A DNA stretch of 64,000 bases, from contig CACDEB010000003.1 of NCBI GenBank assembly GCA_902551755.1, positions 1-64,000 of the forward strand, given 5' to 3'. Origin of the DNA: an uncultured Pelagibacteraceae bacterium. GTDB lineage: Bacteria > Pseudomonadota > Alphaproteobacteria > Pelagibacterales > Pelagibacteraceae. The notes under the pieces were generated by a model. It saw only the letters and a list, made by a program, of their open reading frames with translations, was not told where the DNA came from and did no database searches. Of this stretch, positions 1-64,000 are shown piece by piece (position 1 is the stretch's first letter; the number at the start of each line of letters is the position of its first letter). The position numbers and the translations under genes were made by a program.

Positions 1-696
1 TTAAACGATAAATGGTTAGTTCAGGGAGTATCCTTGCAAGTTGAAAAAGGTAAAATTGTAACTCTAATTGGACCAAATGGATCTGGTAAAAGCACTACCG
101 CAAAAATTGCTTTAGGAATTTATAAAAAAATTGATGGTGAAGTTGAAAAATACACAAATAAGATCGGATACGTTCCACAAAAGATTTCAATAGATTGGAC
201 GTTACCTCTAAGAGTTAAAGACTTTATGTCTCTTACTGAAAACCTTGAGGATAAAACTATTAATGAAGCATTGTCGTTAACAGGAGTAATCCATCTTAAA
301 GATAAAAATTTAGGAGATTTATCTGGAGGTGAATTTCAAAGAGTTTTGCTTTCAAGAGCAATATCAAAAAAACCTGAGTTATTAGTCTTAGATGAACCAG
401 TACAAGGAGTTGATTTCACTGGCGAGATTGCTTTATACGAATTAATCAAAAAAATCTCAGAAGATTTAAACTGCGGTATCTTATTAATTTCACATGATCT
501 ACATACAGTAATGAGTGCTACCGATCATGTTGTTTGTTTAAATGGTCATGTTTGTTGTTCTGGATCCCCAATTGATGTTGCAAAAAACAGAGAGTACAAA
601 GCTTTGTTCGGTGAGCAGGCATCGCAGACACTATCTATTTATGAACATAAACACGATCACATTCACACCAGTGAAGGAAAGATTAAAAAGAATTAA
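1..696 (+). CDS. znuC: Zinc ABC transporter ATP-binding protein ZnuC (5' end outside window)
   Basis: ATPase that powers zinc import through ZnuB. The reading frame is open from base 1, and the residues before the first internal TTG (34) already fit an ABC domain, so the true start lies upstream of the window. Visible motifs are Walker A (GPNGSGKST, about 70-96), the signature LSGGE (about 319-333), Walker B (LLVLDEP, about 379-399) and the switch histidine in LLISHD. The C-terminus is histidine-rich (EHKHDHIH), a usual mark of zinc transporters. It abuts znuB without a gap, and zur follows. Manganese transport is the main alternative, but the linked zur favours zinc. Confidence 0.88.
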   Translation, partial: LNDKWLVQGVSLQVEKGKIVTLIGPNGSGKSTTAKIALGIYKKIDGEVEKYTNKIGYVPQKISIDWTLPLRVKDFMSLTENLEDKTINEALSLTGVIHLKDKNLGDLSGGEFQRVLLSRAISKKPELLVLDEPVQGVDFTGEIALYELIKKISEDLNCGILLISHDLHTVMSATDHVVCLNGHVCCSGSPIDVAKNREYKALFGEQASQTLSIYEHKHDHIHTSEGKIKKN

Positions 697-1500
697 ATGC
701 TAGATGATTTTTTTATAAGAGCTTTATTTGCTGGAATTGGAGTTGCTTTGGTAACCGGTCCTTTAGGATGTTTTGTAGTATGGAGGAGATTATCTTATTT
801 TGGTGATACATTGGCTCATTCTGCTTTACTTGGCGTAACACTTGCTTACTCTTTAGAGTTTAACATTGCATTATCCGTCTTTATAATCTCAGCTTTAATA
901 GCTCTAATTTTAATTAATCTTCAAAAAAGAACTAACCTACCAGGTGATGCCTTACTAGGTCTTTTGGCACATTCGTCATTAGCTGTTGGACTTGTTGTAA
1001 TTGGTTTTTTATCTTTCATTCGATTTGATGTGATGGGACTTTTATTTGGGGATATCCTAGCGGTTAATGTGAATGATATAATAATTATATGGATAGGTGG
1101 AGCTATAATATTATTAGTTCTTAAATTTATTTGGAAATCTTTATTTGCATCTACTGTAAATTATGAACTAGCTGAAGCTGAAGGATTAGATCCAGATAAA
1201 GCAAAAGCAATTTTTACAATTTTAATGGCCGCAATAATTGCTATTTCTATCAAAATGGTAGGATTATTATTAATAACTGGAATGCTTATCATCCCAGCAG
1301 CAATGGCAAGAAATATTTCAAATAGTCCACAGCAAATGATTCTTTTTTCAGTAATTGGTGGCTTGCTATCTGTTATTATAGGACTTTTTACATCTTTAGA
1401 ATTCAATACAGCTTCAGGTCCATCTATAATTGCTGCTTCTTTATTTCTATTTATACTTTCTCTACTTAAAATAAAACAATCGATCAAATTGAAAAACTAA
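697..1500 (+). CDS. znuB: Zinc ABC transporter permease ZnuB
   Basis: Inner-membrane channel of the zinc importer, 267 residues, made almost entirely of hydrophobic helices as expected for the ABC-3 (ZnuB/MntB) family. The N-terminal part reads PLGCFVVWRRLSYFGDTLAH, typical of the family, and the later segment LLLITGMLIIPAAMARN is another conserved family stretch. The start codon follows the znuC stop directly, so the two are translated from one message. The periplasmic binding protein ZnuA is not in the window and presumably lies elsewhere or upstream. Confidence 0.9.
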   Translation: MLDDFFIRALFAGIGVALVTGPLGCFVVWRRLSYFGDTLAHSALLGVTLAYSLEFNIALSVFIISALIALILINLQKRTNLPGDALLGLLAHSSLAVGLVVIGFLSFIRFDVMGLLFGDILAVNVNDIIIIWIGGAIILLVLKFIWKSLFASTVNYELAEAEGLDPDKAKAIFTILMAAIIAISIKMVGLLLITGMLIIPAAMARNISNSPQQMILFSVIGGLLSVIIGLFTSLEFNTASGPSIIAASLFLFILSLLKIKQSIKLKN

Positions 1501-1522
1501 TGGGTAAATGATAAAATAAATT

Positions 1523-1915
1523 ATGCAAAGACAGCAAAACTTAACAAAAAATCAAAAAATTGTTTTAGATATTATTGAAAAATCTACAGAACCATTAAAA
1601 GCATACTCAATATTATCGAATGTTAAGAAGAAAGGGATTAACGCTCCTCCTCAGGTCTACAGGGCTTTAGATAAATTAGTGGATATGGGAAAAATACATA
1701 AAATTGAGAGCAAAAATGCTTTCGTTGCCTGTCAAAATTCAAATTGTAAAGTTTCAAAAGCTGCAGCATTTTCAATCTGCGAAAGCTGTGAGGAAGTAAC
1801 AGAAATTGATAATTCAAAAATATCTAAATACTTGAGTAGTTTTGCAGATAAAATTGGCATGAAATACAAAAAATATAATCTTGAATTTTTTGGTCTCTGC
1901 AAAAAGTGTAAATAA
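1523..1915 (+). CDS. zur: Fur-family zinc uptake regulator Zur
   Basis: Zinc-sensing transcriptional repressor of 130 residues. The N-terminal winged helix covers roughly residues 10-60 (a YRALDKLVDMGKIHKIES stretch is typical Fur-family DNA-binding text). The second half has two CxxC pairs for structural zinc: CESCEE near residue 88 and CKKC at the extreme C-terminus. It lies 22 bases after znuB on the same strand, the usual znu-zur arrangement, which suggests zinc-dependent repression of the operon. The operator would be upstream of the window and cannot be seen. Fur itself is less likely because the gene is tied to znuCB. Confidence 0.85.
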   Translation: MQRQQNLTKNQKIVLDIIEKSTEPLKAYSILSNVKKKGINAPPQVYRALDKLVDMGKIHKIESKNAFVACQNSNCKVSKAAAFSICESCEEVTEIDNSKISKYLSSFADKIGMKYKKYNLEFFGLCKKCK

Positions 1916-1973
1916 TCCTTTATTTTAATAAATTCTTAACATAACTGACATAATAATAACGAAAGGAAATTTT

Positions 1974-2195
1974 ATGTTTATAAAAAAATATCTAAAATGG
2001 ATCAGCACTTTTTTAGTTTTAGTAGGAATACTTCTTACAAATTTAAATATATATCCATTAAATATATATTTTCATGGTTTGGGTGTTGTAGGCTGGACGG
2101 TGGCAGGATTTATAAGTAAGGATAAAGCAATCTTAACTAACTTTGGACTGCAAATACCACTATTCGTGATTGGTATTTACAAAATAATATTTTAA
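1974..2195 (+). CDS. Small membrane protein, unknown function
   Basis: A 73-residue protein with two to three hydrophobic helices (about residues 8-28, 32-48 and 55-72) and little else; I do not recognise a family with certainty. It has a good ribosome site (AAAGGAAA, 9 bases before the ATG). Its stop overlaps the arsC start in a TAATG junction, so it is the first gene of a coupled four-gene unit with arsC, the aquaporin and the NUDIX gene. A role tied to arsenic or to membrane transport is only guilt by association. Confidence 0.65.
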   Translation: MFIKKYLKWISTFLVLVGILLTNLNIYPLNIYFHGLGVVGWTVAGFISKDKAILTNFGLQIPLFVIGIYKIIF

Positions 2196-2632
2196 TGAAA
2201 AACAAAAATATTTTATTTGTTTGTACAGGTAATTCAGCAAGAAGTATTATTGCGGAATCTATTATTAAAAACAAATATCATAATCGTTTTAATGCATTTA
2301 GTGCTGGTAGTAATCCCACTGGCAAAGTGAATGAAGATGTTAAAAATTATTTAATATCAAAAAATTTTAATTTGTTAAATTGTCGATCTAAAAATTTTGA
2401 TGAGTTTACTAATAATGAAATCAAAATAGATTATGTAATTACAGTTTGTAATAATGCTAACAATGAAATTTGTCCTGTATGGCCAAAAAAGGATGAAATA
2501 ATTCATTGGGATATTGAAGATCCAGTAGTTGAATTAAAAAAGGCAAATAATATTGACAAAAAAAAAGAAATACTTGATACAGTATTTAATAAGATTAATA
2601 AAAAAATACAAATTTTTGTAAATGAAAAATAG
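2195..2632 (+). CDS. arsC: Arsenate reductase, low-molecular-weight phosphatase fold
   Basis: Cytoplasmic enzyme of 145 residues that reduces arsenate to arsenite. The N-terminus has the CX5R phosphate/arsenate-binding loop, read here as CTGNSARS (residues 10-17). Two further cysteines occur in TVCNNANNEICPVW (about residues 87-95), as in ArsC enzymes that form an intramolecular disulfide. The DP motif that supplies the general acid is present in WDIEDPV. A plain tyrosine phosphatase would lack the extra cysteine pair. It overlaps the next gene, an aquaglyceroporin, by 11 bases; this pairing is known from arsenic operons of rhizobia. No arsR regulator is seen nearby. Confidence 0.82.
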   Translation: MKNKNILFVCTGNSARSIIAESIIKNKYHNRFNAFSAGSNPTGKVNEDVKNYLISKNFNLLNCRSKNFDEFTNNEIKIDYVITVCNNANNEICPVWPKKDEIIHWDIEDPVVELKKANNIDKKKEILDTVFNKINKKIQIFVNEK

Positions 2633-3281
2633 AAATCGATATTTTTTAGCGGAATTTATTGGCAGCAGTTTTTTAGTCATGATTATTGTTGGCTCTGGAT
2701 TAATGGCTGAGAACTTGACTAATGATGTTGCAGTAATGCTTATAGCCAATACAATCGCCACAGGTGCAGGTTTGTTTGTTTTAATAACTGTTTTTGCAGA
2801 TGTGTCCGGTGCCCATTTTAATCCATTTGTAAGTATTGCTATGGCAATTACTGGAAAATTAAAAAAACGTTTACTACCCTATTATATATTTGCACAGTTG
2901 TTTGGTTGTTTGTTAGGTGTTGGTTTGGCAAATTTCTTTTTTGAACATGAAATTTATGAATTATCTACTAAGTCAAGAGATGGTATTTACATATTCACAT
3001 CTGAAGTAATAGCAACATTAGGATTAATAATTATAATTTTTGGTTCCATGAAATCAGGTAAAATTGCGGTAGCTGCTTGTGTTGGTCTTTATATTACTGC
3101 TGGTTATTGGTTTACGTCATCAACTTCTTTCGCAAATCCTGCGGTGACAATTGCAAGAACTTTTACTGAGTCCTTTACCGGTATAAATTATATGAATACC
3201 CCTTATTATATTTTAGCAGAACTTATAGGGATGTTAATTGCGGTATTTATCATTAAAAGTTTATTTTCAAAGAAAAATTGA
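2622..3281 (+). CDS. aqpS: Aquaporin/aquaglyceroporin (MIP family), arsenic-linked AqpS type
   Basis: Six-helix channel of 219 residues. The two half-pore loops are visible: SGAHFNPFVSI in the first half, with NPF in place of the usual NPA, and SSTSFANPAVTIA in the second. The position after the second NPA, usually the selectivity-filter arginine, is a valine. That is expected to widen the pore and fits solutes larger than water. Because it overlaps arsC on one side and a NUDIX gene on the other, I infer that it lets arsenite (or a methylated arsenical) cross the membrane. Glycerol or urea passage remains possible. Confidence 0.8.
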   Translation: MKNRNRYFLAEFIGSSFLVMIIVGSGLMAENLTNDVAVMLIANTIATGAGLFVLITVFADVSGAHFNPFVSIAMAITGKLKKRLLPYYIFAQLFGCLLGVGLANFFFEHEIYELSTKSRDGIYIFTSEVIATLGLIIIIFGSMKSGKIAVAACVGLYITAGYWFTSSTSFANPAVTIARTFTESFTGINYMNTPYYILAELIGMLIAVFIIKSLFSKKN

Positions 3282-3769
3282 AAAATTTCAAACTTACAAA
3301 CAATATCCAGTTAATTAATAAAGGTTTTAGGAAAAATGAGTTTTATCATTATTTGAAAACATCAAATCTTTCAATTATCATCCCTAAAATTCATAACAAA
3401 TATATAGTAGTTTCTCAAAAAAGAGTTCCGATTAATAAAGTTAATTATGAGTTTCCCTCTGGCATAGTCGAAAAAAAAGAAACAACTTTGCAATCAGCTT
3501 ATAAGGAATTAACAGAAGAAACAGGATATAAATCAAAATCGAAACTAACTAAATTGATAACTTTTTATAATGAGCCGGGACGTTTAACCACTAAAATAAC
3601 AGGTTTTTATACAAAAGATTTAGTTAAAATTTCTAAACCAGAAAAAGGTATTAAAGTTCATCTACTTAGTCAAAAAGATATATTTAAATTAATATCAAAA
3701 CAAAAATTCAATAACGGCTCTCATATAGCAATGTTCTTTTACTTAATTAGAAATCATAAAAATTTTTAA
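3278..3769 (+). CDS. NUDIX hydrolase
   Basis: Nucleoside-diphosphate-linked-moiety hydrolase of 163 residues. The NUDIX box G-x5-E-x7-K-E-L-x-E-E-x-G is readable around residues 62-84 (starting GIVEKKE and ending ELTEETGY), with lysine in place of the usual arginine. The overall look, with FPSG before the box and YNEPG after it, resembles ADP-ribose pyrophosphatases. The start is a TTG that overlaps the aquaporin stop (TTGA), so translation is probably coupled. The substrate cannot be told from sequence, and a link to arsenic handling is not established. Confidence 0.8.
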   Translation: MKNFKLTNNIQLINKGFRKNEFYHYLKTSNLSIIIPKIHNKYIVVSQKRVPINKVNYEFPSGIVEKKETTLQSAYKELTEETGYKSKSKLTKLITFYNEPGRLTTKITGFYTKDLVKISKPEKGIKVHLLSQKDIFKLISKQKFNNGSHIAMFFYLIRNHKNF

Positions 3770-3839
3770 ACTTTGGGTTGCATTAAATTTGCTTTTAGAT
3801 TTTTGAATTTTATGTTTAAATATTCCTGATTTAATTTTT

Positions 3840-3847
3840 AAGGAGGT
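3840..3847 (+). promoter_or_regulatory. Full-consensus ribosome binding site
   Basis: AAGGAGGT, a perfect complement of the 16S rRNA 3' end, lies six bases before the ATG at 3853. Most genes of this window have weak or no recognisable site, so this one stands out and argues that the short lysine-rich frame behind it is really translated, perhaps strongly. Confidence 0.7.
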
Positions 3848-3852
3848 TTAAA

Positions 3853-4059
3853 ATGAAAAAAAAGTTAAAAAAAAGTGAAAAGAAAAGACTGAAGATTTTA
3901 AAAACAATAGATAGATTGAAAAACAAAATAACTGCTAAAGAAAAAAAGCTATCTAATATAAACGTTAAAATTGCTGATATAGAAAAAAAGGTTGCAGAAA
4001 AAAAAGCAAGAAAACTAGCAAAAAAACAAGCTAGTGAAAGCTTATCTTTAAACAATTAA
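3853..4059 (+). CDS. Small lysine-rich coiled-coil protein, unknown
   Basis: A 68-residue, very basic protein in which more than a third of residues are lysine. Heptad-like spacing of I, L and V (for example LKILKTIDRL and IADIEKKVAEKK) predicts one long helix or a coiled coil, with a short polar tail. I do not recognise a family. The perfect ribosome site upstream supports it as real. It stands alone: 83 bases after the NUDIX gene, and convergent with ppx 176 bases away. Binding of nucleic acid or ribosomes would suit the charge but is speculation. Confidence 0.6.
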   Translation: MKKKLKKSEKKRLKILKTIDRLKNKITAKEKKLSNINVKIADIEKKVAEKKARKLAKKQASESLSLNN

Positions 4060-4073
4060 CAATTGATATGGGG

Positions 4074-4109
4074 TCTTTCTTCCCTATCAACTTAGACAAG
4101 GAAGAAAGA
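4074..4109. terminator. Perfect 10-bp hairpin between convergent genes
   Basis: The arms TCTTTCTTCC (4074-4083) and GGAAGAAAGA (4100-4109) are perfect reverse complements around a 16-base loop. It sits between the end of the lysine-rich gene (plus strand) and the end of ppx (minus strand), where a two-way terminator would be expected. It lacks the run of T directly after the stem, so it may be an mRNA-protecting hairpin or a weak terminator instead. Confidence 0.5.
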
Positions 4110-4235
4110 AGATAGTTAACAAAATTTAAATTTTTACAGAGGAAAAATAAGTTAAATAAAAATTCTGTTAAACTAAGTTAGAAAACTTTTGTTAAAAAAA
4201 TATTAATATAATATTACAATTTAATTAATATAATT

Positions 4236-5747
4236 TTATTTTGAATTATTTGAGTAAATAACTCTAGGTTCTAAAAATAATTCTCTAGCAAGAGCCTTAA
4301 ATCTTTTTGTTACCTGTTTAGAAATAATTTCTTGATGTTCAGTTGGAATTTTTAAAAATATTGAGTTACCCCTTTTATACAATTTAAATTCCTCAAGAAA
4401 AATTGTTGATATAGATGTTAAAGATTGTGAGAATCTCAAAGCAGCACCAACCTGTTTACTTGAAAATATTTCGTTATTATTTAAAAAAGTAAGATATTCA
4501 AATTTTGGATTGTATTTAATACTACAGTATCTCCAATAACAAGAGAGAGCTAATTGTATCCTTTCTTTATGTGTAAGTCTTAATAGAGGTGTGTTAAGAG
4601 TTTCTTGAAACACCAGTTCTGCTTTTTGAAATGCACCAAGACCCCAATCCATATGACTTAAAACGCAAGCTAGATGTAATAATTTTTTGTTATAGTGTTC
4701 ATTTCCATCAAAAACAGGGAGTATAAATTTAAAATATTTTTGGTATGTAGATCCTAAATCCCCCCTTTTTAATGCAATATATTCAATTGATTTAGTAAAA
4801 ATTTCTGACTCTTTTATATTTTTAAAATGATCAATTGATAAAGAACCTTCCCTCAAGCCACTAATTGAACAAATTATTTTTTTTGGATTTGTTATACTCA
4901 TTATCTCATCTAAAATAATAGAACTATACGGTAAAAATTGTGTTCTTGATTTTGAAATATATTCCACAGTTTTAAGTTTTGATTTATTAAATGATGAAAC
5001 TTTTTCAACAAATTTAGACAATGTTGATTTATCTATAGAATATTGATGAATAATATGAACAGGGTGATTATTTTGGAAAAGATGTAATTTAAATAAAGAT
5101 CTCCAAGTTCCTCCCACTAAATATAAATTATTAAATTTTTTTTTAGATAACCATTTTTCCTCTCTTAATAATTTTTTTACATACTTTGGTAAATTTCTTT
5201 TTTTAACAATTGGATTATTTATTAGTCTAAGTACACCAATTGGCAAAGAGGTTTTGTTTGTAACAACATTATTTTCAACTCTAGCTAATTCTAAACTTCC
5301 ACCACCAAGATCTGCTACCAAACCATCAACATTATCAAATCCAATTTTTACACCTTCAGCAGAACAATTTGCTTCTTCTTCACCGCTCAGAATATTAATT
5401 TTTGTTTTAAAAAGAGTTTCTACTTCGCTGATAAATTGTTTTGCATCTGTAGCCTCTCGCAAAACAGCAGTTGCAATTATTTTCAAATTTGTGATCCTTG
5501 ATACATTTAAAATTTCTGAAAATCTTTTTAAAACTTTTAATGCATATTCTGATCCAGATTTGTGTAGTTTTCTTGATTTATCTAAATTTTTTCCTAGTTC
5601 ACATACTGCTTTTTCATTAAATGTCGGAACTCTTGTTGAACTAAAATCATCATAAATCAGCATTCTTATAGAATTTGAGCCAATATCAATAATGGCTAAT
5701 TTTAAATGTTTTGATGAAGATTGTTGTTTTGTATTAATTACTTCCAC
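4236..5747 (-). CDS. ppx: Exopolyphosphatase, Ppx/GppA family
   Basis: Releases phosphate from polyphosphate ends, or 5'-phosphate from pppGpp; 503 residues. The ASKHA-fold phosphate loops are visible: DIGSNSIRML (residues 21-30), SGEEEANCSAEG (near 140) and VADLGGGSLEL (near 165). The C-terminal half is the helical extension typical of long Ppx proteins. Its start overlaps the ppk stop by 14 bases, so polyphosphate synthesis and breakdown are made from one message. The gene lies beside the pho/pst block, which fits phosphate storage. GppA activity cannot be excluded. Confidence 0.9.
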   Translation of the reverse strand: MEVINTKQQSSSKHLKLAIIDIGSNSIRMLIYDDFSSTRVPTFNEKAVCELGKNLDKSRKLHKSGSEYALKVLKRFSEILNVSRITNLKIIATAVLREATDAKQFISEVETLFKTKINILSGEEEANCSAEGVKIGFDNVDGLVADLGGGSLELARVENNVVTNKTSLPIGVLRLINNPIVKKRNLPKYVKKLLREEKWLSKKKFNNLYLVGGTWRSLFKLHLFQNNHPVHIIHQYSIDKSTLSKFVEKVSSFNKSKLKTVEYISKSRTQFLPYSSIILDEIMSITNPKKIICSISGLREGSLSIDHFKNIKESEIFTKSIEYIALKRGDLGSTYQKYFKFILPVFDGNEHYNKKLLHLACVLSHMDWGLGAFQKAELVFQETLNTPLLRLTHKERIQLALSCYWRYCSIKYNPKFEYLTFLNNNEIFSSKQVGAALRFSQSLTSISTIFLEEFKLYKRGNSIFLKIPTEHQEIISKQVTKRFKALARELFLEPRVIYSNNSK

Positions 5748-7890
5748 TTTTAATCAGTCTTAAATGCAATTTCTTAGGTTGCATAGTTAATTTAGCTTTA
5801 CCTCTTCCAGATAAGCTCGGGTTATTCATAAAGTATTCATGAGCTGAAAAGGAATCGTTCTTACTATATTTAATTTTTTTATAATTACCATCAGCATTAA
5901 GCTCCCAGCTCTGATTAGTATCAAGATAATTTGCTAACATTATTTGATCTAAAATCTGCTCATGAACAGTTTCATTTTCAATTGGCACTAGAAGCTCTAC
6001 TCTTCTATTTAAATTTCTTGGCATTAGATCGGCTGAGGAAATATATACTTTTGCATTTCTATTAGGCATTTTTTTAGTACCGTTACTAAAACAATAAATT
6101 CTAGAATGCTCTAAAAATCTTCCTATAATACTTTTTACAACTATATTTTCAGATCTATTTTTAATACCTGGCCTCAAACAACAAACACCCCTTACAAATA
6201 AATGAATTTTAACACCAGCATTCGAAGCTTCATAAAATTTATCAATAATTTCTGGATCTACTAATGAATTCATTTTTGCCCAAATAGCTGCAAATTTTCC
6301 ATTTTTAGAATTTTCAATTTCAGCATCAATGTTTTTATTTAAAGTTTGTCTCATATTAATTGGCGAAACAGAAATTTTATTTAAATTTTTTGGTTTTGCG
6401 TATCCTGTTACATAATTAAAAAATTTTTCAACATCTGATGCCATTTTCCTATCACAGCTGAATAAAGACAAATCAGTATAGATTTTAGCATTTACAGGAT
6501 GATAATTACCAGTTCCTAAGTGAAAATAAGTTTGTATTTTACCTTGTTCTCTTCTTAAAACTAATGATGATTTTGCATGAGTTTTGTATTTTGCAAAACC
6601 ATAAACAATTTGAACACCTACCTTTTCTAAACTTCTTGATAATTGAATATTTGCTTCCTCGTCAAATCTTGCTTTAATTTCTATTAAAGCAGTAACTGTT
6701 TTTCCATTTTCTGCAGCTGTTATTAAAGCTTTAACAATTGGTGAATCTAAAGTTGTTCTATACAAAGTTTGTTTTATAGCTATTACTTTTTTATCATTTG
6801 CTGCTTGGTTCAAAAATTCAATTACTGAGTCAAATGTTTCAAAAGGATGATGAACAACTAAATCTTTCCTTTTGATGGTTTCAAAAAAATTATCATTATA
6901 TTCTTTTAATCTTTCAACATCTCTAGGTACAAAATTTTTAAATCTTAATTTTGGATTTTTTAACTTACATATTTGATCTATATCTTGAATTCCAACAAGG
7001 CCAAATACATTATAAATATAATCAGGATTTACATCTAATTTGTTTGTTATAAATTTTATCAATTCATGATCACTATTTTCAAGGACCTCTAAACGAACAA
7101 TATCGCCCGTTCTACGTCTTTTTAAGGCTAATTCAAAAGATCTAACTAGATCTTCTGCTTCCTCTTGAATTTCAACATCACTATCTCTTATTACCCTGAA
7201 AATCATTTTTTTTTCTAAATCATGATCTGGAAAAATTTCTTTAGCAAAAAAACTTATTACATCGTCTAGAACAACAAATTTTTTATGATTTTTTGAAGAC
7301 TCTATTTCAATAAATCTAGATAATGCTTTTGGTACTACTATTATTGAGTTTAAAATTCTTTTTTTATTTTTTTTTCTTAACCTCATTACAAGCGCTCTTC
7401 CTTGGTTGATTATAAATGGAAATGGATGCGCAGGATCAATAGCAGATGGTGTTAATAAAGGATAAATCTCTTCTTTGAATATTTCTAGAAGTTTTTTTTT
7501 ATCCTTAGTATTTAAATTAACTGGCTTAACTAAACTGATATTGTTTTTTTTTAATTCTGCGATAAGTTGAATATAAATCCTATTTTGTTTGATTAATAGT
7601 TTTTTAGTTTCGGAAATTACCTCTTCCATTTGTTCATCAGGTGTCAGACCATCAGAACTTAATGAATCAACTTCTTGTTTTATTTGACTATATAGACCTG
7701 CTACCCGAACCATAAAAAATTCATCAAGATTTGAACCGGCAATTGATAAAAATTTTACTCTTTCATACAAGGGATTTTCAAGATTTTGTGCTTCAAAAAG
7801 AACTCTATCATTGAATTTTAACCAGGAAAGTTCCCTATTAATATATTTGTTCTTGAGTTCTTCTTTTTGTTGTTTTTTTAAGGCAGTCAT
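5734..7890 (-). CDS. ppk1: Polyphosphate kinase Ppk1
   Basis: Makes polyphosphate reversibly from ATP; 718 residues from the chosen ATG at 7890, close to the family's usual ~690-720. The N-domain begins NRELSWLKFNDRVL. The catalytic domains carry AIKQTLYRT, IEIKARFDEEANI and KTHAKSSLV, whose histidine is the autophosphorylated residue in the family, followed by the second conserved histidine in RFLEHSRIY. The frame is open for 74 more codons upstream, but that extension has no family similarity and would overlap the sixA coding region. Forms an overlapping pair with ppx. Confidence 0.93.
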   Translation of the reverse strand: MTALKKQQKEELKNKYINRELSWLKFNDRVLFEAQNLENPLYERVKFLSIAGSNLDEFFMVRVAGLYSQIKQEVDSLSSDGLTPDEQMEEVISETKKLLIKQNRIYIQLIAELKKNNISLVKPVNLNTKDKKKLLEIFKEEIYPLLTPSAIDPAHPFPFIINQGRALVMRLRKKNKKRILNSIIVVPKALSRFIEIESSKNHKKFVVLDDVISFFAKEIFPDHDLEKKMIFRVIRDSDVEIQEEAEDLVRSFELALKRRRTGDIVRLEVLENSDHELIKFITNKLDVNPDYIYNVFGLVGIQDIDQICKLKNPKLRFKNFVPRDVERLKEYNDNFFETIKRKDLVVHHPFETFDSVIEFLNQAANDKKVIAIKQTLYRTTLDSPIVKALITAAENGKTVTALIEIKARFDEEANIQLSRSLEKVGVQIVYGFAKYKTHAKSSLVLRREQGKIQTYFHLGTGNYHPVNAKIYTDLSLFSCDRKMASDVEKFFNYVTGYAKPKNLNKISVSPINMRQTLNKNIDAEIENSKNGKFAAIWAKMNSLVDPEIIDKFYEASNAGVKIHLFVRGVCCLRPGIKNRSENIVVKSIIGRFLEHSRIYCFSNGTKKMPNRNAKVYISSADLMPRNLNRRVELLVPIENETVHEQILDQIMLANYLDTNQSWELNADGNYKKIKYSKNDSFSAHEYFMNNPSLSGRGKAKLTMQPKKLHLRLIKSGSN

Positions 7891-7903
7891 ATATTTAGAA
7901 TTT

Positions 7904-8428
7904 ATGTTTGAATTATATGTCATGAGACATGCAAAATCCAGTTGGGAAGATTTAAATATTGATGATTTTAAGAGACCACTCAATAAAAGAGGTAAAAAAA
8001 GTGCGAAAAAAATTTGTGAATTTTTTGTTAAAAAAAAGTACAAATTTGATTTTGCTTTAATATCATCAGCTACAAGAACCCGAAGTACTTTTGAAATTTT
8101 ATCAAAAGACATTCCGGAGCCAAAAACTATAGAATATTCAAAGAGTTTATACTTGGCTGATGAATATGCAATTATAAATAAAATTAAAAAAATATCGAAT
8201 AATTACAAATCAATTTTGTTAATAAACCATGAGCCTACGGTTAAAAATTTAGTAAGATATCTAACAAAAAATCATGAAACAAATAATTTCAAATTAATGA
8301 ATTATAAATTTCCTACAGCAGCATTCGCCAAAATTAAATTTGATATTAAAGGTTGGGAAGAAATAGAAAAAAAAGGAATGTTAAAAGAATTTATAAGACC
8401 CAAAGATCTTCAAGACTCTAAAGAATAG
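7904..8428 (+). CDS. sixA: SixA-type phosphohistidine phosphatase (histidine phosphatase superfamily)
   Basis: 174 residues from the ATG at 7904; the catalytic RHAKSS (residues 8-13) directly follows the start, as in SixA proteins, and a second conserved histidine is seen in LLINHEPTVKNL. The frame is open further upstream, but that part is antisense to ppk and is not family-like. SixA removes phosphate from phosphohistidine on signalling proteins in Escherichia coli. Here the gene lies between ppk (divergent, 13 bases apart) and phoB (convergent, 19-base overlap), so an effect on PhoR or on another histidine phosphotransfer protein is an attractive but unproven idea. Confidence 0.82.
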   Translation: MFELYVMRHAKSSWEDLNIDDFKRPLNKRGKKSAKKICEFFVKKKYKFDFALISSATRTRSTFEILSKDIPEPKTIEYSKSLYLADEYAIINKIKKISNNYKSILLINHEPTVKNLVRYLTKNHETNNFKLMNYKFPTAAFAKIKFDIKGWEEIEKKGMLKEFIRPKDLQDSKE

Positions 8429-9093
8429 CCGGCAGATCTGACCGTTCTAATTAAAGGTTTTGTGTTTTCGATGTTTATAGCTTGTCTTAATCTTCTTATG
8501 TGTACATCAACCGTTCGTGACTCAACGTATATATTTTCTCCCCACACATTGTTTAAGAGTTGTTCTCTTGAGTAAACTCTTTTAGGATTTTTGATAAAAA
8601 AATCTAAGAGTTTAAATTCTGTTGGACCTAAAGTAATTTCCTTATCTTTTCTATAAACTCTTTTTGTAATCCGATCTATTTTTAAATCAGTAAATTCTAC
8701 AATATCCGATGATGATTGAGGCTTAGACCTTCTCAATAAAGATTTAATTCTAGCATTTAATTCTTTTTGACTAAAAGGTTTAGTTACATAATCATCTGCA
8801 CCTGTATCAAATGCTTTTAATTTGTCTTCTTCCTCCCCTTTTGCAGTCAACATAATGACAGGAATATCATTAAACTTATCATCTTTTTTTAAGTTTTTAC
8901 AAATTTCAACACCAGATAATTCAGGTAACATCCAATCCATTAATATCAAATCTGGCTGTTTAGACTTTATTTGTTTAAGAGCATCTTCTCCATTTTCTGA
9001 ATGACTGACTTTATAACCTTCTTTTTCAAGATTATATTTTAACAAACTAACAATTGATGCTTCATCTTCAGCTATGAAAACATGAGCTGACAT
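8410..9093 (-). CDS. phoB: Phosphate regulon response regulator PhoB
   Basis: OmpR-type transcription factor of 227 residues. The receiver domain has the acidic pocket EDE (9-11), the phosphoacceptor D53 in LMDWMLP, T83 in MLTAK and K105 in DYVTKPF. The C-terminal winged helix includes TEFKLLDFFIKNPKRVYSRE and the recognition region SRTVDVHIRRLR. It is the last gene of the phoR-pst-phoU-phoB series on this strand, three bases after phoU. It should bind the tandem 11-bp repeats found upstream of pstS, plcP and dagK. Confidence 0.93.
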   Translation of the reverse strand: MSAHVFIAEDEASIVSLLKYNLEKEGYKVSHSENGEDALKQIKSKQPDLILMDWMLPELSGVEICKNLKKDDKFNDIPVIMLTAKGEEEDKLKAFDTGADDYVTKPFSQKELNARIKSLLRRSKPQSSSDIVEFTDLKIDRITKRVYRKDKEITLGPTEFKLLDFFIKNPKRVYSREQLLNNVWGENIYVESRTVDVHIRRLRQAINIENTKPLIRTVRSAGYSLES

Positions 9094-9096
9094 AAA

Positions 9097-9804
9097 TCAT
9101 TTTTCTCCAGTTACAATTGGCTCTGTGCCCTTAGGTCTTTCACCTTCTAAATATTCACCTTTAACTAAATAATAAATTTGTTCTGCAACATTTGTAGTAT
9201 GATCACCAATACGCTCAACGTTTTTGGTCACAAACAACAAGTGAGTTCCATCCTCTAAATTTTTTTCATTTTCTTTAAGATATTTTATAACTTCTTGCAT
9301 ACAAAGATTTGTTAGATCATCTATTTGCTCATCACTTTCCCAAACATTTATTGCCATTGGCGCAGATCTTTCTAGATAAGCGTCTAATGTTGATTTTAAT
9401 TGTTTTTGAACACTAGTAGATACTCTATTTAATGCATCTACCAAATTCTTTGGAAGATTTTCATTAAGCAAAAGTGTTCTCTTGGATATATTTTTTGCTA
9501 AATCACCTATTCTCTCTAAATCCGAAGACATTTTCAGAGCCGTTACAGTCTCTCTTAAATCAATTGCCATAGGTTGTCTCAATGCAATTAAATTTACAAC
9601 TTGCTGTTCAACTAAAGTCTCAAATTTATCTATTTTTTCATCGTCTTGAATTACAGTTTCTGCAATATCGCTATTTCTTGTTGTAATGGCTTGAATAGCT
9701 TTACCTAAAGCATCCTCACACGCACTTCCCATTTTAATTATATTCGCATTAAGATTTTTGAGTTCTTCTTCGTAAGATTTAACTGTATGTGGCGCTTCAC
9801 CCAT
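9097..9804 (-). CDS. phoU: Phosphate transport system accessory protein PhoU
   Basis: Negative modulator that links the Pst transporter to PhoR signalling; 235 residues, the usual length. It consists of two repeated three-helix bundles, each with a metal-binding ExxxD-type motif: DLERIGDLAKNI in the first and NVERIGDHTTNV in the second, both strongly diagnostic. The start overlaps the pstB stop by one base, so PhoU and PstB are coupled. PhoU normally keeps PhoR silent when phosphate is plentiful. Confidence 0.95.
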   Translation of the reverse strand: MGEAPHTVKSYEEELKNLNANIIKMGSACEDALGKAIQAITTRNSDIAETVIQDDEKIDKFETLVEQQVVNLIALRQPMAIDLRETVTALKMSSDLERIGDLAKNISKRTLLLNENLPKNLVDALNRVSTSVQKQLKSTLDAYLERSAPMAINVWESDEQIDDLTNLCMQEVIKYLKENEKNLEDGTHLLFVTKNVERIGDHTTNVAEQIYYLVKGEYLEGERPKGTEPIVTGEK

Positions 9805-10559
9805 TATCCAAACCTCCCAGTTATATAATCCTGTGTTTTTGTGTTATCAGGATTCTTAAATATCTTATCAGTTGATCCATGTTCAATCAAATGTCCTAGG
9901 TGAAAAAAACCTGTATTTTGAGAGACACGTGCAGCTTGAGCCATAGAATGAGTTACAATTATTATTGTATGCTCCTTTTTTAACTCATCAATCAATTCTT
10001 CAATTTGTGCTGTTGCTATTGGATCTAATGCTGAACAAGGCTCATCCATTAATATAACTTCTGGTCTTACAGAAATTGCTCTAGCAATACAAAGTCTTTG
10101 TTGTTGTCCTCCAGATAAACCAGTTCCAGGTTCATGTAACCTATCTTTTACCTCTTCCCATAGTGCAGCCTTTTTTAAGCTAGTTTCAACAATTTCATCC
10201 ATTTCTTGCTTTGATTGAGCCATACCGTGAATTGTTGGGCCGTAAGATATATTTTCATATACAGTTTTTGGGAAAGGATTGGGTTTTTGAAAAACCATAC
10301 CAATTTTTTCTCTTAGTCTTACGACATCACAACTTTTATCATTGATATTAAAATCATTGATTAAAATTTCTCCTTTAACCCTGCAGATGTCAATTACATC
10401 ATTCATTCTATTAAGACATCTAAGAAAAGTTGATTTACCACAACCAGATGGACCAATTAATGCAGTTACTTGGTTTTCTTCAATATCTAAACCTATATTA
10501 TAGAGAGCTTGTTTTTTTCCATAAAAAACATCAACATCTTTTGCTTTAATCTTTATCAT
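9804..10559 (-). CDS. pstB: Phosphate ABC transporter ATP-binding protein PstB
   Basis: ATPase of the high-affinity phosphate importer, 251 residues from the ATG at 10559, preceded by GGAG at a good distance; an upstream ATG at 10580 lies within pstA and would add a seven-residue tail foreign to the family. Walker A is GPSGCGKST, the signature [14 protein letters not shown], Walker [14 protein letters not shown], and the switch histidine is in VTHSM. PstB-specific text such as RCLNRMND and VFQKPNPFP is present. One-base gap to pstA. Confidence 0.96.
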
Positions 10560-10560
10560 T

Positions 10561-11829
10561 TTAACTCCATTTTTTCTCAAACTTATGTCTTATTATTTGG
10601 GCAAATAAATTCATTATTATTAAAAAGCCAAGTAATACCATTATACATGCCGAAACTTTTTCTACAAATCCTCTTTCAGCACTTTCAGCCCAAATATAGA
10701 TTTGAACTGGTAAACTTGCAGCAGGATCCATTGGTGACCCAGGTATCGTGTTAACAAAAGCAACCATTCCAATTAAAATTAGGGGTGCAGTTTCTCCTAA
10801 AGCTTGAGCTAAACCAATTATTGTACCTGATAACGTCCCAGGCATTGAAAGAGGTACTGTATGATGCATTGTGGTTTGCATACGACTTGCTCCCATAGCA
10901 AGTGCTGCCTCTCTTATACTTGGTGGAACCGCTTTTAAGGATGCTCTCGCAGCTATAATTATTGTTGGTAAAGTCATCAACGACAAAGTGATACCTCCAA
11001 CTAAAGGAGTAGATCTGGGAAGATGAAATATAGCCAATAAAACACCTAATCCGAGTAATCCAAAGACAATAGATGGTACTGCGGCCAAGTTATTTATATT
11101 TACCTCAATAAAATCAGTAAACCTATTTTTAGGTGCAAACTCTTCAAGATAAATTGCTGCTAGTACCGCTACAGGAAAGGCTATCATTAAACAAACAAGT
11201 ATAGAAAAAATTGAGCCCATAAATGAACTAGCTATACCAGCAAGTTCTGCTTCTCTTGAGTCTGCATATGTAAAAAAACTGATATTAAATTTACTTTCGA
11301 CTTTACCCTTTGCAACAAGTTGATCAAAAATTTTTAATTGATAATCACTTACTCTTCTTTGATCTTCCGGTAAATCTCTTGGATAATTTCCTTTAAAGAC
11401 TTGATCTAAATCATCTGAAGCAGTTAAATAAACTTCTTTTGTTTTTCCTATTAAACTAGGGTTATTTAAAATCTCATTTTTAATTTCTTTTTCAAAAAAA
11501 TATGACACCATTCTCTTCAACTGATTTTTTTGATCATCATTTGCATTTTGATCTAAATCAGCCATAGATTTTAATGCTATATCGTAATAATCAGCGTCTT
11601 GAAGATCTTCTTTAGATGGATTTTGATCTATCATCATCATTTCAGCGTCAAAGTTTACAGGAACAATCAGCCATGTTTTTTGAAAAGCTGAATATCCAGT
11701 TGAAAATATTTTGAAAATAAAAATTGTTAAAAATAAAAGTGCCATAAAAATTGCACTTTGACCATATAAGCGAAATCTCCGTTCAGCCCTGTATCTTTTA
11801 TTTAATAATTGTTCTTTATTTTTATTCAT
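10561..11829 (-). CDS. pstA: Phosphate ABC transporter permease PstA
   Basis: Inner-membrane half of the phosphate channel, 422 residues. A first helix (about 22-44) is followed by a large periplasmic stretch of about 150 residues rich in D, Q and K, an extension seen in alphaproteobacterial PstA. The C-terminal half carries the six-helix permease core, including the ABC-contact loop [20 protein letters not shown]. The start overlaps pstC by eight bases. Confidence 0.94.
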
Positions 11830-13207
11830 ATTTCTCTCTATATTTTTTAACTACTCTTAAGGCTACAATGTTTAAACAAAGCGTTACTAAAAATAATGAC
11901 ATACCTAAAGCAAAAGCGGCTTGTGTTTTTGGATCACCAAAAGCTTGGTCTCCAATTAAAATTACCACAATTTGTGCTGTGATTGTTGAAGTAGATTCTA
12001 ATGGGTTAAAAGTCAAGTTTGCTGCTAAACCAGAAGCCATAACAACTATCATTGTTTCTCCAATAGCTCTTGAAACACCTAACAAAATAGATCCAACGAT
12101 GCCAGGTAATGCCGCTGGGAAAATAACTCTCTTGATTGTTTCTGATTTAGTTGCTCCCATAGCGTAACTTCCATCTCTTAAACTTTGAGGAACACTTGTA
12201 ATAACATCATCACTCAAGCTTGAGATAAATGGTATGATCATAATTCCCATTACTCCTCCTGCCGCTAAAGCACTTTCAGCTGAAACTTCAAGACCCATTG
12301 AAGTTCCTAATTCTTTTAAAAAAGGGCCAACAGTTAGAGCAGCAAAAAAACCATAAACAACAGTTGGTATACCAGCTAAAATTTCAATTAAAGGTTTTGC
12401 ATATTGTCTTACTTTGCTTGATGCATATTCAGCTAAATAAATTCCACTCATTAATCCAATTGGGATGGCTACGCACATAGCTATTAACGCTATAAAAAAA
12501 GTACCTGCAAAAATAGGGACTGCCCCAAAAGTATCGGAATACATTGTCGGATCTAAAGCCTCAGAAGAGTCTCTAACAAAAGCTTTTGCTGGATACCAGT
12601 GAGTTCCAAATACAAAATCAAATAATGGAATTACTTTAAAAAAATCTATTGTTTGAAATATAAGTGAAAAAACTATCCCAACAGTAGTTAATATTGCGGC
12701 TAAAGAAGCTGTAAATAAAACTGCGTTCAAAAATTTTTCAACTGGTTCTCTTGTTCTAGAATTAGATGAAATTCTTTTATAAGCGTAAGCAACTGAAGCA
12801 ATAATTATAGATAATACTATAACAGCTTTTGAACTTTGAGCTATTGATCGAAGACTTAAATATTTTTCTGCTGAAGCCTCAATAAAAGGTGTAATTTCTC
12901 CAGTAAATTGTCCCCGAGACAAGGATTTTGTTTTTTCGTATATTAAATTTAATTCATCATCAAGATAACCTTGATTTGAATAATCGCTTAAGACTAATAG
13001 TTTTACAATTGTAGGCTCAAAAATTGCCCATAAAGAAAAAATTATAAAGGCCGGTATTGCACACCAGATTGCAAGATAATAACCATAAAATTGTGGTAAT
13101 GCAGTTAATCTTTTTTTTGAAGATTGAATTGTATATGCTTTTCTCCGTCCAAAATAGTAACTTGTGAAACCTAAAAGAACTATAAATGTAAATAATATTA
13201 AGTTCAA
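11822..13207 (-). CDS. pstC: Phosphate ABC transporter permease PstC
   Basis: Partner permease of PstA, 461 residues. An N-terminal helix, a soluble periplasmic region (about 75-120) and a second helical region precede the core, which has the cytoplasmic contact loop SYAMGATKSETIKRVIFPAA. The start is TTG at 13207 with GGAGA five bases before it; no ATG fits as well. The gene lies 90 bases downstream of pstS behind a clear terminator hairpin, so expression below that of pstS is likely. Confidence 0.93.
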   Translation of the reverse strand: MNLILFTFIVLLGFTSYYFGRRKAYTIQSSKKRLTALPQFYGYYLAIWCAIPAFIIFSLWAIFEPTIVKLLVLSDYSNQGYLDDELNLIYEKTKSLSRGQFTGEITPFIEASAEKYLSLRSIAQSSKAVIVLSIIIASVAYAYKRISSNSRTREPVEKFLNAVLFTASLAAILTTVGIVFSLIFQTIDFFKVIPLFDFVFGTHWYPAKAFVRDSSEALDPTMYSDTFGAVPIFAGTFFIALIAMCVAIPIGLMSGIYLAEYASSKVRQYAKPLIEILAGIPTVVYGFFAALTVGPFLKELGTSMGLEVSAESALAAGGVMGIMIIPFISSLSDDVITSVPQSLRDGSYAMGATKSETIKRVIFPAALPGIVGSILLGVSRAIGETMIVVMASGLAANLTFNPLESTSTITAQIVVILIGDQAFGDPKTQAAFALGMSLFLVTLCLNIVALRVVKKYREKYE

Positions 13208-13242
13208 AGAATCTCCTATATTGAGGACTTTACTCTTATTTC

Positions 13243-13273
13243 AAAAAAAAGGGGTCTAAAAAGACCCCCTTTT
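13243..13273 (-). terminator. Intrinsic terminator/attenuator between pstS and pstC
   Basis: On the minus strand a 7-bp GC-rich stem (AGACCCC and GGGGTCT, plus strand 13251-13257 and 13262-13268) with a four-base loop is followed by eight T (plus-strand A run 13243-13250). It follows the pstS stop by about 25 bases. Partial readthrough would give abundant binding protein and less transporter, a common arrangement for ABC systems. Confidence 0.85.
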
Positions 13274-13297
13274 AAACATTTGTTAATCAAGAAATAA

Positions 13298-14329
13298 TTA
13301 ATTACCCATAGCAACTAGCTTTGTAGCATTAGTTCTTGTTGTTTTATACAACTTAGAGTCTAATGGTACTAAACCAATGTCCGCTAGGTAACCACCTTTT
13401 CCTATAGCTTTCTTCGTTGTGAATTCTTTCACAAACTCATGTAAGCCTGGAATTACTCCAACGTGAGCTTTTTTCACGTAAAAGAATAAAGGTCTTGCAA
13501 CAGCATAACTGTAGTCTTGAATAGACTTTAATGACGGTTGTCCACCATCAATACTTGCTGCTTGCAATTTATCTTTTGCAGCTAGGAAATAACTGAAACC
13601 AAAGAAACCAAACATTTCTTTATCTTGAGTTAACTTTTGGATGATCAAACTATCGTTTTCTCCAACTTCAATAGCAGCACCATCTTCTCTGTAAAGTTTT
13701 TGAGGTTTTTTGTATTTTTTATTTCCAGCTTCAAAACCAGCTTTATAAAGAGCTTTAGCTTCTTTAGTCATACCTTTTTTCATTACTAAAGAATTCCAAG
13801 CATCTCTAGTTCCTGATGTTCCTGGTGGAATCATCACTTTAATTTTTTGTTTTGGTAAACTAGGGTCAATTTGGTCCCAAGTTTTATAAATATTTGGAAC
13901 TAATTTACCATCAACAACTGTATGAGCGGCTAGCGCTAAGTATAATTGTTCTTTTGTAAAGTTTACTGGTTTTGCATCTTTACTGTAAGCTAATGTGATT
14001 CCGTCGTTTCCAATTACGATTTCAACGATTTCATTTACACCATTTTTCTTACAAAGAGCTTTTTCTTTATCTTTCATAGCTCTTGATGCGTTTGTTATAT
14101 CTGGATGTTGTTCACCTACACCAGCACAAAATAGTTTAGCTCCACCACCAGTACCAGTAGACTCAATAACAGGAGTTTTAAATCCTGAACCACCAAATCT
14201 TTCAGCAACAACAGTCGCATAAGGGAATACTGTAGAAGAACCAACTATCTTAATTTGATCTCTTGCTTGAGCAACAGTTGCTATTGACAAAGCAACTAAT
14301 GAAGCAATTATTATAGTTAGTTTTTTCAT
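13298..14329 (-). CDS. pstS: Phosphate-binding periplasmic protein PstS
   Basis: High-affinity phosphate-binding protein, 343 residues from the ATG at 14329. A signal peptide is clear: MKKLTIIIAS start, hydrophobic core, cleavage likely after AQA (about residue 22). Phosphate-contact motifs are GSSTVFPYA and ESTGTGGGAKLFC. A second ATG six codons upstream (14347) is possible, but the chosen one gives the classical MKK signal. A three-unit Pho-box-like repeat lies 67 bases upstream. PstS is usually one of the most abundant proteins of phosphate-starved marine bacteria. Confidence 0.95.
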   Translation of the reverse strand: MKKLTIIIASLVALSIATVAQARDQIKIVGSSTVFPYATVVAERFGGSGFKTPVIESTGTGGGAKLFCAGVGEQHPDITNASRAMKDKEKALCKKNGVNEIVEIVIGNDGITLAYSKDAKPVNFTKEQLYLALAAHTVVDGKLVPNIYKTWDQIDPSLPKQKIKVMIPPGTSGTRDAWNSLVMKKGMTKEAKALYKAGFEAGNKKYKKPQKLYREDGAAIEVGENDSLIIQKLTQDKEMFGFFGFSYFLAAKDKLQAASIDGGQPSLKSIQDYSYAVARPLFFYVKKAHVGVIPGLHEFVKEFTTKKAIGKGGYLADIGLVPLDSKLYKTTRTNATKLVAMGN

Positions 14330-14396
14330 TATCTTTAATCCTTTCATTATTTATTAATTAAAAGATGATTGACTCATATAAATTCATTGAATCTTT

Positions 14397-14429
14397 ATTA
14401 TTACAAAATTGTTACACTTTTGTTAAAAA
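14397..14429 (-). promoter_or_regulatory. Pho-box-like operator of pstS, three 11-bp repeats
   Basis: Read on the minus strand there are three consecutive 11-mers, TTTTTAACAAA, AGTGTAACAAT and TTTGTAATAAT, sharing the core T(G/T)TAA(C/T)A at exactly one helical turn. PhoB boxes are known as direct repeats of about 11 bp (CTGTCATA in Escherichia coli), and TGTAACA is a plausible variant. The repeats point toward pstS and end 67 bases before its start. Very similar repeats lie in the plcP/dagK spacer. Confidence 0.7.
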
Positions 14430-14461
14430 GGTAACTTTATAGTTGTAATCTAATAAAACAT

Positions 14462-15070
14462 TTAGTTGTATTTTTTGGATATAATTATCTTTTCAACATC
14501 AGTTTCTAGGCCACCCATACATGACACGGGGTTTACCTGTTCACTGAGAGCAAGTTCTTTGCTTGGACGTAAAGTTATTTCAAGTTTTACCAATTTTACT
14601 AATTCCTCTCTAATATCTTCATCATATCTCCAGCTAGGCCATGAACTTGGTGTTGAAAATATAGAGGTTAAATAACTTGTAGCCATAGAATATCTGTAAT
14701 TACTCAAATTTTCATTTCTCAATAAAAAATCTCTAACAGAACTAAAAATATTTCTACATCTTAAAGAATCTGAAAAATAATTTTCCTTCTTTAGATTTTT
14801 ATTCATAGGAACAGAAACAATTAAATCGATTGCATTTTTAGAATAAGAGGAAACTACATCTGTATAAAATTCAGTTTCAGTAATTTCTAAATGATTCTTT
14901 ATAGAAGGAAATGAGTTTTTTAAATCTGCTTCTAATCTAAAGATTCCAATATCAAAAACTGTAAGTTGCTGATTTCTTAATAATGTGGTGATATCTTTAG
15001 AAAAAGCACTTGTTGTTATAGAGCTTAATAAAAAAGCAAAAATCAAAATATTTTTGAATATTTTAACCAT
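14462..15070 (-). CDS. Unknown exported protein in the pho/pst locus
   Basis: A 202-residue protein that I do not recognise. It starts with a signal peptide (hydrophobic stretch about 7-20, likely cleavage after SAFS), so it should be periplasmic or outer-membrane attached. The mature part is mixed alpha/beta in character, has two cysteines (about residue 125 in LRCRNIF and near 184 in VSCMGG) that could form a disulfide, and aromatic text SWPSWRYDED. It lies between phoR and pstS on the same strand, 132 bases before pstS. A degenerate Pho-box-like repeat lies upstream, so induction by phosphate starvation is likely. Function unknown. Confidence 0.75.
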   Translation of the reverse strand: MVKIFKNILIFAFLLSSITTSAFSKDITTLLRNQQLTVFDIGIFRLEADLKNSFPSIKNHLEITETEFYTDVVSSYSKNAIDLIVSVPMNKNLKKENYFSDSLRCRNIFSSVRDFLLRNENLSNYRYSMATSYLTSIFSTPSSWPSWRYDEDIREELVKLVKLEITLRPSKELALSEQVNPVSCMGGLETDVEKIIISKKYN

Positions 15071-15111
15071 ATAAAAAATTAATTAAAAGATTAACATAAA
15101 TCAAGTAAAGA

Positions 15112-15144
15112 ATTGTTAAAAAAACCTTCTAAAACTATTACAAT
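15112..15144 (-). promoter_or_regulatory. Possible degenerate Pho-box upstream of the unknown exported gene
   Basis: On the minus strand ATTGTAATAGT (15134-15144) and TTTTTAACAAT (15112-15122) match the repeat unit seen at pstS and stand exactly 22 bp, two units, apart; the unit between them does not match. The box ends 41 bases before the start codon, closer than at the other genes. Weak on its own in such AT-rich DNA. Confidence 0.3.
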
Positions 15145-15160
15145 ATAATATTTTTTAAAT

Positions 15161-16306
15161 TTAAGTTTTCGCTGGTAAATAAATTTGAATTTCAGTTCCT
15201 TGGTTTTCCTCACTTAGAATCTCATAGTGTCCACGATGTTGAGTAATTATATGTTTAACAATAGCTAATCCTAAACCAGTTCCACCAACCTTGTTACTTT
15301 GTTCAAGGTCTACTCTAAAAAATCTTTCTGTAATTCTAGAAATATATCTTTGAGGAATACCAACACCTTCATCTTTAATACTAATCATAAAATTTTTTTC
15401 TAACAATTTGCCATCACTAATTTTGCTTGATATAAAAATAGACTTGTTTTCGTTTGAATACTTTATTGCATTGTCTAAAAGATTTGAAAAAACAGTTTGT
15501 AATTTTTTTTCATCTCCAATAACAATTGTTGGATTTGCGAGTGATAAATTAATATTTAATTTATTTTTTTTTAAAATAATTTCAAAATTACTAATAATTG
15601 TTTTGAAAAGGTCATTTATGTTAACTAAAGAGTTTGGCCTTATATGTTCTTCTAATTCAATTCTTGTGAGTATTAAAAGATCATTAATTAAATTTTCCAT
15701 TCTATTTGATTGTTCAGTTATTATTTTCATAAATTTTTTTTTAGCTTTATCGTCCGCTGCCGCCGGACCTTCAATAGTTTCTAAAGATCCTTTGATAGCC
15801 ATCAAGGGTGTTCTTAATTCGTGACTTACATTGGCTACAAAATCAGTTTTAAATTTTTGTGCTTTTGTAATTTCAGTAAAATCTTTTAAAAATAACACAA
15901 CAGAATCTGGTTCAGTAAATAAATGAGTTGGGCCAGGAATAATATAAATTTTATAAAATTGATATGATGGCAAGTCTATTTCTATATCAATGTTTTTGGT
16001 TTTATTTTCAACTATAGCTTTTTCAATATTTTCTATTAATTCTGGCTTTCGAATTACAGAAGATATGTTTTTATCAACTAAACTACTTCCAAATCTTTTT
16101 AATGCACTTGGATTAGCATACTTAATTATGTTAAATTTATTTAATGCAAAAAACTGATCTTCAAGCTCATCAATAATTACTCTTTTTGTTTTTTCCTCTC
16201 TTTTATTGATTATTGTAGCTGTATTTATTGACTTATTTTTTTTTTGATTAAGTAAATAGAGAAGATAAATTATAACAACTATAAGTAGAATGATAAAATA
16301 TTCCAT
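15161..16306 (-). CDS. phoR: Phosphate regulon sensor histidine kinase PhoR
   Basis: Membrane-anchored kinase of 381 residues. One helix (3-20) without a periplasmic domain is followed by a PAS-like region (about 45-145), the H-box FVANVSHELRTPL with phosphoacceptor H162, the N-box NLLDNAIKYS, G1 DEGVGIP and G2 GTGLGLAIVKHI. One N-terminal helix plus PAS is the PhoR pattern. It heads the series phoR, unknown, pstS, pstC, pstA, pstB, phoU, phoB. PhoR phosphorylates PhoB when Pst and PhoU report low phosphate. Confidence 0.9.
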   Translation of the reverse strand: MEYFIILLIVVIIYLLYLLNQKKNKSINTATIINKREEKTKRVIIDELEDQFFALNKFNIIKYANPSALKRFGSSLVDKNISSVIRKPELIENIEKAIVENKTKNIDIEIDLPSYQFYKIYIIPGPTHLFTEPDSVVLFLKDFTEITKAQKFKTDFVANVSHELRTPLMAIKGSLETIEGPAAADDKAKKKFMKIITEQSNRMENLINDLLILTRIELEEHIRPNSLVNINDLFKTIISNFEIILKKNKLNINLSLANPTIVIGDEKKLQTVFSNLLDNAIKYSNENKSIFISSKISDGKLLEKNFMISIKDEGVGIPQRYISRITERFFRVDLEQSNKVGGTGLGLAIVKHIITQHRGHYEILSEENQGTEIQIYLPAKT

Positions 16307-16370
16307 AAATTTAGATTGGTTAATTTTGCATCATTACGCTTTTTAATGCAAACAAATTAAAAATAATTAA

Positions 16371-17378
16371 CTAATGATTTGGTGAAATATTATTAAAAAA
16401 TATTTTTGCTGTTTCTTCCCAAGTGAATTTTTTTGCAAATTCAAGACAATCATTTCTATCAACTTTTAAAGCTTTATGGGCTGAAACTTTAAGATCATTA
16501 TCTAAACAATTTATTTTAGATCCTTCAAATATATCTTTGGGACCTGGGACAGGATACGCGGCAACAGGTGTTCCGCAATTTAAAGCCTCTGTAACTACAA
16601 TTCCAAATGTATCTGTTTTACTAGGGAATACAAATACATCGGAAGATGCAAAATGTGATGCTAATTCGCCATTTGTTTTTTCTCCTAAAAAAATATCTTT
16701 AGGAAATTCTTTTTTTAATTTTTTTAAATCAGGTCCTTTTCCTATTATTATTTTTGTACCTTCTAAATTACATTCTAAAAAAGCTCTTATATTTTTCTCA
16801 ACTGCAACTCTTCCAACATAAATCCAAATTGGTCTTTTGTGAGGTAAATCAATTTTTTTAGGGTTCTTAAAAGCTCCATGATTTCCTCCTCTAGTCCAAG
16901 TAATCATTTTATTATTGTCTATACCTATATCTATTAATTCTTTTCTCATAGACTCTGTTGTTACTAAAATTCTCTCAGCTTTGTTATGAAAGTTTGCTAG
17001 AAATTTTTCAGCCCATTTTGCAGGTATAATAGGAAAGTATAGTTTGATATATTTATCAAATCTCGTATGAAAACTGGTAGTAAACTTTAGATTATTTTTT
17101 AAACAATATCTTCTCGTCATAGTCCCAATAGGACCTTCGGTAGCGATATGAATTGCATCAGGTTTTATTTTTTTTATTAAACTACCGACTCTAGGCCAAA
17201 CATTAATTGATAGTCTAATTTCATTATATTTTGGCATCGGGAAAGTTAAAAATAAGTCTGGTGTAAGATATTCTATAATGTGACCTTGTTTTTTTAAGAT
17301 CTCACCTGTTTCATGAAGGGTTCTAACAACGCCATTTACTTGTGGAAAGTATGCATCTGTAGCAATTAAAATTTTCAT
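16371..17378 (-). CDS. agt: GT4 glycosyltransferase, Agt type, probable glycolipid synthase
   Basis: 335 residues with the GT-B fold of family GT4. The N-domain begins ILIATDAYFPQVNGVVRT, the C-domain has WIYVGRVAVEKN and the donor-site segment FPSKTDTFGIVVTEAL followed by CGTPVAAYPVPGP. This pattern is common in enzymes adding a sugar to diacylglycerol. It follows the plcP gene by three bases; in marine bacteria PlcP and Agt act in sequence, PlcP giving diacylglycerol and Agt glucosyl- or glucuronosyl-diacylglycerol. I infer the same here. Another mannosyl- or glucosyltransferase role is possible from sequence alone. Confidence 0.8.
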   Translation of the reverse strand: MKILIATDAYFPQVNGVVRTLHETGEILKKQGHIIEYLTPDLFLTFPMPKYNEIRLSINVWPRVGSLIKKIKPDAIHIATEGPIGTMTRRYCLKNNLKFTTSFHTRFDKYIKLYFPIIPAKWAEKFLANFHNKAERILVTTESMRKELIDIGIDNNKMITWTRGGNHGAFKNPKKIDLPHKRPIWIYVGRVAVEKNIRAFLECNLEGTKIIIGKGPDLKKLKKEFPKDIFLGEKTNGELASHFASSDVFVFPSKTDTFGIVVTEALNCGTPVAAYPVPGPKDIFEGSKINCLDNDLKVSAHKALKVDRNDCLEFAKKFTWEETAKIFFNNISPNH

Positions 17379-17381
17379 TAA

Positions 17382-18194
17382 CTATGAGGCTTTTTTTAAT
17401 TCGTCAGTTTTAATTGGTTTAATTGCTTTCTCAGCGTCTATAAATTTTTCTCTTATTTTGTCCCAATATAATATTTCAAAACTACCGTCATAATTTTCAG
17501 CTAATGCAGTGCAAGATTCAACCCAATCTCCACAATTCAAATAATTTATGCCATTAAAATCTCTATCCTCAGGGTGATGAATGTGACCGCAAATTATTCC
17601 ATCAAATTTTTTTGTTTTTGCATAATCTGAGACAGTCTTTTCATATTCACCGATATATTTGACTGCATTTTTGACTTTATACTTTAAAAATTTTGCAAGA
17701 GACCAATATTCTTTTCCTCTTAACCTTCTAAAAAAGTTAATTATTACATTAAATTGTAACAATAAATTATATGCTATTGATCCAAGTTTAGACAACCATT
17801 TAGCATGTTTCATTACTCCATCCCAAGCATCACCATGAACAACTAAATATTTTTTCCCAGTGTTTGTTTCATGAATAACTCTATTAACCATATGAATGTC
17901 GCCAAAATGCAGTGGAATAAATTTTCTAAACATTTCATCATGATTACCCATTACATAGAAAACTCTGGTACCATGTCTTGCTTTTCTTAAAATTTTTTGA
18001 ATTACATCATTATGTTCTTGGGGCCAAAAAAAACTTTTTTGCATTGCCCATACATCGATAATGTCTCCTACTAGATAAAGATTTTCGGATCTTGAGTTTT
18101 TAAAAAACTCTAAAATTTTATTTGCCTGACAGCCTTTAGTTCCTAAGTGTAAATCAGAAATAAATATACTTTTGTATTTAAGTATTTTAGGCAT
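17382..18194 (-). CDS. plcP: PlcP-type metallophosphoesterase (phospholipase C)
   Basis: 270 residues of the calcineurin-like phosphoesterase fold related to UDP-2,3-diacylglucosamine hydrolase. Metal ligands are D14 and H16 (DLHLG), D44 (GDIID), N84 and H85 (GNHDE), H120 (VVHGD), H204 and H206 (GHIHH). Family members in rhizobia and marine bacteria cut phospholipid headgroups during phosphate starvation. Three facts support this reading over LpxH: the partner glycosyltransferase three bases downstream, the Pho-box-like operator 59 bases upstream, and a separate LpxI gene (53105-53893) that already covers the lipid A step. Confidence 0.85.
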   Translation of the reverse strand: MPKILKYKSIFISDLHLGTKGCQANKILEFFKNSRSENLYLVGDIIDVWAMQKSFFWPQEHNDVIQKILRKARHGTRVFYVMGNHDEMFRKFIPLHFGDIHMVNRVIHETNTGKKYLVVHGDAWDGVMKHAKWLSKLGSIAYNLLLQFNVIINFFRRLRGKEYWSLAKFLKYKVKNAVKYIGEYEKTVSDYAKTKKFDGIICGHIHHPEDRDFNGINYLNCGDWVESCTALAENYDGSFEILYWDKIREKFIDAEKAIKPIKTDELKKAS

Positions 18195-18207
18195 ATAAAA
18201 AACTTTT

Positions 18208-18229
18208 ATTTAATACAACTGTAACACGA
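18208..18229 (+). promoter_or_regulatory. Pho-box-like operator pointing to dagK
   Basis: Two 11-mers, ATTTAATACAA and CTGTAACACGA, give the TGTAACA core (the first as TTTAATA) at an 11-bp step in the plus orientation. The second unit is the best match to a CTGTCATA-type half site in the window. The box ends 63 bases before the dagK start codon. Confidence 0.55.
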
Positions 18230-18253
18230 ATCATGTATTTCTTATTTCATTTA

Positions 18254-18275
18254 AATGTTACAGATTTGTTAAAAA
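18254..18275 (-). promoter_or_regulatory. Pho-box-like operator pointing to plcP
   Basis: On the minus strand the 11-mers TTTTTAACAAA and TCTGTAACATT follow each other without a gap. The first is identical to a unit of the pstS operator and the second shares CTGTAACA with the dagK box. It ends 59 bases before the plcP start, close to the distance at pstS (67). Confidence 0.65.
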
Positions 18276-18292
18276 TTTTTTAAGGAATAATT

Positions 18293-19177
18293 ATGTTATG
18301 TTGTTTAATTTATAATCTAAACTCTTCTTCTGGGAAAAAATCAAAATTCATAAAAAGGGTTTTATTTAAGTTAAAAAAAAAAAATTCTGTAGACTATTTT
18401 GAGACAAAAACAATAAATCAGGCTAGAGAAATTTTTAGAGATTTTAATCAAAAAAATTACGATCGATTAATTGTAGCAGGTGGAGATGGGTCTGTGTCTT
18501 TTGCAATTAATGAACTAATTAAAAATAATTTTAATTTTAAAGACGATTTTGCTATAGGTTATATACCTGCTGGTACCGCAAATTTACTTCAGGCTGAATT
18601 ATCAATGAATAAAAAAGTTGATGATATAGTTAATGTATTAGTTTCTAGCAATTATAAAACCTCTAATCTTCTAAAAATTAATGAAAGTTTTTTCTTTTTA
18701 ATGGCTGGTATAGGATGGGATGCAAAAATTGTCCATTCAATTAATTCAAAAATTAAAAAGTTGCTTGGTAAAATTATATTTGTTATTAAAGGTTTTCAAT
18801 ATTTCTTGTTTATGAATAATAAAAAATTAAGTGTTACTTTTGACGGACAATTTTATAAAGCAGATTGGATACTGTCCTCAAATACCAAATATTATGCTGG
18901 GCATTATAAAATAAATAAAACAAATATTTTTGAAGATAAATTAGTAACCTATATATTTAGGGATTTGACAAGGATTAATTTATTATATTCCATATTTTTA
19001 ATAATCTTTAATGGCGATTTAAGTAAAAACAAAAATGTTATTACTACTTATTCTCAAAATATCACCATTGAGGGAAATGATTTAATACCTGTTCAAATTG
19101 ATGGAGATAATTTTGGTTCATATAAAAAAATTCATTTAAGTAAATCAAATAAAAAAATAAATTTTCTTGTAAAATAA
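18293..19177 (+). CDS. dagK: Diacylglycerol kinase, LCB5/YegS family
   Basis: 294-residue lipid kinase. The catalytic-domain motif AGGDGSVSFAINEL contains GGDGS at residues 63-67, and YIPAGTANLLQAEL is the second conserved nucleotide-site block. The C-terminal beta domain ends in IPVQIDGDNFG, typical of the family. It is divergent from plcP, each gene having its own Pho-box-like repeat. Phosphorylating diacylglycerol to phosphatidic acid would return leftover diacylglycerol to phospholipid synthesis and counterbalance PlcP. A sphingoid-base substrate is unlikely in this context. Good ribosome site (AAGGA) before the ATG. Confidence 0.83.
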   Translation: MLCCLIYNLNSSSGKKSKFIKRVLFKLKKKNSVDYFETKTINQAREIFRDFNQKNYDRLIVAGGDGSVSFAINELIKNNFNFKDDFAIGYIPAGTANLLQAELSMNKKVDDIVNVLVSSNYKTSNLLKINESFFFLMAGIGWDAKIVHSINSKIKKLLGKIIFVIKGFQYFLFMNNKKLSVTFDGQFYKADWILSSNTKYYAGHYKINKTNIFEDKLVTYIFRDLTRINLLYSIFLIIFNGDLSKNKNVITTYSQNITIEGNDLIPVQIDGDNFGSYKKIHLSKSNKKINFLVK

Positions 19178-19186
19178 TTATTTTAC
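19169..19186. repeat. 18-bp perfect palindrome at a zero-gap convergent stop junction
   Basis: GTAAAATAATTATTTTAC is its own reverse complement and is centred exactly between the last base of dagK (19177) and the last base of manC (19178). Both genes therefore end in the same codons, GTA AAA TAA (Val-Lys-stop). A hairpin here could act on both transcripts, though it has no GC-rich stem. Confidence 0.8.
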
Positions 19187-20380
19187 TCTTCCATATACAT
19201 CCTGATATCTAACAATATCTGTTTCTTTAAGGATTGAGCCTATTTGTGCTTCTATAATTTTTACCGGTTTTTTAAATGGATTTTCAATTCTATGAACAGC
19301 TCCTAATGGAATATAAATAGTTTCACCAGGTTTCTTTAAGAATTTACTTTTATTTAGAGTAATTCTTGGAATTCCATGAGTAACTACCCAGTGTTCTGCT
19401 CTATGGAAATGTTTTTGAAGACTTAAAATACCTTTAGATTTCACATACAATTCTTTAATTAAGAATTCTTTGCCTTTAAATAAGTTTGTGTAGCTGCCCC
19501 ATGGTCTATGAAATACGTTTTTCTTTTTAAAATATCTATTTTTAATCTTTCCGTACATTTTGCAGATTTCTTTCCAGCTCCCTAGATCTGACCATGGAAT
19601 ATCAAGTTTGATCGCATTGATATTTTTAGTTTTCTCTAGTATCGCATAATCAAAAGATTTTGCTGTAGCTTTAGAAAATGATTGTTTGTTTAAATAATAC
19701 ACATTGCTTTTATATTTAGCTTTTATTACAGCTTTGTTGCAGTTTCGAAAAATATTAGGCTGATATTTCATAAAATTATTAATAATTGAGTCCTTTCTCA
19801 AAAAAAACATCCCAGAATTCCAATATCCCCTTTGTTTAATTACTTGCTTTGCCTTAGATACTTTTGGTTTTTCAATAAATCTAGTGACTTTATTAATGTT
19901 CTTTTTTTTCTTGGTAATAAAATATCCATACTCACTAGAAGGGTTTGTGGGTTTTATTCCAAATATAAATACATTTTTTTCGTCTAAATTTGACTTATTT
20001 TTATTAATAGCTGTGATTAGTTTATTTGGTTTATCAATTAGATGATCTGCAGCAAAGTACATTAAAGGCTGGTTATACGGCACATCTTTAATCAGTGCTG
20101 ATGCTAAAATTGCAGGTGCTGTATTCTTTTTTGCAGGCTCTAAAATAATCTTATATTTTTTAATTTTACTTTTCTTTAAAGCCTTTTTTACATCCCTAAG
20201 ATATTTTGAATTAGTGCTAATAATTGGATAGTCAAAAACCTTACTTTTAACCCTTTCAAAAGTTTTGTTAATTAAAGTCCAACCACCAAAATCTATGAAC
20301 TGTTTTGCTTGATGTTTAGATTTTTTAGGCCACAGTCTAGTACCTGCTCCTCCGCATAGAATAACTGGTCTAATTTTCAT
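19178..20380 (-). CDS. manC: Mannose-1-phosphate guanylyltransferase / mannose-6-phosphate isomerase
   Basis: 400-residue, probably bifunctional ManC (AlgA/CpsB) protein that makes GDP-mannose for surface glycans. The nucleotidyltransferase domain opens with VILCGGAGTRLWP and has FGIKPTNPSSEYGYF and RFIEKP blocks. The C-terminal type II isomerase cupin is seen in HRPWGSY, LSLQKHFHRAEHW, PGETIYIPLGAVHRIENP. It is shorter than the usual ~470 residues, with spacer shortened between the domains. The start overlaps the ilvD stop by one base. Related glycosylation genes are not in the window. Confidence 0.87.
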   Translation of the reverse strand: MKIRPVILCGGAGTRLWPKKSKHQAKQFIDFGGWTLINKTFERVKSKVFDYPIISTNSKYLRDVKKALKKSKIKKYKIILEPAKKNTAPAILASALIKDVPYNQPLMYFAADHLIDKPNKLITAINKNKSNLDEKNVFIFGIKPTNPSSEYGYFITKKKKNINKVTRFIEKPKVSKAKQVIKQRGYWNSGMFFLRKDSIINNFMKYQPNIFRNCNKAVIKAKYKSNVYYLNKQSFSKATAKSFDYAILEKTKNINAIKLDIPWSDLGSWKEICKMYGKIKNRYFKKKNVFHRPWGSYTNLFKGKEFLIKELYVKSKGILSLQKHFHRAEHWVVTHGIPRITLNKSKFLKKPGETIYIPLGAVHRIENPFKKPVKIIEAQIGSILKETDIVRYQDVYGRVK

Positions 20381-22098
20381 TAAATATCAGCGTATGTTCT
20401 AACCTCTTCTTTTGCTCCAGGGTGCGTAGGGGCACCTAGATAAGCTGGACCAACTGTTTGAGCATACTTCCAAAGTGTTCCATTACCAAAATTAATTTTC
20501 TTTGGTTTCCATTTCTTTCTTCTTTTGGCTAATTCTTTTCTAGATAAACGAACATTAATTGTTCCCTTCTTAGCATCTAAATCTATGATGTCTCCGTTCT
20601 TAAGTAAAGCTATTGGTCCTCCAACTGATGCTTCAGGTCCAACATGGCCTACACAAAATCCTCTCGTTGCACCTGAAAATCTTCCATCAGTTATAAGTGC
20701 AACTTTTTCACCTTTACCTTGTCCGTAAATTGCTCCAGTTGTTTGAAGCATTTCTCTCATGCCTGGCCCACCTTTTGGCCCTTCATATCTTATAATTATA
20801 ATGTCACCGTCTTTATATTTTTTATTTTTAACTGCTTTATAAGCAGCTTCTTCTGTATCAAAGCATCTTGCTTTGCCTGTGAATTGTAATTTCTTTAATC
20901 CAGCAACTTTAACAATTGCTCCATCAGGTGCTAAATTTCCTTTTAAACCGACAACACCACCATCAGGAGATAATGGTTGGTTATGTGTTCTCATAACTTT
21001 TTGATTTTTATTAAACTTAACATTTTTTAAATTTTGTCTCATTGTTTTACCTGTAACTGTCATACAATCACCGTGTATATAACCACCATCTAATAAAGTT
21101 TTTAAAAGCATTGGAACTCCACCTGCTTTCCACATATCTTTTGCAACATATTTTCCACCAGGTTTTAAGTCTGCAAGATAAGGTGTTTTCTTAAATATTC
21201 TTGCAACATCCATTAAATCAAATTTAATTCCTGCTTCATTAGCAAGTGCAGGTAAATGTAAAGCAGCATTAGTTGATCCACCTGTTGCAGCAACAATTGT
21301 TGCAGCGTTTTCTAAAGATTTTTTTGTAACGATGTCTCTTGGTCTGATATTTTTTGCCAATAAATTCATTACTGCCTTACCACTTTTTAAAGCATAAGAA
21401 TCTCTTTGTGTGTATGGCGCTGGTGTTCCAGCTGAATATGGTAATGCTAATCCTATTGCCTCAGATACACATGCCATAGTATTTGCTGTAAATTGTCCTC
21501 CACAAGCTCCAGCACTTGGACAAGCCTTAAGTTCTAATTTCCTCAGTGCATGTGCTGACATTTTTCCTGAAGAAAATTTTCCAACTCCTTCAAATACATC
21601 AACAACTGTTACATCTTTTCCGTTAAATCTACCGGGTAATATTGAACCACCATAAATAAAGACACTTGGTACATTTAATCTTACCATTGCCATCATTAAG
21701 CCTGGTAAAGATTTATCACATCCTGCAACGCCAACTAAAGCGTCATAACAATGTCCTCTAACAGTTAATTCAGTTGAATCTGCAATTACATCTCGTGAAA
21801 TCAATGAAGATTTCATTCCTTCATGACCCATTGCTATTCCATCTGTAACCGTAATCGTACAAAATTCTCGCGGTGTACCCCCTGCTTGATGAACTCCTTT
21901 TTTTACTGATTGTGCTTGTCTCATTAAAGCAATATTACAAGGAGCTGCCTCGTTCCATGTTGAAACCACACCCACAAAAGGTTTTGCTACATCTTTTTCG
22001 GTCAAATCCATTGCATAATAAAAAGATCTTTGTGGAGCCTTATCGGGCCCTAAAGATGTGTGTCTACTTGGTAATTTCTTCTTATTAAATTTCTTCAT
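20380..22098 (-). CDS. ilvD: Dihydroxy-acid dehydratase IlvD
   Basis: Third enzyme of branched-chain amino acid synthesis, dehydrating dihydroxy acids to keto acids for valine and isoleucine; 572 residues. Cysteines for the iron-sulfur cluster are seen in [23 protein letters not shown] and [16 protein letters not shown], each in its conserved setting. The C-terminal swivel domain has [16 protein letters not shown]. It sits between valS (which uses valine) and manC with one-base overlaps on both sides, so it is co-translated with them. Confidence 0.96.
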
Positions 22099-24716
22099 TA
22101 TAAACCTTTTATAGTGATTGATATTTTATCAATATCTTTTTTAAGATTACTATAGTTATTTTTTTCCTGATCAACAATATTTTTTGGCGCTCTTTCTACA
22201 AAACTTTTGTTAGAAAGTCTTTTTAATATCCCATCCAACTCACTTTGGTATTTTTGCTGCCTTTTTAGAAGATTTTCTTTGATCAAAGAGAGATCTATTG
22301 ATTGATCAAAATATATCTTAAAAATATCCCCTTTGATGACTAAGTTTGCTGATGCCTTATCTTTATCAGTATCTAGAAAGCTATTTATCCTACCAAGTTT
22401 TTTTAAAACGGTTTGATTTTTTTTGATAAATAACTGATCGTTTTTAGATAGAGTCGAAATAGACATATCTACAAAAGAACCTGGGCTCACATTTAATTCA
22501 TTTTTAAATGCTCTAAGTTGGCTTATTAAATTGATTATATTTTCAACTTCCTTAATTTGTTTATCTTTCTTTGCTTTTTTATTAGACCAATTAGCAAACA
22601 TTAGATAATTTTTTGGTTTATCTAGCTTATTTTTTAACCATAATTCCTCTGTAATAAATGGAATGAATGGATGTAAAAGAATTAAAATTTGTTTAAAAAC
22701 ATAACTTAATGTCTGTTTTACTTCTGAAATTGACGACTTTTCTTTAGAATTCAAGATAGTTTTAGATAGCTCTACGTACCAATCACAATATGAATGCCAA
22801 ACAAATTGGTAAATGTTTCTTGCTGCTTCATCAAACCTATAATCATTTATATTCTTTTCAATAAGCTTACTCACTGAGTTTAACTCTGAAATAATCCATT
22901 TATTTATATTTAATTTTACTTTTGGCTCCTTTTTAGACTTTGAAAAATCACACTTATTCATGGCCAAAAAGTTGTTTGCATTCCACAGTTTATTAAGAAA
23001 ATTTCTATAACCTTTAACTCTATCTTCAGACAATTTTACATCTCTTCCAGGTGATGCCATTGATAACAAAGTAAATCTTAATGCATCTGCACTATATTTA
23101 TCTATCAAGATTAAAGGATCAATTACATTACCTTTTGACTTAGACATTTTTTGTCCTTTTTCATCTCTTACCAATGCATGTACATAAATTTCTTTAAATG
23201 GTTGTTTATTTAAAAACTCCATTCCAAACATCATCATCCTAGCTACCCAAAAAAAGATAATGTCAAAACCTGTTACTAAAACTGATGTTGGGTAAAACTT
23301 TTTTAGATATTCATTTTTGTTTGGCCAACCAAGAGTTGCAAAAGCCCATAATCCTGATGAGAACCATGTGTCTAAAACATCTTCATCTCTAACCAATTCT
23401 ACATCTTTTTTATATTTTTTTTTTGCTAGTTTTTTTGCTTCACTATAATTTGATGCTACAAAGATTTTCTTATCAGGTCCATACCAAGCTGGTATTTGAT
23501 GTCCCCACCAAAGTTGTCTTGATATACACCAAGGTTCAATATTATTCATCCATTGGAAATAAGTCTTTGACCAATTAGGAGGAAAAAATTTTGTTTTTTT
23601 ATTCTTTACAATCTTCTTTGCTTTTACTGATAGTTTTTTTGCATCTGCAAACCATTGCTCTGTGAGATATGGTTCAATTACAGAGTTAGATCTATCCCCA
23701 TAAGGAACTTTATTTATAATGTTTTCTTCTTTAATAAGCTTGTCACCAAGTTCATTTAAGATTTTTTTTCTTGCTTCAAACCGATCTAAACCTACATAAT
23801 GACTAGGTGCATTTTCGTTAATCTTCCCGTCCTCTGTGAATATATTTATTATTTCTAATTTATTTCTTTTACCCACATCATAGTCATTAAAATCATGTGC
23901 CGGAGTAATTTTAACTGCACCAGAACCTTGCTCTGGATCAGCGTAATCATCTTGAATAATTTTTATTTTTCTACCTGTTATAGGTAAAACTGCATTTTTA
24001 CCTACTAAATTAGTATACCTTTCATCTTTAGGATTAACAGCAACTGCTGTGTCTCCTAGCATTGTTTCTGGTCTTGTTGTTGCAATAGTTATAAATTCTG
24101 AACTATTTTCAATTTGATAATTGATATAATAAAGTTTTGAATTTACTTCTCTTTGATCGACCTCAAGATCAGATATAGCTGTTTTTAATACTGTATCCCA
24201 GTTAACTAATTTTTTAGATTTATAAATAAGACCTTTGTTATAAAGATCTATGAAAACTTTAATAACTGATGCAGACAAATTCTTATCCATTGTGAAGGCA
24301 TTCCTTGACCAATCACATGAACATCCTAATTTTTTAAGCTGATTGATGATGATATCGCCATACTCCTTTTTCCAATCCCAAACTTTTTTAATAAAAGCCT
24401 CTCTACCAATTGATTGTTTATCAATATTTTCACTTTCAAGTTTTCTTTCGACTAAAGCTTGCGTTGCAATTCCAGCATGATCTGTTCCCGGTTGCCATAA
24501 AGTTTCAAAATTGTTCATTCTATGAAATCTTATGAGTAAATCCTGAATTGTATTGTTTAATGCATGACCCATATGAAGACTTCCAGTGACATTTGGAGGT
24601 GGAATTACAATAGAATACTTTTTTTTATTTTTTTTGGGTTTAAAGAGACCTTTTTTTTCCCAGTAAGAGTAAATCTTATTTTCTACTTTAGAATGTGTAT
24701 ATTTTTCTGAACTCAT
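22098..24716 (-). CDS. valS: Valyl-tRNA synthetase
   Basis: Charges tRNA-Val; 872 residues, somewhat shorter than the 951 of Escherichia coli. The class I signatures are [16 protein letters not shown] (HIGH site, near residue 40) and [14 protein letters not shown] (KMSKS site). The editing domain has [15 protein letters not shown]. The C-terminal arm is the helical, lysine-rich coiled coil specific to ValRS, which separates it from IleRS and LeuRS. The start is 117 bases from the divergent tRNA-Cys gene. Confidence 0.96.
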
Positions 24717-24817
24717 TGGTGTTTATAGTTTATAATTCAATAAACGTATTTAACAATAAACAAATTCTGATTGAATTTGATAGAATATTTCATATATAAA
24801 CATCTAATAAATTGTTT

Positions 24818-24823
24818 TATAAT
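24818..24823 (+). promoter_or_regulatory. Consensus -10 box for the tRNA-Cys/tRNA-Asn unit
   Basis: A perfect TATAAT lies 10 bases before the mature 5' end of tRNA-Cys. No good -35 box is visible 16-18 bp upstream, only AT-rich DNA. The short distance would leave a very short 5' trailer. Confidence 0.45.
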
Positions 24824-24833
24824 CAGATTTATC

Positions 24834-24907
24834 GGTAACGTGGCGGAATGGTTACGCAGAGGATTGCAAATCCTTGTATCCCGGTTCGATTCCGGGCGTT
24901 ACCTCCA
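24834..24907 (+). tRNA. tRNA-Cys (anticodon GCA)
   Basis: Full cloverleaf of 74 bases with encoded CCA. Acceptor GGTAACG pairs with CGTTACC, the T arm reads CCGG-TTCGATT-CCGG, and the anticodon loop TTGCAAA gives GCA. It is probably co-transcribed with the tRNA-Asn gene 51 bases downstream. Confidence 0.95.
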
Positions 24908-24958
24908 AAAAAAAGAGTTGTTTTCAAGTAAAAAAAAAGTAAGTTTTGATTTTTACAT

Positions 24959-25034
24959 TCCTCGGTAGCTCAGTTGGTAGAGCAGTTGACTGTTAATCAA
25001 TTGGTCGCAGGTTCGAGTCCTGCCCGAGGAGCCA
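24959..25034 (+). tRNA. tRNA-Asn (anticodon GTT)
   Basis: 76 bases including encoded CCA. Acceptor TCCTCGG pairs with CCGAGGA, the D arm is GCTCAGTTGGTAGAGC, and the anticodon loop CTGTTAA gives GTT. The end lies only two bases from the stop of the convergent XRE regulator gene, and no terminator is visible between them. Confidence 0.95.
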
Positions 25035-25036
25035 AA

Positions 25037-25408
25037 TTAACCAGTCTTTTGAATTCCAACGTTAAGTGATTGTAAATTTTTGCTAAATTTTATTTTTTGA
25101 TCGTTAGTTAGCTCAGAATATACCTTAACTAAAAAATTATAGTTCACGTTCATATGACCTTCTTTAATTTTATCAGCGTTTATTAGGTATTCTGAAAAAT
25201 CTTCAAAAAAATAATTAATTGGAACTTTTAAATAGTTCGACAATTGAAGTAATCTTATAGAACTTACTCCATTTGTGCCTTTTTCATATTTTTGAATTTG
25301 TTGAAATGTTACATTGATTGCTTTTGCTACTTTTGTTTGTGTTAGACCTAGCGCTAGTCTTCTTAACTTAAGTTTGTTACCTAAGTGTTTATTAAAATTA
25401 TCTTCCAT
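25037..25408 (-). CDS. XRE-family helix-turn-helix regulator
   Basis: 123-residue DNA-binding protein. The lambda-repressor-type HTH spans about residues 10-66 (LKLRRLALGLTQTKVAKAI, then VTFQQIQKYEKGTNGVS), with recognition helix QQIQKYEKG. The C-terminal half is helical and probably dimerises. Alphaproteobacteria often carry such short regulators with IQKYEKG text; target genes are unknown. The gene is alone, converges on the tRNA pair and lies downstream of the aap operon. An inverted repeat covering its ribosome site (25413-25452) hints at self-control. Confidence 0.85.
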   Translation of the reverse strand: MEDNFNKHLGNKLKLRRLALGLTQTKVAKAINVTFQQIQKYEKGTNGVSSIRLLQLSNYLKVPINYFFEDFSEYLINADKIKEGHMNVNYNFLVKVYSELTNDQKIKFSKNLQSLNVGIQKTG

Positions 25409-25412
25409 TAAG

Positions 25413-25452
25413 ACCCCTCTTAAAAACCAAGATTGAACTCTATCCTAGGGGT
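25413..25452 (-). promoter_or_regulatory. Inverted repeat covering the XRE gene ribosome site
   Basis: The arms ACCCCT (plus strand 25413-25418) and AGGGGT (25447-25452) are perfect complements across 28 bases. On the minus strand the downstream arm AGGGGT contains the purine-rich ribosome site just before the ATG at 25408. If transcribed, the fold would hide that site; as DNA it could be an operator. Confidence 0.35.
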
Positions 25453-25554
25453 TTATGCAAGCGGAAAAAAAATTTTTTTTGAGTGATTTTGAGGCTTGAC
25501 AATATTAGAAAAGCTCTAAATTGCTTTTTAGAAATATACGAAAATACAACATTT

Positions 25555-25575
25555 TTTGCATGTTAGGCATGCAAA
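25555..25575. terminator. Hairpin directly after the aap operon
   Basis: TTTGCATG (25555-25562) and CATGCAAA (25568-25575) form a perfect 8-bp stem with a five-base loop, two bases beyond the aapP stop on the minus strand. There is no T run on the minus side, so it may be an mRNA-end stabiliser or a weak terminator. A related TTTGCAT/ATGCAAA pair lies behind agt (16325-16352). Confidence 0.4.
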
Positions 25576-25577
25576 TT

Positions 25578-26312
25578 TTATAATATTTGACTTAAGAAAA
25601 GTTTTGTTCTGTCACTTTTTGGGTTAGCAAAAAATTCTTTTGTAGTATTTTTTTCAACTATCATACCTTCGTCCATAAAAATAACCTCATCAGCTACCTC
25701 TTTTGCAAATCCCATTTCATGAGTTACAACAATCATCGTCATACCACCCTTAGCAAGGTTAACCATTGCATCTAAAACCTCTTTAATCATCTCAGGATCA
25801 AGCGCAGAGGTTGGTTCATCAAATAACATTATCTTAGGCTGCATACATAATGCTCTAGCGATAGCTGATCTTTGTTGTTGACCTCCAGATAATTGACCTG
25901 GAAACTTATGTGCTTGGTCAGCTATTTGAACTTGTTCTAATTGTTGCATTGCAAGTTCTTCTGCTTGCCTTTTTGGCATCTTTTTTACCCAAATAGGTGC
26001 TAAAGTGCAGTTATCTAAAATAGATAAGTGCGGAAATAAATTAAATTGTTGGAAAACCATACCAACTTCAGCTCTAATTTGTTCAATATTTTTTGTATTT
26101 TCACTAAGTTCTGTTCCATCAACAATAATTTTACCTTCTTGATGCTCTTCTAATCTATTGATACATCTTATTAAGGTTGATTTGCCAGAGCCTGATGGAC
26201 CGCAAACTACAATCTTTTGTTTTGGATGCACTTCTAAGTTAATATCTTTTAAAACTTGGAAATCACCAAACCATTTATTAACGTTTTCAATATTTATTAT
26301 AGAACTAGACAT
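25578..26312 (-). CDS. aapP: General L-amino acid ABC transporter ATP-binding protein AapP
   Basis: 244-residue ATPase of the polar amino acid (GlnQ) group. Walker A is GPSGSGKST, the signature [14 protein letters not shown], Walker [14 protein letters not shown], and the switch histidine is in VVTHEMGFA. It is the last gene of aapJ-aapQ-aapM-aapP and overlaps aapM by one base. The long permeases with extra periplasmic loops identify the broad-specificity Aap (YhdWXYZ) system rather than a glutamine-only importer. Confidence 0.92.
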
Positions 26313-27580
26313 TATCTTTCAGTTTTATATTTTTCCTCAAGGTTATAACTATATTTGCTCATTGCATAGCAAATTATCCAGAAAATTATTGCTGCAAAAA
26401 TATATCCTTCCATAGCAAAACCAAGCCATTTTGGATTTGTTTTAGCTAAGGCAAGCATTCCTGCAATTTCAGCTAAGCCAACTACAAATATTAACGGTGT
26501 ATCTTTAACCAATGCTAAAAATGTATTTGCAATTCCAGGGATTACTAATTTCAAAGCTTGTGGCAATATTACAAAAATATGCATTTTCCAATATCCCATT
26601 CCTAAAGATTTAGCTGCATCGTATTGACCTCTAGGTAGAGCTTGTAAACCACCTCTAATAACCTCGGCACAATATGCTGCCTCAAACAAAGTTATAGCTA
26701 TAATCACTCTAACTAATTTATCCATGAAGAAATCTTGAGGTAAAAACATTGGAAACATTACTGATGACATAAATAACACTGTTATTAATGGAACCCCTCT
26801 CCAAAATTCAATGTAACCAACTGAAATATATCTTATAGCTGGTAAATTAGATCTTCTTCCTAATGCCAAGATCATTCCAAGCGGAAAACAGAAAATTAAA
26901 CAAAAAAATGAGACAATAAACGTTAAAGATAAACCACCCCAAGCTCCAGTTTCTACCCAAACTAAACCAAATGCTCCCCCTGAAATCAAATAATAGATTA
27001 TTAAGAAAGCAATTATCGGATAGATCACTACATAATACAAAGCTAAGTATTTTTTTAAATTTTCTTTAAAAAAGTAACCAACAAATCCAAGTCCTATAAC
27101 TAATAAAAATGCAGAATTTATTCTCCAATGAAGTTCATTAGGGTACATTCCATACATAAATCTCTTAAACCAAACTTTTATGTAGGTCCAACAAGCGCCT
27201 GTGCCTGTACATGCCTCTTTTGTGTCGCCAGAAATATTAGCATCTAATACCATCCAACTAAGTGCTGGTGGAAAAGCTTTTAAAATAGCAAAAGTTATAA
27301 ATAGTGTAAGAAATGCATTGAAGTTAGTTGTATTAATATTCTTATTAAGAGAATCTAAAAATTTATATCCACTGTATTCTGTTCTTAAATAAGACAAACC
27401 TAAAAAACCGAGAATTAGAGGGAAAAAAATACTCAAATTTCCTGGTAAAAAACCACTAATATTAATTCTAAAAAAAGAATTTAAAAACACATCAAGAATA
27501 CTTAAGATTAATAAAGCGCTACCAATGTAAATATTGGTCATTTGGTTTTGACTTTTAATTCTATTTAAACTCAAATTCAT
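26312..27580 (-). CDS. aapM: General L-amino acid ABC transporter permease AapM
   Basis: 422-residue inner-membrane permease. It has several N-terminal helices, a loop with cysteines ([12 protein letters not shown]) that is usual in AapM, and the conserved C-terminal permease core with [31 protein letters not shown] and [20 protein letters not shown], the ABC contact loop. It is coupled to aapP by a one-base overlap and lies two bases after aapQ. Confidence 0.92.
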
Positions 27581-27582
27581 TT

Positions 27583-28734
27583 TTATTTTTCCTTAATTTC
27601 TATTCGTTTATTGTACCAATTCATTAGTGCAGCAATTGCTAAACTAATTGATAAATAAGTTAACATCGTAATACCAACAATCTCAATTGCTTTACCTGTT
27701 TGCATCAAAGCTGTTCCTGCAAAAACTAAAACTAAATCTGGATATGCAATAGCGGCAGCTAGTGATGAATTTTTTGTTAAGTTTAAATATTGATTTGTTG
27801 TTGGTGGAATAATAATTCTTAAAGCTTGTGGCATAATCACTAATTTTAAAATTTGATTAGGTGTTAGACCAACCGATGCAGCAGCTTCTTTTTGACCTTT
27901 GCTTATTCCTTGAATTCCAGCTCGCACACATTCAGCTACGAAAGTTGAAGTATAAAGTGAAAGTGCTAAAACTAAAGCTATCAGCTCAGGTGGTAGTGCA
28001 ATTCCACCCTCAAAAATAAATGATGTTTGTGCCAATTGTTTTAAAACTGGCATCTCAAAATCAAGGGTTACTCCTCCAATTAAAAATGAAAGTAATGGCA
28101 AAATAGTAATTAAAGCTAAAGATATATATAAAACAGGTAATTGTTTACCCTCTCTTTCTTGAATTTTTCTTGCATAAACTCTAATAAAGATAATAGCTAC
28201 AATCGCAGCTATCAAACATGACATAAATACATTTAAATTTTCCCAAATCATAGAGGGAATGTAATAACCTTTAATAGTCATATAAGTTACACCGAACCAA
28301 GGCTGAGCATTTTCAGGAAGAGGTAATGCTCTTAATGCAGCATAATACCAAAAGAATATTTGTAATAATAACGGTATATTTCTAAAGAACTCTACATACC
28401 AAGCTGCTGAATTCTTAATTAAAAAATTTTGCGATAGTCTGGCAACACCAATTATAACTCCTAAAATAGTACAAAATATTATACCCAAAAAAGATACTAA
28501 AAGTGTATTAAGTAAAGCCACTACATAAGCCCAAAGGTAAGAGTCTTGACCATCATAATCTAGCAAAGTGAATTGCATATCAAATGAGGCCTCTTGTGAT
28601 AGAAACCCAAATCCGAAATCAATACCTCTATTATCCATATTGACTTGTGCATTAATTGTAAAAAAACCAAAAACTAAAACTACGAATAGGATGGTTAAAA
28701 GTTGGGGAAGAATTCTTTTTATTTTATTATTCAT
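27583..28734 (-). CDS. aapQ: General L-amino acid ABC transporter permease AapQ
   Basis: 383-residue permease, partner of AapM. A first helix (about 10-28) and a periplasmic loop are followed by the core with VEFFRNIPLLLQIFFWY, ECVRAGIQGISKGQKEAA and the contact loop SVGLTPNQILKLVIMPQALR. It is separated from aapJ by 63 bases that contain a strong terminator hairpin, so it is made at lower levels than the binding protein. Confidence 0.92.
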   Translation of the reverse strand: MNNKIKRILPQLLTILFVVLVFGFFTINAQVNMDNRGIDFGFGFLSQEASFDMQFTLLDYDGQDSYLWAYVVALLNTLLVSFLGIIFCTILGVIIGVARLSQNFLIKNSAAWYVEFFRNIPLLLQIFFWYYAALRALPLPENAQPWFGVTYMTIKGYYIPSMIWENLNVFMSCLIAAIVAIIFIRVYARKIQEREGKQLPVLYISLALITILPLLSFLIGGVTLDFEMPVLKQLAQTSFIFEGGIALPPELIALVLALSLYTSTFVAECVRAGIQGISKGQKEAAASVGLTPNQILKLVIMPQALRIIIPPTTNQYLNLTKNSSLAAAIAYPDLVLVFAGTALMQTGKAIEIVGITMLTYLSISLAIAALMNWYNKRIEIKEK

Positions 28735-28747
28735 TTGAGCGTATAAT

Positions 28748-28780
28748 AAAAAAAAGGGCTAGATAAATCTAGCCCTTTTT
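28748..28780 (-). terminator. Terminator/attenuator between aapJ and aapQ
   Basis: GGGCTAGA (28756-28763) and TCTAGCCC (28768-28775) form a perfect 8-bp stem with loop TAAA. It is flanked by eight A on one side and five T on the other, so the stem can extend and ends in a T run when read on the minus strand. Its place right after the binding-protein gene parallels the pstS-pstC terminator. Confidence 0.85.
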
Positions 28781-28797
28781 AAGTATTTTAAGATGAA

Positions 28798-29835
28798 TTA
28801 TCTTGCTGGTGGAACGTATAAAATTCCGCCTTTTGTCCATAATTGGTTTGGACCTCTATCTGGTAAAATACCTGTATCAGCTATATTTCTTTTGTAGCTT
28901 TCACCGTAGTTACCAACTTGCTTAATAATTCTTAGGTTCCACTCATTATCTAAACCAAAAGCAGCACCCATTTCACCTTCTGCGCCAACAAGTCTTTTGA
29001 TTTGTGGATTATCAGAAGTTTTCATTGAATCTGCGTTAGCTGAAGTAATACCGTATTCTTCTGCTTCGATCATAGTATTTAATGACCATCTTACGATATC
29101 TTCCCAAACAGCATCACCTTGTCTTACAACTGGTCCTAAAGGCTCTTTAGAAATAGTTTCTGGAAGAACAATATGCTCATCTGGATTCTTCATTTTAGTT
29201 CTTTGAGCAGCTAATCCTGATTTATCAGTTGTGTAAGTATCACATCTACCTGCATCATAAGCAGCTACGACTTCGTCCGCTTTTTCGAATGCTACTGGCT
29301 CATAAGAAATTCCTCTTGAATTAAAGAAGTCTCTCATATTTAGCTCAGTTGTTGTACCAATATTTGTACAAGCTGAGATACCATTTTTAAACTGATCTAC
29401 TGACGTTATTCCAGAGCTTTTTCTTACCATGAAACCTTGACCATCGTAAAAGTTTACACCTACGAAAGTAAGACCAATGTCAGCGTCTCTAGAAAGTGTC
29501 CAAGTAGTATTTCTTGCTAATACATCAATTTCACCTGAAGTAAGTGCAGTAAATCTTTCTTTTGCACTTAGTGGAGTGAACTTAACTTTGTTAGCATCAC
29601 CTAGTACAGCAGCTGCTACTGCTCTACACACATCAACGTCGATACCTGTCCAATTTCCAGATGCATCAGCATTTGAAAATCCAGGAAGACCTTGAGAAAC
29701 ACCACATCTAACAAAACCCTTCTTTTGAGTGTTTTTTAGAGTTTTTGACTTTTTAGCCATTGCTTCTGTTGTAAATGCAAACAGAACAGCAATCATAGCG
29801 AATAAAGAAGTCAATTGTTTTAAATGTTTAAACAT
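28798..29835 (-). CDS. aapJ: General L-amino acid-binding periplasmic protein AapJ
   Basis: 345-residue solute-binding protein. The signal peptide covers about residues 1-27 (cleavage after AMA). The mature part has family text GFVRCGVSQGLPGFS, GIDVDVCRAVAAAVLG, RFTALTSGEIDVLARNTTW and the C-terminal GILYVPPAR. It feeds AapQMP with a wide range of L-amino acids. A plausible promoter and two inverted repeats lie in the 162 bases before it. Confidence 0.93.
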   Translation of the reverse strand: MFKHLKQLTSLFAMIAVLFAFTTEAMAKKSKTLKNTQKKGFVRCGVSQGLPGFSNADASGNWTGIDVDVCRAVAAAVLGDANKVKFTPLSAKERFTALTSGEIDVLARNTTWTLSRDADIGLTFVGVNFYDGQGFMVRKSSGITSVDQFKNGISACTNIGTTTELNMRDFFNSRGISYEPVAFEKADEVVAAYDAGRCDTYTTDKSGLAAQRTKMKNPDEHIVLPETISKEPLGPVVRQGDAVWEDIVRWSLNTMIEAEEYGITSANADSMKTSDNPQIKRLVGAEGEMGAAFGLDNEWNLRIIKQVGNYGESYKRNIADTGILPDRGPNQLWTKGGILYVPPAR

Positions 29836-29855
29836 ATATTTCCTCTTAGTTGTTT

Positions 29856-29897
29856 ATTTGTTAACAAATTAATTCAAAATTAATTTTTGAATTAATT
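29856..29897. repeat. Two adjoining inverted repeats in the aapJ leader
   Basis: ATTTGTTAACAAAT (29856-29869) is a perfect 14-bp palindrome. It overlaps a second perfect repeat with 13-bp arms, AATTAATTCAAAA (29867-29879) and TTTTGAATTAATT (29885-29897). Both lie between the likely -10 box and the aapJ start, so they could be an operator or alternative RNA hairpins. AT-richness raises the chance expectation, but 13-bp perfect arms are still unusual. Confidence 0.55.
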
Positions 29898-29898
29898 A

Positions 29899-29927
29899 AT
29901 TTAAGCACTTAAACAAAAATTGATCAA
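29899..29927 (-). promoter_or_regulatory. Candidate sigma-70 promoter of aapJ
   Basis: On the minus strand TTGATC (plus 29922-29927) and TTAAAT (plus 29899-29904) are 17 bp apart, giving a start about 55 bases before the gene. The match is moderate, and AT-rich DNA gives many such matches. Confidence 0.35.
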
Positions 29928-29997
29928 CTATCTTTCGTGTGAAATTGACTTAATTAATCAGATAAATAAAATCTATTATCAACCATAGGTAGAATAT

Positions 29998-30074
29998 TGG
30001 CGCGCCCTGAAGGATTCGAACCTCCGACCCACGGTTTAGAAAACCGTTGCTCTATCCAGCTGAGCTAAGGGCGC
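29998..30074 (-). tRNA. tRNA-Arg (anticodon TCT)
   Basis: 77 bases including encoded CCA on the minus strand. Acceptor GCGCCCT pairs with AGGGCGC, the D arm is GCTCAGCTGGATAGAGC, the anticodon loop TTTCTAA gives TCT (reads AGA/AGG), and the T arm carries GGTTCGAATCC. It follows trkH by 25 bases. Confidence 0.95.
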
Positions 30075-30099
30075 AGAATTATTACTATATATTACTAAA

Positions 30100-31503
30100 T
30101 CAACTTTTAAAAAAGAATTTTTTCAAGATAATTAAGATAGATAATAATTCAACTCTACCGATCATCATAAAAAGGATTAGAGAAAACTTTGAAAAGACAC
30201 CAAGATCAAAGAAATTAAAATTTTCTAAGTTAGTTAATGGAGAATTAACAGTATTCATAAGAGTTAAAATAGACAATTTAAAAGATATTTCACTACTAAT
30301 GCCTGAAATTGTTAGAAATAAAGACAAGATACTTAAGGAAATTATAAATATTACAACTGATAAAAAATATTTATGTAAATCTTCTGTTTTAAAATAAATA
30401 TTGAAAAAAGGAATTTTATTTGAGTAAACATTTTTTGGCTTGGCATGTGATACAAGTTCATTTATAGAAAACTTAAACAATAAAAAGAGTTTTGAAAATC
30501 GTAGTCCAGAGCTGGTTGAAAAAAAAGACCCTCCTATAATTATTAAAATTATAAAAATAAACATAAGATTTTGAGGTACTTCTAGAGAAAAACCAATATT
30601 AGAGATGGAGCTGCAAAGCGCTAAAAATAACAAAGAAAAATTATTATTAGAGTTAAAGAAAATAAAAAAAATTATAACTAAAAAAACCAAATAAAATAGA
30701 AGGTACAAATCCTCAAACAGAAAGTTAATATTTTTTCTTTTAAAAAAAAATAAGTTGTATAATAGAAAGAGACTAAAAAAAGATAAAAGCATTGAAATTG
30801 ATAGGACTAATTGTTGAAATTTATTTTCAATAATTAAATTAAGATTATTATCTGGTAAAAAACCTCCAGACGAAATTAACGTAAGAGATAGATTAAATGA
30901 GTCAAATATTCTTATCCCTGTAAGTGATAAAATCAAAAATATAATAATAGTTAATATTAGGTAAATAAAACTTATCTTAAAAGATTGTTTCAAAGTTTCA
31001 CTGCTATTAAATGATATAAAATTTGTAAGTGATTTTTTTAAATTTGTATCAAAAATATCTATTAATAATATTAATGAAATCAAAAAATACAAACCTCCAA
31101 TCCACTGGGTTGATGACCTCCACAAAATTAAGCTTTGGTCTAAATGTTTTAAATTTTCAAATACTGTAAAACCGGTTGATGTAAAACCTGAGACAGATTC
31201 AAAGTATGCATCAAATAAACTTAAATTATTTAGTATTAAATAATAAGGTATTGCCAGAAGTATTGGTATTATTAAATAACCAGTTATAACTGTTAGAATT
31301 TTTTCAAATATAGATGTCTTTTTAAAATTTTTTTTTTTAAAAAAGATTAAAGAACCAAAAAAAAGAGTAATGAGAAAGACGAAAAAAAAACTTCCTATAT
31401 CTAGAAACAAATCAAAATAGTAACAATAAATAATATTTAAAAAAGATAAAAAAGATATAAATAAGGAAAATATACCAAGATATAGCTGTGAAAAATTTAA
31501 CAT
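30100..31503 (-). CDS. trkH: Potassium uptake channel subunit TrkH
   Basis: 467-residue, strongly hydrophobic membrane protein. The TrkH selectivity-filter loops are visible as SVSGFTSTGFTVF, SLTLISSGGFLP, SSISNIGFSLEVP and LTLMNTVNSPLTNL, each at the expected quarter of the protein; several glycines are less strictly kept in the last loop. RSSTQWIGGLYFL is a typical family stretch. It follows trkA with no gap, and the pair takes up potassium driven by proton or sodium gradient. Confidence 0.88.
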   Translation of the reverse strand: MLNFSQLYLGIFSLFISFLSFLNIIYCYYFDLFLDIGSFFFVFLITLFFGSLIFFKKKNFKKTSIFEKILTVITGYLIIPILLAIPYYLILNNLSLFDAYFESVSGFTSTGFTVFENLKHLDQSLILWRSSTQWIGGLYFLISLILLIDIFDTNLKKSLTNFISFNSSETLKQSFKISFIYLILTIIIFLILSLTGIRIFDSFNLSLTLISSGGFLPDNNLNLIIENKFQQLVLSISMLLSFFSLFLLYNLFFFKRKNINFLFEDLYLLFYLVFLVIIFFIFFNSNNNFSLLFLALCSSISNIGFSLEVPQNLMFIFIILIIIGGSFFSTSSGLRFSKLFLLFKFSINELVSHAKPKNVYSNKIPFFNIYFKTEDLHKYFLSVVIFIISLSILSLFLTISGISSEISFKLSILTLMNTVNSPLTNLENFNFFDLGVFSKFSLILFMMIGRVELLSILIILKKFFFKS

Positions 31504-32877
31504 CTAAATCGAACTAATTCTAAATAAGTTCTCTACAACTGGTAACTGATCCCTTTTTGCCAAAAAAACAACTATATCTTTTTTCTTGAAAATAAATTTT
31601 GAGGATGGAATTATTATATCATTTTTTCTCAATATTGCTCCAATTCTAATTTCTTCAGGTAGATTTGAGTTTTTAAGTTCTTTGCCAATTAGTTCAGATG
31701 AATCGATTATTTCTGCTTCAATTACTTCATAATCCCCATTTGAAATACTATATGCTGTTTCAATTGTCCCTTTGTGAACATGTTTAAGTATACTTGAAAC
31801 TGTATTCATTCGTGGATCGATTAGGTCGTCTATTTTTAGTGAAGATTGAAGAATTGAATAATTTGGCTTATTTATAAGTGCCATGGTCCTTTTATCTTTT
31901 GAAAATTTTTCAACCAAAACACTCACCATTAAGTTATCCTCGTCGTCATTTGTTAAAGCTAAAACGGTTTCAGAGTCATCTATATTTGCTTCTTTTAAAA
32001 CATCTTCTTCAAGTCCATTGCCATTAATAACTAAAGAATTGTTTAATTCATTAGCTATGTATTCTGCTCTTTCTTTATTTTTTTCAATTATTTTTATCCT
32101 TGCGGACTCATGAGAGCTTTCAAGATTTTTTGCTAAATTGAAACCTATATTTCCGCCACCAATAATTAAAAACTTATTAGAAATTTTTTCATTATGTCCA
32201 AAAGCATCCAAAGTTAACTGCATTTGAGATGAGTTAATTATTACATAAGCCTGGTCGTTTAGTTTTAAAACATCATTTTTTTTTAAAATTATAAATTTCT
32301 CTTCACGGACAACACCAAGAATATTAGCCTCAAGTTTGGGAAATTTTTTAGTAATTTTATTTAACTCAATATTAATTAATGGGCATTTTTCATTAACATC
32401 TATTTCAAGTAAACGTATCTTATTATCGGCAAAAGGTACGTTATCGATTGCTCCTGGTGCCTCTAGCTTTCTTTGGATAGATTTAGCAATTTCAACCTCT
32501 GGTGAAATTATCACATCAATGGGTAAATTTTCTTTATTATAAACCAGAGAGAATTTTGGATTTAAGTAATCTTGAGATCTTATTCTTGCAATCTTTTTTC
32601 CAATTTTAAAGATTGAAAAAGCGATTTGACATATTAGCATATTAATTTCATCATTTCTTGTGACTGCGATTATCATATCTGCGTCTTCTGCGTTTGCTTT
32701 TTCAAGTACAGATGGATACGTAGCTTTGCCTACTATAGATTTTACGTCTAAATCATCATTAATTTTTTGAATATCTTCACTAGATTGATCTATAACTGTA
32801 ATAGAATGGTCTTGCTCACTAAGAAGTTTAGCAATCGTATAACCCACTCTTCCTGCCCCACAAATTATTATATTCAT
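31504..32877 (-). CDS. trkA: Trk potassium uptake regulator TrkA
   Basis: 457-residue cytoplasmic NAD(H)-binding regulator of TrkH. It consists of two RCK-N plus RCK-C tandem halves: IIICGAGRVGYTIAKLLS with glycine-rich loop near residue 5, and FLIIGGGNIGFNLAKNLE near residue 232. The linker and C-terminal TrkA-C domains carry the EAEIIDSSELIGKEL and REEKFIILKKND type text. It overlaps ntrX by one base; alphaproteobacteria commonly place trkA directly behind ntrX. Confidence 0.93.
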   Translation of the reverse strand: MNIIICGAGRVGYTIAKLLSEQDHSITVIDQSSEDIQKINDDLDVKSIVGKATYPSVLEKANAEDADMIIAVTRNDEINMLICQIAFSIFKIGKKIARIRSQDYLNPKFSLVYNKENLPIDVIISPEVEIAKSIQRKLEAPGAIDNVPFADNKIRLLEIDVNEKCPLINIELNKITKKFPKLEANILGVVREEKFIILKKNDVLKLNDQAYVIINSSQMQLTLDAFGHNEKISNKFLIIGGGNIGFNLAKNLESSHESARIKIIEKNKERAEYIANELNNSLVINGNGLEEDVLKEANIDDSETVLALTNDDEDNLMVSVLVEKFSKDKRTMALINKPNYSILQSSLKIDDLIDPRMNTVSSILKHVHKGTIETAYSISNGDYEVIEAEIIDSSELIGKELKNSNLPEEIRIGAILRKNDIIIPSSKFIFKKKDIVVFLAKRDQLPVVENLFRISSI

Positions 32878-34229
32878 TAATTTAAGTCCTTAACCCCTAA
32901 ACCTTTAAGTTTTCTATGGAGAGCAGATCTTTCCATTCCAACAAACTTTGCTGTTTTTGAGATATTTCCTCCAAATTTTTTTAATTGGGTAGTTAAATAC
33001 TCTTTTTCAAAATTTTCTCTCGCTTCCTTCAACGGAACAGATAAATTGTTGCTTTTTAATGTTTCTATGCCACCTTGTTTGATAGACTCTTTTATAATTG
33101 TCTTGATTTTGTTCTGGTCATTATTAGATAATATAGCAATTCTTTCTATCAAATTTCTTAATTCCCTAACATTGCCGGGCCAAAAATGATTAATAAGGTA
33201 TGAATCCTCCTTATCAATATTGAGTTCCTTAAGATTGTATGCTTTTGAGATGGTTTTGGAAAAATACTCAATTAAAAGCGGGATATCACTTATCCTATTA
33301 CTTAATGGTTCAATACTTATTTGAAAAACATTTAATCTATGAAATAAATCTTCTCTAAAATTTCCAAGATGAGTTTCGTTGTTAATATTTTTACTAGACG
33401 TACAAATTATTCTGACGTTCACTTTAATATCATGATTACTATTGATCCTTTTAAATTTTTGATCAATCAGAACTCTTAATATTTTTGATTGAGTTTCAAG
33501 GGGTATTTCAGAAATTTCATCAATTAACAATGTCCCCCCAGAAGCCTTTTCCAGAGAACCGTATGTAATTGAACCATTTTCTTTTTCTTCTCCAAAAAGT
33601 TCTAGCTCATATTTTTTTACATCTAGCAATGCTCCGTTTATAATGACAAATGGACCTTTATTTCTTTTTGAAAGTTTATGAATTTTTCTAGCAATTAACT
33701 CCTTACCAGACCCTGTTGGTCCATATATAAAAATTCTACTCTCTGAGTTCGAGAGTTTTTCGATTTGCTCCCTTATTTTTTCAATATTTTGACTATTTCC
33801 AATCAGATCAAATGAGTGAAATAATTTAGTTTCAAGAACTTTATTTTCATTTTTTAAATTAAAATTTTCTACAGCTCTTTTAACAAAATTCATTAATCTT
33901 TCTTCATCAAAAGGTTTTTCCAAAAACTCAAAGGCTCCAGATTTTAGAGATTTAATAGCCATCTCGATATTAGCGTGACCTGAAATAATTATAACCGGAA
34001 TGTCCTTATTTTTATTTTTAATATGATTTAAAAGTTCAATTCCATCATTATCACCTTTATCTAGTTTTACATCTATAATGGCAACATCAGGTAATTTTTT
34101 ATCAATTTCATTTAATGCTTGATTATAATTTGCTGCAACTCTGGTTTCATATCCTGCATCAGAAATTAAATCCTTAAGAATATTTCTGATATCAGGATTG
34201 TCATCAATTATTAAAATTTCAGTTGACAT
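32877..34229 (-). CDS. ntrX: Response regulator NtrX, lacking the sigma-54 contact motif
   Basis: 450-residue NtrC-type regulator. The receiver domain has D53 in AIIDVKL. The AAA+ domain has Walker A GPTGSGKE (170-177) and Walker B GGTLLIDEI. Where sigma-54 activators have GAFTGA, after ELFG (211-213), this protein reads EEKENGSITYGSLEKA, so it should not activate sigma-54 promoters; NtrX proteins commonly show this. The C-terminal Fis-type HTH reads NISKTAKFVGMERSALHRKL. Partner of NtrY (11-base overlap), likely sensing nitrogen or redox state. Confidence 0.9.
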   Translation of the reverse strand: MSTEILIIDDNPDIRNILKDLISDAGYETRVAANYNQALNEIDKKLPDVAIIDVKLDKGDNDGIELLNHIKNKNKDIPVIIISGHANIEMAIKSLKSGAFEFLEKPFDEERLMNFVKRAVENFNLKNENKVLETKLFHSFDLIGNSQNIEKIREQIEKLSNSESRIFIYGPTGSGKELIARKIHKLSKRNKGPFVIINGALLDVKKYELELFGEEKENGSITYGSLEKASGGTLLIDEISEIPLETQSKILRVLIDQKFKRINSNHDIKVNVRIICTSSKNINNETHLGNFREDLFHRLNVFQISIEPLSNRISDIPLLIEYFSKTISKAYNLKELNIDKEDSYLINHFWPGNVRELRNLIERIAILSNNDQNKIKTIIKESIKQGGIETLKSNNLSVPLKEARENFEKEYLTTQLKKFGGNISKTAKFVGMERSALHRKLKGLGVKDLN

Positions 34230-36000
34230 ATTTAGGTAACAAAATTTTTATTTTAGCTCCTTCTTTTTGTGGGATAAATTCAATAAATCCATTATGGTCA
34301 TTCAAAATTTTTTCTACTATAGATAGACCTAATCCACTACCCTTTTTTTTGGTAGTAAAATAAGGTTTTGAAAATATTTTAAGATCACTGTTTGTAAAAC
34401 CCGTTCCATTATCTTTTACTGTGATGTTTATATAGTCATTTATTAATTCAATTTCTACATTGATTTTCTTTTGAAAATTGCCCATTTTTTCACTTTTCTC
34501 TTTTAGGCTCTCTATCGAATTTTTAAACAGATTGATAAAAACTCTATTTAATTGTTCAATATCGCTGTCGACATAAAAAACTTCTTTAGAGTCAAAATTA
34601 ATCGCTATATCTTTGTCATTAGTTTTCATTAAATTGATAGAGTCTTTGATAATTTTAGTAAGCTCATTCTTTTTAAAAATAGGTTTTGGCATTCTTGCAA
34701 AGTCAGAAAATTCATTAACAAGTTTTTCAATGAGTTTAATTTGTTTATTAATTGTTTTAATTTTCTCTAAAAATGATTCTTTATTTTTCTCATCAAATAA
34801 TTCCGAATATTTTTTTTTAAGACCGTCTATTATAAGTTGAATAGGTGTTAAAGGGTTCTTTATTTCATGAGCAATTTTTCTGGCAACACTTTCCCATGCT
34901 TCATGTCTTTCATTTGCTATGAGTTTGCTTTGCTGATACTTCAATCTATCAATCATCTGATTAAAATTTTTATTAAGAACTTCTAGCTCTTTATCAGTTT
35001 TAATTTCTGGAACTTTTGAATTTAAATTACCTTTTCCAATATTAGTTGATGCAGAAATTAGGTTATTTATGGACAAAAAGAATCTTGATGAAAATCTTAT
35101 TGCTATAGAAATCGACAAAAATAAAAGGAGGGTAACTATTATTATATAAATAATAGCAAATGAAAATTTAATGCCAGTTCTTTTATCCTGTACAGTGTAA
35201 TAAAAATCTAGGGCCTCACTTGATTCAGTTAAGTATTGGGAAATTTTTGGATCTAAATATTTTATTATATAAATATAAGTATTATCAAAGTTGGTTAACC
35301 TCATTAATGCGGCAGAAGTATTTTTATATGCATTTAAAATTTTGAGTGGTCTTTCATCATTAAGGACCATCTTTAACTGTTCAGTGGACGGTGGCATGTA
35401 TTGAATTTGATTTCTATCAGTCGACATTAGTAACTTACCAGAATTATCAATAAGAAAAATTGCGTCCAATTTTCTAACTATTTTTTGTGAATTCAAATAA
35501 TTTTCAAACCTTTGTTTATTTTCATTGTAGATAGAAACGTTTTTATTCAAATCAAAGGCAGCCAAAACAATATCGGACTCAACTTTATTTCTAACTGTAT
35601 CAACATAATTAACAGCTAATTGATAAGAGTTACTTACTGCAGTGGTAATTTTTTTATCAAAATACTTTTCAAGCGCAAAAGAAAATAAAAATAAAGAAAA
35701 AATAGATATCAAAATAGATGGTATTAATGTGAATAAAGAAAAAAAGGTTATATATTTCCTGTTTGCCCTTGATCCCTCTATAACAATTTCGTTTTTGATA
35801 GAATTTTTTATCTCAAAAAAAATCATAGAGAAAAAAACTATTAATAAAAAAATATTTGATATAAGCAAATATTGTAAGTTTTCATCTGTCAGTTTGATAA
35901 AACTCTTATCTATAAAAGTTAGAAATGTTAAAAAACCAAGAAATAGTGTTATTATAAATATAATTGTAATAAAAATATTTTTTCTTATAAATTTAAGCAT
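34219..36000 (-). CDS. ntrY: Sensor histidine kinase NtrY, compact form
   Basis: 593-residue membrane kinase, shorter than the usual ~720-770. There are several N-terminal helices, an extracytoplasmic domain between about 110 and 275 and another helix, followed by HAMP. The H-box HEIKNPLTPIQL follows only about 25 residues after HAMP, so the PAS domain usual in NtrY appears to be missing. The N-box (FINLFKNSIES), G1 (DNGTGF) and G2 (GSGLGLSIVEKI) are intact. The start is 33 bases from the divergent ispDF gene. Confidence 0.88.
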   Translation of the reverse strand: MLKFIRKNIFITIIFIITLFLGFLTFLTFIDKSFIKLTDENLQYLLISNIFLLIVFFSMIFFEIKNSIKNEIVIEGSRANRKYITFFSLFTLIPSILISIFSLFLFSFALEKYFDKKITTAVSNSYQLAVNYVDTVRNKVESDIVLAAFDLNKNVSIYNENKQRFENYLNSQKIVRKLDAIFLIDNSGKLLMSTDRNQIQYMPPSTEQLKMVLNDERPLKILNAYKNTSAALMRLTNFDNTYIYIIKYLDPKISQYLTESSEALDFYYTVQDKRTGIKFSFAIIYIIIVTLLLFLSISIAIRFSSRFFLSINNLISASTNIGKGNLNSKVPEIKTDKELEVLNKNFNQMIDRLKYQQSKLIANERHEAWESVARKIAHEIKNPLTPIQLIIDGLKKKYSELFDEKNKESFLEKIKTINKQIKLIEKLVNEFSDFARMPKPIFKKNELTKIIKDSINLMKTNDKDIAINFDSKEVFYVDSDIEQLNRVFINLFKNSIESLKEKSEKMGNFQKKINVEIELINDYINITVKDNGTGFTNSDLKIFSKPYFTTKKKGSGLGLSIVEKILNDHNGFIEFIPQKEGAKIKILLPKYVN

Positions 36001-36033
36001 AATAATGTAGTACTTTAAAATTCATCATAATAT

Positions 36034-37149
36034 ATGAGTAATTGTTTTATAATATTAGCTGCTGGAAAAAGTAATAGATTTATTTCCAAAATACCAAAAC
36101 CATACATTAGATATAAGGGTGATATACTAATTAATCATTCTATAAATAAGGCAATTTTATCAAAAAAATTCTCAAAAATCGTTGTTGCAATCAACAAAGG
36201 TCACAAAAAATACATAAAAAAATTGAATAAAAACAAAGTTCATTTTATAGAGGGAGGAAAATCTAGAGCTGATTCTTCTAGGTTATCTTTAAAGTATCTG
36301 TCCAAATTTAAGCCCAAATATGTGTTGATACATGATGCTGCAAGACCAAACTTTTCAATAAAATTGATAAATGAACTCTTCAAAAATCTTAAAAAATTTG
36401 ATGGCGTTGTCCCAGTTTTGAAGACTACAAGCTCTATAAAATTAATTGAAAATAAAAAAATTTTAAACTTAGATCGCAACAAGATTTTTTTATCACAAAC
36501 ACCACAAGCTTTTAATTTTAAAAAAATATTCAACCTTCAAAAAAAAAGAAATTCAAAAATAACTGATGATGCTTCATTATTTATAAATAATTCAAGAAAA
36601 ATTAAAATGGTAAAAGGTGAAGAGAAAAATATTAAAATTACAACTAAAAATGACATCAAAGAAAACTTAAAATATTATTTTGGTATAGGTTTTGATGTAC
36701 ATAGATTGGTAAAAAATAAAAGAATGTGCTTAGGTGGTCTCAAAATTAATTCGAAATTAGGAACATTAGGACACTCTGATGGTGATCCTGTTCTTCACGC
36801 AATTACCGACTCAATTCTTGGTGCTTGCAGAAAGGGTGATATAGGGCAAAAATTTTCAGATAAAGATAAAAGATTTAAAAATATAAGATCAACAATTTTA
36901 TTAAGGAAAGTTATCAAAGAAATGGAGAAAAGTGGATTTTTTATTAATAATTTAGATATAAATATAATAACTCAAACTCCAAAAATTAGTAAATATAAAA
37001 AAAGGATGATTTCGATGGTGTCTAAATTATGTAAAATTAAAAAGAATCAAATCAATATCAAAGGTAAAACAGCAGAGAAACTTGGTGTGATAGGAAAAGA
37101 AAAAGCTATTGCTTGTGAAGTGATATCTTCAGTTTTCAAATATGAATAA
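36034..37149 (+). CDS. ispDF: Bifunctional IspD/IspF, non-mevalonate isoprenoid synthesis
   Basis: 371-residue fusion. The N-terminal IspD (about 1-210) makes CDP-methylerythritol and shows FIILAAGKSNRF and VLIHDAARPN. The C-terminal IspF (about 215-371) forms the cyclic diphosphate and has GIGFDVHRL, LGHSDGDPVLHAITD and KGKTAEKLG. The fusion is common in alphaproteobacteria. The intermediate IspE is not in the window; Dxr, the preceding pathway step, is at 58932-60101. It overlaps pgpA by eight bases. Confidence 0.94.
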   Translation: MSNCFIILAAGKSNRFISKIPKPYIRYKGDILINHSINKAILSKKFSKIVVAINKGHKKYIKKLNKNKVHFIEGGKSRADSSRLSLKYLSKFKPKYVLIHDAARPNFSIKLINELFKNLKKFDGVVPVLKTTSSIKLIENKKILNLDRNKIFLSQTPQAFNFKKIFNLQKKRNSKITDDASLFINNSRKIKMVKGEEKNIKITTKNDIKENLKYYFGIGFDVHRLVKNKRMCLGGLKINSKLGTLGHSDGDPVLHAITDSILGACRKGDIGQKFSDKDKRFKNIRSTILLRKVIKEMEKSGFFINNLDINIITQTPKISKYKKRMISMVSKLCKIKKNQINIKGKTAEKLGVIGKEKAIACEVISSVFKYE

Positions 37150-37642
37150 AAAAATTGGAAAAATGATTGTTACGATGTTTGGTGTAGGTCATATAAAGTA
37201 TTTTCCAGGTACTTTTGCTTCTTTAATAACAGCTTCGATGTACTATATTTTCTATACGATTAAAATAAATTATTTTTTGTTAATATTTATTAACTTATTT
37301 TTATTTATTTACTCGGTTTGGATGATTAATAATTTGGAAGGTGAATTTGAAGAAATAGACTCAAAAGAAATCGTAATTGATGAATTTTTGGGTCAATCTA
37401 TACCAATTATCTTCTTTTATATAATTTTTTATGAAGGATTTGTATCAACAAAATTTTTTTTTATAATTGTTTTTTTATCTTTCATTGGATTTCGTTTTTT
37501 TGATATTTTAAAACCTTTCCCAATTAATTATGTAGATAAGAACATGAAAAATGGTTTTGGTGTTATTTTAGATGATCTTATAGCAGGTTTCTTCACGCTA
37601 ATAGTGTTATATATCTGTATAATTTTTTATGGTCAAATTTAG
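37142..37642 (+). CDS. pgpA: Phosphatidylglycerophosphatase A
   Basis: 166-residue membrane enzyme that dephosphorylates phosphatidylglycerophosphate to phosphatidylglycerol. The family blocks are GVGHIKYFPGTFASL (19-33), KEIVIDEFLGQ and RFFDILKPFPINYVDK, followed by GFGVILDDLIAGFF; acidic D/E residues that bind metal are in place. Four hydrophobic helices. Overlaps on both sides with ispDF and the CinA-type gene indicate one operon. Confidence 0.92.
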   Translation: MNKKIGKMIVTMFGVGHIKYFPGTFASLITASMYYIFYTIKINYFLLIFINLFLFIYSVWMINNLEGEFEEIDSKEIVIDEFLGQSIPIIFFYIIFYEGFVSTKFFFIIVFLSFIGFRFFDILKPFPINYVDKNMKNGFGVILDDLIAGFFTLIVLYICIIFYGQI

Positions 37643-38099
37643 TAAATTAATAAAGAAATTAAAAAAGAAAAAATTAAAGATTAGTTTTGCTGAATCTTGT
37701 ACTGGTGGATTACTCGCTCAATCTATAACCTCGATAAGTGGAGCTTCAAAGGTATTTAATTTAAGTGTTGTCACTTATTCAAATAACTCGAAAAGTTCTA
37801 TTCTTAATGTGCCAAAAAAAATAATTAATAAATTTGGAGCTGTAAGTGAAGAATGCTGCCTTAGTATGGTAAAAAATTTAGCAAAAATAAGCAAAAGTCA
37901 AATTAATGTGTCTATTACTGGAATAGCTGGACCTAAGGGTGGTTCTAAGTTTAAACCGGTGGGGCTTGTTTTCATTGGAATTAAATATAAAGGTAGAAAC
38001 AATATTTATAAATATTTGTTTGCAAATAAAACAAGAAGATCTATTCAAAATGCAAGTGCAAAAGCCGTGGTAGATAATTTACTAAACCTTATTAAATAA
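37629..38099 (+). CDS. pncC: Nicotinamide-nucleotide amidase, CinA C-terminal domain type
   Basis: 156 residues equal to the C-terminal domain of CinA, without the N-terminal molybdopterin-like domain. Conserved text: SFAESCTGGLLAQSI, VVTYSN, VSITGIAGPKGGS, KPVGLVFIG. This domain deamidates NMN to nicotinic acid mononucleotide, recycling NAD breakdown products. It overlaps pgpA by 14 bases and the convergent ratA gene by 18 bases at their 3' ends. Confidence 0.9.
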   Translation: MVKFSKLIKKLKKKKLKISFAESCTGGLLAQSITSISGASKVFNLSVVTYSNNSKSSILNVPKKIINKFGAVSEECCLSMVKNLAKISKSQINVSITGIAGPKGGSKFKPVGLVFIGIKYKGRNNIYKYLFANKTRRSIQNASAKAVVDNLLNLIK

Positions 38100-38531
38100 T
38101 TTCTCTGCCCTACTTTGGAACGCGTCAGCAATTTTATCGAGACCGTATTTAAATGATTTATTCATGAAAATATTTAAGAATTTATTTTTTAATTCAAAAT
38201 CCAGATCAAAAGTTACCTCTGTAAAATTCTCTTTTTGATCAAATTTCCACTTATTTTCTAAATATTTTAAAGGTCCTTCAATATTTTTTACGTAAATAAT
38301 ACTCTCCTTTTTGTCAAATTTAACATCACTCTTATAAGTGTCTTTAAAAGGACCTTTGCCGATTGTTAAGTCAGCCTCGATATATTGGAAATTACCCACA
38401 GACTCATCTTTATATATGTGGGCATTTAAACAATATGGAATAAATTTTGGGTATTCTTCAATATTGAGAACAAGATCGATTAAATCTTTTTTGGAACAAT
38501 TAATGTTTCTCTTTATTGATGCTTTTGGCAT
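38082..38531 (-). CDS. ratA: RatA/Coq10-type START-domain protein
   Basis: 149-residue polyketide-cyclase/dehydrase fold. It has the typical opening [22 protein letters not shown] and the central blocks [15 protein letters not shown] and FEL-type C-terminal helix. Family members bind ubiquinone and assist respiration (Coq10), or are called RatA after a reported effect on ribosome association; quinone binding is the safer reading. Its start lies 32 bases inside the lipA end, and it is commonly next to lipA in alphaproteobacteria. Confidence 0.83.
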
Positions 38532-39450
38532 TAGAAGTTATTCTATTTTTTTTCAATTTAGCAAAGTCTTCGTCTGCATGATAAGACGATCTTGTTAGTG
38601 GAGACGAAGATACTAATAGAAAACCTTTTGCTTTGGCGATAACTTCTAAATCTTTAAATTCACTTGGATCATAGTATCGTTGAAGTGGAAAGTGCTTAAC
38701 AGATGGTTGTAAATATTGTCCGATTGTTAAGAAATCAACATTAGCAGATCTTAAATCGTCCATAACTTGTAAAATTTCATCCTTTGTTTCACCCATACCA
38801 ACCATTATTCCAGACTTGGTAAAAGTTTCCTGATTTATTTGTTTAGCGTTTTTTAATAGTTCAAGAGATGAAAAATATCTAGATCCAGGTCTTACCTTTA
38901 AGTATAAACTTGGAACTGTTTCGATATTATGATTAAAAACATCTGGCATTGCATCCAAAACTCTTTTGTAAGCATCACCTTTTCTCAAAAAATCAGGAGT
39001 TAAAACTTCAATTGTTGTTTCTGGATTAGCTTCTCTGGTAGACTTAATAGTTTCATAAAAATGATTTGAGCCACCATCTTTGAGATCATCTCTATCAACA
39101 GAGGTAATTACTACATGACGTAAGTTTAATCTTTTCACCGCCAAGGCTATTTTTTTTGGTTCGAAAGGATCCAATTTTTCTGGTCTTCCAGTTTTGACAT
39201 CGCAAAATGCACAGGCCCTTGTACAAGTGTCTCCCATAATCATAAAAGTTGCATGTCTTTTGCTCCAACATTCGGTAATGTTCGGACAATTTGCTTCCTC
39301 ACAAACTGTGACTAATTTTTGTTGGTTGACTATACTTTTTGTAAGAAAAAATTCTTTACTGTTTAAAAGTTTTGACTTAATCCAAGCTGGTTTTTTTTTG
39401 ATTGGATTAATTTGATTTTTTTGTTTTTCTGGATGTCTTACTTTATTCAT
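38500..39450 (-). CDS. lipA: Lipoyl synthase
   Basis: 316-residue radical SAM enzyme that inserts two sulfurs into octanoyl groups on 2-oxoacid dehydrogenases and the glycine cleavage system. The auxiliary cluster cysteines are in [13 protein letters not shown] and the radical SAM motif is CTRACAFC. The C-terminal serine of the family is in [12 protein letters not shown]. The ATG at 39450 is chosen because it overlaps the ftsB stop and gives the usual length; an ATG 14 codons upstream lies inside ftsB. Confidence 0.95.
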
Positions 39451-39739
39451 TTTCAATAATATAGGTTTTCTCACCCTTTTTTCCAACGACAAATTTGTCC
39501 CTTATTAAAATTTCAAGGTAATCTTTGTCCAAATTCTCACCAATAAGACTATTAATTTTTTTCACTTTTGTTATTTCAATAGTAAAAAAATTTTTTTTCT
39601 CTAGAAGATTTTTAAATTGATCTTTCTTATCTAGATACGCAAATAGACCTCTATTACCCCCAAGTAAATTTAAAGAAAAATAAATAATAAGTATTATTGG
39701 AAATATGAGTATAAAATTTTTTTTAAAAGTATTTATCAT
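39443..39739 (-). CDS. ftsB: Cell division protein FtsB (septum formation initiator, DivIC family)
   Basis: 98-residue single-pass membrane protein: a short cytoplasmic tail, one helix (about 9-26) and a periplasmic coiled-coil region ending in [21 protein letters not shown], the family's conserved end. The residue [10 protein letters not shown] after the helix matches alphaproteobacterial FtsB. It is placed between eno and lipA, as is usual after enolase, though the pyruvate dehydrogenase genes that often follow it are not here. Confidence 0.85.
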
Positions 39740-40992
39740 TTCAATTTAGCCATATTTTTGCTTTTTATAAGGTCATTTTCTATTCTCAACAACTGATTAA
39801 ATTTTGCAACCCTTTCTGATCTACATAATGAGCCGGTTTTTATTTGATTTGAATTAGTTCCAACTGCTAAATCAGATATAAACGTATCTTCTGAGTCGCC
39901 TGATCTATGAGAAATGATAGTCGTATAACCTATATTTTGGGCAAATTTTATAACCTCTAAAGTTTCAGAAACTGTACCTATTTGATTCAACTTAATCAAA
40001 ATAGAATTCGATGATTGATATAAAAAACCCTTTTTTAATCTTTGCAGATTTGTTACATAAAGATCATCACCTACTATCTGTATTTTTTTTTCTTTTTTAT
40101 GTAAATCAGACCACGATTTCCAATCGTTTTCTGCGAAAGGATCCTCAATAGATTTTATTTTAAATCTTTTAATAATTTTTGAGTAGAATGATATTGTATC
40201 TTTGTATGAGATATATTTTTTTGAGTCTATTGCATATTTGTTATTTTTAAAAAGTTCATTTGCAGCAACATCTAGACATATTGATACATCTTTTCCGTTA
40301 ACAAAACCTGCATTTTTTATAGCGTTTGAGATTAATTTTAATGCCTCCTCATTTTTTGATATCATTGGAGCAAAACCACCTTCATCTCCAACAGATGTAG
40401 ATAAATTTTTACTGATAAGTAATTTTTTCAAGTTTTGTATTACTAAAAAACAAATATTCATTGCCTCGCTAAAATTCTTAGCTTTATCGGGTCTAATCAT
40501 AAATTCTTGAATTTTTAAACCATTGTTAGCATGAGCACCCCCATTGATGATATTCATAAGGGGAAAGGGTAATTTAAAATTTTTTTTAATCAAAAAGTTC
40601 TTATACAATGGTATTTTTTTCAATTTTGCCGATAATTTTTTCACCGCAATAGATACAGACAAAATTGCATTTGCACCTAGTTTATTTTTTTGCTTTGTTC
40701 CATCTAATCTTATAAGAATTGAGTCAATTAATTCTTGATTGTGAACATTTTTATTTAGAATTTTTTTTGAAATTATCTTATTAACTTTTGATACAGCAGA
40801 AAAAACACTTTTTCCTAAATATTTTTTATTTTTGACATCTCTTTTTTCAAATGCCTCATATGAACCAGTCGACGCGCCTGAAGGGCAAATAGCTTTTGAA
40901 GAAACTTTCCCACAAAAGATTTCTGTTTCGATTGTCGGTATACCCCTACTATCAAATACTTGCCTTGAAACTACTTTTGTAATTTTTGACAT
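39736..40992 (-). CDS. eno: Enolase
   Basis: 418-residue glycolytic enzyme converting 2-phosphoglycerate to phosphoenolpyruvate. Visible active-site regions: SGASTGSYEAFE, NIINGGAHANNGLKIQEFMI, GDEGGFAP, IEDPFAENDW, GDDLYVTN, IKLNQIGT and SHRSGDSEDTFI. These include the metal ligands D and E and the catalytic lysine and glutamate. Overlaps ftsB by four bases. Confidence 0.97.
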   Translation of the reverse strand: MSKITKVVSRQVFDSRGIPTIETEIFCGKVSSKAICPSGASTGSYEAFEKRDVKNKKYLGKSVFSAVSKVNKIISKKILNKNVHNQELIDSILIRLDGTKQKNKLGANAILSVSIAVKKLSAKLKKIPLYKNFLIKKNFKLPFPLMNIINGGAHANNGLKIQEFMIRPDKAKNFSEAMNICFLVIQNLKKLLISKNLSTSVGDEGGFAPMISKNEEALKLISNAIKNAGFVNGKDVSICLDVAANELFKNNKYAIDSKKYISYKDTISFYSKIIKRFKIKSIEDPFAENDWKSWSDLHKKEKKIQIVGDDLYVTNLQRLKKGFLYQSSNSILIKLNQIGTVSETLEVIKFAQNIGYTTIISHRSGDSEDTFISDLAVGTNSNQIKTGSLCRSERVAKFNQLLRIENDLIKSKNMAKLK

Positions 40993-41003
40993 TAAATTAT
41001 AAT

Positions 41004-41827
41004 TTAGTTTTTAATTAGTTTATCAATCTCAAGCAATTTATTTACCAAACTGTCCATTTCATTTAATGGAACCATATTTGGACCATCAGAAGGAGCATTA
41101 TCTGGATCTTGATGTGTTTCAATAAAAACAGCAGCTATTCCAACAGCGACTGCAGCCCTAGATAAGTGTGAAACAAATTTTCTTTCACCCCCACTTTTAT
41201 CACCCATTCCTCCTGGTTGTTGGACTGAGTGGGTTGCATCGAAAACTATAGGATATCCTGTTTGTGCCATTATTGGTATTGATCTCATGTCAGACACCAA
41301 TGTATTATAACCAAAACTCGCTCCTCTTTCCGTAATTAAGATATTGCTATTTCCAGTATCTGATATTTTCTTTACTACATTTGACATATCCCATGGGGCA
41401 AGAAATTGACCTTTTTTTACATTAATAACCTTGCTTGTTTTAGCGGCAGCTACTAACAAGTCAGTTTGTCTGCATAAAAAAGCTGGAATTTGAAGGACAT
41501 CAACATGATCCGCAACAATAGAACATTGTTCTGTATTATGAATGTCAGTAAGAACTGGAACATTTATTTGTTTTTTAATTTTATCAAATATTGGTAAAGA
41601 TTTTTCTAAACCAACACCTCTTTTACCTTTAAGACTAGTTCTGTTAGCTTTGTCAAAAGATGTTTTGTAAATAAAACCTATATTATATTTTTTAGAAATT
41701 TCTGATATTTTTCCCGCCATATCAAGAGCATGCTGCTCGTTCTCAAGTTGACAAGGTCCTGCAATTAAACATATCTTTTCTTGATTTGAAATTTTTACTC
41801 CATCACAATTTACTGTAATATTTTTCA

Positions 41828-41828
<1 letters not shown>
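41004..41828 (-). CDS. kdsA: 3-deoxy-D-manno-octulosonate 8-phosphate synthase
   Basis: 274-residue KDO-8-phosphate synthase, condensing arabinose 5-phosphate with phosphoenolpyruvate for the lipopolysaccharide core. Key text: LIAGPCQLEN, FIYKTSFDKANRTS, VPVLTDIHNTEQC, QIPAFLCRQTDLLVAA, FDATHSVQQPGG. The PEP it uses is supplied by the neighbouring enolase. Its start overlaps the pyrG stop by one base. Shows that the cell makes KDO-containing lipopolysaccharide together with the lpx genes further on. Confidence 0.95.
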
Positions 41829-43453
<1,625 letters not shown>

Positions 43454-43484
43454 TTATAAGCTTTTTTTCGTAAAAATAAAAGAA

Positions 43485-43790
43485 CTAATTATTGTTATCT
43501 GGTATTTTTGGTGCGTCTTTATCTGAATTTTCGTCCACTGTATCAATTAATGATTTTTCAGGACTTAATTTTTGATTCGATAAAATAGTCAGGCCTAAAC
43601 TACAAATTATAAATAATGTTGCTACAATAGCTGTACTTTTGGTCAAAAAATTGCCTGCAGTTTTAGAAAACATATAACTTTCTTGTGATACACCAATTCC
43701 TAATGCGCCACCCTCTGATTTTTGAAATAAAACAAGAATTACTAAAATAATAGCAAGTACAATGTTTATTGTTAGCAAAATATTTTCCAT
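43485..43790 (-). CDS. secG: Protein translocase subunit SecG
   Basis: 101-residue SecYEG subunit with two helices (about 4-24 and 53-73) joined by the conserved loop VLFQKSEGGALGIGVSQ. A polar, acidic C-terminal tail of about 25 residues follows. Its location between tpiA and pyrG is the normal one in alphaproteobacteria. It lies five bases after tpiA. Confidence 0.9.
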   Translation of the reverse strand: MENILLTINIVLAIILVILVLFQKSEGGALGIGVSQESYMFSKTAGNFLTKSTAIVATLFIICSLGLTILSNQKLSPEKSLIDTVDENSDKDAPKIPDNNN

Positions 43791-43795
43791 GGGGA

Positions 43796-44536
43796 CTAAT
43801 TATACGTTTTTTTTACTATATCAATAAATTTTTTGGAGTTTTGTGAAGCTCCACCGATTAAAAAACCATCAAGGTTAGTTATTTTTTTTAAATTTGTTAT
43901 ATTTTCAGGATTTACAGATCCACCGTATAAAATTTTTGGTAATTTATCCTTAAATTTTTTTTTAATGAATTCAACTGTTTGCTCAAGTTCATCTATTTTG
44001 GGAATTTTTCCAGTACCAATTGACCAAACTGGCTCATAAGCAACAAATATATTAGATTTTTTTTTTATCTGTTTTAAACCAAGTTTAATTTGTTTTGATA
44101 AAATTGATTTTGTTTTTTTTCTCTTTTTTTCAGCCAAAGTTTCGCCAATACAAAAAATAACTTTTAATTTTGATTTAATAGCGCTTTTAATTTTGAGATT
44201 TATAAGTTTGTCTGTTTCGCCTTTTTGCCTGTTTTCAGAATGACCTAAAATTACATAATTGGCGCCAGAGCTTTTAAGCATTTTTGAATTTACAAAACCT
44301 GTATGTGAACCATAATCTTTACTCTCATGACAATTTTGACCTCCGATATCTATTAAACAATTTTCGAACTTTTTCAAAAAGGAAGAAATTAAAGTATATG
44401 GAGGACAATAAATTAATCTTCCTTTCTTAATTTCTTTAGATTTTGAAAATTTAATAACTTTATCCAATGTATTTAATGATTTTAAATTTCCATACATCTT
44501 CCAATTAGCAATGAAATACATAATTTTGTTTGTCAT
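43796..44536 (-). CDS. tpiA: Triosephosphate isomerase
   Basis: 246-residue glycolytic barrel enzyme. Catalytic residues are visible: the lysine in IANWKMYG, the histidine in VILGHSENRQ and the glutamate in VAYEPVWSIGTGK; the phosphate loop is ILYGGSVNPEN. The ATG at 44536 has a good ribosome site (AAGGAA). The start is 56 bases from the divergent ppiD-like gene. Confidence 0.95.
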   Translation of the reverse strand: MTNKIMYFIANWKMYGNLKSLNTLDKVIKFSKSKEIKKGRLIYCPPYTLISSFLKKFENCLIDIGGQNCHESKDYGSHTGFVNSKMLKSSGANYVILGHSENRQKGETDKLINLKIKSAIKSKLKVIFCIGETLAEKKRKKTKSILSKQIKLGLKQIKKKSNIFVAYEPVWSIGTGKIPKIDELEQTVEFIKKKFKDKLPKILYGGSVNPENITNLKKITNLDGFLIGGASQNSKKFIDIVKKTYN

Positions 44537-44592
44537 AATTCCTTTTTTAATCTATAGATTTGTTTTTATAGATCAATAAATAATCATATATA

Positions 44593-46020
44593 ATGTTAAA
44601 TAAGTTAAAAAATTTCTCGAAAAGTAAACTTGGAGCAGTCGTGGTATTTATCGTTGCCTTGCCTTTTGTATTTTTTGGGATGGGTAGTGTTTTTCAAAAT
44701 AAGGACACAAATAACATTGCTAAAATTGACAATTATAACATTTCAACTAAAAATTTTACTAATCATATAAGTTCTTTAGGTATTAGTTCTGAGGTGATAA
44801 GAAATAATTTAGATCAAAATATTTTAGAAGAAATATTAAGTGATTTACTAGCTAAAAAATTTATTGAATTAGAAATAGATTATTATGATTTATCAATTTC
44901 AGATAAGCAATTAGTTAGAATTATCAAGAAAAATAAAAATTTTTTAGATGAAAAATCCAAATTTGATAGAATTAAATATGAAAAGTTTCTAATCGAAAAT
45001 AATATTAATTCCTCAGATTTTGAAAAAAGGTTAAAAAATAGAGAATTAGAAAAAAAACTTTTTTTTCTCTTAAATGGAGGTATCAATACTCCAGAATTTA
45101 TCGTGAAAAAATACTACGAATATGAAAATAGTAAAATTGATTTAAGGTTTATTAACCTTGATAATTTTTATAAAAAAAAGAGTCAATTTTCTGAATCAGA
45201 AATCGCAAATTATATTGAAAATAATAATGTCAGTTTACAACGAGATTTTATAGATTTTGATTATGTAAAAATAACACCTAAAAACTTAATTGGTGCAAAT
45301 GAATATAGCGAAACATTTTTCTCAGAAGTTGATAAAATTGAAAATAATATCTCCAATTTTTCAGATCTCAAAAATCTTTTAAATAATTATGAAAATATAA
45401 ATATTGAAAAAAAAATAAATTATACACTTGTTAATAATGACGATCCTTTTAAAGAGGTGTATGACAATAGATTTGATAATGATATTCAGATTATGGATAA
45501 AAATGACTATATTCTTCTATTTCAAATCAAGAATATTGAAAATAAAATTCCAGAAATAACAGATAAAAATTTTAAAAACTTTATTTTAACATCATTGGTT
45601 GAGAAAGAAAAGTTTGATTATAACAAAAAAATTTTTGATAAAATAAGTGCCAATAAATTTTCAGATACTGATTTTGAAAATATTAGTAGTGATAAATCCT
45701 TATTCAAAAATATTCAGTTAAACTCCGTAAAGGATAATAATTTTTTTGAAATCAATTCAATTGAATATATTTATTCACTTCCTGAAAAAAGTTTCCTATT
45801 AGCCTCTGACGAAAAAGGCAAAATATACTTAGCTAAAATAGATAAGATTAAAACACAAAATGATGATAATAAAAAAAAAGATTTTGATACTTATTACAGT
45901 AAAACCTATGAAAAATTAAAGAGTGATGTTTTTTCTACTTATGATTTATACTTAAATAAAAAATATAATGTAAAAATTTATTCAAGGACAATCGAAAGAT
46001 TAAGAAACTATTTTAAATGA
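44593..46020 (+). CDS. PpiD-like periplasmic chaperone without a recognisable isomerase domain
   Basis: 475-residue membrane-anchored protein. One N-terminal helix (about 15-34) is followed by a SurA-N-type helical domain (about 35-190), which includes the PpiD-like opening SKLGAVVVFIVALPFVFFGMGS. The central parvulin domain that PpiD normally carries is not seen: no HIL-type motif and about 150 residues too few. I read it as a chaperone for exported proteins that has lost isomerase activity. It overlaps trpE by four bases, as the family member upstream of trpE does in other alphaproteobacteria. Confidence 0.75.
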   Translation: MLNKLKNFSKSKLGAVVVFIVALPFVFFGMGSVFQNKDTNNIAKIDNYNISTKNFTNHISSLGISSEVIRNNLDQNILEEILSDLLAKKFIELEIDYYDLSISDKQLVRIIKKNKNFLDEKSKFDRIKYEKFLIENNINSSDFEKRLKNRELEKKLFFLLNGGINTPEFIVKKYYEYENSKIDLRFINLDNFYKKKSQFSESEIANYIENNNVSLQRDFIDFDYVKITPKNLIGANEYSETFFSEVDKIENNISNFSDLKNLLNNYENINIEKKINYTLVNNDDPFKEVYDNRFDNDIQIMDKNDYILLFQIKNIENKIPEITDKNFKNFILTSLVEKEKFDYNKKIFDKISANKFSDTDFENISSDKSLFKNIQLNSVKDNNFFEINSIEYIYSLPEKSFLLASDEKGKIYLAKIDKIKTQNDDNKKKDFDTYYSKTYEKLKSDVFSTYDLYLNKKYNVKIYSRTIERLRNYFK

Positions 46021-47474
46021 AACTAAATGTAAGTCTAAAAGAATTTAAAAAAAAACATAACCAAAAAAAAAATCAAGTTATATACTATAAAATTAAATCC
46101 AAAAGTTCTTTTGAGATTGAAAATTTAATCAATAACTTTCTAGTAGATAAGAATAGTTTTATTTTTGAGTCTGTAGAAAAAGGTAAAATAAAAGGTAGAT
46201 ACACAATTTTTGGTAAAGATCCAGATAAAATATGGGAGTTCAATCAAAAAAAAATTTCTTCAATTATATCTGGAAGGAAAAAAATAATTAAAGGTGATCC
46301 AAAGATTATATTAAGTAAAATAATAGATGATTTTAAATTTAATATCCCATCTTCATTACCGCCTATGTGTAGTATGATAGCTGGATACTTTTCTTATGAT
46401 GCAATTAGATATATAGAAAAAATTAAAAATTCTTGTAAGAACGATCTTAAACTACCAGATATTAGATTGATTAGACCTACCACTCTAATAATACATGACA
46501 ATGTTAAAAAGGAAATTTTTTTCGTCAAAAATATTTTTTCTGATATTAAAATAAATAACGCAAAAAAAAAATATTTTGAAATACAAGATGAAATCAATAG
46601 CTTATTGATAGGTTCAAAAATTTCTAAATTTCAAAAGGATAACTCAAACAAAAAGTTTAGCGTTAAATCAAACATTTCTAAAAAAAAATTTTTCCAAATT
46701 GTAAACAAAGCCAAACAATATATAAAGAAAGGTGATATATTCCAGGTTGTTTTAAGCCAAAGATTTGAGTCAAAACTTACAAAAAAACCAATTGAAGTTT
46801 ATAAGAAATTAAGAGTTACTAATCCTTCACCGTTTATGTTTTTCTTTAATTTTAATGACTTTCAAATTATTGGAGCAAGTCCAGAAATATTGGTTAGATT
46901 AAGAAATAATGTAATTACTGTAAGACCGATTGCAGGAACAAGACCTAGGGGAAGAAATAATAAAGAGGATAATTTATTAAAAAAAGATTTAATCAATGAT
47001 AAAAAAGAATTGTCTGAACATCTTATGCTTCTCGACTTAGGCAGAAATGACGCTGGAAAAGTTTCGAAGATAAATACCATAAAAGTTACTGAAAAATTTA
47101 AAATTGAGAAATATTCACACGTTATGCATATCGTATCAAATGTGACAGGTCTCTATGATAAAAAATTTTCAAAATTTGAGACCTTAATGGCTGGATTTCC
47201 AGCAGGCACAGTTTCGGGAGCACCTAAAATAAGAGCGATGGAAATAATTGATGAACTTGAAAAGAATAGTAGAAAAATTTACGCAGGAGGGATTGGTTAC
47301 TTTTCTGCGAATGGAGATTTTGATACCTGTATAGCCCTTAGGACAGCAATAACAAAAAATAACAAATTTTATGTTCAGGCAGGGGCTGGAATTGTTGCCG
47401 ATAGCAAGCCAATAAATGAATATAATGAAACAATTAATAAAGCAAAAGCTTTAATAAAGTCTCTAGAAAAATGA
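46017..47474 (+). CDS. trpE: Anthranilate synthase component I
   Basis: 485-residue subunit making anthranilate from chorismate for tryptophan. The chorismate-binding domain has FQIIGASPEILVRL, VRPIAGTRPRG, LLDLGRNDAGKV and FPAGTVSGAPKIRAMEIIDEL. The N-terminal feedback region holds FIFESVEKGK at the place of the LLES tryptophan-binding motif. The start overlaps the ppiD-like gene, so there is no room for a trp leader peptide or attenuator. Four-base overlaps link it to trpG. Confidence 0.96.
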   Translation: MKLNVSLKEFKKKHNQKKNQVIYYKIKSKSSFEIENLINNFLVDKNSFIFESVEKGKIKGRYTIFGKDPDKIWEFNQKKISSIISGRKKIIKGDPKIILSKIIDDFKFNIPSSLPPMCSMIAGYFSYDAIRYIEKIKNSCKNDLKLPDIRLIRPTTLIIHDNVKKEIFFVKNIFSDIKINNAKKKYFEIQDEINSLLIGSKISKFQKDNSNKKFSVKSNISKKKFFQIVNKAKQYIKKGDIFQVVLSQRFESKLTKKPIEVYKKLRVTNPSPFMFFFNFNDFQIIGASPEILVRLRNNVITVRPIAGTRPRGRNNKEDNLLKKDLINDKKELSEHLMLLDLGRNDAGKVSKINTIKVTEKFKIEKYSHVMHIVSNVTGLYDKKFSKFETLMAGFPAGTVSGAPKIRAMEIIDELEKNSRKIYAGGIGYFSANGDFDTCIALRTAITKNNKFYVQAGAGIVADSKPINEYNETINKAKALIKSLEK

Positions 47475-48046
47475 AAATACTTCTAATCGATAACTACGAT
47501 AGTTTTACATATAATTTGTATCACTACTTGTCTTCTCTAAAAACTAAAGTAGAAGTTTACAGAAATGATAAAATAAATTCTTCAGAAATTATCAAGAAAA
47601 GATTTGATAGAATTGTTATTTCTCCAGGACCAGGGAACCCAAATCAATCTGGAAATTGTTTGAAAATTGTAAAAGATATTCATAACAAAATACCTATTCT
47701 TGGAGTTTGCCTCGGACATCAAATAATAGGTCAAGTTTTCGGATCTAAAATAATTCAAGCAAAAAAATTGATGCACGGAAAAACAAGTAGAATAATATCT
47801 AAAAAAACCGGAATACTAAAAAATTTACCTAAAAACTTTGAAGCAACTAGATATCACAGTTTGATAATTGACAAAAAAACACTGTCAAAAGACCTCGAAA
47901 TCACTGCAGAAACAAAGGACGGTTTAATAATGGGAGTTAAACATAAAAAACATAATGTACATGGGGTGCAATTCCATCCTGAAAGTATTAAAACAAAACT
48001 TGGAATAAAAATTTTAAAAAACTTTATTAGATTTAAAAACAAATGA
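47471..48046 (+). CDS. trpG: Anthranilate synthase component II, glutamine amidotransferase
   Basis: 191-residue class I amidotransferase supplying ammonia to TrpE. It starts ILLIDNYDSFTYNLYHYL; the nucleophile cysteine is in GVCLGHQIIG and the catalytic H/E pair in GVQFHPESI; RYHSL is also present. It could also serve p-aminobenzoate synthesis, as such subunits do in small genomes. It overlaps trpE and trpD by four bases each. Confidence 0.95.
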   Translation: MKILLIDNYDSFTYNLYHYLSSLKTKVEVYRNDKINSSEIIKKRFDRIVISPGPGNPNQSGNCLKIVKDIHNKIPILGVCLGHQIIGQVFGSKIIQAKKLMHGKTSRIISKKTGILKNLPKNFEATRYHSLIIDKKTLSKDLEITAETKDGLIMGVKHKKHNVHGVQFHPESIKTKLGIKILKNFIRFKNK

Positions 48047-49038
48047 AACAGTTCATAGACAAAATAGGAGCAAAACAAGATTTAACTTTTTCAGAAAGTA
48101 AAGAAGCTTTTAAAATATTAATGGAAGGAAAAGCTAATGATCAAGAGATATTTGACTTTTTAACACTGTTATCCAAAAAGGGCGAGTCCTCAGATGAAAT
48201 AGCTGGAGGTGTTTATATTCTGAGAGAAAAATCAAAACGTGTTAATGTAAATGATTGTGTTGATACATGTGGTACAGGTGGAGACGGTATGAATACTTTA
48301 AATATTTCTACTGCATCAGCTTTATTATTGGCTAGTATGGACATTAAAGTGGCAAAACACGGTAATAAGGCTGTTTCATCAAAATGTGGATCAGGTGATG
48401 TATTGGAGGCTCTTAATATAAATATTAATTTAGAGCCAAATGAAATTGAACAACAAATTGATAAAAACAATTTTGGTTTCATGTTTGCACCTAATTACCA
48501 TAGTGCAATGAAATTTGTTGGGCCAACAAGAAAAAAAATTGGAAAAAGAACAATTTTCAATATGATTGGACCTCTAAGTAGCCCTGCATTAGTTGAAAAA
48601 CAAGTCATCGGTGTATTTGACAAAAAACTTTTGAAGGTATTCGCAAATGCTTTAAAAAGTTTAGATATCAAATTTGCATGGATTGTAAATAGTGATGATG
48701 GATTAGATGAAATATCGCCATATGCAAAGACTAATGTTATACAATTGAAAAATAATAAGATTACAGAAATCATAATAGATCCAAAAAAATTAAAAGTAAA
48801 TGCAGATAAATTTGATAATCTTGTAGGACAAGATGCAAAATTTAATGCTGAAAAAATACTGAATATCTTTAAAGGAGAAGATAATGATTTTTCGAAGGCA
48901 GTATGTTTGAATGCTGCTGCAGGATTAGTTGTGTCTGAAAAATATGAAAATTTTGAGTTAGCTTACAATTACGCAAGGGGTTTCATTAAAACAGGAGCTC
49001 CTTATAAACACCTACTAAAAATACAAAATGTCCAGTAA
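48043..49038 (+). CDS. trpD: Anthranilate phosphoribosyltransferase
   Basis: 331-residue enzyme joining anthranilate to phosphoribosyl pyrophosphate. The diagnostic glycine-rich loop DTCGTGGDGMNTLNISTASA (about 79-98) is followed by KHGNKAVSSKCGSGDVLEAL and later MFAPNYHSAMK and RTIFNMIGPLSSP. It overlaps trpG by four and trpC by eleven bases. Confidence 0.96.
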   Translation: MKQFIDKIGAKQDLTFSESKEAFKILMEGKANDQEIFDFLTLLSKKGESSDEIAGGVYILREKSKRVNVNDCVDTCGTGGDGMNTLNISTASALLLASMDIKVAKHGNKAVSSKCGSGDVLEALNININLEPNEIEQQIDKNNFGFMFAPNYHSAMKFVGPTRKKIGKRTIFNMIGPLSSPALVEKQVIGVFDKKLLKVFANALKSLDIKFAWIVNSDDGLDEISPYAKTNVIQLKNNKITEIIIDPKKLKVNADKFDNLVGQDAKFNAEKILNIFKGEDNDFSKAVCLNAAAGLVVSEKYENFELAYNYARGFIKTGAPYKHLLKIQNVQ

Positions 49039-49819
49039 CACTCTCGAAAAGATAATTACAAAAAAAACTGAAAAAATAGAAAAACTCAAAAAAACTATTT
49101 CATCAGGTTCCTTAAATGATTTAATCAAAGCAAATAGTACTTTTGTAGATTTTAAAGAAAAAATTGAAGAAAATATTAAAAATAATAAATTTTCTATTAT
49201 AGCTGAAATCAAAAAGGCTAGTCCGTCAGCAGGTATAATAATCAAAAACTATGACCCTGTGGAAATAGCCTCTACATACAATAAAAATAAAGCAACATGC
49301 TTATCGGTTTTAACTGAAGAAGATTTTTTTTATGGAAATTTAGTTCACATAAGCAAAATCAAGCAGAAAATAAAATTACCAATTCTTTGTAAAGATTTTT
49401 TTATCGATAAATTTCAAGTATCTTTAGCCAAAAGTTATGGAGCAGACGCAATATTAATTATATTAGCTGGGGTTTCTGATAGTGTAGCAAATGAATTGTA
49501 TGAAGAGGCGCTGAGATTAAATATGTCAATTATTGTTGAAGTTCATACTGTTGAAGAAGCCAGACGAGCATTAAAATTTAAAGATTGTTTGATTGGAATA
49601 AACAATAGAAATCTTAAAACTCTCAAAACTGAAATAAATACAACTTACGATATTCATGACGTTTTGGTTCCTCATCCCGGACCTTTAATTTCTGAAAGCG
49701 GAATAAAAACAAAAGACGAGCTATTAGAAATCTCAAACAAAACCTCCATCAAAACTTTTCTTATTGGTGAATCACTATTAAAAGATTTGGACAATAATTC
49801 TATTTTTTCAGTATTATAG
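49028..49819 (+). CDS. trpC: Indole-3-glycerol phosphate synthase
   Basis: 263-residue barrel enzyme closing the indole ring. Active-site text: IIAEIKKASPSAGII, SVLTEEDFFYG, LPILCKDFFID, GADAILIILA, IVEVHTVEEA, IGINNRNL, ISESGIKT. It ends the trp run on this strand. trpF, trpB and trpA are not in the window and must be elsewhere if the pathway is complete. Confidence 0.96.
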   Translation: MSSNTLEKIITKKTEKIEKLKKTISSGSLNDLIKANSTFVDFKEKIEENIKNNKFSIIAEIKKASPSAGIIIKNYDPVEIASTYNKNKATCLSVLTEEDFFYGNLVHISKIKQKIKLPILCKDFFIDKFQVSLAKSYGADAILIILAGVSDSVANELYEEALRLNMSIIVEVHTVEEARRALKFKDCLIGINNRNLKTLKTEINTTYDIHDVLVPHPGPLISESGIKTKDELLEISNKTSIKTFLIGESLLKDLDNNSIFSVL

Positions 49820-49869
49820 TGATAAAAGACCCCATATTTCCTCTATTTTTTTCTATTGTGAATTGATAA

Positions 49870-49884
49870 GAACTTTTGTAGAAC
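49870..49884. promoter_or_regulatory. LexA operator (SOS box) upstream of lexA
   Basis: GAAC-N7-GAAC is an exact match to the reverse complement of the alphaproteobacterial SOS box GTTC-N7-GTTC. It overlaps a possible -10 element (TAGAAC, 49879-49884) whose -35 (TTGTGA, 49856-49861) is 17 bp upstream, so LexA bound here would block its own promoter. Confidence 0.8.
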
Positions 49885-49906
49885 ATAAATGTACGTAATT
49901 TGTTCT

Positions 49907-50578
49907 ATGCTAACTAAAAAACAAAAAAATTTATTAATGTTCATCAATAAGAAGTTGAGAAGCAGTGGTGTTTCTCCATCTTATGAAGAAATGAAAAGCT
50001 CTTTAAATCTTAAATCTAAGTCAGGAATACATAGATTAATAAGTGCGTTGGAAGAGAGAGGTTTTATTAAAAGATTGGCTCATAAAGCAAGAGCTTTAGA
50101 GGTTGTAAAATTACCTGAAACAGCTTCTGCAAATGATATTTATAATTCATTTTCGCCAAGTGTAATAAAGGGAGGACTTGATGAAACAACAGGCAATGAA
50201 AACGAAATTCCAGTTTTAGGAAAAATTGCAGCCGGTACGCCGGTTGAAGCTATTCAAAATGAAGTGAGTAGAATCCCCCTTCCAGCAAATATTGAGAAAA
50301 ATGGAGAATTTTTTGGCCTTAAAGTTCAAGGTGACTCTATGATAGAAGCTGGAATAAATAATGGTGATACAGTTATTGTAAAAAAAGCTGATACTGCTGA
50401 AAATGGAAAAATTGTGGTTGCGTTAATTGATGATCATGAAGCAATGCTTAAAAGGATTAGAAGAAAAGGTAAAACTATAGCGCTTGAGAGTGCAAATAGA
50501 AATTACGAAACTAAAATTTTTGGTCCTGATAGAGTAAAAGTTCAAGGTGTTCTAGTATCTTTATATAGAAACTTCTAA
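49907..50578 (+). CDS. lexA: SOS response repressor LexA
   Basis: 223-residue self-cleaving repressor, counted from the ATG at 49907. A second ATG six codons upstream (49889) lies almost at the operator and is less likely. The N-terminal winged helix has SPSYEEMKSSLNLKSKSGIHRLISALEERGFI. The cleavage Ala-Gly is in GKIAAGTPVEA, the catalytic serine in GDSMIEAGI and the lysine in VALIDDHEAMLKR. The exact SOS box just upstream indicates self-repression. Confidence 0.95.
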   Translation: MLTKKQKNLLMFINKKLRSSGVSPSYEEMKSSLNLKSKSGIHRLISALEERGFIKRLAHKARALEVVKLPETASANDIYNSFSPSVIKGGLDETTGNENEIPVLGKIAAGTPVEAIQNEVSRIPLPANIEKNGEFFGLKVQGDSMIEAGINNGDTVIVKKADTAENGKIVVALIDDHEAMLKRIRRKGKTIALESANRNYETKIFGPDRVKVQGVLVSLYRNF

Positions 50579-50600
50579 AAAAATAGTCTAAACATTATTA

Positions 50601-52001
50601 ATGTCAAAAGTAGCAACAAGATTTGCTCCATCACCCACGGGGCCGCTTCACATAGGTGGGGTAAGAACTGCTTTATTCAATTGGTTATTTGCAAAAAATA
50701 AGGGTGGAAATTTTCTTCTAAGAATAGAAGATACAGATAAAGAAAGATCAAAAAAAGAATATCAAAATCAAATTATTCAATCCTTGAAATGGATTGGTAT
50801 AGATTATGATAGCGATGAGTACATACAATCAACCAAAATAAGTGGTCATGTCAAAATTGTAGAGGAACTTTTAAAAAAAGGAAATGCTTATAAATGTTAT
50901 TGCTCAAATGAGGAAATTGAAGAACAAAAGACAAGAGCTAAACAAAAAAAGATGCCATATATTTATAATAGAAAATGGAGAGATAAAAACGAAAGTGAGG
51001 CTCCAAAAAATATAAAACCAGTAATAAGATTTAAAAGCAAGATAGATGGTAAATCCAAACTGAAAGATTTAGTGCAAGGTGATGTTGAAATAGATAATAA
51101 TACAATTGAAGATTTTGTAATTTTGAGAAATGATGGTACCCCGACATATAATTTATCAGTAACCGTAGACGACCATGATATGAAAGTGACACATATCATT
51201 AGAGGAGATGATCATAAAATAAATACTTTTAAACAAATTCAGATATATGAGGCTATGAATTGGGATCTCCCTGAATTTGCCCACATCCCTTTAATTCATA
51301 CAAAAGAAGGTAAAAAGTTATCAAAAAGAGATAAAGATTCTACACTAGATGATTATTCTAAAATTGGAATAATGCCAGAGGCTTTAAGAAATTATTTGTT
51401 AAGATTAGGGTGGTCTTTTAAAGATAAAGAAATTTTTGATTTGGAAGAAAGTATCAAACACTTTAATTTAGAAGGTGTTGGAAAATCTCCCTCTAAATTA
51501 GATTTAAACCGTATTTTATCTATGAATGAGTATTATATTAAGAATATGAAAGAGGATAATTTATTTGATCAATTAAAAGAATTTTGTGAAAATTATAAAG
51601 AAAAAATACTTCCTGAAAAAGAAGATCAAATAAAAAAATCTCTTATATTTCTCAAAAATAAAGCAAAAACATTAGAAGATATTTTTAATAATTCAAAATA
51701 CTTACTTTCTGATAAAGTTCAGTTCAATAATGAAGATTTAAAATTAATAGATAATACATCAAAAAAAATAATAGCTGAATTTACTAGTAGAATAAAAAAT
51801 CTATCTAAATTTGACCGAGAGAATTTAGAACCATTGGTAAATGAATTGATTAAGTCTAATAATACAAATTTTAAAGGTGTTGGCCAACCATTAAGAATTG
51901 CATTAACAGGATCAAAATATGGACCAGGTATTTATGATATAATTGTTTCTTTAGGTAAAGACGAGGTTCTCAAAAGATTAGGAAATAAGATATTCCTTTA
52001 A
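50601..52001 (+). CDS. gltX: Glutamyl-tRNA synthetase
   Basis: 466-residue class I synthetase. The HIGH-type site is FAPSPTGPLHIGGVRTALFN at the very N-terminus and the KMSKS-type site KLSKRDKD. VTHIIRGDDHKINTFKQIQ is a conserved block. Only one glutamyl/glutaminyl synthetase is seen here, so it may also charge tRNA-Gln for later amidation. The 3' end overlaps the convergent lpxB end by 24 bases. Confidence 0.95.
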   Translation: MSKVATRFAPSPTGPLHIGGVRTALFNWLFAKNKGGNFLLRIEDTDKERSKKEYQNQIIQSLKWIGIDYDSDEYIQSTKISGHVKIVEELLKKGNAYKCYCSNEEIEEQKTRAKQKKMPYIYNRKWRDKNESEAPKNIKPVIRFKSKIDGKSKLKDLVQGDVEIDNNTIEDFVILRNDGTPTYNLSVTVDDHDMKVTHIIRGDDHKINTFKQIQIYEAMNWDLPEFAHIPLIHTKEGKKLSKRDKDSTLDDYSKIGIMPEALRNYLLRLGWSFKDKEIFDLEESIKHFNLEGVGKSPSKLDLNRILSMNEYYIKNMKEDNLFDQLKEFCENYKEKILPEKEDQIKKSLIFLKNKAKTLEDIFNNSKYLLSDKVQFNNEDLKLIDNTSKKIIAEFTSRIKNLSKFDRENLEPLVNELIKSNNTNFKGVGQPLRIALTGSKYGPGIYDIIVSLGKDEVLKRLGNKIFL

Positions 52002-53108
52002 GACTTTTGCAGCCTCCTCACTAGAGGAACTAAGAGGTCTTATCTGATCAAGGGTTTTTGAGCATTCTTCAACTTGATTTTGTGCAAATTTTGGATTTTT
52101 TAAGAAGTATACAGTTGATTTATAAATTTCTTTAGCATTACACTCATTTTGTAAGAGTTCTGGAATAACTTCTCTTTTATTTATTATATTTATAATATTA
52201 GCGAATTTAACTTTTACGAGAGACTTCATTATTAGGTAATTAACGTAATTTATCTTATAAATAATAATTGAAGGTACTTTTGCATTACAAATTTCCAAAG
52301 AAACAGTGCCTGATTTTGATACAGCAAAAATTGAATTGAAAAGTACTTCAGACTTGATATCTTTATCTACTACAATATCACAATTATCTAAATTTGATTT
52401 TTCTAATTTTTCAGTAATAAAATTTATATTTTCTAATGTTGAATGAAACACGAAAACAAAATCTTTATATTTTTTGTTCATTAGCTTTATGAATTCAATT
52501 AAAATTGGTAAAAGTACTTTTAGCTCTGACATTCTACTTCCTGGGAATATAGAAATTATTTTCTTTCCTCTAGAAATATGAGATATATCAACTTTAGAAT
52601 TATTTTTTTCTAATAAAGGATGCCCTACAAATGTGTTTGGGACATTTTCTTTATCAAAATATTTTCTTTCAAAATCAAACAATAATAGAAAATGATCAAT
52701 AAATTTTTTGAATTTTTTTACTCTACCTTCTCTCCAAATCCATACTTGAGGAGCAACATAATGAATAGTTTTAATATTAGGATTAATTTTTTTTACTCTT
52801 TCAGCAACTCGTAAAGTAAAATCTGGGCTATCGACACTGAATAATATATCAGGGTCAAATTTAATAATTTCTTTAACAGTGAAATCAATTTTTTTTTTTA
52901 TTTTAAAAATATTAAATAAAACACTTGTAAATCCCATATAAGTAATTTGTTCAATATTGAAAATTGAATTTATGCCCAAACTTGCTAAATTTGATCCACC
53001 AACAGATAAAAACTTAAGATCATTATTTCCTTTTTGAATTTTTTCAATTACTGTCGATGCTAATTTATCTCCTGAAGCTTCTCCTGTTAAAATAAAGATT
53101 TTTTTCAT
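51978..53108 (-). CDS. lpxB: Lipid-A-disaccharide synthase LpxB
   Basis: 376-residue GT19 enzyme joining UDP-diacylglucosamine and lipid X. Family text: ILTGEASGDKLAS, DILFSVDSPDFTLRVA, TIHYVAPQVWIWREGRVKK, FVGHPLLE, ISIFPGSRMSELK and AVSKSGTVSLEI. Its start overlaps the lpxI stop by four bases. Last gene of the lpx run on this strand. Confidence 0.95.
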   Translation of the reverse strand: MKKIFILTGEASGDKLASTVIEKIQKGNNDLKFLSVGGSNLASLGINSIFNIEQITYMGFTSVLFNIFKIKKKIDFTVKEIIKFDPDILFSVDSPDFTLRVAERVKKINPNIKTIHYVAPQVWIWREGRVKKFKKFIDHFLLLFDFERKYFDKENVPNTFVGHPLLEKNNSKVDISHISRGKKIISIFPGSRMSELKVLLPILIEFIKLMNKKYKDFVFVFHSTLENINFITEKLEKSNLDNCDIVVDKDIKSEVLFNSIFAVSKSGTVSLEICNAKVPSIIIYKINYVNYLIMKSLVKVKFANIINIINKREVIPELLQNECNAKEIYKSTVYFLKNPKFAQNQVEECSKTLDQIRPLSSSSEEAAKVLKEYLIS

Positions 53109-53893
53109 TTTACTAATATAAACATCTTATTTTTAATGGCAAAGTTAACACATTTATTTTTTTCTAAAAAAATATTTTGTTTATCTTTAAGTACTATTCC
53201 TTTTAGACCTGCCCTTTTACAGTCTTTTAAAGTATTTAAACCTATTGTGGGTAAATCAACTCTCATATCTTGTTTTTTCTTTGGATATTTAATCAAAACC
53301 CCTCTTTTAATTTTTATTTTATTTATCTTTTTAATTAAATTTTTAGTTCCCTTTGAGGTTTCTTTAAAAATTGAATTTCCCCTAACAATAATTGCTTGAA
53401 TGTGGTCTAAAGGATTTGTTTTTTTAAGAATATATTCGCCTTTTTTGATATCAGATAAATCATCTTTTGTGGGTTTGTCTTTAGTATAATTACCTTTTTT
53501 TAATGATAGTTCAGGAGTAAAAAATGTAGATTTAATTACCTTTATTTTTTCAAAAGCTAAAATATTTATTAATTCTTTTAATATAGCAGCGTCCCCTTTT
53601 TTATAGGCTTTGATAATTCTCGGAAGATAGTAAATCCCAGTCATATCAAGTTTTAATTTTGACAAATTTGGTTTATCTATTTTGCCTGCAAATATTACTT
53701 TGTTGCATTTATTCTCTCTCAATAATTTCAAAATTGATCCAAACTGTCCTATATTTAACCTGAATGACTTTGGATCTTTCTTGAAAATATTTTTTTTTGA
53801 TAAATCTAAGATAAGATATTTTTTTTTGGTCTTTTTTAATGTTTTTAAAATTAATTTTGGAAAATCAGTGTCTCCAAAGAATAAACCTATCAT
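53105..53893 (-). CDS. lpxI: UDP-2,3-diacylglucosamine pyrophosphatase LpxI
   Basis: 262-residue protein of the DUF1009 family, the alphaproteobacterial replacement for LpxH. Recognisable: IGLFFGDTDFPKLI start, KVIFAGKI, GDAAILKELINILAFEKIKVI, VVDLPTIGLNTL-like RVDLPTIGLN, and RAGLKGIVLKDKQN. It sits between lpxA and lpxB as in other alphaproteobacteria. Its presence argues that the metallophosphoesterase at 17382-18194 has another job. Confidence 0.9.
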   Translation of the reverse strand: MIGLFFGDTDFPKLILKTLKKTKKKYLILDLSKKNIFKKDPKSFRLNIGQFGSILKLLRENKCNKVIFAGKIDKPNLSKLKLDMTGIYYLPRIIKAYKKGDAAILKELINILAFEKIKVIKSTFFTPELSLKKGNYTKDKPTKDDLSDIKKGEYILKKTNPLDHIQAIIVRGNSIFKETSKGTKNLIKKINKIKIKRGVLIKYPKKKQDMRVDLPTIGLNTLKDCKRAGLKGIVLKDKQNIFLEKNKCVNFAIKNKMFILVK

Positions 53894-53894
53894 T

Positions 53895-54677
53895 TTATTT
53901 GCTTAATGGCGTACAAATTGGCCTTTTTTTATCATGATTAATAAAATCTATAACTTCTTTAACATAGATATTTTTTTTAAGTTCTTCGCTAAGTTTTATT
54001 AAATTTTCAAATAAAGAATTTGTGTTAAAAATTTCCTTATAAGCTTCTGAAAGAGCTAAAATTTCTTTATTTGAAACTTTTTTTCTTCTTAATCCAACAA
54101 GATTAATTCCTTCAAGATAATTTCTGTTGCCAAACGATAATCCATATGGAATTACATCCCTAGAGACAGCAGTCATACCACCTATCATTGCCATTTTACC
54201 TATTCTTGTGAACTGTTGAACTCCACAATTGCCTCCTATGATTACTTCATCAGAAATTTGAGCATGTCCAGCAATTGCCGCACTATTTGCAATCACAACA
54301 TTATTACCCACAACACAATCGTGTGCAATATGAGCACCTATCATAATGAGATTACCATCGCCTATTTTTGTTACACCGCCTCCGCCAACTGTTCCTTTAT
54401 TGATTGTTACATGTTCCCTAATTATATTATTGTTACCAATTTCTAATTTTGTTTGTTCCCCTTTATATTTTAAATCTTGTGGATCTGTGCCAATTGAAGC
54501 GAAAGTAAAAATTTTTGTATTATTACCAATGATTGTGTCGCCTGAAATATTTACATGAGATTGTATCTCTGCACCTTCACCTATTTGAACATCTGGTCCT
54601 ATAATACTATATGGTCCTACTATAACATTTTTTGATATCTTTGCCTTTTTGTCAACAATTGCTGTTTTATGAATCAT
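53895..54677 (-). CDS. lpxA: UDP-N-acetylglucosamine acyltransferase LpxA
   Basis: 260-residue first enzyme of lipid A synthesis. The left-handed beta-helix hexapeptide repeats run over about residues 1-190, with the catalytic histidine in MIGAHIAHDCVVGN and the conserved REHVTINKGT. The C-terminal helical part (about 195-260) has the NLVGLRRK block that marks LpxA. Lies 18 bases after lpxD. Confidence 0.95.
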   Translation of the reverse strand: MIHKTAIVDKKAKISKNVIVGPYSIIGPDVQIGEGAEIQSHVNISGDTIIGNNTKIFTFASIGTDPQDLKYKGEQTKLEIGNNNIIREHVTINKGTVGGGGVTKIGDGNLIMIGAHIAHDCVVGNNVVIANSAAIAGHAQISDEVIIGGNCGVQQFTRIGKMAMIGGMTAVSRDVIPYGLSFGNRNYLEGINLVGLRRKKVSNKEILALSEAYKEIFNTNSLFENLIKLSEELKKNIYVKEVIDFINHDKKRPICTPLSK

Positions 54678-54695
54678 TAATTTTCAATTTCCTTT

Positions 54696-55673
54696 TTATT
54701 TGTTTTCTTTGATAAATTCTTTTAAATCTTTTGCTGGGTACCCCATAACTCTAGTGTTATCAGGTATATCTTTTATAACACCACTGCCCCCACCAATTTT
54801 TATATTATTTCCAATCTTTAGGTGTCCTGAAATCCCCGCCTGACCACCTATCATGACGTTATCTCCTAATATTGAAGATCCTGCAAAACCAACTTGACCT
54901 GCGATTATACAATTGTTTCCAATCTTTACATTGTGAGCAATATGTATTTGATTATCAAGATATGTATTTTTACCAATTATAGTGTTTGAAATTGAACCTC
55001 TATCTATTGTTGAACCACATCCAATTTCTGAATAATCATCAATTATGACAATTCCTATTTGTGGAAATCTATAATTATTTCCATTTTTTGGAAAGAAACC
55101 AAAGCCTTTTTTACCTATTACACAACCATCTAATACTTTAATATGATTTTTTAAAATTGTATTTCTTAAAATAGTATTTGATCCTATTGAACAATTATCA
55201 CCAATTGAAACATTTTTTTCAATTATAGTGTTATGACCTATTGAACAATTTTTTCCAATTTTTACATTTGAACCAATAAGCACATTTTTTCCAAACTTTA
55301 CTTTTTTTTTAAATTTAGTTTTAGAAATTTCTTTAACTGAATTATCGAAATCATCATTAACAGACTCTGGATACAATATCTCTGTGATTTTAGCAGTACT
55401 TATTAAGACATTTTCAACAATAATTTTTTCGCATTTATCTGGCAAATTATGTTGTAAATTTTTTGTTGTAATACAGGCTGCAGCCTTTGTAATAGATGCC
55501 TGAGACTTATATTTATTTGAATGAAAAAAAGAAATATCTTTACTTGACGCAGAATTTAAGTCGGTAATATCAAAAATTTTTTTTTTTTTATTACTAGAAT
55601 TCTTTATTTCTAAAACCTCATAAACATCTTTTATGTTTATAGGTCCAAAGTTTTTAAAAAAAGGATTTGTCAT
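54696..55673 (-). CDS. lpxD: UDP-3-O-acylglucosamine N-acyltransferase LpxD
   Basis: 325-residue third acyl-transfer enzyme of lipid A synthesis. An N-terminal uridine-binding domain (about 1-105, with DISFFHSNKYK) precedes a beta-helix of hexapeptide repeats such as IGKNCSIGHNTI. The catalytic histidine is in NQIHIAHNVKIGNN. RVMGYPAKDLKEF closes the protein, as in the family. It lies between fabZ and lpxA, the classical order. Confidence 0.94.
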   Translation of the reverse strand: MTNPFFKNFGPINIKDVYEVLEIKNSSNKKKKIFDITDLNSASSKDISFFHSNKYKSQASITKAAACITTKNLQHNLPDKCEKIIVENVLISTAKITEILYPESVNDDFDNSVKEISKTKFKKKVKFGKNVLIGSNVKIGKNCSIGHNTIIEKNVSIGDNCSIGSNTILRNTILKNHIKVLDGCVIGKKGFGFFPKNGNNYRFPQIGIVIIDDYSEIGCGSTIDRGSISNTIIGKNTYLDNQIHIAHNVKIGNNCIIAGQVGFAGSSILGDNVMIGGQAGISGHLKIGNNIKIGGGSGVIKDIPDNTRVMGYPAKDLKEFIKENK

Positions 55674-55727
55674 TAAACAGTTAATAACAAATACTTCTGG
55701 TTATTACTTATCAAGTTTTATTGCTAA

Positions 55728-56177
55728 TTATTTCCTATCAACAATAGTTGCGGACCACATAGCATCAGCCATTTTAATATTTTTAACGAATGCTTCACCT
55801 TTATATTTCCACACTCTGCCATGAGATCTGATTGCCTCAATTTTAAGTTCAAGTTTGCAATTTGGTACAACAGGATTCCTGAATCTTGCTTTTTCTACAC
55901 TCATCAAAAAAACTAACTTATTCTCATAGGTAGATTTATCCAAACCATGAGCAGTTAATGCTGCTGCAGCTTGACCAAAAGCTTCAACAATTAGAACACC
56001 AGGCATAACTGGTTGTCCTGGAAAATGTCCTTGAACAAAAAAACTTTCATTAGTTACATTGACAATAGCTGTTGCCGAATGAAGTTTTTTAATGTCAATT
56101 AATTCATCTAACAACAACATTGGCTCTCTGTGTGGTAAAAGTTCCATTATTTGTTTTTTGGACAAATTATAAGACAT
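55728..56177 (-). CDS. fabZ: 3-hydroxyacyl-ACP dehydratase FabZ
   Basis: 149-residue hot-dog-fold dehydratase of fatty acid elongation. The catalytic histidine is in GHFPGQPVMPGVLIVEAFGQAA (about 50-71), where the usual second histidine of HFPGHP is glutamine, a frequent variant. It begins with LLPHREPMLLLDEL, typical of FabZ. It provides acyl chains near the LpxA/LpxD branch point. Confidence 0.95.
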   Translation of the reverse strand: MSYNLSKKQIMELLPHREPMLLLDELIDIKKLHSATAIVNVTNESFFVQGHFPGQPVMPGVLIVEAFGQAAAALTAHGLDKSTYENKLVFLMSVEKARFRNPVVPNCKLELKIEAIRSHGRVWKYKGEAFVKNIKMADAMWSATIVDRK

Positions 56178-56182
56178 AATAA

Positions 56183-56701
56183 TTAATCTATCTTAATGCT
56201 CTTAACCTTCTGATTTACCAACTCTAATATATCTTTTGTTATATCATCTTCTTTTTTACCAATGACAATGTGTTTCTTTTGCATAATCATTTTGATAGAA
56301 TTTTTTTTAGAATAATCTTCTAAAATAGGATTAAGCTTTTTTATTAATTTCGCAGATGCTTTTACTCTTGATTTTGTAATTTCATTAAAAACTCTATTTC
56401 TCTCTTTCTGATAATTAGAAATTTCACTTCTTAAATCCTTTATTTTTTTTCCAAATTCTTCTTTACTAAGTACATTTTTTTGAGATATTAGTTTTTTTTC
56501 CTTTTCAATAATATCTTTTTCTTTTTTTTTGAATTTAGTTACAGATGACTCTTGTTTAGATTTTAGCTGAGCGATAATTGACTTACCAGCAACTGAACTC
56601 TGCATTATTTTTTCTACATCAAGATAAACAACTTTTTCGCTAGAGTATGAAGGTATTGAGAAAAGAAAAAATACAAAAATAATAATTAGTTTAATTTTCA
56701 T
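56183..56701 (-). CDS. skp: Periplasmic chaperone Skp/OmpH
   Basis: 172-residue exported chaperone for outer-membrane proteins. A signal peptide covers about residues 1-20 (cleavage after SYS). The beta core VVYLDVEKIMQSS is followed by a long, charged coiled coil (about 45-125) and the family ending in the core strand region VIGKKEDDITKDILELVN. It sits directly behind bamA, with which it acts. Confidence 0.88.
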   Translation of the reverse strand: MKIKLIIIFVFFLFSIPSYSSEKVVYLDVEKIMQSSVAGKSIIAQLKSKQESSVTKFKKKEKDIIEKEKKLISQKNVLSKEEFGKKIKDLRSEISNYQKERNRVFNEITKSRVKASAKLIKKLNPILEDYSKKNSIKMIMQKKHIVIGKKEDDITKDILELVNQKVKSIKID

Positions 56702-56706
56702 AATAT

Positions 56707-58935
56707 TTAAAAAGTTGTACCAATATTAAATTGAAAAGTCTGTGTCTCATCAGTATCTATTTTTGATATTGGTTGAGCTAATGTGAAAGTAAAAGGTCCT
56801 ATAGGCGAGAACCATTCAAGACCAACACCTGTTGAACTTCTTATATGACTTGAGTCACCGACAGCACTTGAATAATCAACTCCCCATACATTAGCAGCAT
56901 CTATGAAATAATTAAAATCTACACTTTGGAAACTTGGAAATAAAAACGGCAAATTTGATTGAAAATTTAAGGAAGCAGCATAATTTCCACCTACATGGTC
57001 GTTAGCATCAACTGGACCGATTTTACCAGACCTAAAACCCCTTAATCTTTTTCTTGGTAAATTTATACGTTCAGATATTCTTACATCATCTGATAAACCT
57101 GTGACTGATCTTAAATACAAACCTATGCTAGTGTTGATCTCATTAAATGAATTGTAGCTATCAATTTGATATCCATTAAGAAGTGTATTACTTTCAGATA
57201 TTAATGGTATGTTTTGAGTAAATTTAGATTGAAAACCATCAGTTGTTTGAAACCTTTGATTTCTTTTATCTAAATCTAAAACATAGCCAATATTAGTTGT
57301 AAAGTAAGTTCCCTCTTGTTTTTTTAGATTAGCACTTGCGCCTGAATTTGTTGTTAATTGTTCGTAGGACGTTCTAAAGGTAGGTCTAAAATAAAAATCA
57401 TCATACTGTTCAAATGCTGTTCCAATACTAAAGCCAGCATCAGTCGACTTATAACCAAAATCTGTGAGTTTATCTGTATCTGTAATAAATATATCCGTAC
57501 TAAGAGCTTTATCTGAGTAATTAAAGTTTGGATTAGTTACTGTAAAATTTCCCCTTATACGTTCTTCGCTTATTCTTAAGCCAGTTGATAATTTTACGCC
57601 TTTTCCAAGAAAATTGTTTTCTGAAACTGAAAATGCTGCCGTACCACCATCAGAACCAACTCCTGCACCAACAAGAATTTCACCCGTTGCTTTTTCTTCA
57701 ACAGTAATATTTATATTTTTCAAATTACCATCTTGTGTGTCGACTATCTCACTTTTAACATTTTGAAATATGTTTCTGGATCTTAAATTATTTAAAGATT
57801 TTGCATGAAGTAGTTTATTAAAAGGGTCGCCTTCGTCTACTTCCAACATATCTCTTATAACTCTTTCCTCAGTAATATTATTACCTAATACATTAATCTT
57901 TTTGACATAAAATTTTTCACTTTCTTTAACTATAAAAGATATATCTAATTCATTGTCCCCAATTATTTCAGTTTCAATACTTGCATCAATAAAATCATAT
58001 AACCTTGAAACTGAAATTTGATCTATTTGCTTTACTACTTTATTAAGTTTATTTAATGAGTATCTCTCTTCTTTTAAATCTATTAAAATATTTTCTACTT
58101 CTTCAAAATCTTTTTCATCGAAATCGTCTGGTAGAACAAGTTTTGTATTTCTAATTGTATAAATATTTCCAGAATTTATATTGTAAATTAAGTTAAAATA
58201 ATTGTCATTAAAGATTGCAGACGAATTTTTAATCTTAACGTTATAAAAACCTTTGTTAAGGTAAAATTTTTCTAGTAGTCTTAAATCAAGGTTAATTTGT
58301 TCAGGATTTAGATATTTTTTGTTTGAAATAAATTTCCAAAATTTGCTCTCTTCACTGACTATTATATTCTTCAATTTTCTATCTTTATAAAATTTTTCAC
58401 CGGTAAAAATTATATTTTTGATTAACGTTTTTTCACCTAAATCTATATTATAAATTAAATCCACTGTTTCATTGTCATTGTCTTTCATTGAAACATCAAC
58501 TTTATTAAAGTAATAACCTGCACTATTTAAAGCATTTTTAATTTTTTTTATGTCTTGTTGAGCTAAAAAATTCACATAAGGACTTTTTTCTTTAATACTT
58601 AAATTTTTTAAAATTGATTTTTTTGTTTTTTCAGCCTTAACACCGTTCAATATAATTTTTTGAACAACTTTTCTTTCTTCAACAGTTACAATTAAAGTAT
58701 CGCCTTGTAGATTAAATTTTATATCTGAAAAAAAATTGGTACTATATAAATCCAATAGAATATCATTTAATTGTTCTTGAGAATAATCTTTACCTAACTC
58801 TATTCCACCGAAAGTAACAATAGTTTCTTTTGTAATACGATTGTTATTTTTTACTTGAATTTTGTTTATTATATCTGCGTATGCAGATGCTAATGCAATT
58901 TTAAATATAAATAAAATTATTAATATGTATTTCAT
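56707..58935 (-). CDS. bamA: Outer membrane protein assembly factor BamA
   Basis: 742-residue outer-membrane insertase. The signal peptide is about residues 1-20. Five POTRA domains follow to about 410, for example the fourth and fifth with DISFIVKESEKFYVKKINVLGN and VEEKATGEILVGAGVGSDGG. The C-terminal barrel contains the loop-6 motif region RGFRSGKIGP and ends in a phenylalanine (NIGTTF). Its start overlaps the dxr stop; the rseP gene usually between them is absent here. Confidence 0.94.
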   Translation of the reverse strand: MKYILIILFIFKIALASAYADIINKIQVKNNNRITKETIVTFGGIELGKDYSQEQLNDILLDLYSTNFFSDIKFNLQGDTLIVTVEERKVVQKIILNGVKAEKTKKSILKNLSIKEKSPYVNFLAQQDIKKIKNALNSAGYYFNKVDVSMKDNDNETVDLIYNIDLGEKTLIKNIIFTGEKFYKDRKLKNIIVSEESKFWKFISNKKYLNPEQINLDLRLLEKFYLNKGFYNVKIKNSSAIFNDNYFNLIYNINSGNIYTIRNTKLVLPDDFDEKDFEEVENILIDLKEERYSLNKLNKVVKQIDQISVSRLYDFIDASIETEIIGDNELDISFIVKESEKFYVKKINVLGNNITEERVIRDMLEVDEGDPFNKLLHAKSLNNLRSRNIFQNVKSEIVDTQDGNLKNINITVEEKATGEILVGAGVGSDGGTAAFSVSENNFLGKGVKLSTGLRISEERIRGNFTVTNPNFNYSDKALSTDIFITDTDKLTDFGYKSTDAGFSIGTAFEQYDDFYFRPTFRTSYEQLTTNSGASANLKKQEGTYFTTNIGYVLDLDKRNQRFQTTDGFQSKFTQNIPLISESNTLLNGYQIDSYNSFNEINTSIGLYLRSVTGLSDDVRISERINLPRKRLRGFRSGKIGPVDANDHVGGNYAASLNFQSNLPFLFPSFQSVDFNYFIDAANVWGVDYSSAVGDSSHIRSSTGVGLEWFSPIGPFTFTLAQPISKIDTDETQTFQFNIGTTF

Positions 58936-60101
58936 TTTTTTTTGGATCTTACACTTAAAGTTCTCGTTTTCAATCTAACAAACTCATTTAATTTTTCAAT
59001 TTGAGCTAAATAATTTGGCTTTTGATGCTTGAATTTTGAAAAAAACGGTGAATTTATTAAAAGCTGAATTTTTGATGAAATATCCAAAAAATTAATTTTG
59101 TTTTTTAAAAAAAGACTCACGAGTTCATCATTTATTGAAACTAATATAGTATCAAATAAACTGTTTTTTTCTGTTATTTTTTTTAAAATTTTAATAACTG
59201 GAAACTTTTTTGAATCAACTTTTTGAAAGTTTAATGAATTTAGATTGATTATATTAATATCATTTGATTTTATAAATCTTTGGTTAGGTTCTCCTATGTA
59301 AATAGAATTTGAAATTGGAATCTTCATATTTGTGTCATGGGCAATTATTTTTATCAATCCATTTTTTAATTTTATAATTGCATGAACGTAAGATTTAGGG
59401 TGAATTAAAATATCAAATTTTTTTAACTCTATATCAAATATTTTTTTTGCTTCTATAACCTCAAAAACTTTGTTCATGAGTGTTGCTGAATCAACAGAAA
59501 TTTTTTTTCCCATTTTCCAATTTGGATGCTTGATTGCATCAATTGGGTTCATATTTTTTGTATTTTTTTTATTTAAAAAAGGACCTCCAGAGGCTGTTAA
59601 AATAATCTTTTCTATATCCGTTTTGTGATAATTTTTAATTACTGACCATATCGAAAAATGTTCTGAGTCAACGGGTATAAATTCAGTTTTATGTCTCTTT
59701 AGCTCTTTTTGAATCAATTCCCATCCACAAATTATTGATTCCTTGTTTGCAATAGCAATTCGTTTTGTTTTTTTAATAATATTAATTGTCGGTCTTAAAC
59801 CCTCAATTCCTGATATTGCAGACATGGTATAATCAGCTTTAACTTTTAGCTCTTTATCAATTTTATTAAAATCTGAAAATATTTTAATTTTTCTAAATCT
59901 TTTTTTTAATATTTCATATTTTTTTTTGTTGGTGACTACAATGTGTTTTACTTTAAAAGTTTTAATTTGTTTCGATATAAGATTAATGTTTTTATCTGTA
60001 GATAATAAAAGAATTTTAAATTTATTCTTATCTTTCCTAATTATTTCTAAAGTTTGTTTTCCAATTGATCCGGTTGACCCTAATATTATAATTTTTTTCA
60101 T
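58932..60101 (-). CDS. dxr: 1-deoxy-D-xylulose 5-phosphate reductoisomerase
   Basis: 389-residue NADPH enzyme of the non-mevalonate isoprenoid pathway. The nucleotide-binding loop is ILGSTGSIGKQTLEI (5-19). The substrate and metal region contains ANKESIICGW, PVDSEHFSI, LTASGGPF and HPNWKMGKKISVDSATLMNK. Works upstream of IspDF (36034-37149); the product chain feeds UppS two genes away. Four-base overlap with bamA. Confidence 0.95.
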   Translation of the reverse strand: MKKIIILGSTGSIGKQTLEIIRKDKNKFKILLLSTDKNINLISKQIKTFKVKHIVVTNKKKYEILKKRFRKIKIFSDFNKIDKELKVKADYTMSAISGIEGLRPTINIIKKTKRIAIANKESIICGWELIQKELKRHKTEFIPVDSEHFSIWSVIKNYHKTDIEKIILTASGGPFLNKKNTKNMNPIDAIKHPNWKMGKKISVDSATLMNKVFEVIEAKKIFDIELKKFDILIHPKSYVHAIIKLKNGLIKIIAHDTNMKIPISNSIYIGEPNQRFIKSNDINIINLNSLNFQKVDSKKFPVIKILKKITEKNSLFDTILVSINDELVSLFLKNKINFLDISSKIQLLINSPFFSKFKHQKPNYLAQIEKLNEFVRLKTRTLSVRSKKK

Positions 60102-60104
60102 TAT

Positions 60105-60761
60105 TTAAAAGAGAGATATTATTATAAAACCTATTGGAAGAGCAAATATTGAACCATCAATCCTGTCCAATAGTCCTCCATGACCAGGTATTAAATTTCC
60201 AGTATTTTTTATTTTAGCTCTTCTTTTGAAATAAGAGATAAATAAATCTCCTAGCTGACAAATTAAAGAGATAAAAAAAGGTATGAAGACTAAAGCTTCA
60301 ATTTGTAATCTAACAAAGAGTAGATCGCCAAAATATAAATATATTACAAAAAAACCAACGTAGGATAAAATAAAAGAACCTATTGATCCAGATATAGTCT
60401 TATTGGGACTAATCTTAGTCAGTTTTTTTCCACCGAAAGTTTTTCCAAACACATATCCTCCAATGTCTGAAAAAACACAAATCATTAGTATTGTTAAAAA
60501 GAAGTATTTATCAATAACGAAAACATTAAAACAAATGATAAACGCCATTAAAAGATACATTAAAAAAAGTACAATATGGATTATACGGTAAACTTTCTTA
60601 AATCTTATTTTTTCAATAACTTTAATCCATTCAATCCAACTCAATATTACCACAATGAATAATATACTCAAAAAAATATAATCATAAATTAAAGCACTTA
60701 GAAATACTAAGCTAATTAAAAAAAGTGATGAGATAGATCTTTTAAGTAATTCTGACCTCAT
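60105..60761 (-). CDS. cdsA: Phosphatidate cytidylyltransferase CdsA
   Basis: 218-residue membrane enzyme making CDP-diacylglycerol, the precursor of phosphatidylglycerol and phosphatidylethanolamine. Several hydrophobic helices; the family signature occurs near the C-terminus, S-x-x-K-R-x-x-x-K-D as SYFKRRAKIKNTG followed by IPGHGGLLDRIDGS. The length is on the short side (about 265 usual). Consumes CTP made by PyrG and phosphatidic acid such as DagK makes. Confidence 0.92.
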   Translation of the reverse strand: MRSELLKRSISSLFLISLVFLSALIYDYIFLSILFIVVILSWIEWIKVIEKIRFKKVYRIIHIVLFLMYLLMAFIICFNVFVIDKYFFLTILMICVFSDIGGYVFGKTFGGKKLTKISPNKTISGSIGSFILSYVGFFVIYLYFGDLLFVRLQIEALVFIPFFISLICQLGDLFISYFKRRAKIKNTGNLIPGHGGLLDRIDGSIFALPIGFIIISLF

Positions 60762-61432
60762 TATATTTTTCCGAAATTTCTTTTGATACTGCTAAATTTT
60801 TTCACTATCTTGTTTAAATCTTTATCCTTGAAATCTGGCCATAGTTTTTTTTCAAAAAATATCTCAGTATATGCGGCTTGCCATAAAAGAAAATTACTAA
60901 GTCTTTGAGTATTCCCTGTTCGAATAAGAATTTCAGGATCTGGGATATTTTTTGTATATAAATTTTTATTAATATCATTTTCTGAGATCTTGCTTCTTTT
61001 CCCCAACTTATTAAAAGCATATACTATTTCTTTTTTAGATCCATAATTTAGGGCTAGGTTGATCTGAAGTTTTGTATTTCTTACCGTTTTTTTTTCAGCA
61101 AAATCTAATAGTTTATTCAGTTTATTATAAAATCTTTTCTCCCCTAAAATTTTTATCTTTATTTTTTCGTTATTTAATTTTTCTAATTTTTCAGTCAAGT
61201 AAATTTCCAAAAGTCTAAACAAATAGCTTCGTTCTTTTAAAGGTCTTTTCCAGTTCTCAGTTGAAAATGCATATAAAGTAAGAAACTTTATCTTTTTTTT
61301 TACACAATATTTTATGACCATTTCAACAGTTTTTAGTCCCTCTTTATGACCCAAATTTCTTGAGTTTTTATGTTTTAAACCCCATCGACCATTTCCATCC
61401 ATTATTATGGCCATATGTTTTATAGGGTTCAT
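60761..61432 (-). CDS. uppS: Undecaprenyl diphosphate synthase UppS
   Basis: 223-residue cis-prenyltransferase making the lipid carrier for peptidoglycan and lipopolysaccharide. Key blocks: HMAIIMDGNGRWG (catalytic D in MDGNGRW), LTLYAFSTENWKRP, LALNYGSKKEI, PDPEILIRTGNTQRLSNFLLWQAAYTE. The residue after RTG is N rather than the usual G, a small change. One-base overlap with cdsA and four-base overlap with frr. Confidence 0.94.
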   Translation of the reverse strand: MNPIKHMAIIMDGNGRWGLKHKNSRNLGHKEGLKTVEMVIKYCVKKKIKFLTLYAFSTENWKRPLKERSYLFRLLEIYLTEKLEKLNNEKIKIKILGEKRFYNKLNKLLDFAEKKTVRNTKLQINLALNYGSKKEIVYAFNKLGKRSKISENDINKNLYTKNIPDPEILIRTGNTQRLSNFLLWQAAYTEIFFEKKLWPDFKDKDLNKIVKKFSSIKRNFGKI

Positions 61433-61980
61433 ATAGTCATTATTTCTTTTTCTTTAGTTGTAACTTTTTCATCAACTTTTTTAACAAAGTTGTCGGTATA
61501 TGTTTGAATTATTTTTTCAAATTTTTTTTCGTCATCTTCACTTATTTCTTTTGATTTTAGTTTCTTCTTTAATTCATCATTTCCCTCTCTTCTAATATTT
61601 CTTATTGAAACTTTACATTTTTCACCCATGGTTTTAATTACCTTTTTAATCTCAACTCTTCTTTCCTCACTTAAATCTGGTATAGGCAATCTTACTAACT
61701 GACCATCTATTTGAGGATTTAAACCTAGGTCTGATTTTTTTATTGCTGAGTCTAATAAAGTGACATTATTTGCATCCCAGACTTGAATATTTATTGTTCT
61801 TGGTTCAGGCGTTGTGATTGTCGCTAATTGATTAATTGGCATTTTTTGTCCATATACATCTACTTTAATTAAATCAAGCATACTTGCATTTGCTCGACCA
61901 GTTCTTAAAGATGCTAACTCTTTTACAAAAACATCAAACGTTTTGGTCATTTTTTGGTTATACAAGTCTTCTTTAAACAT
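61429..61980 (-). CDS. frr: Ribosome recycling factor
   Basis: 183-residue factor that splits ribosomes after termination together with EF-G. Family text: LASLRTGRANASMLDLIKVDVYG, TITTPEPRTINIQVWD, LVRLPIPDLSEERRVEIKKVI and RNIRREGNDELKK. Its start overlaps the tsf stop by one base. In most bacteria pyrH stands between these two genes; here it does not. Confidence 0.95.
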   Translation of the reverse strand: MFKEDLYNQKMTKTFDVFVKELASLRTGRANASMLDLIKVDVYGQKMPINQLATITTPEPRTINIQVWDANNVTLLDSAIKKSDLGLNPQIDGQLVRLPIPDLSEERRVEIKKVIKTMGEKCKVSIRNIRREGNDELKKKLKSKEISEDDEKKFEKIIQTYTDNFVKKVDEKVTTKEKEIMTI

Positions 61981-62831
61981 TATTCACCAATTTTAATTCT
62001 AATAAAATCCTTTATCTTTAAACTTTTTGAATCAACTTTTGATAAAACATCTTTTACTTTTAATTTAGGATCCATAACCCAGTCTTGAGTTAATAGACTA
62101 TTATCTTCTTTAAATTTATTAATTTTGCCAAGACTTATTTTTTCAGCAATTTCTTTAGGTTTGCCAAGATTCTTAAGTTCTTCTTCAACAATTTTTTTTT
62201 CTTTTTCAATAACATCATCTTTGATATCTTTTTTATCTACTACCATTGGGTTTGATGCAGCAATATGCATTGAGAGTTGTTTTCCAAATTGCTCAATATC
62301 TTTTGAGATCTTTTCAAATTCTAAACTTACAACAACACCGAGTTTAGATAGATTACCTTTAACTATTGAATGATTATAGGTAAAAATTTTTGATTTAGAG
62401 TTTTCTAATGTTTTTGATCTTCCAATAGTAATTTTTTCACCAATTTTTGCTATTAAATCGACCAAATTTTGAGATACAGTTGATCCATTTTTCATTTTAC
62501 TATTATTGAGTTTTTCTATATCAGAATTTACAAAGTTATTTATCTCTCCAATTTCTTTAGTAAAATTTAAAAAATCATCATTTTTAGCAACAAAATCTGT
62601 CTCACAATTGATTTCAATTATAGATGTTTTTTTTTCATCACCACAAATAAATACAAGACCTTCATTGGCCTCTCTGGACATTTTTTTTGAAGCTTTTGAA
62701 ATACCTTTTATTCTTAAAATTTCAATTGCTTTATCTAAATCTCCTGAAGCCTCCTTCAACGCGTTATTGCAATCCTTAAAACCTGCACCAGTGGTACTTC
62801 TTAACTTTTTTACACTTTCAAGATCACTCAT
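61980..62831 (-). CDS. tsf: Translation elongation factor Ts
   Basis: 283-residue nucleotide exchange factor of EF-Tu. The N-terminal UBA-like domain has [20 protein letters not shown], the core the highly conserved [12 protein letters not shown] and [11 protein letters not shown]. The C-terminal part has the [15 protein letters not shown]-type ending. Lies three bases after rpsB, the universal rpsB-tsf pair. Confidence 0.95.
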
Positions 62832-62834
62832 TTA

Positions 62835-63605
62835 TTAATTAATTTTTTTTTTTGGTGAAATAGAGGGGGATTTAGGTGTTGTCACTTTTTGTTCGCCATT
62901 TTTTTTTGTATCTTCAGGAATATTTTTCCTAGCATTACTAATTGTCTCTTTTACCAAAGAACAATAGAGATCAATTGATCTTCTGGCATCGTCGTTTCCT
63001 GGTATTGGAAAATCAATACCTTCTGGATCTGAATTCGTATCAAGTATAGCAATTATCGGAATATTTAATTTTATAGACTCTTTTATCGCAAGTGACTCAT
63101 AGTTTGTATCAATTATGAAAACCAAATCAGGAACTTTTTTCATGTCAGATATACCCCCTAAAGATCTTTGGAGTTTATCTCTTTGAATGCTCATTTTTAA
63201 AAGTTCCTTTTTTGTGAATCCTCTATTTTCTGATTTTAAGTCAGTATTTATTTTTTGGAGTTTTTTAATAGAATTTGATATAGTGCCCCAATTAGTTAAC
63301 ATTCCTCCCAGCCATCGATAATTTACAAAATATTGATCAGTGGATTTCGCCAACTCAGCAATAGCCTCTGAAGCTTGTTTTTTTGTTGAGATGAACAAAA
63401 TCTTCCCATTGTTTGTAATAGTTTCATAGATTTTTTCTAAAGCTTTATTGGTAAGTTCAAGAGTTTGAGTTAAATCAATAATATGAACAGAGTCTCTTTT
63501 GCCAAAAATATATTTCTTCATTTTTGGATTCCATCTCAATGTTTTATGACCTAGATGTACTCCTGCTTCTAAAAGTTGTTGTATTGATAAGTTAGGTATC
63601 TTCAT
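62835..63605 (-). CDS. rpsB: 30S ribosomal protein S2
   Basis: 256 residues counted from the ATG at 63605. An upstream ATG at 63641 would add twelve residues not seen in the family, whereas the chosen start gives the normal opening with [20 protein letters not shown]. Other S2 blocks are [25 protein letters not shown] and [15 protein letters not shown]. The C-terminal tail is lysine- and proline-rich. A possible regulatory fold lies in its leader (63614-63652). Confidence 0.96.
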
Positions 63606-63613
63606 AATTTTTC

Positions 63614-63652
63614 CCGGTTGTACCACCAAAGCTATTTCCATTTAAGGACCGG
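63614..63652 (-). promoter_or_regulatory. Possible autoregulatory leader fold of rpsB
   Basis: On the minus strand CCGGT (plus 63648-63652) can pair with ACCGG (plus 63614-63618) nine bases before the rpsB start, with GGGA of the ribosome site right at the lower arm. The loop between them is 29 bases. GC-rich patches are rare in this DNA, and S2 leaders are self-regulated in many bacteria. The fold is short and unproven. Confidence 0.3.
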
Positions 63653-63727
63653 AGGTTATTAACCAAAAGCCTTGTGCGTATTTTCAAAGCGTTTTATAAA
63701 TTTATTAAGGTAAAGGCAAGAGATAAA

Positions 63728-64000
63728 TCAATGAATTGTTGTTGAAATTCCTTGATTCTTTATGAGATTCACAGTTTTTCTATCAATTAAACGCTTATCT
63801 TTAAGTTTTATTTTATACGCCTTGTCGCTTGATACAACATTGATATTTACCTCAACATCTCCGCCCTTTTTCAGCATTTTAGATAGTGTATCAATCTCGT
63901 CAACATTTTTTACTTTAAAACTTATTGAATTAATCGGTTTATTAATAAGATCATCTAATGAAATTATTTTTTTGACATTTAACCTTTTAGATTGAGGATC
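63728..64000 (-). CDS. dnaE: DNA polymerase III alpha subunit, C-terminal end (partial)
   Basis: The minus strand is open from the window edge to a TGA at 63728-63730, 90 residues. It reads like the OB-fold/C-terminal end of DnaE: NVDEIDTLSKMLKKGGDVEV, then NINVVSSDKAYKIKLKDKRL and KTVNLIKNQGIS, matching the family's pattern of a strand, a glycine turn and the closing helix. The plus-strand frame over the same bases is only its shadow. Family assignment rests on this short end, so it needs the upstream part for proof. Confidence 0.6.
   Translation of the reverse strand, partial: DPQSKRLNVKKIISLDDLINKPINSISFKVKNVDEIDTLSKMLKKGGDVEVNINVVSSDKAYKIKLKDKRLIDRKTVNLIKNQGISTTIH

Follow-up and report, generated by a model that had tools for sequence, protein, structure and literature searches.

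The window, the whole 64,000-nucleotide stretch of DNA that was analysed, belongs to a genome of 1.07 Mb in 12 contigs that is 92 percent complete. Toward its left end lie ppx, encoding an exopolyphosphatase (4236–5747, minus strand; PF02541, 9.9e-43; TIGR03706, 263 bits, under the cut-off of 307), and ppk1, encoding a polyphosphate kinase (5734–7890, minus strand; TIGR03705, over the cut-off). The start of ppk1 is the ATG at 7890, and the mechanical open reading frame to 8112 begins too early. A gene for a SixA-like histidine phosphatase (7904–8428, plus strand; PF00300, 1.2e-8) is divergent from ppk1, with the two starts 13 bp apart. On the minus strand follow the response regulator gene phoB (8410–9093; TIGR02154, 331 bits, over the cut-off of 296), phoU (9097–9804; TIGR02135), pstB (9804–10580; TIGR00972), pstA (10561–11829; TIGR00974) and pstC (11822–13207; TIGR02138), the last four all over their cut-offs, then pstS (13298–14347; PF12849, 4.3e-42; TIGR02136, 137 bits, under the cut-off of 207), a gene that we call expX (14462–15070) and the sensor kinase gene phoR (15161–16306; TIGR02966, 279 bits, under the cut-off of 334). 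For PhoR, PstS and Ppx, which fall under the curated cut-offs, the names rest on the best match, Pfam and position. The run continues with agt (16371–17378, minus strand; PF13439/PF00534), plcP (17382–18194, minus strand; PF00149, 50.5 bits, over 21.5) and dagK (18293–19177, plus strand; PF00781, 1.6e-22; DgkB, 1.8e-18). Open reading frames and family scans placed every gene listed by the first-pass annotation there, contiguous and in frame. The groups plcP-agt-phoR-expX, pst-phoU-phoB and ppk1-ppx are read leftward, and dagK, sixA and the arsC group described below are read rightward; since sixA and dagK lie on the opposite strand, the block is not one operon.

The metallophosphoesterase PlcP is not a true LpxH, as two LpxH models gave it 53 and 42 bits against cut-offs of 134 and 190. 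PF12850 had no match in the family search of the genome, though hmmscan lists this family for PlcP. With the plcP gene of strain HTCC7211, a Phaeobacter plcP mutant again made betaine lipids, according to the available text of that study (PMC4796936), and PlcP of the window is probably likewise a phospholipase C that cleaves headgroups from phospholipids. The GT4 glycosyltransferase Agt is identical to GTcp at 15 of the 15 positions that were mutated in the accessible account of that enzyme, for which sugar transfer to diacylglycerol was demonstrated with purified protein (PMC8231724); these identities point to a diacylglycerol glycosyltransferase of the GTcp type.

The product of dagK is the only DAGK_cat match in the genome, and the gap between manC and dagK is 0 bp. 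The protein keeps the GGDG motif (residues 63–66) and has an altered active site, with Leu98 (Ile in L090) at the position of Asp97 of DgkB and Asp272 at the position of Glu273, which we take to be an active-site residue of DgkB. Asp97 of DgkB binds Mg through water, as described in the part of the source available (PMC7864038). Because both DgkB residues are replaced, the protein was filed only as a DAGK_cat lipid kinase; the domain behind the earlier name 'diacylglycerol kinase' is thus present, and diacylglycerol kinase as such is not callable from the sequence alone. A ceramide kinase was also considered as its identity, after the accessible part of PMC10331486.

ExpX has a signal-like N-terminus (by eye) and matched no Pfam or NCBIfam family; matches among PDB sequences came only at E near 0.8. 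Its AlphaFold model (mean pLDDT 73.8) had no Foldseek match at E ≤ 0.001, and its best structural match, to sex-pheromone-precursor domains (Z 7.3), is not convincing as a relative. Distant homologs (31–39 percent) occur in 8 sister-family genomes of a set of 101 genomes. In the three sister-family contexts listed (L161, L164 and L165) they stand away from pho genes, so that a phosphate role of ExpX is not certain.

To the left of ppx lie four genes on the plus strand that overlap or are 2 bp apart. They encode a small membrane-like DUF6552 protein (1974–2192; PF20189, 2.6e-10), an ArsC-like arsenate reductase of the LMWP family (2195–2632; PF01451, 5.5e-17; arsC_pI258, 66 bits, under the cut-off of 174), an aquaporin-family channel that is AqpS-like by neighbourhood (2622–3281; PF00230, 1.4e-27) and a NUDIX hydrolase whose gene overlaps aqp (3278–3769; PF00293, 1.2e-6). 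The DUF6552 gene occurred in 24 sources, accompanied by arsC in some of them and not in others.

Conservation of the gene order across SAR11 genomes, proposed earlier as a check on the island, was examined in the best 80 of 359 matches to PlcP, which are named SAR11 loci of close relatives (89–99 percent in PlcP); adjacency was counted only at loci with at least 700 bp past the first gene. The order was kept almost without exception: dagK adjoined plcP in 79/79 loci, plcP adjoined agt in 77/77, agt phoR in 73/75, phoR expX in 69/69, expX pstS in 69/69, pstS pstC in 67/68 and phoB sixA in 64/64. Such near-invariant adjacency argues that the gene order is not due to chance. The sole exception for pstS and pstC among these 80 loci is L051. 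In L021, L059 and L076, orders are inverted or joined, possibly as artefacts of single-cell amplification.

We also searched the set of 101 relatives, in which the window's own genome is counted and which is not independent of the named loci, since L001–L080 partly overlap it. Matches to plcP occurred in 34/101 genomes (15 of the same genus and 19 of the sister family), to dagK in 15/101, the same 15 same-genus genomes, and to pstC in 60/101, where a few matches were weak or covered only part of the gene. Because many of these genomes are not complete, a missing gene says little, and synteny weighs more. If agt, plcP and dagK occurred in close relatives without pho genes, the island would be in doubt; the 15 same-genus plcP genomes held nothing of the kind. 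In 14 of them phoR adjoins agt on the plcP contig, and in the fifteenth (G016) the contig stops after agt and another contig starts with phoR. Six same-genus genomes (G011, G017, G027, G033, G039 and G051) have the window-type pst genes and no plcP match; their contigs stop before the plcP position, and they therefore neither support nor refute the linkage. Plasmid searches for relatives of plcP and dagK gave only matches below 60 percent identity, uninformative on linkage. In the sister family, dagK was not found among the 101 genomes and plcP stands without it, yet beside pho genes in both plcP loci read whole (L148 and L149). The run in L148, plcP-agt-(sixA)-ppk1-ppx-phoR-pstSCAB-phoU-phoB-arsC-aqp, differs in order from that of the window. 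These results uphold the single functional island of the first-pass annotation in its conserved order and in the co-occurrence of agt, plcP and dagK with pho genes; Pho control of ppx, ppk1 and sixA found no support, as described below.

The site between zur and manC has at least four alternative contents in the genus. Among 18 other same-genus loci, tallied by hand where the locus was readable on both sides, 7 carry a pst-only version (phoB-phoU-pstBACS-phoR), 7 lack pst and carry aqp, in some cases with arsC (G019, G035, G038, G046, G052, G058 and G060), and 4 carry neither; in G009 the DUF6552 gene replaces zur as the flank, and zur does not directly adjoin the site in G022 and some others. 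In G008 / L111 the flanking genes are 100 (zur), 98 (manC) and 99 (ilvD) percent identical to those of the window, whereas the content is only 58 (pstC), 62 (pstS, given for G008) and 46 (phoR) percent identical. The locus is thus a flexible (replacement) island, with differing content within the same conserved flanks.

To locate candidate Pho boxes, we used a 17-base matrix trained on 14 distinct pstS promoter sites from other genomes (the pst-only version and the sister family among them; some sites are identical to the pstS site of the window), and scored both strands of the window (127,968 positions). Ranks 1 to 4 fell on two pstS sites (1 and 3), the plcP site (2) and the dagK site (4). 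The predicted pstS box consists of three 11-bp repeats (14400–14427, minus strand); the box facing plcP lies at 18257–18273 (minus strand) and that facing dagK at 18209–18225 (plus strand), so that candidate 11-bp repeats of the PhoB type precede all three genes. Weak candidates rank 7 before the arsC operon (1924–1951, plus strand; repeats TTTAAT-AAATT-CTTAAC-ATAAC-TGACAT) and 8 before expX (15104–15120, minus strand). Against random window stretches, and with related upstream sequences whose counts are not independent, p < 0.01 was reached in 67/67 distinct plcP, 50/53 dagK and 27/34 expX upstreams, and in 46/46 for pstS, where the matrix was trained on sites from the same set. The three dagK upstreams that fail are of the G016/G032 and G047/G054 types. 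Among the upstreams listed, those of the sister family included, the best plcP site and the start codon are 62–67 bases apart. In contrast to these genes, a scan of about 150 bp upstream on the gene's own strand gave no convincing Pho box for ppk1, sixA or ppx, whose best sites rank 80, 337 and 3255 of 127,968, nor for phoR, whose best site ranks 126 of 127,968 and for which 0/26 distinct upstreams reached p < 0.01. These four genes may be expressed by read-through from other promoters.

A strict pattern, TTTAAYNNNNNTGTAAC, which was fitted to the three sites of the window, has 3 matches in its own genome, all within the island, against 0 for the reversed-pattern control. A looser pattern, TKTMAYNNNNNTGTMAY, matches 20 times and the control 5 times; of the 20 matches, 4 are at island promoters, 15 inside reading frames and 1 overlapping a frame by a crude open reading frame call. 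In 14 other plcP genomes, which as relatives are not independent, the strict pattern has 46 matches: by hand count from coordinates 25 are at island promoters, and the 21 outside them include one just past dagK in G029; the reversed-pattern control has 20; 11 genomes without plcP gave 11 strict matches against 12 for the control, of which 1 of the 11 lies in a pst region (G009). In G016 and G032, the strict match between plcP and dagK points at plcP, not dagK. No strict match was found at plcP or dagK in G041, G018, G047, G050 and G054; G041 and G018 have none at any island promoter, and the other three have only the pstS one. Looser sites pass in G041 and G050, and in G047/G054 for plcP only and weakly (p 0.0092). 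Taken together, the likely switch sites suggest that the lipid genes, the kinase gene included, are switched on together in starvation.

SAR11 bacteria count among the most numerous cells of the ocean, and many of the waters that they inhabit are phosphate-limited. We read the locus as an exchangeable island of a Pelagibacter-like (SAR11) cell, in the version that goes with phosphate-poor water; in it a predicted PhoR-PhoB starvation response joins phosphate uptake, the lipid swap, dagK and arsenate clearing (probability about 0.72). The genes and their order, their co-occurrence, the alternative versions at one site and the conserved candidate boxes are read from the sequence, and from them we infer the regulation, the flow of lipid, the substrate of the kinase, and the links to arsenic and to phosphate-poor water. 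When phosphate is low, PhoR-PhoB would bind the strong predicted boxes before pstS, plcP and dagK, and probably also the weaker sites before expX and the DUF6552-arsC-aqp operon. PstSCAB would then take up phosphate, PlcP would remove phosphate headgroups from phospholipids, and Agt would cap the resulting diacylglycerol with sugar. Turned on along with plcP, the DAGK_cat kinase probably converts a share of the diacylglycerol back to phosphatidate; we propose that this would keep diacylglycerol from building up to excess and still allow some phospholipid to form. Arsenate that enters with phosphate would be cleared by ArsC and the channel, and Ppk1 and Ppx would store polyphosphate and release it again, with no sign in the window of what controls them. 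Among the points against this reading, a kinase that remakes phosphatidate in starvation opposes phosphate sparing and its active site departs from that of DgkB, and ppk1, ppx, sixA and phoR are without a convincing box.

The part of the kinase in this scheme allows two other explanations. The first-pass annotation had dagK acting when phosphate comes back, with the kinase off in starvation and turning diacylglycerol back to phospholipid on recovery. The chemistry of the DAGK_cat family would fit such a role, as would the strand layout, by which dagK is transcribed apart from agt-plcP; however, the conserved dagK box mirrors that of plcP and predicts induction in starvation instead, although a PhoB site can also repress, and we consider the recovery role quite improbable. 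A separate Pho box, running opposite to that of plcP, is predicted for dagK; co-induction in starvation is therefore the better prediction, and dagK is probably a starvation gene. Alternatively, the protein could have another substrate, or have lost activity, and serve a different step in making non-phosphorus lipids. Leu or Ile in place of Asp97 and Asp in place of Glu273, with GGDG kept, would be in line with this, and among the genomes searched the link of dagK to plcP occurs only in this genus; but the 8 PDB sequence matches are all named diacylglycerol kinases or lipid kinases of the YegS/BmrU type, and GGDG and the fold family are retained. We regard this second explanation as rather doubtful, and favour a phosphatidate-making kinase induced with plcP.

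Gene order in SAR11 is generally conserved, and the whole block could consist of housekeeping genes that came together by chance and stayed so through common descent alone. This is hardly credible, as the content of the island changes between flanks of up to 100 percent identity (L111) and these genes are also clustered in the sister family, in a different order (L148). A narrower doubt concerns the arsC-aqp operon, which might be a mere neighbour at an insertion hot spot, outside the phosphate response. The seven same-site loci with aqp, with or without arsC, and without pst speak for this, as does the distribution of the site before DUF6552, which 2 of 9 sources with arsC lack and which reaches p < 0.01 in 2 of 15 sources without arsC. 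On the other hand, a Pho-box-like site at that threshold accompanies arsC in the other 7 of the 9, the sister family places arsC 2 bp after phoB in L148 and arsC-aqp beside phoB in L149 and L150, and islands in HIMB59 carry a tyrosine-phosphatase gene with a GlpF gene according to the available description (PMC10734472). A mere neighbour thus seems unlikely. The phosphate island probably reaches left to the DUF6552-arsC-aquaporin operon (and its NUDIX gene) with the weaker candidate box, and the limits first drawn for it, 4236–19177, would then be incomplete.

Carini, in PNAS in 2015, reportedly described plcP-agt lipid remodelling in strain HTCC7211. Most of our interpretation is already published, namely the lipid swap and much of the island, as far as the available text of these papers goes (PMC4796936, PMC8231724, PMC7318151; for HIMB59, PMC10734472). 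The PlcP and Agt of SAR11 were tested experimentally, in HTCC7211 by complementation for PlcP and as a purified enzyme for GTcp; there too agt lies downstream of plcP and Pho boxes are reported in plcP clusters, and the accessible parts of these papers do not treat dagK or a link with pst or arsC (PMC4796936, PMC8231724). A list of Sargasso-enriched genes found only in HTCC7211, with clusters most frequent at BATS, includes a gene with a DAGK catalytic domain, a metallophosphoesterase and a group-1 glycosyl transferase; it ranks gene clusters by abundance, and in the text available their island or regulation is not treated (PMC3686209). The SAR11 flexible island of gMED/gWID likewise has pstSCAB-phoU and phoB-phoR at one position, in versions less than 60 percent alike; unlike the island of the window it has phosphonate genes, and plcP, agt, dagK and arsC are not mentioned in the accessible description (PMC7318151). 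In a similar arsenate module of SAR11, an LMWP arsC is followed on its own strand by an aquaporin gene, and the module is commoner where phosphate is low; a Pho box or linkage to a pst island is not mentioned in the part of that paper available (PMC6426599).

The islands fGIp-C, D, E and H of HIMB59, which belongs to another order of bacteria than the window, share pst, phoRB, ppk, ppx, sixA, 'LpxH' and 'RfaG', and also diacylglycerol kinase (not in H), GlpF (not in E) and tyrosine phosphatase; larger versions occur in phosphate-poor water, and the available text describes the glycosyltransferase, the kinase and GlpF as being without direct phosphate function (PMC10734472). By likeness of description, not of sequence, we read 'LpxH' and 'RfaG' as PlcP and Agt, and the GlpF/phosphatase pair as a possible arsenate defence. 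If the main reading is true, it suggests testable roles for these genes. New here are the ranking of the plcP and dagK boxes, the co-occurrence of dagK with plcP, the probable left extension to the arsC operon, the four or more contents of the site, and the lack of convincing boxes at ppk1, ppx, sixA and phoR. In the literature searched, with most subscription papers outside it, we recognised no description of a Pho box at dagK or before a SAR11 arsC in the text available.

Should sensing, uptake, storage, lipid sparing and arsenate defence indeed form one exchangeable block with its own switches, the phosphorus strategy of a cell could be changed in one step. More tentatively, and with the balance of our judgement somewhat against it, the island may be a portable regulon, in which nearly all strong predicted PhoB targets share one island with the genes for PhoR and PhoB; a single recombination between zur and manC would then swap the sensor, the regulator, all the target promoters and the arsenate defence. 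This idea draws on two results: the only clearly intergenic looser matches in the 92-percent-complete genome are the four island sites, and the strict matches outside island promoters in the 14 relatives (21) are at the level of the reversed-pattern control (20).

In the manC-dagK gap, at the edge of the phosphate island, a phosphonate-making cassette was found in 7 of the 74 named SAR11 loci that have both genes. These are L025 (positions 2292-8376), which served as the reference locus for similarity, and L010, L020, L026, L032, L045 and L054. By similarity to L025, the cassette genes were assigned as PEP mutase, phosphonopyruvate decarboxylase and Fe-alcohol dehydrogenase. In addition, five of the seven loci carry a methylphosphonate-synthase-like match, and the L025 protein of this type matched the solved enzyme at 1.7e-108. 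Methylphosphonate production adjoining phosphate-sparing genes is an odd pairing. The same gap is occupied by a different cassette in one further locus, L046 (positions 3180-8804), which includes a PEP-utilising-like enzyme and two proteins that, judged by eye, resemble a glutamine amidotransferase and a nucleotidyltransferase.

The DUF6552 membrane-like gene (window positions 1974-2192) was present in 24 of the sources examined, 9 with arsC and 15 without it, and was often adjoined by zur in these sources. This gene may be an anchor of the insertion hot spot. A conserved AACT-N4-AGTT element lies immediately 5' of the predicted PhoB site (Pho box) of pstS, at about 14430-14446 of the window; the genus has two pst versions, and the element stands before the box in each.

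Within the island, the gene order of L021, L059 and L076 was inverted or joined, possibly as an artefact of single-cell amplification. In the sister-family locus L148, the region beyond arsC-aqp (17857-19765) holds a gene that by eye resembles phnM, followed by a further gene; these genes perhaps serve phosphonate use.
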